Shown here piece after piece: positions 1 through 34,388 of a stretch of DNA of 34,388 bases; position 1 is the first letter of the stretch; every line of letters begins with the position of its first letter. The notes beneath the pieces are model-generated. The model saw nothing but the letters and a program-made list of their open reading frames with translations, ran no database searches and was not told the DNA's origin. A program made the position numbers and the translations under genes. Origin of the DNA: a virus; IMG/VR virus record IMGVR_UViG_3300029258_001641, positions 1 through 34,388 of that record; one strand, written 5' to 3'.

Positions 1-299
1 ATGGTAGAAACCGCCCTGGTCGGATGATCCCAGGCCAGGCTGACCAGGATCCGGATGGCGACCGCCGCGGTCTGCGCCGCCTCTTCGGCGATGGCCAGGG
101 CCGCCCCGCCGTGGTATGAATAATCGATCGCCGCCTTTAAGGTTTCCCCGGCCTCTTCCCCCATGATGGCCGCCGCGTGGATTGGGTCGATGGGAAAGCC
201 CGGATGTTTTTCCCGGGCCCGGGCCAGGGCCGCCTGGATCTGCGCCATAGCCTCGGTTTCGGTCGCCCGGCTCCAGGATTGCTGATTGCTTGCCTTCAT
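1..299 (-). CDS. MazG-like nucleotide pyrophosphohydrolase, 3' end cut by window edge
   Basis: Ninety-nine codons are visible, from an ATG at 299 running off the left edge with no stop. The helical core has a MazG-like pattern: AAIMGEEAGETLKAAI at about residues 47-62, then IAEEAAQTAAVAIRIL at about 71-86. This resembles the EExxE and later acidic helix that bind Mg2+ in MazG and phage MazG-like enzymes. Members of that family hydrolyse (d)NTPs to NMP and pyrophosphate, and phages carry them to adjust nucleotide or alarmone pools. The start overlaps the previous stop as ATGA (296-299), so it is translationally coupled as the last visible gene of the early operon. The family call is by motif only, and substrate is unknown. 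Confidence 0.6.
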   Translation of the reverse strand, partial: MKASNQQSWSRATETEAMAQIQAALARAREKHPGFPIDPIHAAAIMGEEAGETLKAAIDYSYHGGAALAIAEEAAQTAAVAIRILVSLAWDHPTRAVST

Positions 300-484
300 T
301 TCTTCGCTCCCCGCTTGATATTCCCCGCCCGGGCGGCCGCCTGGAAAATCGGCCGAAACCAAACTTTCACCGCCGCGATCGCGTCCGCTCCATATTCCCC
401 CCAATGGTCCCGCTCGGCTCGCTTTGCTAAATATACCAGCCTCCGGCCGGCCAGGCTTCGCCCGTCAAGATTTATCCTGATCAT
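296..484 (-). CDS. Small basic phage protein, 62 aa
   Basis: This 62-residue protein starts MIRINLDGRSLAGRRLVYLA and is rich in Arg and Lys with several aromatic residues. It has no signal peptide or membrane segment. The start is fixed by a four-base ATGA overlap with the upstream 31-codon gene, and its own stop overlaps the MazG-like start in the same way. That places it firmly in the early operon. The charge suggests nucleic-acid binding, but this is an inference from composition and position; I do not recognise the family with confidence. Confidence 0.6.
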   Translation of the reverse strand: MIRINLDGRSLAGRRLVYLAKRAERDHWGEYGADAIAAVKVWFRPIFQAAARAGNIKRGAKK

Positions 485-576
485 TCCAGGATTTCTTCGG
501 GGACGATGCCGGCCAGGTCGGTCCCGCTGCTGACAATCGCGTCGATCATTTCGGTTTTTTTCAGCTTACTTGCCAC
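481..576 (-). CDS. Very small protein, 31 aa, GTG start
   Basis: The reading frame opens at GTG (576-574), preceded by GGAGG at good spacing, and encodes a 31-residue peptide beginning MASKLKKTEMIDAIVSSG. Longer upstream extension in this frame would overlap almost all of the preceding nuclease gene, so the short form is preferred. It overlaps the nuclease end by 11 bases and couples to the next gene by ATGA. A short amphipathic helix is likely. Function is unknown; it may only serve translational coupling. Confidence 0.5.
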   Translation of the reverse strand: MASKLKKTEMIDAIVSSGTDLAGIVPEEILE

Positions 577-1042
577 CTCTGACCTCCGCCTTGATGTCTT
601 TGTCTTCCCCCCAGATCGCCCGGTCCGTTTCTTTGTGTGCCTTCCAGACCCATGGAGAAACCCTGTCATCCCGGAAAAAATCCCCCGTCCGCGTTGTTTC
701 CCTTTTCTCCGTTGTTAGCGCCGGGATAGAATGAAACTCCATAACCTCGATCCGATGGGGCTTCCGGCGAATAAAAATAAAAACCCGGTCAAACATGGGT
801 TCGAATGGGACCTTTCGAAATTTTTCGACATAGTGGATAATTGACGGGTTTCGGTCGGCGCTTGCCTGGATCCAATATGTGCAGAGAATCGACCGGCGTT
901 TTGCGACCATGTCGGCGCCGAAAACGTCGGGGGTCCGGTTATACTTCGCGCCGATGGGAAAGTTAGCAACGGTCCATCCGATCGATTCTAAAAATACTTT
1001 CAATTCATTCTGGAAAATAAGGCCTTTCTGTCTTTTGTTCAT
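566..1042 (-). CDS. Putative PD-(D/E)XK endonuclease, Holliday-junction-resolvase-like
   Basis: This 158-residue protein begins MNKRQKGLIFQNELKVFLES, a Lys-Gly plus acidic helix opening like that of Hjc/VRR-NUC-type small nucleases. It is followed by a beta-hairpin core with TPDVFGADMVAKR (about residues 37-49) and CTYWIQAS (about 54-61). The pattern E...D...(E/Q)-x-(K/A) fits a degenerate PD-(D/E)XK active site, though the usual catalytic Lys is not clear. A strong GGAGG precedes the ATG. Its place right after the replication initiator and loader suggests processing of branched replication or recombination intermediates. The catalytic assignment is inferred and uncertain. Confidence 0.5.
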   Translation of the reverse strand: MNKRQKGLIFQNELKVFLESIGWTVANFPIGAKYNRTPDVFGADMVAKRRSILCTYWIQASADRNPSIIHYVEKFRKVPFEPMFDRVFIFIRRKPHRIEVMEFHSIPALTTEKRETTRTGDFFRDDRVSPWVWKAHKETDRAIWGEDKDIKAEVRGGK

Positions 1043-1054
1043 ACTTTCCTCCGA

Positions 1055-1603
1055 TCAAAAATCATAATCGTCCCCAGCCGCGGCGTCGATCTCTTCGAAA
1101 GAAACCGTTTTTTTCGTGTCTCTGACGATCTGATCAACGTCCGCATTAACAGACCCCCGCCGGCGCCGCCGGTGTAAAATCGCCTTTTTCGAATCCTTCC
1201 GGCGTAAATTCCCCTCGATCTTTCTCCCCAGACGGCAGTCGCAGGGGACGGCTTTGACGTATCCGCGGGACCGCCAGGGCTCGTCTTCATACGGGACGGT
1301 TACAAATCCCTGGTCCTGACATTTTGGGCATCCGCCGCCAGGCCCATCTGGGATCTGGTCCCGAACCGTTTCGATCGCTTTGATGATTTCGGCAACTTTT
1401 GGGAATGACTTTTCCGTCCGGTTGTCGATCAAAAAATTGACGGCCAGGCTCAACAAAAACTCGTCGATATATTTCAATTTCTCGAAATATAAATCAAAAA
1501 CCTGGTTTCTCTCTCTCTGGTTCCGCCGGCATGGTAGAAAGGCGATCTCCAAGCGTTCCAGGATCATTTCCATTTTGTGCATGGATATCTGAATCCTTGA
1601 CAT
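1055..1603 (-). CDS. Putative replicative helicase loader, G39P-like with Cys cluster
   Basis: The protein is 182 aa from the ATG at 1603. The helical N-terminal half has YFEKLKYIDEFLLSLAVNFL followed by FPKVAEIIKAIE (about residues 70-82). This matches the pattern of phage SPP1 G39P-type loaders, where a Y-x3-L helix is followed by FPTxAEI. The second half has CPKC and CDCR (about residues 97-100 and 125-128), a likely zinc-binding pair, before a basic Arg/Lys stretch. G39P-family proteins deliver the replicative helicase to the origin complex. The start shares one base with the stop of the upstream initiator (TAATG). A DnaC-type AAA+ domain is absent, so this is not a full DnaC. Function is inferred from pattern and position. 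Confidence 0.5.
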   Translation of the reverse strand: MSRIQISMHKMEMILERLEIAFLPCRRNQRERNQVFDLYFEKLKYIDEFLLSLAVNFLIDNRTEKSFPKVAEIIKAIETVRDQIPDGPGGGCPKCQDQGFVTVPYEDEPWRSRGYVKAVPCDCRLGRKIEGNLRRKDSKKAILHRRRRRGSVNADVDQIVRDTKKTVSFEEIDAAAGDDYDF

Positions 1604-2346
1604 TATTCCCCCCGCCCGTTTTCCCTTGACCTGGCCCAGGTCCCGGTATTCGCCGCCATCCTGGTCGGGCCGCGGTCCTGGGCCCGTCGAAGCCATCGGG
1701 TGATAAAACTTTTCCATTTTATTTTCTTCCTGCGTGGCCAGTCGGCCATCAGCCAGGCGACCATCCCGCGCAGCTCGTGGCGGATGTCGACCCCCGGAAA
1801 CGCCTCCCTCCATGTCTTGATGTCTTCGGGGGTTATGTTATTAAAAACTCTGTTCTCCGGATCAAAAGAAATATCTAAATTAATTACCTCTTTCGTAGTA
1901 GTATTCTTATATTTCCCCATGACTTTATTTATTACTTCCTTACTTAGAGGAAATTTCCCGGAGTACTCCCGGAGTAATCCGGGACCGCTCCCGGAATTAT
2001 TGGCCGGAATCCGGCTCGGGGCCTCCCGGTTACGCCTTAAAGATTGGAAATCGTGAAATCGCGTTATCTCTAAAAACCAGGTTTCCCCGTCCTCCGGATC
2101 CGGATATAAATTAATCAGCCCCTTGTCGGCCATGTCGACCAGAGCGCCGGCGATCGTCGTTTTTCCCGTCCGCTCTATCAATGGGACGCATTCCAGCTTG
2201 ATATCCGCCGGGTCAGCTGAAAATCTGCCATCAACGTCGACATGCGGATAAATCATCAAATAAAGCATCCTGTGGGCGTCTGAAATAAGCGCCGCCAATT
2301 TCTTGGATCTGTGGATTTCCTTTTTTATCATTCGTCCCTCCGCCAT
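1603..2346 (-). CDS. Phage replication initiator / replisome organiser
   Basis: This 247-residue protein has an N-terminal winged-helix-like region. HRSKKLAALISDAHRMLYL and PHVDVDGRFSADPADIK are typical of phage replisome-organiser proteins, where small cells of the form 'aD.dGRf.adp' occur. LINLYPDPEDGETWFLEITRFHDFQ follows within the first 110 residues. The C-terminal part is basic (WPRRKKIKWKSFITRWLRR), suited to DNA binding. GGAGG lies five bases before the ATG. It is followed directly by a loader-like gene, the usual initiator/loader order. It probably binds the phage origin and recruits the host helicase with the downstream loader. Origin repeats inside the gene were not identified by eye. 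Confidence 0.6.
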   Translation of the reverse strand: MAEGRMIKKEIHRSKKLAALISDAHRMLYLMIYPHVDVDGRFSADPADIKLECVPLIERTGKTTIAGALVDMADKGLINLYPDPEDGETWFLEITRFHDFQSLRRNREAPSRIPANNSGSGPGLLREYSGKFPLSKEVINKVMGKYKNTTTKEVINLDISFDPENRVFNNITPEDIKTWREAFPGVDIRHELRGMVAWLMADWPRRKKIKWKSFITRWLRRAQDRGPTRMAANTGTWARSRENGRGE

Positions 2347-2364
2347 TACTGCCTCCAGACAATA

Positions 2365-2484
2365 TCAAAAAACGGACCTCTGCGCCCTCTGGCGCCGTAT
2401 ACGGCGGCTTTTTGGCTTCCCGGATGTCTGATGCGCGATTTGTTCCGCCGCTTCCATTTTTCGGCTTTCTGATGGGCTTGTCAA
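2365..2484 (-). CDS. Possible small basic peptide, 39 aa, TTG start
   Basis: An open frame starts at TTG overlapping the stop of the 58-residue gene (TTGA, 2481-2484) and runs 39 codons. Its C-terminal half is Arg/Lys-rich (KPKSRRIRRQRAQR). The same kind of TTGA overlap starts the cupin gene at 26146, which gives some support. No strong Shine-Dalgarno sequence is visible. The GCCGTATACGGC palindrome lies inside this frame and encodes RRIRR. The stretch may instead be non-coding control DNA. Confidence 0.25.
   Translation of the reverse strand: MTSPSESRKMEAAEQIAHQTSGKPKSRRIRRQRAQRSVF
2393..2406. repeat. 14-bp palindrome, copy 1 of 3
   Basis: CGCCGTATACGGCG is a perfect palindrome that lies 47 bases upstream of the replication initiator start. 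Identical cores occur at 22651-22664 and 31858-31873, all at gene junctions on the minus strand. It could be an operator, a methylation or cleavage site, or an mRNA hairpin; there is no T-run after it. Confidence 0.8.
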
Positions 2485-2657
2485 GTGATCTCTTGAAAGT
2501 CGACCCGGATGATGCCTTGCTTACGGATCCGGTATCCCTTGACGTGGAAGTTTCGGCCGGCGATGGTCATATATGAGTCTATCCTGTCGGCGTCTTCCCG
2601 GATAATAAATTCAAGCATGGTTGCGGCCCGCTCGGGTATTTTTTCCTTATCCGGCAT
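2481..2657 (-). CDS. Small early protein, 58 aa
   Basis: The start at 2657 is chosen because its ATG overlaps the end of the exonuclease gene by 11 bases; an alternative in-frame upstream start would overlap the exonuclease by 86 bases. The protein begins MPDKEKIPERAATMLEFIIR and ends in a beta-rich segment, GYRIRKQGIIRVDFQEIT. It has an acidic N-terminal helix and basic beta strands but no recognised motif. Its position after the exonuclease and before the replication initiator suggests an accessory early role. Confidence 0.55.
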   Translation of the reverse strand: MPDKEKIPERAATMLEFIIREDADRIDSYMTIAGRNFHVKGYRIRKQGIIRVDFQEIT

Positions 2658-3630
2658 CGGCGGCCTCTCTCTTCGGGACCCGTTTGATCTTCGTCGACAT
2701 CCGGGCTTCGGTCCCGGTCGTCTTGATTTCAATATCTTTCCAGACCCCCCGCTTTCCTCTAAAGGCGCCGGGTTTCTTTTTTTCGCCGATCAGCCGGCTT
2801 TTCAGGATCTTGTACTCTTCGACGGGGCCCTCTTCCAGGTCGCAATATCTCTCTAACAGGGCGCCGTCTTCGTCGGTGATCTCGTCGATCCGCCGGACGT
2901 CCATCGGTTTGCACAGGTGGGAAAAATCGCACAGGCCGCAAACCTGGGGATGATAAAATATCCGCTGTGGATAGGTGCCGGCCGCGACATGCTCATTGAC
3001 GGCCCGGGCCGTTTCGACCGTTTTGTCGCCCAGGTCAAAGTCGATATGCATGGGGATAAATCTCGGCCGCTTCCCGAATGTGGCCAGGGCCAGCATAGCC
3101 CAGGGTTCGTTTTCCATAAACATATATAGGTTGGGCTGGGTTACGATCATCCGGATCCAATAGGCGGAATTATGCGCGATGGCCGCCAGGCTTCGGGTTG
3201 AATCCCAATATCTGGGGTTGACTGACTTAATTTCCAGGATCGGAAGGATATCTCCGACCCGGATCTTTCCATCGATTTTCCCGCTGATCTGCAGGTCCGG
3301 CCATGTGACCCGTTTCTGATTCTCAACGATCGGATATCCGAAATCCTCGATTTTGTGCTGCAGCCAGGTTTCAATCCGCTTCCCTTCCTTGACCCGATGG
3401 CGGCCTTCGGTCGACATTTCTTTCCGACGTTCCCAATCCAGCCGGCTGTAAACCAGGAAACGCCGGCATGGGTGGCCCAGCTGGGACGCCCAATTGTTCG
3501 CGCTGTGATCATAGGGCGCCTTTTTCCCGACGTCCGGATCCCGCTCGATCTCGGCGTCAAATTTACATTCCAGCTCCATGGCCAGATTCCGCAGGCCGGT
3601 AAATTCTTGCGTGTCTCTGTATTCGTCCAT
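2647..3630 (-). CDS. PD-(D/E)XK exonuclease, Cas4/RecB-like
   Basis: This 327-residue protein has a recognisable nuclease core. HPCRRFLVYSRLDW (about residues 53-66) has the first Cys, ISGKIDGKIR (about 115-124) has the catalytic Asp, and PILEIKSVNPRY (about 130-141) gives the E-x-K. A C-terminal cluster CGLCDFSHLC follows at about residues 231-240. Together with the early Cys, this resembles the four-Cys Fe-S clamp of Cas4 and AddB-type nucleases. Such phage enzymes resect DNA 5' ends for recombination. It starts directly after the stop of the upstream gene with GGAGG in between, so both are likely co-translated. Fe-S binding is inferred from the Cys pattern. Confidence 0.75.
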   Translation of the reverse strand: MDEYRDTQEFTGLRNLAMELECKFDAEIERDPDVGKKAPYDHSANNWASQLGHPCRRFLVYSRLDWERRKEMSTEGRHRVKEGKRIETWLQHKIEDFGYPIVENQKRVTWPDLQISGKIDGKIRVGDILPILEIKSVNPRYWDSTRSLAAIAHNSAYWIRMIVTQPNLYMFMENEPWAMLALATFGKRPRFIPMHIDFDLGDKTVETARAVNEHVAAGTYPQRIFYHPQVCGLCDFSHLCKPMDVRRIDEITDEDGALLERYCDLEEGPVEEYKILKSRLIGEKKKPGAFRGKRGVWKDIEIKTTGTEARMSTKIKRVPKREAADAG

Positions 3631-4656
3631 TTATCCCTCCTTATCGAATGGTAGACCGCCCGGGCCTTCCGTCGTTTTTTCGTGGTCGATGACTTCCCGC
3701 TCTTCGGCCGGCGGGACCTTGTCGATGACCTCAGCCTCGATGGTGGCCGCTGTGTCGCCGGCTTCCGCCCGGGCCGCGACGTCCTCGATCTGCTGGGGCG
3801 TGATATCGGTCCGCCATCCATAAACGACGACATCCGCCGCCGTGACCTTTTTCCTCTTTTGGTTGTCGTTCATCCAATTTTTATAATTCGGGTTGTCAAC
3901 CTCCCAGGACGTCGTCGGCTCGACCTGAACGATCCCAATGGCCGGGTGGTCCTTTAAAATATTCCTGGTTACGATAGACTGAGCTATCCGGTCGCCGAAT
4001 CGTTGCCGCTGGGTGTGTTCCTCGAGACATCCCTGAATGGCCGGATCCAGATAATTGATCCAGATCCCAAGCGGGGAGGCTGTTTCAAAAAACGTCCATT
4101 TGGCGCCCTCGATCCCTTTCGGCCGATCGCTTCGATGGCCGATCCTGGCCGCGTTGGGGTGCTTGGGTGTGTCGGGGTCGATTTTATTTTTCGTTTTGTC
4201 CCAGGCCCGCCGCTTCATAACCGCCTGGATCGATTGAATAAAATACGTATCGATGTTGTAATACAGGGTCTTGTCGATGATAACGGCGTTTCCGGCCGGG
4301 GAATATCCGAATCCGATCTTTCGAATGTTGACCGTTTCGATGGCCTTCGTCCGGGGGTTCCGCTCAACGTAGGGGTTGGGGAATTTCTGGCCGCCTACGG
4401 AAACATCGGGCGGCGTGATGATCGAAATCGAGGCCGTTTTGTTAAGATGTAAATATCCGGAAACGCCCAGGGCCCAGGTCCCGCCGACCTGGTAAATCTG
4501 GCCCAGGTCGGACCGCAGCCGCATCCGGGCTTTGATCGGACGCATGATCTGGCCATCCTGAGTCTGCTTAATATAGACCGTCCCAAAATCCGATTGAAGG
4601 GCGACCTTTTCCGCGCCGGCCGAAACCAGCGATTTGTCATTTTTCTGATCCGTCAT
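3631..4656 (-). CDS. Conserved phage protein, candidate single-strand annealing partner of the exonuclease
   Basis: The start at 4656 is favoured by GGAGG five bases upstream; an ATG at 4680 is also in frame. The 341-residue protein has a beta-rich centre, with GYLHLNKTASISIITPP and YVERNPRTKAIETVNIRK, and a helical segment FIQSIQAVMKRRAW. Then comes TQRQRFGDRIAQSIVTRNIL, and a Pro/Glu-rich tail closes the protein. I do not recognise a named fold. Its place immediately before a Cas4/RecB-like exonuclease is where phages usually encode a RecT, Erf or Sak-type annealing protein, so that role is a reasonable inference from context alone. Confidence 0.45.
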   Translation of the reverse strand: MTDQKNDKSLVSAGAEKVALQSDFGTVYIKQTQDGQIMRPIKARMRLRSDLGQIYQVGGTWALGVSGYLHLNKTASISIITPPDVSVGGQKFPNPYVERNPRTKAIETVNIRKIGFGYSPAGNAVIIDKTLYYNIDTYFIQSIQAVMKRRAWDKTKNKIDPDTPKHPNAARIGHRSDRPKGIEGAKWTFFETASPLGIWINYLDPAIQGCLEEHTQRQRFGDRIAQSIVTRNILKDHPAIGIVQVEPTTSWEVDNPNYKNWMNDNQKRKKVTAADVVVYGWRTDITPQQIEDVAARAEAGDTAATIEAEVIDKVPPAEEREVIDHEKTTEGPGGLPFDKEG

Positions 4657-4710
4657 ATTGACCTCCATGTTTTTTTCCAATAAAATCTGAAATGGCTTTC
4701 ATCCAAGGCC

Positions 4711-4753
4711 GGGCCGGCCCCTCCCTCCTGATTCCGCCAAACAGGGCCGGCCC
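4711..4753. repeat. Paired GGGCCGGCCC palindromes forming a hairpin
   Basis: GGGCCGGCCC occurs at 4711-4720 and 4744-4753. Each is a self-palindrome, and together they can pair around a 23-base loop. The element starts directly after the stop of the zinc-ribbon gene. There is no T-run, so an mRNA-stability or partial-attenuation role is more likely than a full terminator. Confidence 0.5.
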
Positions 4754-5032
4754 TTATCCATTCGAAATTTCCCGGATCCCGTCGGCGACGACCTTTTCCG
4801 TTTCCACGAAAAGGCTTTGCGCTGCCGTCAATTTTATAACGGCGTCTTCCAGGACCAGGATCCGGCCCTCGAGCTTGGAAATCTGGCGCTGCCCTCGGCT
4901 CCAGTATCGATCCTTGCAATTCGAATCTGGGAAAATCGACTTCGGGCAGAATCTGGCGTTGGGATGTTTTTTGAGGAAATCCGCCGGGATCGGCCGGCCG
5001 CAATTTTTACAGACGGCCTGATCATCTTTCAT
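4754..5032 (-). CDS. Zinc-ribbon plus coiled-coil phage protein
   Basis: This 92-residue protein opens with CKNCGRPIP (Cys at residues 8 and 11), then NARFCPKS and SNCKDRYW. These four Cys residues (CxxC...C...C) form a plausible zinc ribbon. The remainder is a heptad-like helix (ISKLEGRILVLEDAVIKL), suggesting a coiled coil. The domain order fits a small DNA-binding or adaptor protein. Its ATG overlaps the end of the ribbon-helix-helix gene by 11 bases, so it is the second gene of the early minus operon. The exact role is unknown. Confidence 0.55.
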   Translation of the reverse strand: MKDDQAVCKNCGRPIPADFLKKHPNARFCPKSIFPDSNCKDRYWSRGQRQISKLEGRILVLEDAVIKLTAAQSLFVETEKVVADGIREISNG

Positions 5033-5183
5033 CGGCGGCCTTTTCCTGGATCCCCTTTAAAAAATCCTCGATGATTTTCCGGACCAGGCCGGAAACGCTC
5101 CGCTCCTGGCGCCGGGCGACCTCGGCCAGGCGCCGGTGCTGTTCCTCTCGGATAGTCATTGATACCTGTCTCGTTTTTTTCAT
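5022..5183 (-). CDS. Ribbon-helix-helix (Arc/CopG-type) transcription regulator
   Basis: This 53-residue protein starts at ATG 5183, with GGATGA just upstream. Residues 4-11 (TRQVSMTI) form the expected DNA-contacting beta strand. EEQHRRLAEVARRQ is helix 1, and SVSGLVRKIIEDFLK is helix 2 with the usual Ser/Gly turn. This is the classic RHH layout. RHH proteins bind operators as dimers through the paired beta strands. It is the first gene leftward of the divergent control region and lies about 40 bases downstream of a minus-strand promoter. It is therefore a good candidate to repress itself and the opposing plus-strand promoter. Confidence 0.75.
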   Translation of the reverse strand: MKKTRQVSMTIREEQHRRLAEVARRQERSVSGLVRKIIEDFLKGIQEKAADER

Positions 5184-5221
5184 ATCGTCATCCTTTCAAA
5201 ATAAAATTTCTCACACTATAA

Positions 5222-5250
5222 ATTTAATCCATTTTTACATGAATGTCAAT
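5222..5250 (-). promoter_or_regulatory. Sigma70-type promoter for the early minus operon
   Basis: Read on the minus strand, TTGACA (5250-5245) is followed after 17 bases by TAAATT (5227-5222). The -35 is perfect and the -10 matches 4 of 6 positions. It lies about 40 bases upstream of the ribbon-helix-helix start. Surrounding DNA is AT-rich compared with the rest of the window. Confidence 0.6.
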
Positions 5251-5267
5251 AAAAAATATTAGGTTCG

Positions 5268-5325
5268 GATAAATTGCTTCCCATATTTTTTTTAATTAAT
5301 ATTATTTAATATGGATAATTTGCTT
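5268..5325. promoter_or_regulatory. Operator-like repeats between divergent promoters
   Basis: GGATAAATTGCTT (5268-5280) and GGATAATTTGCTT (5313-5325) match in 12 of 13 positions, 45 bases apart. The second overlaps the -35 of the plus-strand promoter. An inverted pair, CCATATT (5281-5287) and AATATGG (5308-5314), lies between them. Direct and inverted repeats flanking a promoter are typical of repressor sites. The nearby RHH protein is the natural candidate ligand; binding is inferred. Confidence 0.5.
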
Positions 5326-5352
5326 GACAAACGGATAAAAAAAACGTATATT
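5324..5352 (+). promoter_or_regulatory. Strong sigma70-type promoter for the plus-strand block
   Basis: TTGACA (5324-5329) and TATATT (5347-5352) are separated by exactly 17 bases. The -35 is perfect and the -10 matches 5 of 6. The AT-rich upstream tract (5281-5320) could act as an UP element. It drives the only plus-strand genes of the window. Confidence 0.7.
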
Positions 5353-5632
5353 AAGAGTGTCCCCCAGGTTGGGGGATGAGATCTTTGAAAAATAAAACGC
5401 GACTCGTCAAACCTGACGGGCGCCTCTCCTCCCTGGCCATCGAATCGGGCGATAAGGTGAAAACCTGAGAATCGAAAGTTTGCCCAGGGGATCCAGGACG
5501 GCGCCTGGTGCCAGTTCGACGGGGACCGAAACATCGAAAGTCGAAACCGGGATCCGATGGGATCCTGGTCGTCCGGGGTTGATCGTCCGGACCTGATGAT
5601 GACAGATCAAATTTTCTTTTCTGGAGGATATC
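5353..5632 (+). other. Long 5' leader with possible 30-aa leader peptide
   Basis: About 280 bases separate the promoter from the first plus-strand gene. Just after the start site lies a small hairpin, CCCCC-AGGTT-GGGGG (5361-5375). An open frame at 5376-5468 (ATG to TGA, 30 aa, rich in Lys and Arg) follows, but its ribosome-binding context is poor. The 3' end of the leader is the diverged copy of the leader element that recurs at 6252 and 7086. A regulatory leader is more likely than a real peptide. Confidence 0.4.
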
Positions 5633-5636
5633 GTGA
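5540..5636 (+). repeat. Leader element, copy A (diverged)
   Basis: This copy shares the order of blocks of the two identical copies downstream. They are GTCGAAACCGG, then a short hairpin (GGATCC pair here), CCGGACCTGA, GATGA..GACAG.TCAAA, and a terminal TCTGGAGGAT(A/G)TCGTGA that holds the Shine-Dalgarno and GTG start of the next gene. The hairpin sequence differs but the fold is kept, which suggests an RNA function. Confidence 0.6.
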
Positions 5637-6175
5637 TTATCACTATTCGGAATGATTTCCATGGCACGGAGTCCCGGATCCGGGTCAAGGCCCTTCCCGC
5701 GGTCCTGACGGATTCCCAGGTTCGCCGCGTCCGGCGTGAATTGTGCGGGATGGCGGATTGTCGATGCGGCGGCGTTCTGAATCAGCGGGGACAGCAAGAC
5801 GTTTGGATCGATTCCATCCTGAGAGGCGACGGGTCGACCTGGGTCGAGATTTCCCGCCCGTCCAGAAACACCATGCGGATTTCAAAAGACATGATCGACC
5901 GCGTCCGGCATGTCATCAAAAACTACGACTCGGACAGCGAAGAATATTTTCGGCTGCGGGATTTTCTCGCCGTCGCCCGGGCGACGGAAGTTTATTACCC
6001 GGTCGAACACGTCAAACGGATCGCCTGGGTTTTCTGTACGGCTCTTTCCGGCCGGGAAGAGTGCGAAATTTTCGGCCTGGGGGAACATTTCTGCCCGCTG
6101 GCCAGCCTGCCCGCCCTCGAAGAGCGCCGCCGTTTCCCCCGGTGTCCCCTTGCGCCGGCGGACTCGGATATCTGA
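5633..6175 (+). CDS. Conserved phage protein of the IRNDFHGTE type, 180 aa
   Basis: The protein begins at GTG 5633 after GGAGG with five-base spacing and opens MIITIRNDFHGTESRIRV. A Cys-containing segment ELCGMADCRCGGV lies at about residues 36-48, followed by acidic and basic helices. IRNDFHGTE plus a Cys-rich stretch recurs in small phage proteins, but I know of no proven function. Three Cys residues near one another (CxxxxCxC) may bind metal. It is the first gene of the plus-strand block and probably early expressed. The end (about residue 160 on) is Pro/Arg-rich and less ordered. Confidence 0.65.
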   Translation: MIITIRNDFHGTESRIRVKALPAVLTDSQVRRVRRELCGMADCRCGGVLNQRGQQDVWIDSILRGDGSTWVEISRPSRNTMRISKDMIDRVRHVIKNYDSDSEEYFRLRDFLAVARATEVYYPVEHVKRIAWVFCTALSGREECEIFGLGEHFCPLASLPALEERRRFPRCPLAPADSDI

Positions 6176-6251
6176 TCGAACCCGGGCGCTGGTCCTTCCT
6201 TTCCCGTAAACCCCCTGCTAATACAAGCTTTCACCAGCGCCCGCTTTTTCT

Positions 6252-6346
6252 TTTGTCGAAACCGGCCCGCCCGGGCCGGTCCTCCGGACCTGACCGCCCG
6301 GGGCTGATGAGACAGGTCAAAACCTTTTCTCTGGAGGATGTCGTGA
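6252..6346 (+). repeat. Leader element, copy B (95 bp, identical to copy C)
   Basis: These 95 bases are identical to 7086-7180 (offset 834). The element contains a 9-bp stem, ACCGGCCCG/CGGGCCGGT, a CCGGACCTGA block, a small hairpin AGGT-CAAA-ACCT followed by TTTTC, and then GGAGG and the GTG start. Homology extends weakly upstream (GCGCCCGCTTTT, with a one-base indel). Confidence 0.9.
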
Positions 6347-6507
6347 TGAATCGGAATTATCAGACCAATGTCAACCGGGATCGGGACCGCGTCCGGCTCT
6401 CGGATCTGGATCGGCGGATCCTGCGGATCGCCCAGGGCGAAAAAAACCGCGTCCGCCAGGACCGCGTCCGCCGGCGCCGGGATGATTTCATGGGGGCGGG
6501 CCAATGA
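6343..6507 (+). CDS. Small Arg/Asp-rich protein, 54 aa
   Basis: The start is placed at GTG 6343 because copies A and C of the leader use the GTG at the same position; the ATG at 6346 is the next codon and equally possible. The protein is very rich in Arg and Asp (RDRDRVRLSDLDRRILRIA, RVRQDRVRRRRDD). It has a charged helical character that could bind nucleic acid. It couples to the next gene by ATGA at 6504-6507. No family is recognised. Confidence 0.55.
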   Translation: MMNRNYQTNVNRDRDRVRLSDLDRRILRIAQGEKNRVRQDRVRRRRDDFMGAGQ

Positions 6508-6725
6508 GCGACCGGCCGGAATATTGGCTTTTTTCGAAGGAATCCGGGAAAATCATCCAGGACGGCGGCCTTTTCAACCGCCGCTCGCTTTTCGCCGCCT
6601 GCCCTCACGCCATTTCAAAAGCCGTCATTTTGAAAAGGACCGTCCAGGTCGTGGGGACGGTCGGGGATGTCCGCCGGGTTGTCGCGGAATTCCATGGCGC
6701 CCAGATGTCCCGGCTCGTGAAATAG
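6504..6725 (+). CDS. Small protein of unknown function, 73 aa
   Basis: The protein starts MSDRPEYWLFSKESGKIIQ and has an alpha/beta pattern: aromatic N-terminus, a central SLFAACPHAISKAVILK helix, and the beta-like VQVVGTVGDVRRVVAEF. It reads as a compact folded domain without signal or membrane segments. It is coupled to the upstream gene by ATGA and ends three bases before the next ATG. Function unknown; plausibly an early host-interaction protein by position. Confidence 0.55.
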   Translation: MSDRPEYWLFSKESGKIIQDGGLFNRRSLFAACPHAISKAVILKRTVQVVGTVGDVRRVVAEFHGAQMSRLVK

Positions 6726-6728
6726 GCG

Positions 6729-7007
6729 ATGCCTAAAAAAAACTTTTGGGCGGCGATGGTTTCCGGCTTAAAGCGTGAATGTCCGGAAAGGGATCCCGGG
6801 GCGTTTGTTTCCGGCTGCTGCGGGGCCGAAATCAATTATTTTTCCAGGGGGCCCGGGTCGATGTCCGGGCCCTCGGATCCGGTCGCCTATTGTTCGCTTT
6901 GTGATCGCCGCTGCAGAAAAATCTGGCTGACGGTCGATGAAATCCGCGCCATGGAATCCGGCGAAAAATCTTTTTCGGATATCCTGAACGATTCCGATCT
7001 CTTTTGA
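6729..7007 (+). CDS. Cys-rich, probable zinc-binding protein, 92 aa
   Basis: The frame starts at ATG 6729, directly after the previous stop. It contains SGCCGAEI (about residues 28-35) and YCSLCDRRCRKIW (about 54-66). Two Cys pairs separated by about 24 residues form a plausible zinc ribbon similar to small ribbon domains that read CCGAx...CxxC. The C-terminal part is acidic and helical. Likely a small regulator or adaptor; no enzyme motif is seen. Confidence 0.55.
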   Translation: MPKKNFWAAMVSGLKRECPERDPGAFVSGCCGAEINYFSRGPGSMSGPSDPVAYCSLCDRRCRKIWLTVDEIRAMESGEKSFSDILNDSDLF

Positions 7008-7085
7008 TCGATTCCATGCGGGCGCCGGCGCTTCCATCAAATCCCCCTTTTTGCTTATTTTCCCAGCCGGCGCCCGCTTTTCTCC

Positions 7086-7180
7086 TTTGTCGAAACCGGC
7101 CCGCCCGGGCCGGTCCTCCGGACCTGACCGCCCGGGGCTGATGAGACAGGTCAAAACCTTTTCTCTGGAGGATGTCGTGA
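7086..7180 (+). repeat. Leader element, copy C (95 bp, identical to copy B)
   Basis: This is an exact 95-base match to 6252-6346, again placed so that its last bases supply GGAGG, a five-base spacer and GTG of the next gene. No -10/-35 pair is seen inside it, so a role at the RNA level or as a recombination target is favoured over a promoter. Confidence 0.9.
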
Positions 7181-7425
7181 ATAAGAAAAAAACCTATTTG
7201 CTGCTGTGTCATGTTTGCGGGCGGCCCTTTCGCCTGAAATCGGATTTTCTATCTGTTAGTTCCGTTCATATCCGCCGCCGCGGCGTGCTTCGAAGTTACG
7301 GCCTGGGGACCTGTAACATGGCCGACGTTCACGCTGGGCGGCCTGGGACCCATTCCCAGGATGAAATCGAGGCGTCGTTTTGGGGCGGTCCGTCGGCGGA
7401 TCTTTTTGCCTTGTATACGAAATAG
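7177..7425 (+). CDS. Small CxxC protein, 82 aa, GTG start
   Basis: Translation from GTG 7177 is supported by the leader element Shine-Dalgarno. A longer frame opens at 7051, but its first 42 codons are the leader element and intergenic DNA. The protein starts MNKKKTYLLLCHVCGRPF. CHVC at residues 11-14, together with a later GTCNMADVHAG, suggests a metal-binding knuckle. The N-terminal stretch is hydrophobic but short, so not a clear membrane helix. Function unknown. Confidence 0.55.
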   Translation: MNKKKTYLLLCHVCGRPFRLKSDFLSVSSVHIRRRGVLRSYGLGTCNMADVHAGRPGTHSQDEIEASFWGGPSADLFALYTK

Positions 7426-7434
7426 GGAGGCGTC

Positions 7435-7914
7435 ATGAATCCTCAAAAAGTTTATGCGATTTCGAGAGAAAAAAAAGGCGTCCGGGCGACCGTCCGGATG
7501 ACCATCCCCCCCGCCGGCCGCGGCTCGATGCCGCTGCCGCTCCATCATGTCGTCCGGCATTCCCCGGATGGCTTCAATTTCGGATATTCTGGATCCGGGC
7601 CGTCGGACCTGGCGCTTTCGATCCTGTGGGATTGCTTCGGGAAAATCGTTGCGGAAGAGTTTTACGTCGATTTCCGCGACCATTTCCTCAAGCCGATCGC
7701 CGACGACATCAAGGCGTTTTCCATCACTCAATCGGAGATCGAAAATTGGATCGCCCCCATGGGCGCCCGCCTCTTAAAGCTCGCTGAAAGGGCTCGGGAG
7801 AATTCGCTGATCGATGCCCAGATCCCAGATGACGCCTGGGAAATCATATCCGCGGCCATCAAGCCGGACGCCGTCTTCGATCCGGACGCTCCGGCCGGCC
7901 GCCGGTTTTCCTGA
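7435..7914 (+). CDS. DUF6166-like phage protein
   Basis: This 159-residue protein has the core HSPDGFNFGYSGSGPSDLALSIL at about residues 41-63, followed by YVDFRDHFLKPIADD at about 81-95. That is the characteristic pattern of DUF6166: a 'sP.GF.wGY.GSGP.dLAlaiL' stretch, then an aromatic 'F...i..' segment. The family is widespread in phages and mobile elements and has no established function. GGGAGG precedes the ATG. It is the last gene of the plus-strand block, followed by a terminator. Residues after about 95 form a helical extension. Confidence 0.7.
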   Translation: MNPQKVYAISREKKGVRATVRMTIPPAGRGSMPLPLHHVVRHSPDGFNFGYSGSGPSDLALSILWDCFGKIVAEEFYVDFRDHFLKPIADDIKAFSITQSEIENWIAPMGARLLKLAERARENSLIDAQIPDDAWEIISAAIKPDAVFDPDAPAGRRFS

Positions 7915-7937
7915 CCCGGTTTCGACCTCCAGAATAT

Positions 7938-7977
7938 GGCCCGGTGCTGGCTTCGGCTGGCCCGGGCCTTTTTTTTT
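7938..7977 (+). terminator. Intrinsic terminator closing the plus-strand block
   Basis: GGCCCGG (7938-7944) pairs with CCGGGCC (7962-7968) and is followed by nine T residues (7969-7977). It lies 24 bases after the DUF6166-like stop, at the convergent junction with the tail operon. Confidence 0.8.
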
Positions 7978-8006
7978 GTGAACAAGCCCAATCGGAAAGT
8001 GTTCAC
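7978..8006. repeat. Perfect 7-bp inverted repeat
   Basis: GTGAACA (7978-7984) and TGTTCAC (8000-8006) flank 15 bases in the convergent intergenic gap. It could be a protein-binding site or a hairpin. No U-run follows on the minus strand, so a terminator for the tail operon is not evident here. Confidence 0.4.
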
Positions 8007-8058
8007 AGATTTTCCGTGCAAAATCGCGCTGGTAGAAAGCGGCCCCCCCCCCCTGGGG

Positions 8059-8496
8059 TCAAACCGCCACCGTCAATTTTTGGTGCCAGTAGGAAACGCC
8101 ATCGGAAACGATAAGCCAGGCCTGTCCGCCGGATCCGCCGTCAAACAAAACGACGATGCATCCGTCCCCCAGGGCTGCCGGGGACGTGAAAATCGCGTCC
8201 AGCTCCGCATCGGTCGGCGGATCCGAAACCGCGCCAGAGTACGGGCCCAGGATAACGCCGGAAAAAATCGGAATCACGTCATGGGATGCCGTGGCCTGCA
8301 GGATCTCGTCCCAGGCCTGGGAGTCCGCCCGGCGGTGGTGTAATTTTTCGTCGTCGGAATCGGAAACGATCATCCCCGGCTGCGGATCGGAAAGGTTGTC
8401 CTTCGGATCGCTCTGCCGGTTGTGGTTCTTGTCTTCGTTCCCGTCCTGATAGGTGTATTTTTGATCCCTGGTGTAATCTGTCCCGTTTTCGCTCAT
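8059..8496 (-). CDS. Putative tail-tip or fibre-associated protein, 145 aa
   Basis: This is the last gene of the long minus operon. It starts at ATG 8496 after GAGGGGGTG. The N-terminal 45 residues are hydrophilic and Asp/Asn/Lys-rich (KYTYQDGNEDKNHNRQ). The second half is beta-rich (PIFSGVILGPYSGAVSD, GCIVVLFDGG, AWLIVSDGVSYW), like a small receptor-binding or virion-surface domain. It follows the large hub gene by 11 bases, which supports a structural role at the tail tip. No family name is recognised. Confidence 0.5.
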   Translation of the reverse strand: MSENGTDYTRDQKYTYQDGNEDKNHNRQSDPKDNLSDPQPGMIVSDSDDEKLHHRRADSQAWDEILQATASHDVIPIFSGVILGPYSGAVSDPPTDAELDAIFTSPAALGDGCIVVLFDGGSGGQAWLIVSDGVSYWHQKLTVAV

Positions 8497-8507
8497 TGGT
8501 CACCCCC

Positions 8508-11309
8508 TCACGTTTCCCGATCGCATAATTTTTTTCCGGGATCGTTGTTTAAAAACCGCCCGGTTCCCCGGTCGCATAAAAACCCATATTTTCGCTGCTC
8601 GTTTGATGCGGCGGAGTATGTCGCCGGCAGGCTGTCCCGGTCGCCAAAAATAAAACATTGGCCGGCCAGCCATTGAAGGTCCGCGGCGATGATCTGCATG
8701 GAAAAATCATCGAAATTATAGGCGATCGATTTGATATAATAATATCGACCCTTTTCTCCGGTCCCGTCCCCGGAAAGCCCAAAAGGATTTTGAAATTTAA
8801 AAACCGTCGCCAGGTCAAGGTCCTCTATAAATCGGATCGGAAGCGAAAATTCGATTTCGTGCCGGCCATATGCCAGCTCCTGCAGGATCTCGGCGATTCT
8901 CTGGTCGACCAGGTCGGCGGAATCAGTCCAGGGAAAATAAAGGCCGCCCTGGATCTCGATCCGCCGGCCAAAATCTTCGACGGATGCGGCGTCCTCCCCT
9001 TCGGCCGTGCCGGCGTAAAAATTCGCCTGCGGGTAAAGGTCATATCGGGCGACCGCATAATTGACGGCGTCGCCCAGATTAAACCGCCGGGTCGCCATTG
9101 AAATACAGTCGATCTGCTGCCAGATCGTCAATTCAGCCGTTAGGGTTTCCCGGTCGATCCGGCGGATCGTGATCCGGCCGTCCCGGTCCCGCCATAACTT
9201 GGCCCCAATCGTAAAAATCAATTCCTGGATGATCTCCGCCGCCGCCCTCTGTTCCTGGATGGCCAGGCGCCCGGCCGCATCCCAGCCCAGGTCTTCCATT
9301 TGGTCGGCCAGGTCGTCGAAAGAGTCCGTATCAATCAACTCGATGGGGATCTGCTGGGTGATGGCCAGAAAAAATTCGATGATCCGGGCCGGGTTTCGGA
9401 TGTATCCGTCCGCATGATTCCAGCCGGCAAACATATACCCCTTACAATTAAAAGTAATTTTGTTGTCGCCCTGGTCGGCGTTAAAATTGATATACGTCCG
9501 GCCGCCGTCTTCGTAGGTAATAGTGTAATCGTTTCCGGCGCCCTCTGTTTTCTCGACTCCGGCGCTGTATACCTCGAGCATTTCAGCCGCTGATCCCCCC
9601 AGGGCCAGATATTTATTATTGGCCGTGTCGATATAAAGCGCCTCGAGCGCTCCCGGCGCCTCCCCGGTGTGCTGATTTAGGCCCAGGGCGATCGGGAATC
9701 CGCGGCCGCGGGCGGAATCATGAATATTGGGGAATTCGTCTTCTGTGGCGACCTCGGCCGGCGCCGGCTGGCTCATATATTTATTCAAAACATCCCGCAG
9801 CCGGACGGGGAATTCCGGGCCGGCGATATCGTGATCGTCGACGATCATCGTAAAAAGCGTACTTTTTTCCGCTTCCGCGCCATGCCTCCAGGCTGCATAT
9901 AGAGTCATCAGCTGGTTTTTCAGAATATACGAAAAAAGCCGCGTTGAAAAATAATTATCCGTATTCTGCAGGGTAGGGGATAGGTCTGACATCGAATAAA
10001 GCCCGGTTTCGTCATCGAAAGCCCGGGTCAGGGTCCCCCAGGATAAAACAAAGCCGTCATAAAAAACGCCCCCGCCCCTGACGTCGATCTTGGCATAATG
10101 ATCCGACAAAAACTCCCCGTTGTAAAATTTCCAATCGGAAAGAATAATCGGCGGCTCGTCGGGGACCTCGTCTTCGGCGCCGGCGCCGACCCGCAAAACG
10201 AACCGCTCCCCAGGATAGGCCCGGCCGTCGGCGGCGGCCCGGAAATCGCCGGCATATCCTTCCCCATATTCCGCGCCGTGCTTAGAATCCCAAACGGATA
10301 CTTTGATTTCGTATGATCCATCCGGAAGAGCCGGAAGCGTCGCTGTAGCTTGATTATTGGAATCGACGGTAAAATCAATCCCATTGACAAGAGTAAAAGT
10401 CCCCTGCCCTTGCTGGCCGATAAAATAAATCCTGTATAACGTATGCTGGAAATTAACAGAGTTATTATGGGCATAGGCCCATATATCCGCATTAGGAATG
10501 TCGAAAGCATGCCCGTAAAAAATAACCTGGGTTCCTGCCGGGTTTGATGGGGCGGAATAGCGGGAAAGGGAATTTATTACAGCGTTCCAATAATAAATAC
10601 GAATCTTGTTTAATTTCGCGGAAATCGAAAACATGTCGCCGTTATTAATTCCGACCGTCGGGTCGAATGAATATATTTTAAAAACCCCGCCATATTTATA
10701 AAAATCGTCTCTGTTTAAATCCGTGGTTAATCCCCCCCATGTATTCCAAGAGTACGTATACATCATTACTTCGAATGCATCGGACGGAAATGGAAATTGA
10801 TGCGTTCCAGCCGGGTCTTCTACGGAATAAGCGGACATTGATGCGGTTGAGGTGTCCGGCTCATAATTCGGCCAATCGTTTACCCCATCATAATATTTCC
10901 CAACAACTGAATCAACGTTCCAATATGGGCGGGATCCGGCGACTCCCGCCGGGTCTTCCATAAATGAATACCACAGCGAAAACCAATTATACGGTTTCGT
11001 GTTATCCTCGACCCCGACGGTTGAATAAAGTCCTACGGTCAGGGGCCGGTCAAGACCCTCGGGGAATTCGAATTTATCCGGATTAATCGTAAATAAACAA
11101 AATTCGTACATCCGATTATTGGGCGCGACCCCTATTGAATCGAGCCCCGCTAACAATCGGATGTTTTCCGACCGGTCTTCCGTCATGTCGGCTTTAGTTA
11201 GGCTGCCCCATAGATACTCTCCATATGCGGACAGCCGGACCGCTTGAATATCGAAAAAATCGCGATAGACAGGGCCGGTTGTTTTTCCCCATAGGGTCGT
11301 ATCGGACAT
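8508..11309 (-). CDS. Large tail-tip / J-like hub protein, 933 aa
   Basis: The first 550 residues are beta-rich with many aromatic residues and include a probable Ig-like insertion (about residues 300-380, GSYEIKVSVWDSK). The last third (about 650-900) has RAAAEIIQELIFTIGAKLWRD, GRITIRRIDRETLTAEL and GDAVNYAVARYDL. These recall the tip attachment protein J/baseplate-hub region found in siphophage tails. RIAEILQELAYGRHEIEFSLP and the final DFSMQIIAADLQW follow the same pattern. It is the terminal large tail gene, so a host-contacting hub is likely. The J-like call is from pattern and order, with no enzymatic motif seen. Confidence 0.6.
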   Translation of the reverse strand: MSDTTLWGKTTGPVYRDFFDIQAVRLSAYGEYLWGSLTKADMTEDRSENIRLLAGLDSIGVAPNNRMYEFCLFTINPDKFEFPEGLDRPLTVGLYSTVGVEDNTKPYNWFSLWYSFMEDPAGVAGSRPYWNVDSVVGKYYDGVNDWPNYEPDTSTASMSAYSVEDPAGTHQFPFPSDAFEVMMYTYSWNTWGGLTTDLNRDDFYKYGGVFKIYSFDPTVGINNGDMFSISAKLNKIRIYYWNAVINSLSRYSAPSNPAGTQVIFYGHAFDIPNADIWAYAHNNSVNFQHTLYRIYFIGQQGQGTFTLVNGIDFTVDSNNQATATLPALPDGSYEIKVSVWDSKHGAEYGEGYAGDFRAAADGRAYPGERFVLRVGAGAEDEVPDEPPIILSDWKFYNGEFLSDHYAKIDVRGGGVFYDGFVLSWGTLTRAFDDETGLYSMSDLSPTLQNTDNYFSTRLFSYILKNQLMTLYAAWRHGAEAEKSTLFTMIVDDHDIAGPEFPVRLRDVLNKYMSQPAPAEVATEDEFPNIHDSARGRGFPIALGLNQHTGEAPGALEALYIDTANNKYLALGGSAAEMLEVYSAGVEKTEGAGNDYTITYEDGGRTYINFNADQGDNKITFNCKGYMFAGWNHADGYIRNPARIIEFFLAITQQIPIELIDTDSFDDLADQMEDLGWDAAGRLAIQEQRAAAEIIQELIFTIGAKLWRDRDGRITIRRIDRETLTAELTIWQQIDCISMATRRFNLGDAVNYAVARYDLYPQANFYAGTAEGEDAASVEDFGRRIEIQGGLYFPWTDSADLVDQRIAEILQELAYGRHEIEFSLPIRFIEDLDLATVFKFQNPFGLSGDGTGEKGRYYYIKSIAYNFDDFSMQIIAADLQWLAGQCFIFGDRDSLPATYSAASNEQRKYGFLCDRGTGRFLNNDPGKKLCDRET

Positions 11310-11312
11310 GAT

Positions 11313-11708
11313 TTATTTCCCTTTCGGGATTTTCATTTCAGGATCTTTCAGATCTGGGTCCAGGATTTTTTTGATCTCCGTAAAAATCCGGACGGACGGA
11401 AACGCCCGATTAATCCGCTGTACGATCTCGACCGCCTCCGCATTGGTCAACTCAATCTCCTCGCCGGCGCCATAAATCCGATCGGCCAACTTGCCGCGGC
11501 GCCATTTGTCCTCGGCGTCCGGCTCTCCTCTCTGCTCATCGTCGAAAGTCGCCGCGACCGCGGCCCCGATCGCTTGATGTAGAGTCAAGGCCCGCTCTTT
11601 GATCTTCGGGCGCCCGTCTGGGCCCGGATCCCCTCGATCAGGATAATTCTCCATGATGGGGAATCCTTCGTAATCAGTCAAAACCATGTCGATATTTCCT
11701 ATTTTCAT
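11313..11708 (-). CDS. Small tail-module protein, 131 aa
   Basis: The ATG at 11708 overlaps the fibre stop as ATGA, and its stop lies three bases from the hub start. The protein opens MKIGNIDMVLTDYEGFPIM. It contains a central helix ALTLHQAIGAAVAATFDDE and a later one, TNAEAVEIVQRINRAF, in a mainly acidic sequence. The length and position fit small accessory proteins that sit between fibre and hub genes in siphophages. Function unknown. Confidence 0.55.
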   Translation of the reverse strand: MKIGNIDMVLTDYEGFPIMENYPDRGDPGPDGRPKIKERALTLHQAIGAAVAATFDDEQRGEPDAEDKWRRGKLADRIYGAGEEIELTNAEAVEIVQRINRAFPSVRIFTEIKKILDPDLKDPEMKIPKGK

Positions 11709-14392
11709 GCCGGTGCCCCCAATCTTTTGATTTTATCTGTTAAGCCCCGGACCTGCTGCCGCAGGGCCTGGTTTTCCTCGTAAATCTGATGAATCGCGCC
11801 GAATGTCAACATTGATGTCCGCTTGACGGGAAACATCCCACCAGGGCTTAATATCCCAATTTTCCGCATCTTGGCCGCGGAGTATTTCTCGACTTCGCGC
11901 CATCGGCCGGACATGACCCGGGCCAGATCGGCGCATAAAACCGGATCATCGAAGTCGTCCCATGCATTTTCATTCAGGGCCGTATCAAGATACAAGTCCC
12001 CATCCTGGCAAAAAATCGCTTTCGTCCGGCCGGCCCCGGATTCTTGACAGCGGAGAGTCCATAAATTTCCGTTCGCGGTTACATTCGTCACTCCGGTTCC
12101 GGAGATCAGATAGACCATGTTATCGATCGCCCCGACGGACGTTGATCCCTGGGCTGTTCCGAATGAAGAAACGAAAGCCATCATTCTAAAACCATATCTG
12201 TACTCTGAGAATCCCCGGAAATCAACCCCCCCCTGATTTCCATCTATTTTTTTAAAGACCCCGTATGAATCGGTTTCGGCGTATGTCGTACAGCCATGGG
12301 CAATATCCGAGGATTTAAAAGTAAAAATCTCGTCGTCGTTCGACCCCTGATTTATCGTCAACCCGATTGTCATGTCGGCGTTCGATGTGTCGTTTATATA
12401 AACCGTATCGGAAAATATCGCCCCGCCTTTTTGCCAGGAATCCCCGTCCTCATCGATCAAATAGAGCGTTGACCAGCTTCCCCCGTTGTCCAGAGTCCGG
12501 ACCCCGAAAACATTCATGTCTGCCGGGGCGTTAGAATATCCCGTCCCGGATGAATAAAGCCCGTGAATCATGACGGGGGCATAACTTGCGGACGTTTTTC
12601 CGGTGTATGATTTCCGACTGATCCCGGCTAAGTCAAGAGCAAAACTCGAGGACGCGCCGCTCTCTAAAAATCCGGCGACAGAAAGCCCTCCGTAACTTGA
12701 ATCCTGAATTTTTAAATATCCGTAAGTATCGGTTTCGGTTATCGTCGTCATTCCGTGGGCGATTCCTGTTTTTTTAAAAGAAATCGCCTCCGTTGAATAA
12801 GTCAACTGGTTAATCGTAATGCCAATGTTTTGATTCGTGTTCGTGTTTTCATTCAAAAAAATTCTGGACGCCGATCCGAAATTATACCAAGCCCCGTCCT
12901 CCGATATTAATTGCAGCGTTGTCCAGGCGCCGGCATTGGAATATGTCCGGACGGCGAAAATATTTTGCCCAGAATTCGCGGCGGCAGCCGATGATCCGGT
13001 CCCTGTATATTTGATCCCGTAAACCGTTACCATCCCCTCTTGATTTATATCGTGAGTCGTCAAGGTCTGTCCGGATTTCGCGGAAAACCCAAGAGTATAA
13101 TTTGACATCAATGCTTCAGAGTATCCCGTGATTTCCGCTCCTCCGTAATTATTCTTTCTGACAAAAGTCATGAAAGAATCAGTCTCCGTTTGTGCTGTAA
13201 ATCCATGCGCGACAGTCGAAGATTTTAGAGTAAGGATTTCATCCGAATTAGCGGCTTGATTGATCGTCAACCCGATTGTCATGTCGGAATTCGAGGAGTC
13301 CCCGATAAAGAAAGCTCCGCCCGTTCCCCATCTTCCGCGCTCCGTGGAATTTGTCCAGTAAACGATTGGAACGGATCTCGTCGTGAGGATGTCGAATTGG
13401 CCGCCGTTTGTCCTTGTCCCAATCCATTTTCGGGCTCCGGCGGCGAGGCCTCCGATTGTAATGTCTCCCCCGTCCGTATGGACCCCGAATTCTTCGGAAG
13501 CTGCGTCATAATCCGACAGCCCGTTTACGTCCAATAAAAGGACGGGGGTTGAATCGCCGACCCCCAGTCTTCCGGATGAATCAAGCCGCATCTTCTCGGC
13601 GCCGCTCGTCATAAAAATAATCGGAAGAGCGTTGACTGTGATCAGCTCAAGCGTCCCCGGGGCCGCGTCCCTTGTAATTAACCATTTTCGGCTCCCCGTT
13701 GACTCCCCCCCTAACAAGACATCGCCGCCCCCGGTTGCCGCGCCGATCACGTCCGCAGCTGCGAAATTAGTTATTCCCCCAACATCGAGACGGATTGACG
13801 GCGTACAATTCAACCCCAAAAAATCGGCGTCTGTAAGAATTGAGGATGAGTTCTGGATGGTATTCCCGCCGGCCCCGTTCCATCGTGCGACAGCATTGTC
13901 CGTTGATGCGCCGGGCCCGGAAACCCCGCCGGGCATGTCATCATAATCGATTTTATAATGGATCCCGTCCGTCACGTCATAATAAACGAAAAAATCCCCG
14001 GAAGCCGCGCCGGCATCTTCGCCCAGGCCGTTGATGTCCAGGGTTAAATCCGTCCCGTTGATCTGGACCCCCTCCGTGGCTCGCAGCCATTCGGTCGCGC
14101 CGGCCCCGTCGTCCCAGAAAACGACCCGGTCCGCGCCGGGATCCGCCAGGTCCTCGATCCCCAGCATGTCAACCGAAATAGTCACGTTCCCGCCGGCGCC
14201 GCCGTCGGCGACGTTGATCCCGTCCCCGTCAGCCAGGACCCGTTCCTGGGTCAGGTCGCCGTCAAGCGCCAGGGTTATGTATTGGGCATCGTCTGGGGCC
14301 CCGCCGCCCCCGCCGCCGCCGGCGGACGGAAGCCGGATCTCAATAGACAAAATTTGCTTGTTGATCTTCCGGATTTCGTCGGCGATATTCAT
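11705..14392 (-). CDS. Tail fibre / receptor-binding protein with internal repeats, 895 aa
   Basis: The start at 14392 forms an ATGA overlap with the preceding stop; an in-frame ATG at 14461 would overlap that gene by 73 bases. The protein begins with a helix, then a Gly run (about residues 31-37), then a long beta-rich repetitive body. Modules begin with G(L/I)TINQ and a conserved AHG(F/M/C)T...TD(S/T) segment, and occur three times in the middle and C-terminal half. The last 40 residues are a likely coiled coil (YEENQALRQQVRGLTDKIK) after LTFGAIHQI, as in self-trimerising fibre ends. It probably contacts the host surface. No S74 catalytic Ser-Lys pair was confirmed. Confidence 0.65.
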   Translation of the reverse strand: MNIADEIRKINKQILSIEIRLPSAGGGGGGGAPDDAQYITLALDGDLTQERVLADGDGINVADGGAGGNVTISVDMLGIEDLADPGADRVVFWDDGAGATEWLRATEGVQINGTDLTLDINGLGEDAGAASGDFFVYYDVTDGIHYKIDYDDMPGGVSGPGASTDNAVARWNGAGGNTIQNSSSILTDADFLGLNCTPSIRLDVGGITNFAAADVIGAATGGGDVLLGGESTGSRKWLITRDAAPGTLELITVNALPIIFMTSGAEKMRLDSSGRLGVGDSTPVLLLDVNGLSDYDAASEEFGVHTDGGDITIGGLAAGARKWIGTRTNGGQFDILTTRSVPIVYWTNSTERGRWGTGGAFFIGDSSNSDMTIGLTINQAANSDEILTLKSSTVAHGFTAQTETDSFMTFVRKNNYGGAEITGYSEALMSNYTLGFSAKSGQTLTTHDINQEGMVTVYGIKYTGTGSSAAAANSGQNIFAVRTYSNAGAWTTLQLISEDGAWYNFGSASRIFLNENTNTNQNIGITINQLTYSTEAISFKKTGIAHGMTTITETDTYGYLKIQDSSYGGLSVAGFLESGASSSFALDLAGISRKSYTGKTSASYAPVMIHGLYSSGTGYSNAPADMNVFGVRTLDNGGSWSTLYLIDEDGDSWQKGGAIFSDTVYINDTSNADMTIGLTINQGSNDDEIFTFKSSDIAHGCTTYAETDSYGVFKKIDGNQGGVDFRGFSEYRYGFRMMAFVSSFGTAQGSTSVGAIDNMVYLISGTGVTNVTANGNLWTLRCQESGAGRTKAIFCQDGDLYLDTALNENAWDDFDDPVLCADLARVMSGRWREVEKYSAAKMRKIGILSPGGMFPVKRTSMLTFGAIHQIYEENQALRQQVRGLTDKIKRLGAPA

Positions 14393-15234
14393 AAAAGCCT
14401 GATCCCCTTCGAAAGCGTTTTTAATGGCATCGTCCAGGTTCTTAATTCGTCCGTGGGGCAATAGGGCCCGCGTTCGGCAAAATCGGAATCCTTGTCGATC
14501 ATGACGTAATAGCAGAATTTCAAGGCGTCGTCTGGAACGATGATAAATTTCCCGCCGGAATTCTCAACGGCCAGCAGAAAGGTCTGAATCTCGTCCTGGA
14601 CGGTTGGATCTCCGACGTTGACAAAAGTCAGGTCCAGGCGTTCGGAGTCGGCCAGCTTGACGGGCCAGTCCATCCCGTAATCAGTCCGTTTGTTCCCCCT
14701 GTAGAAAGCCGGTCCATCCGCCCGGCCCGGCTGCAGGTGTACTCCGGCGCCGAATGATTGAACCAGACCCAGGACCAGCTCCCCGACTTCGATGAATCCG
14801 TCCCCGTTGTTTTCGTCTATGAAATCAAATCGGATCGATGGGTAGGTCTGATCCGTGATCCGATATAAATCATTCCGGTTGGTGATCATCCGGGGTTTTA
14901 GGTCGATCTCGACGTCTGGGGCGTCCCAATCGCAGGACCCGGACTCTTCGCACGGATCAGAACAAAATTTCAGGCGCAGCTCATCGTTGCCGCCGGCCAG
15001 GGCCGTCAGGTTGTGATTAAAGATTCCGGCGAAAGTGACCCGCTCCCCGCCGGAAACCGTCGATTCAATGCAAATCCATTCCGGATCCCCGGCGGACCCG
15101 ACCCCAGTAAATCGAAACGGCTTTGATGGCCTCTTGTTGTATAAAAATTCCTTGACGTATAGATCATCCTCGCTGCTGGTACAGCAAAGCGTTGTTTCAT
15201 CAATAATATTTTCAATCAAGTATCTGACGGCCAT
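14389..15234 (-). CDS. Putative distal tail (Dit-like) protein, 281 aa
   Basis: This beta-rich protein lies directly after the tape measure, the usual place of the distal tail protein. It begins MAVRYLIENIIDETTLCCTS, and its middle contains PSIRFDFIDENNGDGFIEVGELVLG, an acidic loop resembling a Ca2+-binding EF-like loop (DENNGDGFIEVGE). Later segments are RLDLTFVNVGDPTVQDEI and KFIIVPDDALKFCYYVM. GAGGAG precedes the ATG. Unusually many Cys residues lie in the first half. The Dit call rests on position and fold style. Confidence 0.5.
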   Translation of the reverse strand: MAVRYLIENIIDETTLCCTSSEDDLYVKEFLYNKRPSKPFRFTGVGSAGDPEWICIESTVSGGERVTFAGIFNHNLTALAGGNDELRLKFCSDPCEESGSCDWDAPDVEIDLKPRMITNRNDLYRITDQTYPSIRFDFIDENNGDGFIEVGELVLGLVQSFGAGVHLQPGRADGPAFYRGNKRTDYGMDWPVKLADSERLDLTFVNVGDPTVQDEIQTFLLAVENSGGKFIIVPDDALKFCYYVMIDKDSDFAERGPYCPTDELRTWTMPLKTLSKGIRLL

Positions 15235-15247
15235 GGCCTTTTCTCCT

Positions 15248-17872
15248 CTATGCCATTTCCAGGGCCCGCTTTAAATCCGTCTTCTTGAAATTCGCCCGCA
15301 TCGCCCGGACGATCGCTGGGATTAATTCGCGCCGGGTGTATTCGTCGGTAGTTATGACCTGGCCGTCAATTTTCACGATGTTCTGAACCGTGATCGGCCC
15401 GGCCGCCCGTTTCCCCGCTGCGGCGGTTACGGCGTTTTTCTCGGCGATCTCCCGCATGACGTTTTCGACCTGGCTGGATCTGGCCGTGATCTCCGGATCC
15501 CCGGTCGTTCCGTGGGTGACGATCATTTCCGTGTTGGTAGAAACGGCCCCATGTTGGGCCCCTTTCAAACCCCGCAGGATCTTAACCGCCGCGTTCGCGT
15601 TGGCGTCTATGCTCCGCAAGTGCTTTGTATGGTTCCAGCTGACCTTTTGAATCGACCCCAGCAGCTTTTCCCGGGTCCATCCGCTTTTCTTGATATCTTC
15701 GAAAATAGCAATTCCATTGTGGACAATGGCATTGACCAGGTGCTGAGTATTTTCCCAGATGTTGTGCAGCTCCCGGTTCGTGGCATCGATGGCGCCCTTC
15801 GTCTTGCTGCCGGCGACCAGGCTGGCCAGGCCGGAAACGATTCCGCCGGCGACGTTTCCGATAATGCCGGCCGGGCTGAAATTGGCCGCAGCGCCGGTCA
15901 GGCTGGTCAGGGCATCGCCGGCGACCCCGCCGCCGCCTCCGCCGCCGCCCGTGAATATGCTTGACAGGGCCCCCCCGATATCACTCAAAAGGCTGCCGGC
16001 CAGGTCCTTGACGCCGGAAAGCGCCCCCCCGATAAAATCGACCGTAAATTTGCTTATCATTTGGCCGACGATATCGAAAAATTGGGTTTTCATCGAATCG
16101 ACGATCCCCGCCCACCCCTCTTTAAACGTCATCGAGCGGGACAAAACCTGGCCGATCGTCGACGACCATTTTGTCCGCAGGCCGTCCGCAAATGATCCCC
16201 AATCAATCAGGGCCTTTGTGGTTTTTTCCTTGACCGTCGCCGAAAAATCGCCGACTTTGGTTTCCATCGTGTCGACCGCCTGGCCGACGACATCCCCCAG
16301 ATCCCGGGCCGGCGGGATGGCGGTTTCGGTCGCTGTGGCCATGTCCAGGATTTCATCGCTGGCGGCCTTCGTGGCGGCCTGGTATGTTTCCAGGTCGATC
16401 GTACCGTCTTTGTATGCCTGATGTAAATTCTCGAGGTAGCCTTCCAGGACCGCGACCCGTTCCTTTTTCTCGTCGATCGTCTTTAGTCCCAGGTCGCCCA
16501 GAAAATCCGTCCAGGTCTTCGTTTTTTCTGTGACCGCAGCCGCAGCGTTGCCGGCGTCGGTCAGGCCGGCCGTGAAATCTTCCAGGGCCGGGACGTTGAC
16601 TTCCAGGCTCTTTTTGTGTTCGTCGTAAGCCGCTTTCGATTCCTTGGCGACTTTGGTCAGGCCCTCCTGGATCTTTTTCCCTTCCTTGCCGCGCTTGATG
16701 TTGATGGCCATGGCCGCGGCGTTGTCTTTGTATTTCCGCCGCAGATTGTCAAACTCTTCGGCCGAAACGCCGGCCGCCTCTGCCGACCGTTTCAACTTGT
16801 CCATCAGCTTGGCGTTGGCCTCTTCCGCGTTCCGGGCCGACTGTTCGGCCTTTTTCTGGGCGTCCCTGACTTTCAGATATCCAATCGCCAGGGCCCCCAG
16901 GGCCGCAATCACCAGCCCGATCGGGTTCGATGCAAGCCAAACAAAAGCCCGCCCCAGCCCCTGGACTCCGGCGATCATCCGGGGAATCATCATTAAAATT
17001 GGGCCGGCGACGGTCAGGATCCCGCCGGCGGCAGCGGCGACCTTGACGATCGTCCCGGACAAAACGGGGTTCTCTTTGGCCCATTGATTGAATTTCCCGA
17101 CGATCTCGCTGATTTTCTCTGCGATCCCTGATACCGCTGGGACCAGGGTATCAGCCAGAGACAAGGCGACCCCCTGGACGGATGCCTTTAGCGAAACCTG
17201 GGCGTCGGCCAGCCTGGCCGCCTTGTCGGCCGCTTCCTGGTCGTAAACGACCCCCAGCTCCCGGGCTTTCTGGCGCAGCTCTTCCATGCCGTCAACCCCC
17301 GCCGCAAATAGGGGCAACAGCTGAGTCCCCGCCCGCCCGAAAATATCCTGCGCCGTGGCCGCCCGGACCGTGGGGTCCTCGACCTTGGCGATGGCTGCGG
17401 CGATCGATTCAAATTGCTGTTCTGGGCCCAGGTTTTTTAATTCCGCATAATCGACGTTTATTCTTTCGAATGCCCGCTGGTATGTCGCCATCCCATCATT
17501 GGCGTCGGTGATGGTCTTGGCCATCCGCTTGACGCCTTTCTCCAGGGCGTTGATATCGGCGCCGGAGATCTCGGCCGCGTACTTCAATTCAGATAGGGTT
17601 TCCGTGGCGAATCCGGTCCGCAGCGCCATTTTGTGGACCTCGTCGCCGGCCTTCGTGTATTGACTGATCATCAGCCCGATCGATCCGACGATCGCCCCGC
17701 CGGCGACGGTAAAGGCCGTCCCCATCTTTTTGATCGATGCGGAATTCCGGGACGCCCAGCCCCGCATCCCCTTTTCGTCTTTCTCCAGGCCCTTGACAGA
17801 TGCGTCCCATTTCGATTTATCCAGGACCATTTTTGCGACCAGGGATCCCGCCATGAATGCGCCGACTGCCAT
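15248..17872 (-). CDS. Tail tape measure protein, 874 aa
   Basis: It is the second longest gene of the tail module and lies right after the chaperones. The N-terminal region contains SIKKMGTAFTVAGGAIVGSI and KMALRTGFATETLSELKYAA, the latter a pattern common in phage tape measures. Hydrophobic segments (about residues 50-70 and 270-330, including NPIGLVIAALGALAIGYL) are flanked by long Ala/Lys-rich coiled-coil helices. The C-terminal part has a Gly run (SIFTGGGGGGGGVAGDA). The tape measure sets tail length and is ejected with DNA; at 874 residues, the usual 0.15 nm per residue would predict a tail of roughly 130 nm. The Shine-Dalgarno lies within the stop region of the previous gene. Confidence 0.9.
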   Translation of the reverse strand: MAVGAFMAGSLVAKMVLDKSKWDASVKGLEKDEKGMRGWASRNSASIKKMGTAFTVAGGAIVGSIGLMISQYTKAGDEVHKMALRTGFATETLSELKYAAEISGADINALEKGVKRMAKTITDANDGMATYQRAFERINVDYAELKNLGPEQQFESIAAAIAKVEDPTVRAATAQDIFGRAGTQLLPLFAAGVDGMEELRQKARELGVVYDQEAADKAARLADAQVSLKASVQGVALSLADTLVPAVSGIAEKISEIVGKFNQWAKENPVLSGTIVKVAAAAGGILTVAGPILMMIPRMIAGVQGLGRAFVWLASNPIGLVIAALGALAIGYLKVRDAQKKAEQSARNAEEANAKLMDKLKRSAEAAGVSAEEFDNLRRKYKDNAAAMAINIKRGKEGKKIQEGLTKVAKESKAAYDEHKKSLEVNVPALEDFTAGLTDAGNAAAAVTEKTKTWTDFLGDLGLKTIDEKKERVAVLEGYLENLHQAYKDGTIDLETYQAATKAASDEILDMATATETAIPPARDLGDVVGQAVDTMETKVGDFSATVKEKTTKALIDWGSFADGLRTKWSSTIGQVLSRSMTFKEGWAGIVDSMKTQFFDIVGQMISKFTVDFIGGALSGVKDLAGSLLSDIGGALSSIFTGGGGGGGGVAGDALTSLTGAAANFSPAGIIGNVAGGIVSGLASLVAGSKTKGAIDATNRELHNIWENTQHLVNAIVHNGIAIFEDIKKSGWTREKLLGSIQKVSWNHTKHLRSIDANANAAVKILRGLKGAQHGAVSTNTEMIVTHGTTGDPEITARSSQVENVMREIAEKNAVTAAAGKRAAGPITVQNIVKIDGQVITTDEYTRRELIPAIVRAMRANFKKTDLKRALEMA

Positions 17873-17873
17873 C

Positions 17874-18095
17874 TTATTTCCTCCCCGGCAACGGCCAAAT
17901 AATTCCGAATGCGATGGCCGATTCCATGCTTTCCCTCATCTCTTCGTCCTGATATTCTTCGTATGTCAACCCCAGCCGGCGGGCGGCCGCCATATCCAGC
18001 AAAATCCGCAGCAGGGGGTTTTCAGGCGGCGGAAATTTCGGCCTTTTTGGCAAAAACTTTCCCGGGCGTGATGAATAAATCACGCGATAGGCCAT
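17874..18095 (-). CDS. Small protein between tail chaperone and tape measure, 73 aa
   Basis: The start shares one base with the stop of the frameshifted chaperone (TGATG). The protein begins MAYRVIYSSRPGKFLPKRPK, is basic and Pro-rich at first, and ends in an acidic helix (LTYEEYQDEEMRESMES). Small genes at this spot are common in siphophage operons. It may belong to the tape-measure-binding set but has no recognised motif. Confidence 0.55.
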   Translation of the reverse strand: MAYRVIYSSRPGKFLPKRPKFPPPENPLLRILLDMAAARRLGLTYEEYQDEEMRESMESAIAFGIIWPLPGRK

Positions 18096-18657
18096 CAGTC
18101 CCCCCCTGTCTGCAGATTGAGAATCTGAAAATTTAACCTCGTCATTTCATCTTGGCAAGCGCTCCCGCCGACCATGCCCAGGACCGCGGCATGGATGGCA
18201 TCGAATTTCCGGACCTTGTCCAGGATCCGGGCCTGGCGATCAAGGAAAGTTATTTCCCGGACGTCTTTTTCGAGGATTTCCCCGATTGACCCTTCGCCGG
18301 GGAATTCGGCCGCGATCCTGACGGCCCGCTCGACCCAGGCCCGGACGGTTTTTTTGTTTTCTCCGCGCCGGCTTTCTGATCCTCATAAATCCGTTTCTGT
18401 GTGTATTCGACCAGGTCCATTAATTCCCGCAGGTCCAGGTCTTCCAGGGTTTCGGCCTTGATCGTCGGATAAAGTACTTGAATCTGTTCGATGACCGCGT
18501 CGACCTTTCCGGCGATGGCGGCCGGCGTCAACTCTTCCAGGCTTCGGATGATCCCGGGGGTGAATTTTTTCGACCTGTAGACAGTTCCGTCGATTTCGAT
18601 TTCAATGGGCGGAAAAAGGCTTTGCTTCGTGGATAGTTTTAATCGGGTTCCGCTCAC
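18095..18657 (-). CDS. Tail assembly chaperone, long form by -1 frameshift (gpGT-like)
   Basis: The long product is read from GTG 18657 to the slippery site (103 codons), then in the -1 frame from base 18349 to TGA at 18095, giving 187 residues. The -1 frame has no start codon where it begins. Yet it encodes a good helical protein (TVRAWVERAVRIAAEFPGEG, then ITFLDRQARILDKVRKFDA), while the 0 frame past the slip becomes low-complexity Ser/Gly/Lys sequence. In lambda and many siphophages, G and GT made this way guide tape-measure folding and tail-tube assembly. Location between tube and tape measure fits exactly. Confidence 0.8.
18250..18657 (-). CDS. Tail assembly chaperone, short form (gpG-like)
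   Basis: The unshifted product is 135 residues from GTG 18657; an in-frame ATG further upstream (18933) would overlap the tail tube gene heavily and is rejected. Residues 1-103 form the shared domain: a beta-rich start (IEIEIDGTVYRSKKFTPGII) and helices (LDLRELMDLVEYTQKRIYED). Residues 104-135 (PSGPGSSGPSGSRPNSP...) are a low-complexity tail, as expected for an out-of-frame read past the slip site. In related phages G is made in excess over GT. Confidence 0.75.
   Translation of the reverse strand: MSGTRLKLSTKQSLFPPIEIEIDGTVYRSKKFTPGIIRSLEELTPAAIAGKVDAVIEQIQVLYPTIKAETLEDLDLRELMDLVEYTQKRIYEDQKAGAEKTKKPSGPGSSGPSGSRPNSPAKGQSGKSSKKTSGK
18349..18355 (-). promoter_or_regulatory. Programmed -1 frameshift slippery heptamer A AAA AAA
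   Basis: On the minus strand the sequence reads GAG AAA ACA AAA AAA CCG in frame 0. A AAA AAA is a canonical X XXY YYZ heptamer, and GC-rich sequence able to fold follows it. Slipping by -1 joins the short chaperone to the helical extension. Confidence 0.8.
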
Positions 18658-18673
18658 ATCGCCCCCCCCGCCT

Positions 18674-19195
18674 TTACGGCGCGACCCCATACTGATACAG
18701 CCGGCCTTCGTATCCGGAATCGAGATTAACGAAAACCAAAAACTTGACCATATGGATCCGCTGGGAATCCCGGTCAAACTGCAGGTCGAAATCCCGGTAC
18801 GGATAGCATTTGTAAAGCAGGATCCATTCGCTTTCCGTGGTGCTGGGGATGTTGTCGCACATGGGCTTGATGACGACCTGCTTGGCGTTGGTGTACATAT
18901 CACATCCGGCCTTCGCCTTGAATATGTTCCCATGCTCTCCGCTCTCGACTCCGGCCAGCAGGGTTTTCAGCTGCGCCAGGGTCGACCTGGCCATCGGGAT
19001 TTCCAGCTCGACATTGGTCCCAGTAAAAACGGCGTCGACCGGGGTCGTCCCGTATCCCTCCTCCTCGACGGTGGAAATCCCGTCAGTCGTTCGAAGGGAA
19101 ACAGTCCCCAGGAAAGGCGAAAGATTAAGCGGGGTCCCCGCGTAATCCCAAACGACCTCACAGGGCCCCTTGTCTTTAAAAGGTAACTGCGGCAT
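18674..19195 (-). CDS. Major tail tube protein, 173 aa
   Basis: This beta-rich protein lies directly before the chaperones, the standard place for the tail tube. It reads MPQLPFKDKGPCEVVWDYAG, then TDGISTVEEEGYGTTPVDAVFTG. The second stretch is typical of tube proteins that carry a beta-sandwich with Gly/Thr loops. STLAQLKTLLAG and YRDFDLQFDRDSQRI follow. GGAGG lies five bases before ATG. No sheath gene sits upstream, which supports a siphovirus-type tail. Confidence 0.7.
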   Translation of the reverse strand: MPQLPFKDKGPCEVVWDYAGTPLNLSPFLGTVSLRTTDGISTVEEEGYGTTPVDAVFTGTNVELEIPMARSTLAQLKTLLAGVESGEHGNIFKAKAGCDMYTNAKQVVIKPMCDNIPSTTESEWILLYKCYPYRDFDLQFDRDSQRIHMVKFLVFVNLDSGYEGRLYQYGVAP

Positions 19196-19212
19196 AGTGG
19201 CCTCCTCTTTTT

Positions 19213-19641
19213 TTACTCGGCGGACGTGATCGAAATTTTATAATCCGTCTGCCATATAAAAAACCCGCTGTTCGACGGGTTTTCAATCGGATAGGGTAGG
19301 TTGGCGGCATCGATAACCAGGGCCTTGTATTCCGGCCCATCGACGACCGGAAGCCGCCAGCCGGCCGTCCCATGAATCGAATCGAAAATGCAGTATGCGT
19401 CCTCCCGGCCATCGTGATAATCCCGGGCCCGGTTCCGGATCCGGATTATAAGCGGATCCTTCCAGTCGGGAAGTTCCCCGACCGCTTGGCCGCCGGACGC
19501 CTCCAGGATGACCGCGACCTGATCGCCGACCTCGTTTCCGTTTTTGTCTTTTTCCGGAAGAAAACCAACAAAAAGATTAACGCCCAGCTCCCAATCACAG
19601 CCGGAAAACCCCTCGATGAATTCCGCGATTTCCTTGATCAT
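19213..19641 (-). CDS. Putative tail terminator / minor capsid protein, 142 aa
   Basis: The start overlaps the previous stop by ATGA. The protein begins MIKEIAEFIEGFSGCDWELG, followed by a beta strand pair around LFVGFLPEKD, and RIRNRARDYHDGREDAYCIF. Conversion of an N-terminal helix into a beta sheet with a conserved 'R...D...A' helix is the usual pattern of phage tail-completion proteins. It lies between the gp10-like neck protein and the tail tube, the expected place. Confidence 0.6.
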   Translation of the reverse strand: MIKEIAEFIEGFSGCDWELGVNLFVGFLPEKDKNGNEVGDQVAVILEASGGQAVGELPDWKDPLIIRIRNRARDYHDGREDAYCIFDSIHGTAGWRLPVVDGPEYKALVIDAANLPYPIENPSNSGFFIWQTDYKISITSAE

Positions 19642-20045
19642 CGGGCGCCCCCTCGGATGGTTTCCGCTTGGATCTTCATATATTTTTCTGAATTCTGGAT
19701 CAGGCTGGTTTCAAGATATTTCGGCCCGGATCCCTCCAGGGTCCAGTTCCATCCGTCCGGCGCTTCGTGCAGCCGGGCGGCATACGGCGTATTGAATCCG
19801 GCCGTGATGGCGACCCCTTTCCCCTCGATCCGCGGCTCCCCGATCAGCTGCGACCGCCACAGGTGGCCGTGTAAATGCGGGACCCGGGGCTCGTCCTGGA
19901 TGGCGTCGGCCAGCAGGGCCGCGGCCGCCCGCTTGGCCCCCTGCAGGCCCAGGCCGGGAATCGTATCCTTGACCAATTTCTGAAATTTTATGTCAAAATC
20001 GGACGTATCCAGAGTAAAAGGCCCGTGATCCTGTTTATTTATCAT
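19638..20045 (-). CDS. HK97 gp10-like neck protein, 135 aa
   Basis: The start at 20045 is chosen by an ATGA overlap with the upstream stop; a longer in-frame option at 20117 would overlap by 76 bases. The sequence GHLWRSQLIGEPRIEGKG, then FNTPYAARLHEAPDGWNW and GPKYLETSLIQN, follows the gp10 pattern: 'g.L..S', a strand, 'YA..lHe', a Trp-rich loop and 'p.yl...l'. These neck proteins join the head completion ring to the tail. It is preceded by the head-closure gene. Confidence 0.7.
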   Translation of the reverse strand: MINKQDHGPFTLDTSDFDIKFQKLVKDTIPGLGLQGAKRAAAALLADAIQDEPRVPHLHGHLWRSQLIGEPRIEGKGVAITAGFNTPYAARLHEAPDGWNWTLEGSGPKYLETSLIQNSEKYMKIQAETIRGGAR

Positions 20046-20350
20046 TCGACATAAACCTCTATATGGTGGCTCGCCGTTGAATCCTGGGGGCGGAGAATTT
20101 TTAAAATCGCCCGCCATCGGGTTTCCCCCTGCAGCTTGACCTGGTCGGATCCCGAAACGACCGCGGCCGGCTTAAAAAAAACTTTCGCCGTTGAGACGAC
20201 CTCTTCCCCCGCTTCGTCCCGGACCGTCTTGACTCCATACATGATCCGGCATTTAATCCCCGCCGTTTCCGTAAAAACAGCCTGGTTGTATTTATCGACC
20301 GTCCGGGCCCGGGTCGTGCAGGTGTTGATTAAAAGTCCGTCGTAGCTCAT
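20042..20350 (-). CDS. Putative head-closure / head-tail joining protein, 102 aa
   Basis: ATG 20350 overlaps the stop of the sulfotransferase by ATGA; an in-frame GTG at 20359 is another option. The protein is a small beta-rich domain with LLINTCTTRARTVDKY at the start and ETAGIKCRIMYGVKTVRDE, AKVFFKPAAVVSGSDQV and ILRPQDSTASHHIEV. This matches the size and strand order of stopper-type proteins placed between the adaptor and gp10 genes. Its direct coupling to a sulfotransferase shows that the accessory cassette is inserted between head-tail genes. Confidence 0.55.
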   Translation of the reverse strand: MSYDGLLINTCTTRARTVDKYNQAVFTETAGIKCRIMYGVKTVRDEAGEEVVSTAKVFFKPAAVVSGSDQVKLQGETRWRAILKILRPQDSTASHHIEVYVE

Positions 20351-21126
20351 ATCGGCCACCCCGTTTCAATCCCCGTTAACCGCTCGAATGCGGCGTTTTG
20401 CGGGATATAAAGATCGTCCAGGGCTTGACGGATCGGCTGGGGAATCTTCGGATATTTGACGTTGGGGCGGATCTTCCGCAGGGCGTCGACGTTATCGAAT
20501 GGCCCCAGGTCCTCCGCCGGCAGTCCCAAAAATTCCAAAACCCCCAGGATCTCCGCGCTGGGATCCTGAAAAAATCGCTCCGAAATAATAATTTTAATCT
20601 GATTCGGGTCAAAATATTTGTACCATCGGGCCAGGGCCGCAGCGTAAAACCCAAACTGAAAAATTCGCGCCTTCGGGTAGGGTCGGCCTCCCCTCGAGTC
20701 CAGGATAACGGCATCCCGGGGCGTGATCCGCCCGGCCATGTCGACCAGGTCCTCTTCCCTCATCCCGCGCAGCTCGTGGTCCCGGTAATGGCAATAATGG
20801 GACCAGGCCCGGGCCGTAGGGTCCCGCAAAACGGCCATGAATTTCCGATCGGGGAAAATACTGGCGACCCGTTTCGGGACGGCCTCTTCAATAAGATACC
20901 CCGGCGAGGCCTCGATCAAAATCCCGCCTGGGATGGGCGCCGGGAAGCATTCCCCGTACCATTTCAGGCCGTGCTTGAATTCTCGATCGAAAAAATTGAC
21001 CTCTTTGTCCCCAGCGTGGGCCCGAACAGGCCCCCGGATCCGGGAATGTCGGGTCAGATATCGAAAAAGGGAAGTCGTCCCCCCCCGCATCGTGCCGATA
21101 ATCAGGGCATTCGGATATCCGCTCAT
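20347..21126 (-). CDS. PAPS-dependent sulfotransferase, heparan-type
   Basis: The start MSGYPNALIIG at 21126 has GAGGGAAAG upstream; an in-frame ATG far upstream at 21330 would lie within the methyltransferase gene. The 259-residue protein shows the 5'-phosphosulfate loop ALIIGTMRGGTTSLFRYL (about residues 7-24), KEVNFFDREF (about 43-52), and the 3'-phosphate motif AVLRDPTARAWSHY (about 96-109). This order matches Sulfotransfer_1 enzymes such as heparan N- and O-sulfotransferases, which move sulfate from PAPS to a sugar hydroxyl or amine. The acceptor is not known. Neighbouring glycosyltransferases suggest a glycan. Confidence 0.8.
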   Translation of the reverse strand: MSGYPNALIIGTMRGGTTSLFRYLTRHSRIRGPVRAHAGDKEVNFFDREFKHGLKWYGECFPAPIPGGILIEASPGYLIEEAVPKRVASIFPDRKFMAVLRDPTARAWSHYCHYRDHELRGMREEDLVDMAGRITPRDAVILDSRGGRPYPKARIFQFGFYAAALARWYKYFDPNQIKIIISERFFQDPSAEILGVLEFLGLPAEDLGPFDNVDALRKIRPNVKYPKIPQPIRQALDDLYIPQNAAFERLTGIETGWPI

Positions 21127-21175
21127 CGCCTTTCCCTCGATTTCCCCGATGGTAGAAACCAGCTTCCCCCGGCCA

Positions 21176-21784
21176 TCATTTCCGCCTCCTGCGAATAAAA
21201 ACCGGCCGATCGGACGGCGTCCGGATGAAAATCTCCAGGCGCCGGCGGTAAACGGTCGGCATCGTGGGGGCGTGCTGTTCTGGGGCGTAATCGGCCTGCA
21301 GCCCGCAGCCGTTGACGTGGGTGATCCCACAGATCCCCGCCATTCTGGTTTCCAGATCCGGGGGTTGGTCCCAATATTCCATAATCAGGGCGCCCCCCTC
21401 TCCGATGGCCGGGAGTATTCTTGGGATAATCCGCTGCCATTCCTTCCATTGACATGCCACCCCGGCCCATAAAATCAAATCAAAAAGCCCATGCTCGCCA
21501 GCCAGGGCGGCGCCGTCCAGGGATCGGATGTCCCCGACGACATATCTGATCGACTCCGTTTCCTGCCGGCCTCGAATTATTGGGGCGTATGAATCAATCC
21601 CCAGGTAAAAGTCCGGATCGACCTCCGGGAAAAGGTCGGGGAATGGAAACGGCCCGCAGCCCAGATCTAAAATCCGCGGTCGCCATCTGGAATATTGGCG
21701 GACCGCCCAATATACCAGGCCCCATTTTAGTTTAAACTCGGGGTCGGCCATGTATTCCAGGCGCTTGGCTCGATCGCTATTCAT
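21176..21784 (-). CDS. Class I SAM-dependent methyltransferase, 202 aa
   Basis: Motif I is clear, PRILDLGCGPFPFPDLFP (about residues 35-52), and is followed by an acidic motif II loop (YLGIDSYAPII) and RYVVGDIRSLDG before the motif IV stretch FDLILWAGVACQW. These are the SAM-binding elements of the Rossmann-like class I fold. It overlaps the PLP enzyme by eight bases and precedes the sulfotransferase. The methyl acceptor is unknown; a sugar or small metabolite is plausible given the context. The C-terminus is short and basic (RRRRK). Confidence 0.75.
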   Translation of the reverse strand: MNSDRAKRLEYMADPEFKLKWGLVYWAVRQYSRWRPRILDLGCGPFPFPDLFPEVDPDFYLGIDSYAPIIRGRQETESIRYVVGDIRSLDGAALAGEHGLFDLILWAGVACQWKEWQRIIPRILPAIGEGGALIMEYWDQPPDLETRMAGICGITHVNGCGLQADYAPEQHAPTMPTVYRRRLEIFIRTPSDRPVFIRRRRK

Positions 21785-22628
21785 TTTTAAAAACTCCCCC
21801 GGTATGCCAAAACAGGACCTTGGCGCCGGCTGGGATCTTCCCCTCCCGGGCGTCTGAAATCAGGGCCGCCATGGCCCGGCCGGTATAAACCGGATCCAGC
21901 AGGACCCCCTCTAAATTCAGGACGTCCCGGACCGTTATCCCGTAAGTGCCCTTGATTTCCCGCTGGTCAATGTTACGGGCCAGGACCCGGCATCCGATCA
22001 TCCCCTCGACCGCCTCATATATCTGATTGATATAGGCTTTATCTTCCGCGGTCCCCAATGCGCCGCTTGGCGCTCCGGGCCCTCTGACTGCGATAATCTT
22101 CGAGTCGATCGCCCGGGCCCACAGGCCGATTGAAAGCCCGATCCAGCTGGCGTCATACGAATACAGGTAAATGAGATCGACGTCCGGCATGTCCTCGAGG
22201 ATTTCCCCGGCCGCCTCGAAATATCCCAGGGCCGCATATTCTTTCAGCTGATCATATCGGATCTTGATTTCCCTGGCCGGGCCATCGCTCAGGCTTCGAA
22301 TCATTCGGATGGCGGCGCCGTTCCCCCCGGCTGCCGGCGATGTCAGGTCCAGGTGAACGTCGAACCCGGCCCGCTTGAATGCCGCCGCATATATCCGGAC
22401 CGTGTTTGAATCTCCCCTCCCCTTTATAATCAGGCGCTCGACTTTTTTCGCCCGGGCCCAGGCAATCAAATATTTTGCGTGCCTGGTTTTATTCCCCAGG
22501 AAATCAGTCAAATCGTCCCGCTTTATATATAGATTTTCAATCCCAAGCTGACCGGCAAGCCGGGGCATCGGCTGAATTGGCGTCCTGACATGAAAGTCAG
22601 GCGCAAGCTCGCTTAATTTCTCGTACAT
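21777..22628 (-). CDS. PLP-dependent enzyme, ACC deaminase / D-cysteine desulfhydrase family
   Basis: This 283-residue protein has LYIKRDDLTDFLGNKTRHAKYL (about residues 34-54), where Lys in GNKTR is the expected Schiff-base lysine of this fold-type II family. GRGDSNTVRIYAAA (about 69-82) corresponds to the 'GG.QSNH.r..aaaA' substrate loop, with His replaced by Thr. LLDPVYTGRAMAAL and VLFWHTGGVF near the end match the family's C-terminus. Family members cleave ACC or D-cysteine, or act on related amino acids. The altered loop suggests another substrate. A GCCGTATACGGC palindrome lies 22 bases upstream. Confidence 0.7.
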   Translation of the reverse strand: MYEKLSELAPDFHVRTPIQPMPRLAGQLGIENLYIKRDDLTDFLGNKTRHAKYLIAWARAKKVERLIIKGRGDSNTVRIYAAAFKRAGFDVHLDLTSPAAGGNGAAIRMIRSLSDGPAREIKIRYDQLKEYAALGYFEAAGEILEDMPDVDLIYLYSYDASWIGLSIGLWARAIDSKIIAVRGPGAPSGALGTAEDKAYINQIYEAVEGMIGCRVLARNIDQREIKGTYGITVRDVLNLEGVLLDPVYTGRAMAALISDAREGKIPAGAKVLFWHTGGVFKNE

Positions 22629-22650
22629 TCAGGCCTCTGGCTTTACGTGG

Positions 22651-22664
22651 CGCCGTATACGGCG
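22651..22664. repeat. 14-bp palindrome, copy 2 of 3
   Basis: CGCCGTATACGGCG lies in the 39-base gap between the methyltransferase stop and the PLP enzyme start. This is one of the few gaps in an otherwise overlapping cassette. Confidence 0.85.
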
Positions 22665-22667
22665 ACT

Positions 22668-23378
22668 TTATCCCTTTTTCCTTGTCCTGGTCTGGGTCTT
22701 CTTTTTCGCGGCCGATTTTGCGGGGCTGCGCCGCGTGGGCTTGGGCGTGGCCGGCTTTGGCTTGTCTTCGGCCGGGGCTGGTTTTGGCTCCGGCTTGGCC
22801 GGCTCTTCCGGCTTTTCCTTTTTCGGTGCCGGGCCCGGAATCGACCCGGTAAAAACTATCAGCCGGCGCCGGCGCTGGGCCAGGCGGTCCTGATAAAGGA
22901 TCCGCTCTTCCTTGATCCCAAACCGGCCGCGGAAGTCCCGCCGGAATCCCGCCTCCGGGAAATAAAACTGGCCCCTCATATGTTCCAGGGCTTCCATGGT
23001 CCAGACGACGACCGCAATCCTGGCCCCCGGCCGCATGACCCGCTGATATTCCGCCAGGGCCGGCCGCCAGTCCCGGACATGGTCGATTGTGGAAAAATCC
23101 AGGACCAGGTCGAAAGCCCCGTTTTCGAATGGTAGACGGCGGATGTCCGCCAGCTGGGCGTCCAGTCCGGCCCGCTTTGCCGCCTTGACATAATCCGCCC
23201 GGATTTCGACCAGGCGGACGTTCCCGGGAATGTTGCCGGCGATCCCCCCGGCCATCGGGCGCCCGGTCGCCTCATTGAAGCAATCGGTTTTTAAAATGTC
23301 CGCATCTTCCCGGGCCATGTCCCGGGCGATCTGCAGATATTCGTCTAAAATCCCAGGGTAGGCTTTCGCTAAATTCAT
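22668..23378 (-). CDS. Class I SAM methyltransferase with Lys/Pro-rich tail
   Basis: The N-terminal 175 residues resemble a class I methyltransferase. VRLVEIRADYVKAAKR (about residues 54-69) fits motif I-II, and DIRRLPFENGAFDLVLDFS (about 78-96) is the usual 'LPf....FD.V' motif IV. HVRDWRPALAEYQRVMRPG follows as in Ubie/Methyltransf_11 enzymes. The last 60 residues are built of Lys, Pro, Ala and Glu (KKEKPEEPAKPEPKPAP, KKKTQTRTRKKG), like a histone H1 tail. This may bind nucleic acid or an acidic polymer. ATGA overlaps couple it to the upstream glycosyltransferase. Confidence 0.7.
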   Translation of the reverse strand: MNLAKAYPGILDEYLQIARDMAREDADILKTDCFNEATGRPMAGGIAGNIPGNVRLVEIRADYVKAAKRAGLDAQLADIRRLPFENGAFDLVLDFSTIDHVRDWRPALAEYQRVMRPGARIAVVVWTMEALEHMRGQFYFPEAGFRRDFRGRFGIKEERILYQDRLAQRRRRLIVFTGSIPGPAPKKEKPEEPAKPEPKPAPAEDKPKPATPKPTRRSPAKSAAKKKTQTRTRKKG

Positions 23379-24214
23379 CGTTTCCTCCCGTCAAGCGTCC
23401 GCTCGATCCAATCCCAAACCCGCGCCGGCATGCAACTTTCCTGGAACAGCCGGGCCGCGTTGGCTCCGACTTCCCGCAAATCCCGCCGGCGGTCTTCGAA
23501 TCTTTCTATTGTTCCGACCAGGTCGGAAAAATCTGGGCTGCAGGTCAAATAATGAACCCCCGGCTCTGGTTCCTTCCAATCCGGCAGGACGATATCAAGC
23601 GGGGTCGACAGCGTCGCGCAGCCGAAAGCCATTTGCTGCAGCTGGCCGCGGTCCAGGATCGTTTCCCTGGCGCCGGGGATGCAAACAGACAAAAAGCAAT
23701 TGTTTATTTTTCGCCAAAAAGCCTCTTGTCCGGTCATGCTGAAATCAGCCTTCGCCCCGAATGCTTCCCTTAGAATAAACTGCGCCCGCCGGCGCCGCTT
23801 AACGGCCGCATGCCGGGGCCGCTGATTATTCAGAATCCAGGGGGCATTCGCCCGATAGTTGATTTTTTTCCGCATCCGGGAAAACTGGCCCCAATTGTGG
23901 AATGATATCGGGGTCAACGGGAAAACATTTTCCCGTGGCCCATGGCGCCGTTTAGAATAGTGGTATCGGAAAACGGTCCCGAAATTGTCGATATCCTCGG
24001 CCTCCGTGGGGTGATCCCCAAAATCGACCAGGACATCCTGGCCGTAATATTTAAAAATAAATCCGCGGCGGCCGGTGCCTTTTTGAGAATCAGCCCGGGG
24101 GGGTAGCGTGAATCTGACATTTACGCCGGCGGCCCGTGCCAAATTTATAAAAAATAGATAATGGGTCGGGTAATATCTTTGACCTTCGTCCCGCTCAAAA
24201 TCGATCGATTTCAT
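23375..24214 (-). CDS. Putative GT-B glycosyltransferase, 279 aa
   Basis: The C-terminal half has the flavour of a GT-B family enzyme. CIPGARETILDRGQLQQMAFG (about residues 183-202) is followed by TPLDIVLPDWKEPEPG, HYLTCSPDFSDLVGTI and ANAARLFQESCMPARVWDW. These features recall glycosyltransferase families that end with 'E..a.G...i...' and a conserved Trp-rich helix. The N-terminal half has DVLVDFGDHPTEAEDI. Both ends couple by ATGA to other cassette genes. Donor and acceptor are unknown, and assignment is weaker than for the two neighbouring transferases. Confidence 0.55.
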   Translation of the reverse strand: MKSIDFERDEGQRYYPTHYLFFINLARAAGVNVRFTLPPRADSQKGTGRRGFIFKYYGQDVLVDFGDHPTEAEDIDNFGTVFRYHYSKRRHGPRENVFPLTPISFHNWGQFSRMRKKINYRANAPWILNNQRPRHAAVKRRRRAQFILREAFGAKADFSMTGQEAFWRKINNCFLSVCIPGARETILDRGQLQQMAFGCATLSTPLDIVLPDWKEPEPGVHYLTCSPDFSDLVGTIERFEDRRRDLREVGANAARLFQESCMPARVWDWIERTLDGRKR

Positions 24215-24894
24215 TCCGCCTCCGGGTGGATCCGATTAAAATCAGATCCCCATAAAAACCCCTTGCCCGCTCTGGCCGATTGCGTGTGCAGATCCCTCGC
24301 TTTGACCTGCTGCGCCAGCTGGTGGGTTCTGTCTTTTTTCCTGGCGTGCCTGACCTTGGCGATGGGGCAAGGGATCCAGGCCCCCGCCCGCCTGGCGAAT
24401 CGGCCCAGCTCAAAATCCGCCCCAAAATGGATATAATCCGGGCACATGACCGCTTTTCCTGGGAATCGATCGATAAACCCCCGCCCCATCAAACCGAATG
24501 CGCTTGAACAGCCGCCGACGTCCTGGGCGATCTGGACTACCCCGCCCAGCCCTTCCGGGCCGGCCTCGAGCCTGGCCGCGGCGATCGCCAAACATTCCGG
24601 ATCAAACTGGATGTCGTCGGCGCCGTACAAGAAAGCGTCCGCGTGGAATGTTTCCGCCAGGGCCCGGTTGATCGACCTGGGCCAGTCGATCCTCTTTTCG
24701 TTAAAAATAACGGTATACCTGGCGCCGTATGGCTCTATTTTTTCGATTTCGGTTTTCAGGGCCGGGTTCCCGTCGACGATGATGGTTATCCCCAGCCGGT
24801 CCGCTGGGAAGCGGGACCTCCGGATCGATGCCAGGGTCTTTTTTATCGCGTCCGGCCTGGCGCAGGTCGGGATCCCGATATCAATATCGATCAT
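24211..24894 (-). CDS. Family 2-type glycosyltransferase, 227 aa
   Basis: The opening IDIDIGIPTCARPDAIKKTL (about residues 2-21) is a GT-A family 2 start, where the fold places a nucleotide-binding strand followed by a helix. TIIVDGNP follows, then RSINRALAE and ADAFLYGADDIQFDPE (about 89-104), whose GADDIQ resembles the DxD-type metal site. GCSSAFGLMGRGFIDRF is a typical acceptor-region segment. It probably transfers a sugar from a nucleotide donor in the cytoplasm. Neighbours overlap by four bases at both ends. Confidence 0.7.
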   Translation of the reverse strand: MIDIDIGIPTCARPDAIKKTLASIRRSRFPADRLGITIIVDGNPALKTEIEKIEPYGARYTVIFNEKRIDWPRSINRALAETFHADAFLYGADDIQFDPECLAIAAARLEAGPEGLGGVVQIAQDVGGCSSAFGLMGRGFIDRFPGKAVMCPDYIHFGADFELGRFARRAGAWIPCPIAKVRHARKKDRTHQLAQQVKARDLHTQSARAGKGFLWGSDFNRIHPEAE

Positions 24895-25769
24895 AATTCC
24901 CCCGCCGCTTCATAGGCCCGAATGTATTCCTGGATTTTCTCGATCGGGTGCCATTTTTTTAAAATCCATTCCCGGCCGCGCCGCTGAAAATCTTCCAGGG
25001 TGACTTGATCGTCAATAAGAGAAATCAGGCGATCCTCTAAAGTCCGGGGCGTTGTGAAGCAAAACGGGATTTTATTGACCCGGGCCAGGACCGCGGCTCC
25101 AATGCAAAACCCCTCAAGGCTGGTCCGGTGCCAGTTCCCGGTGACAATGTCGTCAATCAGGATGTGGCATCGTTGCTTTCTCCGCAGGTTGTCGAAATAC
25201 GGCACGCCTTCGATCAGGTCAACGTCGACATCCCGGGCCCCCTTTATTCGATCCAGAATTTTTACGACCTCATGATATGCCTTCGAATCCGGCCGCCCGA
25301 TATGGGTCCGGCTGGTTGGGGCGAATCCGATCCTGATTTTCGGTTCTCTTCGAATCGGCCGCAGCTCGTCCGGGTCAATTATGTTTGGGAGTCCGGGGAT
25401 TTTGTATTCCGCGATCTGTCCCGGCTGGTCGATCGTGTAATGAATATCCGCAGCCGACCATAGGGCCTCCCAATTTCCCAGCCGCGGGAGGCTGTGGAAT
25501 TGAGCAAGAATTTTCTGTCCCCTGGTCCGTCCGGGAAAGGTCCCTGGTAGGTAATTGTGAAAATGGATTATGTCCGCCTGGCGAAAAAGCCGGCTGGCGT
25601 TCCCGTTCAAGTCATGCAGCATGAGATGATGGGGAAAAATCCGCCCGTCCCGGTATCGGTCCCTTTCGTTGACCAGGTCAACTTTAATGTCTGTATATTT
25701 CCGCAGGGCCCGCCAAATCGACCAGGGCGCCGCGGCCAGGGGGGTCCGGGAATACATTAAAACCCGCAT
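24891..25769 (-). CDS. Family 4/GT-B-like glycosyltransferase, 292 aa
   Basis: The N-terminus MRVLMYSRTPLAAAPWSIW and ADIIHFHNYLPG (about residues 68-79) follow the 'H.h' acceptor-domain pattern of GT4-type enzymes. The second half has IRIGFAPTSR, VDVDLIEGVPYFDNLRRK and CHILIDDIVTGNWHRTSLEG. This resembles the donor-domain segment in which a short acidic strand precedes 'G....s.lEa'. Together these fit a retaining or inverting GT-B fold. The ATG shares a base with the cupin stop (TGATG), as expected for a single transcript. Confidence 0.65.
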   Translation of the reverse strand: MRVLMYSRTPLAAAPWSIWRALRKYTDIKVDLVNERDRYRDGRIFPHHLMLHDLNGNASRLFRQADIIHFHNYLPGTFPGRTRGQKILAQFHSLPRLGNWEALWSAADIHYTIDQPGQIAEYKIPGLPNIIDPDELRPIRREPKIRIGFAPTSRTHIGRPDSKAYHEVVKILDRIKGARDVDVDLIEGVPYFDNLRRKQRCHILIDDIVTGNWHRTSLEGFCIGAAVLARVNKIPFCFTTPRTLEDRLISLIDDQVTLEDFQRRGREWILKKWHPIEKIQEYIRAYEAAGEL

Positions 25770-26146
25770 CAGCCCGAAATCCTTCCCAGGATCCCGCCGG
25801 TAGAACGCCGCTCGATGTCTGGGTCCTGCAGGGCGACCGTGTAAAATTCGATCGCTTCGGTGTTCTCCAGGGCCTCGAATTTATGCCAGGCGCCGGCTGG
25901 GACCGCCGTCAACTCGCCGGCTGCGATCTCTGTTTGGTCCGGGATTTCCTGGGGTCCATGGGGCCCGTCCACCTCCCGCCATATCGTGATCAGCAGGCGC
26001 CCGGAAATTACATAAAAAATATTGGATTTGAATTCATGCCGGTGTTCCGAACAAAACCCGCCGGCCTGTGCGCTGATATGGTGGGCCGAAACCGTCCGCG
26101 TCCGCAGGATTTCCTGCGTCAAACCCCAGATTTTACCTTGTTTCAA
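25769..26146 (-). CDS. Cupin protein, mannose-6-phosphate-isomerase-like
   Basis: This 125-residue single cupin domain has motif 1 SEHRHEFKSNIFYVISGRL (about residues 33-51, with the His-x-His metal ligands and Glu) and motif 2 AAGELTAVPAGAWHKFEA (about 77-94). Such small cupins isomerise or epimerise sugar phosphates or bind sugar nucleotides in surface-glycan pathways. Translation seems to start at TTG 26146, overlapping the previous stop as TTGA. Its position among glycosyltransferases suggests precursor synthesis; the exact reaction is unknown. Confidence 0.75.
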   Translation of the reverse strand: MKQGKIWGLTQEILRTRTVSAHHISAQAGGFCSEHRHEFKSNIFYVISGRLLITIWREVDGPHGPQEIPDQTEIAAGELTAVPAGAWHKFEALENTEAIEFYTVALQDPDIERRSTGGILGRISG

Positions 26147-26922
26147 TTAAGGACCTCCTCGGGTGATCTCTTCGGGAAAGCCTCGAGTCCGGAATCTGGA
26201 TTCAGATTTATAACCGTAGTCTTTTTTTGCCGGCATGCCTGGGCCGCCGGCTCGAAAAATTTGGCGAATTTTACGGCCGTTTCTTCTTTTTGTTTCCTGG
26301 GGTGGCCGTCGTGAAAATGGGATCGGCCGTCTGAATGCTTGCAATCAAACCCCAGCAGATAAATCGGATTGGCGCCCAGGCAAACCGCCAGATTCAGGGC
26401 CCCATATCCGGAATTATTCCCATGGCCGATCCCCGCCCGGCTTGTCATGGGAAAGGCCCGCAGGCCGTCCTTATAATTCCGAAAAACCCGGACTATGAAA
26501 ATTTCCGCCGGCAGTTTAACGGTATACGTGCAGAGCCAGACCTTGTATGAGGTTGACTGGTGGAATTTTTCCCGGGCGCCGGCCCCGTCTGGGATCCGTT
26601 CATATCGGCCTTGATATATGAAGTTTAAAAACCGGGTGTCCATTGAAAAAATAATCGTTGGGTCAAAAAATTCGAAGGCGCGATTTATTCCGATCGTCCG
26701 AAATCCTTTCAGCCGGGAAAAATCGAACCCCCGCAGGCTGGGACCGCCCCCTACTATGACGCAAGGCCGCCCCTCCCAGGCCCCGTCTGGCAGGACCTCG
26801 TATAAAAATCTATTGTCGAAACGATCGGATCGATAAAGAATTGGATCTCTCCGTGATAGCAAATCGTTTTCTGGCGCCGGCCGCTTCGGATCCGCGCCGG
26901 GAAGGCTGGTTTTTCTGTCCAT
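26143..26922 (-). CDS. DUF115 / GT42-like phage morphogenesis-module protein
   Basis: The core begins at CVIVGGGPSLRGFDFSRLKG (about residues 54-73), followed by GINRAFEFFDPTIIFSMDTR. GNNSGYGALNLAVCLGANPI and YLLGFDCKHSDG come at about 188-220. Phage proteins of this type are sometimes named Norphogenetic protein. The pattern of a nucleotide-binding 'GGGPSL' plus 'SG....A...G...iyL.G.D' is shared with DUF115/Maf enzymes and family 42 sialyltransferases. It may transfer or form a charged sugar. Its start overlaps the head-tail adaptor stop, so it opens the inserted cassette. Confidence 0.65.
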   Translation of the reverse strand: MDRKTSLPGADPKRPAPENDLLSRRDPILYRSDRFDNRFLYEVLPDGAWEGRPCVIVGGGPSLRGFDFSRLKGFRTIGINRAFEFFDPTIIFSMDTRFLNFIYQGRYERIPDGAGAREKFHQSTSYKVWLCTYTVKLPAEIFIVRVFRNYKDGLRAFPMTSRAGIGHGNNSGYGALNLAVCLGANPIYLLGFDCKHSDGRSHFHDGHPRKQKEETAVKFAKFFEPAAQACRQKKTTVINLNPDSGLEAFPKRSPEEVLN

Positions 26923-27572
26923 TACACCGCCCCCATGATCGGCTTTTTCTGCTTGATGTAATGGCGGAGAATCGCATCGACTCGATCGATCCCCGTATAA
27001 ACCCCGCCGGCCGCGTATCCGGTCAACCCTTTTGTATATGAATAATCCCCAATTTTCTCGGATTTGAAGGCGCCGACGGCGCTGGTTTCCAGTTCGCCGG
27101 CGTTATAAGCGTCAATTAAAAACTCGATACATTTTTTGATGGGTTCTGGAACAGACGAATATCCAGAATATCCGACGATGCGGATATTATTCAGCCCCCG
27201 GGGAAAAAGCCCCCTCTCGTCTTCCTGGGAAATCCTGTAGTAAATCTCGGGATCCCCGACGACGACCCCGGATCCGCACAGATCCAGAAAAACGGAATCA
27301 TCGTCGAATCCGTACCAGCTGGGGTCAAGTTCGATCCCGCATAGGTGGACAGCAGTCACGTCGACCAGCCGGGCCGGGATCCTGACGGTCAATCGGTTCC
27401 GCCCGCTCCCGTTTTGTTTGAAATCCAGGGCCTTTTTGTAAAACCAGGTCCCGGTGATTTTCTCGACCAGCTGTTCGCAGAAATCGATTATTTCCTGCTT
27501 GCCGGCCTCGTCCAGGCCGCTGGGCCAAGAATCAACGTCGGCCTCTGATATATAGTTTCCGCTTGCCGCCAT
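26922..27572 (-). CDS. Head-tail connector (adaptor) protein, gp6-like
   Basis: This 216-residue protein has the pattern of an adaptor. ADVDSWPSGLDEAGKQEIID is the first helix region. It is followed by FCEQLVEKITGTWFYKKAL, LTVRIPARLVDVTAVHL with beta strands, GYSGYSSVPEPIKKCIEFL, and a C-terminal RVDAILRHYIKQKKP helix. Such proteins form the ring under the portal. The GGGAGGG Shine-Dalgarno lies just before ATG, and a strong terminator precedes it, so its expression depends on read-through or a promoter not seen here. Confidence 0.7.
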   Translation of the reverse strand: MAASGNYISEADVDSWPSGLDEAGKQEIIDFCEQLVEKITGTWFYKKALDFKQNGSGRNRLTVRIPARLVDVTAVHLCGIELDPSWYGFDDDSVFLDLCGSGVVVGDPEIYYRISQEDERGLFPRGLNNIRIVGYSGYSSVPEPIKKCIEFLIDAYNAGELETSAVGAFKSEKIGDYSYTKGLTGYAAGGVYTGIDRVDAILRHYIKQKKPIMGAV

Positions 27573-27588
27573 GCCGCCCTCCCGCTAT

Positions 27589-27623
27589 AAAAAACGGGGC
27601 GGAGGGAACATTCCCCCCGCCCC
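27589..27623 (-). terminator. Strong intrinsic terminator after the decoration gene
   Basis: On the minus strand a GC-rich 13-bp stem (27611-27623 with 27596-27608, one mismatch) is followed by G and six T residues (27594-27589). It lies 32 bases after the decoration protein stop and 17 bases before the adaptor start. It should lower transcription of the downstream genes relative to the capsid. Confidence 0.85.
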
Positions 27624-27654
27624 ATCGGTTGACTTCATGCCTCGACCGTCCGGG

Positions 27655-28443
27655 TTATTCGATGACCCGTTTCTGGGCGCCCTTGACGTAATCGATATAC
27701 ATGACCTTGGCCACCGCCTCTCCGTTCCGGATCCCGAATCCGATGGCCATTTCCTCGTCCTGGCAGATATTGGTTGTAACCTTGCCGGTCGCCAGGACCG
27801 TCTGGGGGGCGTCGCCGTCCTGAATGACAAACCAGCGGACCGTGTCTTCGCCGTCCCAATGAAAGCCCAGGCGGGTCCAGGTCAGATCCGCCAGGTCCTG
27901 GCCGGTGTCGACTTCGGTTTCGACGGAATCCGCGCAGGTCACGAAATCGATATTTCGGTCGCCGTCGTCCTTTCGGAAAACGACATAATCATCGACCCCT
28001 ACAAACCAGCCGCCGGTCCCTGTGGCCAGGCCGAACCAGACGTCCGACTGCAGGCCATCGGAAACCTTAAACCGGATTTCGAAATACGCCGGATATCCGT
28101 TGACCAGCTTCCAACATTCGCAGTCCTGCTGCAGCTCGTCGGAATCGTTGTCGGCGGCCGCATTGGTCAGAGTCAGGACGCCGCCGGCCAGGTTGGCGCA
28201 GGCCTCGGCGGCGCTTCCCTGGCCCTCTTCGGTCGTGGTAATCGACCAGCAGCCGGAAACCTCACCGCAGCAGAAATCATCGACGAATCGATGGGCGTCG
28301 ATGACGTCATGCATCTTGATCACGTTCCATTTGTCATGGTTGATGTGATAATTCAGGAAGTACAGGTCCCGGATGTAAAGCTCGGCCTGATTGGACCCGA
28401 CCCCGGAATGGGGAAAATTTTCGTCCGAAAATACTTTGCTCAT
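27655..28443 (-). CDS. Putative capsid decoration or surface protein, LamG/ConA-like
   Basis: This 262-residue protein is beta-rich and acidic. The middle has GYPAYFEIRFKVSDGLQSDV (about residues 116-135), followed by GGWFVGVDDYVVFRKDDGD, then TWTRLGFHWDGEDTVRWFVI. The end reads AIGFGIRNGEAVAKVMYIDY. This is the strand order of concanavalin/LamG-type jelly rolls that bind carbohydrates. Its place after the capsid and HeH-like genes suits a decoration protein. It is also rich in Cys (SGCWSI, CCGEVSGC, CECW), which may form structural bonds. A carbohydrate-binding role is inferred from fold style. Confidence 0.55.
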   Translation of the reverse strand: MSKVFSDENFPHSGVGSNQAELYIRDLYFLNYHINHDKWNVIKMHDVIDAHRFVDDFCCGEVSGCWSITTTEEGQGSAAEACANLAGGVLTLTNAAADNDSDELQQDCECWKLVNGYPAYFEIRFKVSDGLQSDVWFGLATGTGGWFVGVDDYVVFRKDDGDRNIDFVTCADSVETEVDTGQDLADLTWTRLGFHWDGEDTVRWFVIQDGDAPQTVLATGKVTTNICQDEEMAIGFGIRNGEAVAKVMYIDYVKGAQKRVIE

Positions 28444-28445
28444 TG

Positions 28446-28739
28446 TTAGCTCCTCTCCTCGAGCGCCGCGACCAGGACGTCTTTTTTCATAAAAAACGCC
28501 TTTTTGACTTTCAGCCCGCCGGCGATCTGCCGCAACTGCTGAATGGTGTATTTCGAATAATCAACTTTTCTGGGCGCAGCGCCCGCCAGGTCCTTGACCT
28601 GGACGTTGGGATATTCGGAAAGCTCCCGGGCGGCTTCCGGGTTTTCGATGTCGACCTCGATCCCGCGGGGCATCCGGATATTTCCGGCGACCGTGGGAAA
28701 GGATCGCGTTCGGCCGTAGTTTATGGCTTTGGCGCTCAT
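28446..28739 (-). CDS. Small head protein with HeH/SAP-like helix pair, 97 aa
   Basis: The C-terminal 35 residues read YSKYTIQQLRQIAGGLKV and KKAFFMKKDVLVAALEE, a helix-extension-helix pattern common to SAP/HeH and Rho-N-like domains that often bind DNA. The N-terminal part has IRMPRGIEVDIENPEAAREL. Small proteins of this kind lie after the capsid gene in many siphophages. It is separated from the capsid stop by ten bases, and its stop lies two bases from the decoration gene start. Confidence 0.6.
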   Translation of the reverse strand: MSAKAINYGRTRSFPTVAGNIRMPRGIEVDIENPEAARELSEYPNVQVKDLAGAAPRKVDYSKYTIQQLRQIAGGLKVKKAFFMKKDVLVAALEERS

Positions 28740-28749
28740 TGGGGCCCCT

Positions 28750-29871
28750 TTAACAGGCGTGTTCCAGGCAACGGAGGAAAACCACCGCGTTTATATTCTC
28801 GATGGCCAGGTCGGCCCTCATGGAATAATAAACATAAGTGGCCTCGTCCGCCGCGACCCGCTGGCTTTCGATTTTGATGTCCCGCTGCAGACCGATGATC
28901 AGGTTCCCCCTCGGGGTCAGCAGGACGTCAGTATAATCGCCTTCCCCCAGCAGCCCGTCCTCGGTGTCCAGGGGCGATCCCAGGTTGGTCGGCATCAGGG
29001 GCACGTCCAGAATCCCGACCCGTCCATATTGGGGGGTGACTTTGCCGGTAAACACCGCATCGCCCAGGGCGGTCCCTCTCTCGGAAAGCGCCTCGAGATA
29101 GTCCTGTGTCACCAGGTCGGAATTCAAAAACTTCATGTTGGCCAGGCCGTTCCGGACCTTGTACTTGCTGGGCATGGCCTTGATCATTTTGTGGTACTTG
29201 CACTCCCAGCCGTAGGGGGCGCTGGTATGCTGTTCCATAATCTTTCCGGGAAGTTCGAACCAGGCGTCCGGGTCGTCGACCCCGCTGGGGCAATCCGTCC
29301 CGCTTTCGCATTCGCAGGCGTTGAGGACCTTGGATCCGCCGGAAACGTCGTTGTAATAGGCCTGGCCGCTGGTCTGGCCATAAACGATCTGATATCGCCA
29401 TCCGTCCCACAGGCTCCGGATGTCGTCCGCGCCGAAGCCATTCAGGGAGTGGGTGTCCCCGATGTAAAATGCCTCTTCCAGCTCATTGGCGATCTTGCCG
29501 GCGACGATCCGCATCAGGTGATCGGCGAAAGCGTTCCCTTCCAGGTTGTCTTCCAGGTCGTCATCGTAGACAGCGATGCATCCGCGGACCTTTTTGGTCG
29601 ATAAAGTAATGGTGTTGTGGGCCCATTGTTTCTTGTACTTCGTCTCGTCGAAAGCGGTCGCCGGATACAGAAAGCGTCCGTTTCCGAATCCCAGCGCCCG
29701 GATCCGCTTTTCGGGTTTCCCCATGCGGATGATCCGGGCGTAGTCCTTCATGACGGACTCATCGACCATGTAATCCAGGAAGCGGTCGGCCTCTTCCGGA
29801 TCCAGGTCTATCGTCGGCATCGAGATCAAGTTGAATTTGTTCATCTTGACCCGTTTTAAAAGATTTCGCAT
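28750..29871 (-). CDS. Major capsid protein, HK97-fold
   Basis: This 373-residue protein sits after the scaffold and before small head genes. LDPEEADRFLDYMVDES (about residues 22-38) and FLYPATAFDETKYKKQW (about 68-84) fit an N-terminal arm and E-loop region. Then VRGCIAVYDDDLEDNLEGN, HLMRIVAGKIANELEEAFYI and DVLLTPRGNLIIGLQRDIKI follow. Phage capsid proteins commonly show this 'i.dd.led' and C-terminal 'P.nli.g...di..e' order. Scaffold and protease genes upstream agree. An ATG at 29844 is an alternative start, but the longer form has a GGA Shine-Dalgarno. Confidence 0.8.
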   Translation of the reverse strand: MRNLLKRVKMNKFNLISMPTIDLDPEEADRFLDYMVDESVMKDYARIIRMGKPEKRIRALGFGNGRFLYPATAFDETKYKKQWAHNTITLSTKKVRGCIAVYDDDLEDNLEGNAFADHLMRIVAGKIANELEEAFYIGDTHSLNGFGADDIRSLWDGWRYQIVYGQTSGQAYYNDVSGGSKVLNACECESGTDCPSGVDDPDAWFELPGKIMEQHTSAPYGWECKYHKMIKAMPSKYKVRNGLANMKFLNSDLVTQDYLEALSERGTALGDAVFTGKVTPQYGRVGILDVPLMPTNLGSPLDTEDGLLGEGDYTDVLLTPRGNLIIGLQRDIKIESQRVAADEATYVYYSMRADLAIENINAVVFLRCLEHAC

Positions 29872-29901
29872 TGTGTTTTTCCTTTCTGGATTTCGCCCCG
29901 A

Positions 29902-30633
29902 TTATTCGTCCTCGGCGCCGGTAATCGACGGCCAGGCCGGGGTTTCGTCCTTTTTGACGTTGGCCTTTTTGTCGTCGTCGTCGCCATCCTTGGCCTGTTT
30001 CGATCCGCCTTTCTGCAGGTCCTTAATCTGCTTTTCCATCTTTTCGATTTTGTCCAGCAGGGCCTGTTTTTCGGCGTCGGCCTTGTTTTTCGCGGCTTCC
30101 CGTTTTTCGGTCCGCAGCCGGGCCAGCTCTTCCAGGTCGGCTTTCACGTCATCGGGTAGGCCGTCATGGCCCTTACTGACGTTTTTCTCGGCGTCGGTGA
30201 TCAGGTTCCCGATGATTTCGGCCGCCTTTTTAAGCTGGCTGATCGTTGCCTTGGAAAGCCGGGCGCCGGCCTTTTCGACGTCGGTCAGGATATCGACGAC
30301 GTTTTCGGGATCGGCGTCCAGGGTGATCGGGTCGATAGTGGCCAGTTTGGCCAGGGTGGCGATGGCCGCCTCGTATTTCTCGGGCATGTCATCCCGATAC
30401 TTTTCGATTTCGGCCATAGCCTCGGAAACGGAATCCGCCCGGGCCTGTTCCATTTTATTGACGGCTTCGACCTGGGCGTCGGTGATTTCTTCGTTCCCAA
30501 AAACTTTCTTCAAAAACTTGATAAGGTTGTCCATTGGATGTCCTCGCTTGATGATGAAAAATTTTTTTCGATTCGCAGCTCGATCGACCAGGCTGATCTC
30601 TGCAACATCGATGTCTTTCAATTTTCGCGCCAT
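29902..30633 (-). CDS. Scaffold-like protein with XkdF-type opening
   Basis: This 243-residue protein starts MARKLKDIDVAEISLVDRAA, a phrase seen at the start of XkdF-type head proteins ('ISLVDRgAN'). The remainder is helical and charged, with coiled-coil stretches such as ADLEELARLRTEKREAAKN and KIEKMEKQIKDLQKGG, and ends in an acidic/Lys-rich tail. A Lys/Asp run (DGDDDDKKANVKKDE) may contact capsid. This composition and the position directly before the capsid gene indicate scaffold function. A GGGAG Shine-Dalgarno precedes ATG. The XkdF protease core itself is in the 584-aa gene upstream. Confidence 0.65.
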   Translation of the reverse strand: MARKLKDIDVAEISLVDRAANRKKFFIIKRGHPMDNLIKFLKKVFGNEEITDAQVEAVNKMEQARADSVSEAMAEIEKYRDDMPEKYEAAIATLAKLATIDPITLDADPENVVDILTDVEKAGARLSKATISQLKKAAEIIGNLITDAEKNVSKGHDGLPDDVKADLEELARLRTEKREAAKNKADAEKQALLDKIEKMEKQIKDLQKGGSKQAKDGDDDDKKANVKKDETPAWPSITGAEDE

Positions 30634-30676
30634 GAAAATCTCCCTTTCGTGATCCGGGTTTCATGGCTTGGTGAAT

Positions 30677-30785
30677 CCCCGCTTGGTGGGGGCATTCCCG
30701 GCCGGTCCTGGTCCGGAATGCCAGAGCGGGGCGCCGGCTGCTGCCGGCCCTCTCTGCCTTCCGACCTGGCGATTTATCGATCGCC
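30677..30785 (-). other. Structured leader upstream of the scaffold-capsid genes
   Basis: Several perfect stems are packed between the promoter and the scaffold start. They are CCCCGCT (30677-30683) with AGCGGGG (30725-30731) enclosing GGCATTCC (30691-30698) with GGAATGCC (30715-30722); a GCCGGC pair at 30733/30743; and GGCGAT (30768-30773) with ATCGCC (30780-30785). This noncoding stretch of about 208 bases (30634-30841) is the second-longest gap of the window. It may set mRNA stability or control translation. Confidence 0.55.
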
Positions 30786-30804
30786 GGATCTTAGGCGTCT
30801 GATT

Positions 30805-30830
30805 AAAAAATAAGCCGTCGGGCCCGGCTT
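30805..30830 (-). terminator. Intrinsic terminator after the 120-aa gene
   Basis: On the minus strand AAGCCG (30830-30825) pairs with CGGCTT (30817-30812), followed by A and six T residues (30811-30805). It ends the protease-sulfotransferase segment and overlaps the promoter for the capsid unit. Confidence 0.6.
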
Positions 30831-30835
30831 GTCAA
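30807..30835 (-). promoter_or_regulatory. Candidate promoter for the scaffold-capsid unit
   Basis: On the minus strand a perfect TTGACA (30835-30830) is followed after 17 bases by TATTTT (30812-30807), 4 of 6 matches to the -10. It shares bases with the terminator stem, so transcription could stop and restart at the same place. Confidence 0.45.
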
Positions 30836-30841
30836 ATATTT

Positions 30842-31204
30842 CTACATGCCAGGTTTTGGTAATTCGAATATTGGGGATGTGATTAATTCGTGTTCCTGGT
30901 GTTTTATCGATCGGATCCAATCGAAAAGCCGGCCCCAATCGGGGCCCGTAAGAAAGGAAATCAGGTCATATAGGCCGGCGGCTTGGATTTCCCGGCATCG
31001 ATCTTTCCCGTCTGTGAATGCGACCGCCTTCCCGGACGCCATTCGAAAAACGATAATATTCCCGTTTTCAATTCCCAGGATCTCGACCAGGTAAAGGTTA
31101 ATCCGGATCCCATCGATCCAAACAATCCCGGGGTCTTTCGCTGGCTTCGCGGGGGTAGACTGCAGGTTCCCCGCCGGCGCCGCGTCGTTATTTTTTTTGT
31201 CCAT
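30842..31204 (-). CDS. Protein of unknown function, 120 aa
   Basis: The start lies within the end of the sulfotransferase gene (17-base overlap). The N-terminal 28 residues are low-complexity (Ala/Pro/Lys). A compact beta/alpha part follows: IVWIDGIRINLYLVEILGI, NIIVFRMASGKAVAFTDG, AAGLYDLISFLTG and DWGRLFDWIRSI. The fold suggests a small folded domain with no signal peptide. It may be an accessory head gene, or a partner of the sulfotransferase since both are inserted between protease and scaffold. No family recognised. Confidence 0.5.
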   Translation of the reverse strand: MDKKNNDAAPAGNLQSTPAKPAKDPGIVWIDGIRINLYLVEILGIENGNIIVFRMASGKAVAFTDGKDRCREIQAAGLYDLISFLTGPDWGRLFDWIRSIKHQEHELITSPIFELPKPGM

Positions 31205-31841
31205 CGCTTTCCTTTCGCCCGGCGGTCTGGGCCTCCCCTGGTAAAAACTTCGGCCGCTCGATCATCCGGGCCAGGCTTGTCGGGACCGCGGCCTTTAAAA
31301 ACTCGAAAACCGGCCGCAGGGCCTCGTCGACATCGGCCAGGATGTTTTCATACTTGACCTCGATGGCGTCGGCTGGGTGTTCCTTGATGTGCTGCCGGAA
31401 TCGGGCGACCGTAAATTCCGCCGCCGGCTGATAGGCCGTCCAGGGAACGAACCCGCGGACGATGTCCCGGTCGGCGGCTTCATATGAACGCCAGGTTTCC
31501 CGGATCCCCCTGGTGACAAAAACTATTTTCGACCCCTTAAACGTCAGGGGTAGCCAGATCCATTCAAGCCCGCCGGCGCCGGGATTTATCGCCAGCTTGG
31601 CCCCGATCCATTTCCCAGGCCTTTTTTGTGCCGTGTAGTCCTGGAGGATTTTCTGGACATATCCCTGGGCCTTGAATCGGTCAAGGTGATTCATGCCGAT
31701 GGCGTGAAATAACGGGTGCGGCTCAAATAGAACAGGGCCGATGTTCGGCGATGCGGCCAGCAGCCGCCGCAGGATCGACGTCCCAGATCTTCTCAATCCT
31801 ATAATCCAAAAAAAACCCTCTCCGTCAAATTGTGATTGCAT
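31188..31841 (-). CDS. Second sulfotransferase-like protein, 217 aa
   Basis: The opening FFWIIGLRRSGTSILRRLL (about residues 10-28) is a clear 5'-phosphosulfate binding loop of the form 'RsGTS'. KIVFVTRGIRETWRSYEAA at about 107-125 provides the second, 3'-phosphate motif (R-x7-S pattern). The remainder, including AIEVKYENILADVDEALRP, matches the helix seen near the C-terminal part of sulfotransferases, where 'v.YE.l..d....l..i..Fl' is common. It is quite different from the enzyme at 20347. GGGAAG precedes ATG. The gene lies alone among head genes, after a GCCGTATACGGC palindrome, suggesting independent acquisition. Confidence 0.75.
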   Translation of the reverse strand: MQSQFDGEGFFWIIGLRRSGTSILRRLLAASPNIGPVLFEPHPLFHAIGMNHLDRFKAQGYVQKILQDYTAQKRPGKWIGAKLAINPGAGGLEWIWLPLTFKGSKIVFVTRGIRETWRSYEAADRDIVRGFVPWTAYQPAAEFTVARFRQHIKEHPADAIEVKYENILADVDEALRPVFEFLKAAVPTSLARMIERPKFLPGEAQTAGRKESDGQKK

Positions 31842-31857
31842 GCTTCCCTTTCGTCTG

Positions 31858-31873
31858 CCGCCGTATACGGCGG
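31858..31873. repeat. 16-bp palindrome, copy 3 of 3
   Basis: CCGCCGTATACGGCGG lies between the stop of the basic 82-residue gene and the sulfotransferase start, 16 bases before the latter. Its 14-bp core is the same as at 2393 and 22651. Confidence 0.85.
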
Positions 31874-31874
31874 T

Positions 31875-32123
31875 TTATGCTTTCGATGCGGCCGATGGGA
31901 TGGCTTTCGGCCTCTTCGGCTTTCTGCGCCGGCGCCCCAGGGATTTGACCAGGTCGTCAATTATGACCTCCCGCCTGGCCGGCGATGCGTAAAAATCCCG
32001 CCAGAATTGCCGGCGCTGGGCCCGGGGCATATTTTTATCCGCCAGGGTTTTATTCAGGGCCCGCAGGATCCGGGCCGCCCGCGTGAAATCCCGCCGCAGC
32101 TTCCACCGTTTGAATTTGTTCAA
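31875..32123 (-). CDS. Small highly basic protein, 82 aa, TTG start
   Basis: The start is TTG 32123, supported by GGAGG directly upstream. The protein begins MNKFKRWKLRRDFTRAARIL and ends in an Arg/Lys/Pro-rich tail (LGRRRRKPKRPKAIP). Charge and length suggest binding to nucleic acid or to an acidic virion part, perhaps in DNA packaging or capsid assembly. It lies between the prohead protease and the second sulfotransferase. No family recognised. Confidence 0.55.
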   Translation of the reverse strand: MNKFKRWKLRRDFTRAARILRALNKTLADKNMPRAQRRQFWRDFYASPARREVIIDDLVKSLGRRRRKPKRPKAIPSAASKA

Positions 32124-32133
32124 CCTGCCTCCG

Positions 32134-33888
32134 TTATCCGACCGCCGCCGATCCCCCCATCGAAAATCCGGTCAGGTCCCCGGCCTTGATCGCTCCCCAG
32201 ACTTTGTCCGAATTAATCTTGATCATTAGCCACCAGGCGCCGGCCTTGATTTTCTGGCCGCCTTTCTGGATGTCTTCGTCCGGCTGAAAACATTCAATTA
32301 CCGGGAAATTGAAAGCCCGCCCTTTATGCATGACCTTTAATTTCCCCCCGCCGCTGGCGTATCTCTCCATGAATTTGACCAGGGCCTTGTCGATCTCTTC
32401 GGCGGTCGTGTAATCCCCTTGGGTATCCGTCGCCATCGGCTCATAAACAATTCCGCCGACCAGGCGCCGATCTTCGTCCGTTTTCAGGATCTTGAATTCG
32501 GCCTTTTTGAAATCATCCGTCCGGGCCGGCTCGACGTGGATCGGCTCGACGTGATTCTCTTCCGCCCAATCCCGGACCCGGCTTTCCGGCCAGGTGTCGG
32601 CTGGGAATCGCAGCTCGACCAGCCATTTGTCATCATATCCCGGCATCGAATACATATAATGCGGCGAGGCCCAGACCTCGATTGCTTCGCCGGGCAGGTC
32701 GACCCGGCCGAATAACTTCCCAGCCTGGTCGCCGCTTCCGGCAAGGCGCCGCTCGTAATCAGTAAAGGTTTCCCAATGATCCCGGATAAAAACCAGGGCG
32801 GTTTCTTTGGCCGCCTCGTCCGGTTCTGGCGCCGCCTGTTTTGCGACCTTGGCCGCCGGCTCGAAATTCTGATATTTGACCTCGTTTTCTTTGAGCCAGG
32901 CCCTGGCCTCGGCCGCTGTCCATTTGTCCTTGGGGAATCGCAGGGCCTGGGGCTGGATTTTGCCGGCCTTCGTCTTTGCCCAGATGACGCCGATCGTCTT
33001 CGGGACGTCGACCCCCCAGACCTTCCCGCCTCGGGTCCGGCGGAAGATGTCAAACTGGTGGGGGTCCTGCAGCCGGGCGGAGTGTTCGCTGGGATAGGGC
33101 TTCCGGATCTCTGTCCGGACCTGGGCCCCCGGCTTGACGTCGTCGATCTTCCGGACCATGCATTCCGGGGCCCGGGCCTTCAAAAATTCCCCCCGGGCCT
33201 TTATCCGGTGTTTGTGGCAAACCGGAATGAATTCCCGCCCATCATTCCAAGTGTAGGCCCATCGGGCCGGGGCGTCGCAGTATTTGCATATATGCTCGAC
33301 CTCGGGGTCGGCCTCCGGGCCGCGCTTCCCAATGTCGCCCCGCTTGGCCAGGATGATGTCAAATATCGGCATGTGATCGCCGGCCGGCGCCGCGTCGGAA
33401 AATTCCAACATGACGGCTTTCCCCGTTTCCCCCTCGATCGCTTTCTCGATCCAGGCGGCGACCTCTCCGGTCCGTAGTCCCTCTGGGACGTTGGCGCTTA
33501 CCATGACGACCTCGGCCGCGGCTGCGGATTTCAAAAAATCCCCGGTAATCGAAACCGCGCCGTCGGTGATCTTGTAATCCTCGAGTGCCGCCGGATCGAT
33601 CCCGCGCAGGGCCTTTTTGAATGCCTCCCTGTCCAGGCTCGTTTCTTTCATCCGGACGCCGCGCCCCCGGATCTCTTTGACCAGGATGGCGTATTTCCGA
33701 AAAAAATCCCGCCGGGTCAATTCCGTTTCTTCCCCCATCGCCTTGATGACGGCGACGGAATCCTGGGACCCTTCGAAATATTTCCGATACATGCAAATAA
33801 ACCGATAGCGGATATCCTTCAATTCGCTGTCGGTCGATTTCTCGACGGCCTCCCGCAGGGCCTGGACCGTCACGTCCTCGATCATCAT
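32134..33888 (-). CDS. Prohead protease of XkdF type with zinc and repeat domains, 584 aa
   Basis: ATG 33888 is chosen for its GGAGGAG nine bases upstream; the in-frame ATG at 33996 overlaps the previous gene. The C-terminal region (from about residue 465) has RRLVGGIVYEPMATDTQGDY, TTAEEIDKALVKFMERY and AGAWWLMIKI, the pattern of XkdF-type putative phage serine proteases (Peptidase_S78_2). The middle has HICKYCDAPARWAY and PVCHKH (about residues 200-230), a zinc-finger-like set. Two copies of a 'LRFP.D.W...ear.Wl.en.v' unit follow (about 320 and 435). The family is thought to mature the head shell. Fusion with these extra domains is larger than usual. Confidence 0.7.
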   Translation of the reverse strand: MMIEDVTVQALREAVEKSTDSELKDIRYRFICMYRKYFEGSQDSVAVIKAMGEETELTRRDFFRKYAILVKEIRGRGVRMKETSLDREAFKKALRGIDPAALEDYKITDGAVSITGDFLKSAAAAEVVMVSANVPEGLRTGEVAAWIEKAIEGETGKAVMLEFSDAAPAGDHMPIFDIILAKRGDIGKRGPEADPEVEHICKYCDAPARWAYTWNDGREFIPVCHKHRIKARGEFLKARAPECMVRKIDDVKPGAQVRTEIRKPYPSEHSARLQDPHQFDIFRRTRGGKVWGVDVPKTIGVIWAKTKAGKIQPQALRFPKDKWTAAEARAWLKENEVKYQNFEPAAKVAKQAAPEPDEAAKETALVFIRDHWETFTDYERRLAGSGDQAGKLFGRVDLPGEAIEVWASPHYMYSMPGYDDKWLVELRFPADTWPESRVRDWAEENHVEPIHVEPARTDDFKKAEFKILKTDEDRRLVGGIVYEPMATDTQGDYTTAEEIDKALVKFMERYASGGGKLKVMHKGRAFNFPVIECFQPDEDIQKGGQKIKAGAWWLMIKINSDKVWGAIKAGDLTGFSMGGSAAVG

Positions 33889-33919
33889 TTTTTTGTTCTC
33901 CTCCGCTTCGCCTCCTCGA

Positions 33920-34388
33920 TTATTTTGTCGGCCGCATCCAGAAAATTTGATTTTCCGGCTGCAGACCCCCCTCGTCCGGCTCTGTCCAGATGTCAACCCG
34001 GACCCGACCGTCCGTCTTCCTCAAAAATCGCAAAACGCATAATTCCCCGATCGAAACCGGCTTGATGGCGCCGGCTGGCTCTCCAGTATATCCGCCGGCT
34101 GTAACTTCCCCCGGGCTGGCTTCATTCGCGCCGACCCCAGCCCATGCCGCAGTTTCCTTCCCCCTCTGCGCCCGGATGAAATCCAGGGCCTCTGTGTCAT
34201 ATGTGATCTTGACGGAAAATGTCTTGACGGGGCGCCCGCTGCCGGCCCGGGCGAATAAGGCGATGGAAAATTCCGCGCCGTCCTGGTTCCTGGGGCCCTC
34301 CGCCCAGATCGTCCCAGGCTCGTTGGCCTGATATCTGACCAGGACCTGACGGGTCCGGTTTATTTGCCGGCTGATTTTCTCGATGGTA
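33920..34388 (-). CDS. Partial gene, possible cohesin-like virion domain
   Basis: An open frame of 155 residues ends at TAA 33922-33920, and its 5' part lies beyond the right edge. The pattern GAEFSIALFARAGSG, VKTFSVKITYDTEALDFIRA, then SPGEVTAGGYTGEPAGAI and IGELCVLRFLRKTDGRVRV recalls cohesin-type beta sandwiches. In these a 'yD...L.f' strand precedes 'pG.v.i' and a 'l..i.F.v' strand. Such domains mediate protein-protein contact on surfaces. It lies upstream of the protease, where portal-associated or head-surface proteins occur. The fold call is by eye only and not certain. Confidence 0.4.
   Translation of the reverse strand, partial: TIEKISRQINRTRQVLVRYQANEPGTIWAEGPRNQDGAEFSIALFARAGSGRPVKTFSVKITYDTEALDFIRAQRGKETAAWAGVGANEASPGEVTAGGYTGEPAGAIKPVSIGELCVLRFLRKTDGRVRVDIWTEPDEGGLQPENQIFWMRPTK

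Follow-up and report, generated by a model that had tools for sequence, protein, structure and literature searches.

The present analysis suggests, at a probability of roughly 0.7, that a nine-gene island inside the head-tail operon of a phage known from metagenomes is a late-expressed virion-glycosylation locus, whose enzymes would make sulfated and methylated glycans in the cytoplasm and whose content would vary like that of a serotype locus. Specifically, the ORF list of the window (the whole 34,388-nt stretch analyzed, IMG/VR record IMGVR_UViG_3300029258_001641) has nine ORFs at 20347-26922, all on the minus strand between a head-tail adaptor and a head-tail connector, as the initial annotation had described. 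The features discussed below are:

20042..20350, minus strand: head-tail connector/closure protein, right border of the island (phrog_3881, 6.2e-10)
20347..21126, minus strand: ST1, PAPS-dependent carbohydrate-type sulfotransferase (PF13469, 5e-13, above cutoff)
21176..21784, minus strand: MT23, SAM methyltransferase, weak (PF13489, 0.00032, below cutoff)
21777..22628, minus strand: PALP, PLP-dependent enzyme, ACC deaminase/D-cysteine desulfhydrase-like (PF00291, 1.9e-19)
22668..23378, minus strand: MT11, SAM methyltransferase with a basic, K/P/A-rich C-terminal tail (PF08241, 1.5e-11, above cutoff)
23375..24214, minus strand: GTx, GT90/protein O-glucosyltransferase-like glycosyltransferase (resemblance through relatives)
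24211..24894, minus strand: GT2 glycosyltransferase (PF00535, 4.8e-8, above cutoff)
24891..25769, minus strand: GT4-like glycosyltransferase, probably of GT-B type (PF13439 only, 0.015, below cutoff)
25769..26146, minus strand: cupin (PF07883, 1.2e-8, above cutoff)
26143..26922, minus strand: DUF115/Maf-like glycosyltransferase, proposed initiating protein glycosyltransferase (phrog_4603, 7e-29)
26922..27572, minus strand: head-tail adaptor, left border of the island (phrog_442, 1.6e-11)
27655..28443, minus strand: ConA-like (SO2946-like) jelly-roll protein in the capsid-adaptor interval (PF22237, 2.4e-4, below cutoff)
28750..29871, minus strand: major capsid protein (MCP), used for the clade tree (phrog_1623, 2.2e-52)
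31188..31841, minus strand: ST2, second sulfotransferase, between the maturation protease and the major capsid protein (PF13469, 1.8e-10, above cutoff)

The genes are tightly packed. Overlaps of 1 base join adaptor to DUF115 and cupin to GT4, overlaps of 4 bases join DUF115 to cupin, GT4 to GT2, GT2 to GTx, GTx to MT11, and ST1 to the connector, and PALP overlaps MT23 by 8 bases; gaps separate MT11 from PALP (39 bases, 22629-22667) and MT23 from ST1 (49 bases, 21127-21175). The ST1 and connector joints are measured from ATG starts at 21126 and 20350, the longest ORFs beginning further upstream. The earlier statements that all other joints are direct overlaps, that both outer borders overlap structural genes, and that the flanking genes encode an adaptor and a head-closure protein therefore stand. 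Because the genes overlap on the same strand, the island would be transcribed late, together with the head and neck genes. The family labels first given to the nine proteins hold in part: the cupin, GT2, MT11, PALP, and Sulfotransfer_3 assignments lie above the curated Pfam cutoffs, DUF115, MT23, and GT4 lie below them, and GTx has no match of its own. An assembly chimera, which the initial annotation had named as a possible refutation, was rejected. Record 3300017989_000306 carries the same island (99.99%, with a single 1-base gap that splits MT23) and record 3300017987_002081 is 100% identical over its reach, 21145-34388; because the same phage was assembled in these two other metagenome records, chimerism is very unlikely, and relatives carry comparable islands. 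A nucleotide search of phage records with the island gave no match.

The search of related phages for the same genes at the adaptor/closure junction, suggested at the outset, was productive. The adaptor region could be read in 50 distinct relatives. In all 37 that belong to one MCP clade (support 100/99), the adaptor is followed by an island with DUF115 in the lead; this is so in none of the 13 phages outside the clade, 12 of which have, at a relaxed threshold, a connector-like gene right where the adaptor ends, and thus an empty site. MCP scans also found 35 of the 37 carrier contigs, the exceptions being the window and L045. The left end of the island (DUF115, cupin, GT4-like, GT2, and GTx) is often conserved and the right end is swapped, other islands bringing epimerases, a C-methyltransferase, radical SAM, formyltransferase, PIG-L, and GT9 proteins; distant relatives have DUF115 in common and keep the core order. 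L085 and L106, with MCPs that are 77% identical, yet have just one ORF cluster in common, a figure that is approximate, as fused proteins merge clusters. Median dN/dS is 0.06-0.09 for the five left-end genes, the same range as for the adaptor, connector, terminator-like, and ConA-like genes, and 0.11-0.22 for right-end genes, values which indicate purifying selection on the core of the island, as on the structural genes.

The lead protein of the island scores 2.5e-6 and 27.8 bits against PF01973 (DUF115/MptE-like), below the cutoff of 34.6 bits, which its homologue in relative L015 exceeds at 41.5 bits. Structure prediction, also recommended earlier, was run on this protein with AF2 (pLDDT 81) and gave a Maf-like fold: the top VIA-align match is Maf 5mu5 (Z 15.4, 189 aa, rmsd 3.0), 4 Z units over the next entry, which assigns the model to the Maf central-domain fold. 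The likeness comes from VIA-align only, a Foldseek search having given no significant match (best E 0.022), and the model also resembles sialyltransferases. Maf proteins are a family of cytoplasmic protein O-glycosyltransferases. The Maf flagellin glycosyltransferases are thus the closest fold of the island protein, which differs from them in aligning to just a part of the 632-residue Maf chain (residues 253-511) and in that its acceptor here would be a virion protein. Because of its fold and its usual first place, the DUF115 protein may be the starter, placing the first sugar on Ser/Thr of that acceptor in the cytoplasm.

The glycan would then be extended by the GT4-like, GT2, and GTx proteins, presumably in that order, their activities being shown or suggested at the family level. 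The GT4-like protein is 48-57% identical across seven aligned relatives. GTx alone matched nothing in Pfam and phrog profile searches; a profile built from 13 GTx sequences matches POGLUT2 (9w47, E 0.0034), and one GTx relative matches PF05686 at 0.0018, below the cutoff. Decoration would follow by methyltransferases, the cupin, the PLP enzyme, and PAPS-dependent sulfotransferases, families whose membership is clear and whose substrates are presumably glycan-linked, with donors that would be supplied by the host. The cupin cluster is present in 28 of 50 islands. The closest structures to the PLP enzyme are 1j0a (1.1e-19) and 4d8t (2.2e-18), and relative L003 has homologues of this enzyme (54% identity) and of MT23 (38%). 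MT11 has a homologue in L012, likewise with a basic tail; its profile drifted and in many islands labels a 135-aa ORF without a Pfam match, which was excluded from the methyltransferases. Searches of phage isolates with GT4 and PALP returned nothing beyond an uncultured megaphage and a Salmonella record of 1.8 kb.

The sulfotransferase ST1 belongs to its superfamily by both PF13469 (50.2 versus 27 bits) and PF00685 (43.5 versus 22 bits) and matches heparan-sulfate (HS) 3-O-sulfotransferase 3A1 at E 2e-27. In this alignment the catalytic Glu is retained and the loop Lys is replaced by Arg, as it also is in the L012 sulfotransferase. As these two are key residues of the HS 3-O-sulfotransferase subfamily, ST1 is assigned only to the superfamily, with carbohydrate-type similarity. 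Sulfotransferase-cluster ORFs occur in 18 of 50 islands and in 13 of the 24 that are visible up to the connector; 16 of the 18 individually match PF13469 at E 0.01 or better, and one member (L019:6554-7189) has no Pfam match of its own. The head block holds ST2 and, just past the window, a third sulfotransferase between the portal and a MuF-like gene, both absent from the initial annotation.

Candidate acceptors are the ConA-like protein, the capsid, or the tail. The MCP matches phage major capsid proteins at 28.6% by tblastn. The AF2 model of the ConA-like protein has SO2946 (2a5z) as its top Foldseek match (E 5e-10) and, by VIA-align, matches it at Z 16.0, within a group of glucanases and lectins that score Z 15-17; the protein is a candidate acceptor or head decoration. 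Its gene is present in 35 of 37 island MCP contigs and in none of the 13 others; its absence from L027 and L061 rules it out as the only acceptor in every carrier. Ser/Thr content of capsid and adaptor shows no rise in carriers and is below that of non-carriers. Nor are C-termini enriched (mean S+T in the last 25 residues 0.08 for MCP and 0.13 for the Ig-type tail protein), in a scan that lacked mycobacteriophage control proteins and assumed a Ser/Thr-rich C-terminal acceptor from the sites reported in mycobacteriophages.

Right-end genes would pass between phages, and relatives with similar capsids would therefore differ in their surface glycans, as they would with a serotype locus; the likely benefit may be a shielded or recharged particle surface, or altered receptor contact. 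A bolder version, less likely than not, is a true virion serotype locus, in which a horizontally exchanged, capsule-like island with a Maf-like starter coats heads or necks with long sulfated, methylated glycans, yielding a proteoglycan-like particle whose chemistry diversifies independently of the capsid.

The earlier suggestion of late host-surface remodelling, in which LPS, capsule, or S-layer glycans are altered and superinfection is blocked or progeny are freed from receptors, draws on the fact that glycosyl-, methyl-, and sulfotransferase families also work on surface polymers and that some islands contain GT9 heptosyltransferase-type domains. It is nevertheless unlikely: a hydropathy scan without a known membrane-transferase control found a hydrophobic 19-residue segment in just 8 of 306 island ORFs, one each; flippase, polymerase, and lipid-linked initiating transferase were not among the matches listed (25 of 46 families, 56 cluster representatives); and the genes are fixed amid head-neck genes in the whole clade. 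Lysogenic serotype conversion of the host is highly improbable. Phage D3, a known seroconverting phage, does have a related DUF115 gene, but here the island sits in the late block, polytopic membrane transferases of the Gtr/Oac type were not found in the hydropathy scan, and neither a tyrosine integrase nor a serine recombinase was detected in 19 records (13 of them >45 kb, perhaps incomplete). One host search points the same way, although the true host group may differ. The island GT4 matches 11 of 395 Desulfobacterota genomes, and the best match, the one genome of the 11 inspected, lacks phage neighbours. An MCP scan of genome contigs found three MAG contigs (Thermoplasmatota, Aminicenantes, and Desulfobacterales): DUF115 is absent from the first two, and the third (L123) stops before the adaptor, having the MCP and part of the ConA-like protein, with DUF115 not found in the rest of that genome.

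DNA hypermodification, by which phage bases would be glycosylated and decorated against restriction, is rather improbable. Its gene clusters contain PLP, radical SAM, and methyltransferase genes. DNA-glycosylating phage transferases are known (cited in PMC12619734, seen in part), and a metagenome study, in the part available, instead connects the glycosyl- and sulfotransferases of phages with the modification of nucleotides (PMC10829341). Against this, the DUF115 model resembles Maf and sialyltransferases, the matches of ST1 are sulfotransferases that act on carbohydrates, and the thymidylate synthase/dCMP hydroxymethylase family occurs in 1 of 19 perhaps incomplete records (the island-free L113) and in none of the 13 that bear an island, leaving routes that do not use this family. 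That the junction is merely an insertion-tolerant hot spot for morons, filled with random or host-metabolism genes that make no product together, would fit the right-end turnover, an HNH endonuclease inserted in L024, and the metabolic enzymes that L030 has in its protease-capsid interval; the common DUF115, the kept core order, the low dN/dS, and identifiable cargo that is largely glycan chemistry make it very improbable. Collectively, the clade-wide junction, the Maf likeness, the few hydrophobic segments, and the lack of a detected integrase strengthen the initial proposal of a sulfated, methylated virion glycan made late, which stays a proposal from sequences and models.

Phage virion glycosylation is already known; the architecture of the island is new. 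The initial view that phages carry single transferases for seroconversion is incomplete, as mycobacteriophages Che8, Corndog, and Myrna are reported to glycosylate their own capsid and tail tube proteins with phage-encoded glycosyltransferases (Freeman et al. 2023, via the available parts of PMC12363180 and PMC12619734). The island shares such transferases and differs in adding a DUF115/Maf-like starter, sulfotransferases, and a PLP enzyme, in its fixed adaptor/connector site with a swappable right end, and in that Ser/Thr-rich C-termini were not seen in carriers in the uncontrolled scan. Pseudomonas phage D3 (orf7/orf12/orf13) has a DUF115 homologue and a methyltransferase inside head-neck or late genes, and Escherichia phage P1 (pmgO/pmgQ) a DUF115 homologue and an annotated glycosyltransferase among late "morphogenetic" genes. 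These DUF115 homologues are about 26-29% identical, D3 orf12 has no Pfam match, and both sets differ in having few genes and, in the stretches examined, no annotated sulfotransferase. In P1, pmgO and pmgQ were scored nonessential (PMC10695390, in part), and an assembly role is therefore not supported there; the term glyco- is absent by text search from the accessible text of the D3 capsid structure paper (PMC12749128). Caulobacter phage CcrColossus gp126-gp131 likewise combine DUF115, an NDP-sugar transferase, a methyltransferase, and GT9, but in a jumbo phage, directly after tail genes, and without an annotated sulfotransferase in the stretch examined. Bacterial O-antigen and capsule loci resemble the island, with its conserved left and swapped right ends, in that their glycan genes are exchanged next to a flank or core that stays constant; they differ in that the island lies in a phage assembly operon and lacks their flippase, polymerase, and lipid-carrier enzymes among the matches listed. 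In the open-licence literature, no sulfotransferase-bearing virion-glycan island was found in titles and abstract openings, and no publication was found for DUF115, phage, and head-tail together.

Phage surfaces are usually regarded as bare protein. If the proposal is true, a clade-wide exchangeable glycan locus fixed among the neck genes would give phages, like bacteria, the ability to evolve their surface sugars, which would affect adsorption, environmental stability, and antibody recognition. In D3, P1, and the Caulobacter jumbo phages, genes of the head operon or late region that have no assigned function (DUF115, "sialyltransferase," pmgO) would gain a concrete, testable function, and cultured D3, P1, and CcrColossus, with their smaller DUF115 sets, suit tests of it.

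Reading of the open reading frames (ORFs) in the window, which is an entire IMG/VR record (34,388 bases), bore out all nine cassette genes of the initial annotation and every joint between them. On the minus strand, the head end opens with a protease gene (PF14550), a sulfotransferase gene (ST2), a short gene, a gene partly matching a maturation-protease family, and the major capsid gene (phrog_1623). A Rho_N-like gene, a ConA-like (jelly-roll) protein gene and the adaptor lead from there into the cassette, behind which lie the connector, tail completion, another neck gene, an Ig-type tail protein and the tape measure. The phage was found in two more records at 99.99–100% identity; its record G002, which reaches beyond the window, carries terminase-like and portal-like ORFs, both named by eye. 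The methyltransferase gene MT23 (window 21176-21784) is intact in the window and in record G001, and is split by a 1-base difference in one assembly of this phage (L010 9600-10204). The methyltransferase at 22668-23378 has a basic K/P/A-rich C-terminal tail, shared by its homologue in the distant locus L012. Outside the cassette, the head block holds two extra sulfotransferases.

Features outside the cassette (L011 is a longer record of the window's phage)
Window 31188-31841, minus strand: sulfotransferase ST2, in the protease/capsid interval
L011 10584-11312: third sulfotransferase, between portal and MuF-like gene (PF13469, 1.1e-10)
L011 15927-16625: PAPS-reductase-like ORF, named by eye, adjoining the terminase-like gene

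Relatives were gathered by a capsid protein scan (20 loci), a capsid alignment scan (the best 80 of 165 confirmed) and a GT4 glycosyltransferase alignment scan (27 loci), which overlap, and window-gene profiles were mapped onto 125 loci plus the window, many loci lying on the same contigs. The capsid tree comprises 50 distinct major capsid proteins of at least 300 residues, each from a contig that shows the adaptor and over 400 bases beyond it. They derive from 97 loci, 13 duplicates of the window's phage having been left out. The search for the gene set at the adaptor/closure junction of related phages, proposed with the initial annotation, found the DUF115-led island there in 37 of 37 members of one clade (support 100/99) and in 0 of the 13 outside it. 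The initial observation is confirmed, and is larger than first described. Of these 37 carriers, 35 (the exceptions being the window and L045) have contigs that the capsid scans recovered as well, so the use of island genes as queries did not create the pattern. Twelve of the 13 non-carriers, L124 being the exception, show the empty site: a connector-like ORF (E 3e-8 to 1.2e-3, database size one) that begins at, or overlaps, the stop of the adaptor. One capsid relative, with a piece of the ConA-like protein, lies on a Desulfobacterales MAG contig (L123, JABXJW010000046.1), a weak hint of a host, as this contig ends before the adaptor and is perhaps misbinned.

All but three of a set of 50 non-redundant islands (306 ORFs, 63 clusters), the three being partial contigs, were gathered via the DUF115 gene; its presence in this set is therefore built in, and the count free of that bias is 37 of 37 in the capsid clade. 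In 38 of 46 islands, DUF115 overlaps the adaptor stop or begins no more than 30 bases from it; in the others a short ORF, a gap or, in L096, the cupin intervenes. The remaining left-end genes recur across the set (cupin 28, GT4 26, GT2 24 and GTx 18 of 50, several contigs being cut short). At the right end, the window shares the order MT11–PALP–MT23–ST1 with the distant L003 and L012 (38–54% identity). One frequent type combines a small ORF with a sulfotransferase, a methyltransferase and a glycosyltransferase; among the other types, L031 carries epimerase, methyltransferase, glycosyltransferase and PIG-L, L014 carries epimerase, C-methyltransferase and radical SAM, and L025 carries glycosyltransferases and methyltransferases. 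Methyltransferases, sulfotransferases and glycosyltransferases have the most members among the 25 of 46 matched families listed for 56 cluster representatives. Sulfotransferase-cluster ORFs occur in 18 of 50 islands and in 13 of the 24 seen through to the connector; when each was scanned singly, 16 of the 18 matched PF13469 with E values of 0.01 or lower, some of them scoring under the curated cutoff.

Some carriers fuse steps into one protein. Giant DUF115 proteins of 881–1093 residues are encoded at L015 2030-5311, L030 13099-15744 and L106 12980-15850; the 1,093-residue L015 chain, by eye two DUF115 and two GT9-like modules (Pfam gives only MptE-like), looks like chained glycosyltransferase modules, and L102 encodes a 902-residue GT9–methyltransferase protein. 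The L015 and L030 adaptors are about 150 residues longer than that of the window, and an HNH endonuclease ORF (L024 4053-4793) is inserted between cupin and GT4. The protease–capsid interval, which holds ST2 in the window, has Zn-alcohol dehydrogenase, E1-dehydrogenase and transketolase domains in L030 (4339-7428), where it would be a second cargo site.

The overall rank correlation of capsid identity with gene sharing is 0.25. L085 and L106, with capsids 77% identical, have one ORF cluster in common, and one island type is retained across capsids 68–87% identical. Median dN/dS is 0.06–0.09 for the five left-end genes as well as for the ConA-like protein, adaptor, connector and terminator-like gene (capsid 0.08, one pair), and 0.11–0.22 for right-end genes; each gene yielded between 1 and 11 usable pairs, with single-pair maxima of 0.32 (core) and 0.59 (right end).

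The predicted DUF115 structure (pLDDT 81) had no significant Foldseek match; VIA-align placed Maf from Magnetospirillum first (Z 15.4 over 189 residues, rmsd 3.0), with lower scores for HPPK (11.1) and the sialyltransferases CstI/II (near 10–11), and CstII was the sole, weak find of the sequence profile (E 0.07). ST1 matches heparan-sulfate 3-O-sulfotransferase 3A1 (2e-27, single sequence), with the catalytic Glu aligned and Arg in place of the loop Lys. PALP is close to ACC deaminase and D-cysteine desulfhydrase, and GTx shows similarity to protein O-glucosyltransferase 2 (E 0.0034). The ConA-like model matches SO2946 (Foldseek E 5e-10, Z 16.0), with glucanases and lectins at comparable Z.

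On comparative and structural inference, the best-supported reading is the virion-attached glycan of the initial annotation: the island is probably (roughly 0.7) a virion-protein glycosylation locus, a virion protein being glycosylated before or during assembly. This reading is favoured by the location among neck genes, the Maf-like lead enzyme, the few hydrophobic proteins (8 of 306 island ORFs) and the lack of an integrase or serine recombinase (each 0 of 19 records searched, 13 with the island, 5 without and L116 of undetermined island status) and, in carriers, of a thymidylate-synthase-family gene (0 of 13 island-bearing records). The ConA-like protein accompanies the island in 35 of 37 carriers, two lacking it, versus 0 of 13 non-carriers, a co-occurrence that, given the clade structure, amounts to few independent events. 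The acceptor scan found no Ser/Thr-rich acceptor among the phage proteins scanned. That the enzymes act instead on phage nucleotides is improbable; DNA modification stays in play because a metagenome paper proposes nucleotide or protein modification for phage glycosyl- and sulfotransferases (PMC10829341).

Virion glycosylation is already known, from mycobacteriophages, and cultured phages carry related genes. In phage D3, DUF115 sits between capsid and adaptor, with a hypothetical protein and a methyltransferase ahead of the HK97 gp10-like gene. The cultured jumbo Caulobacter phage CcrColossus has a DUF115-led run.

DUF115-led glycan run of CcrColossus
L129 5962-10515: DUF115, NDP-sugar transferase, methyltransferase and GT9, directly behind tail genes

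Phage P1 has pmgO and the glycosyltransferase gene pmgQ among its late genes, both scored nonessential in one study (PMC10695390); in passages of another, where pmgO goes unmentioned, no plaque defect was seen for 24 of 29 single-gene P1 knockouts (PMC9024508). These data fit an accessory role in surface modification better than a core role in assembly.
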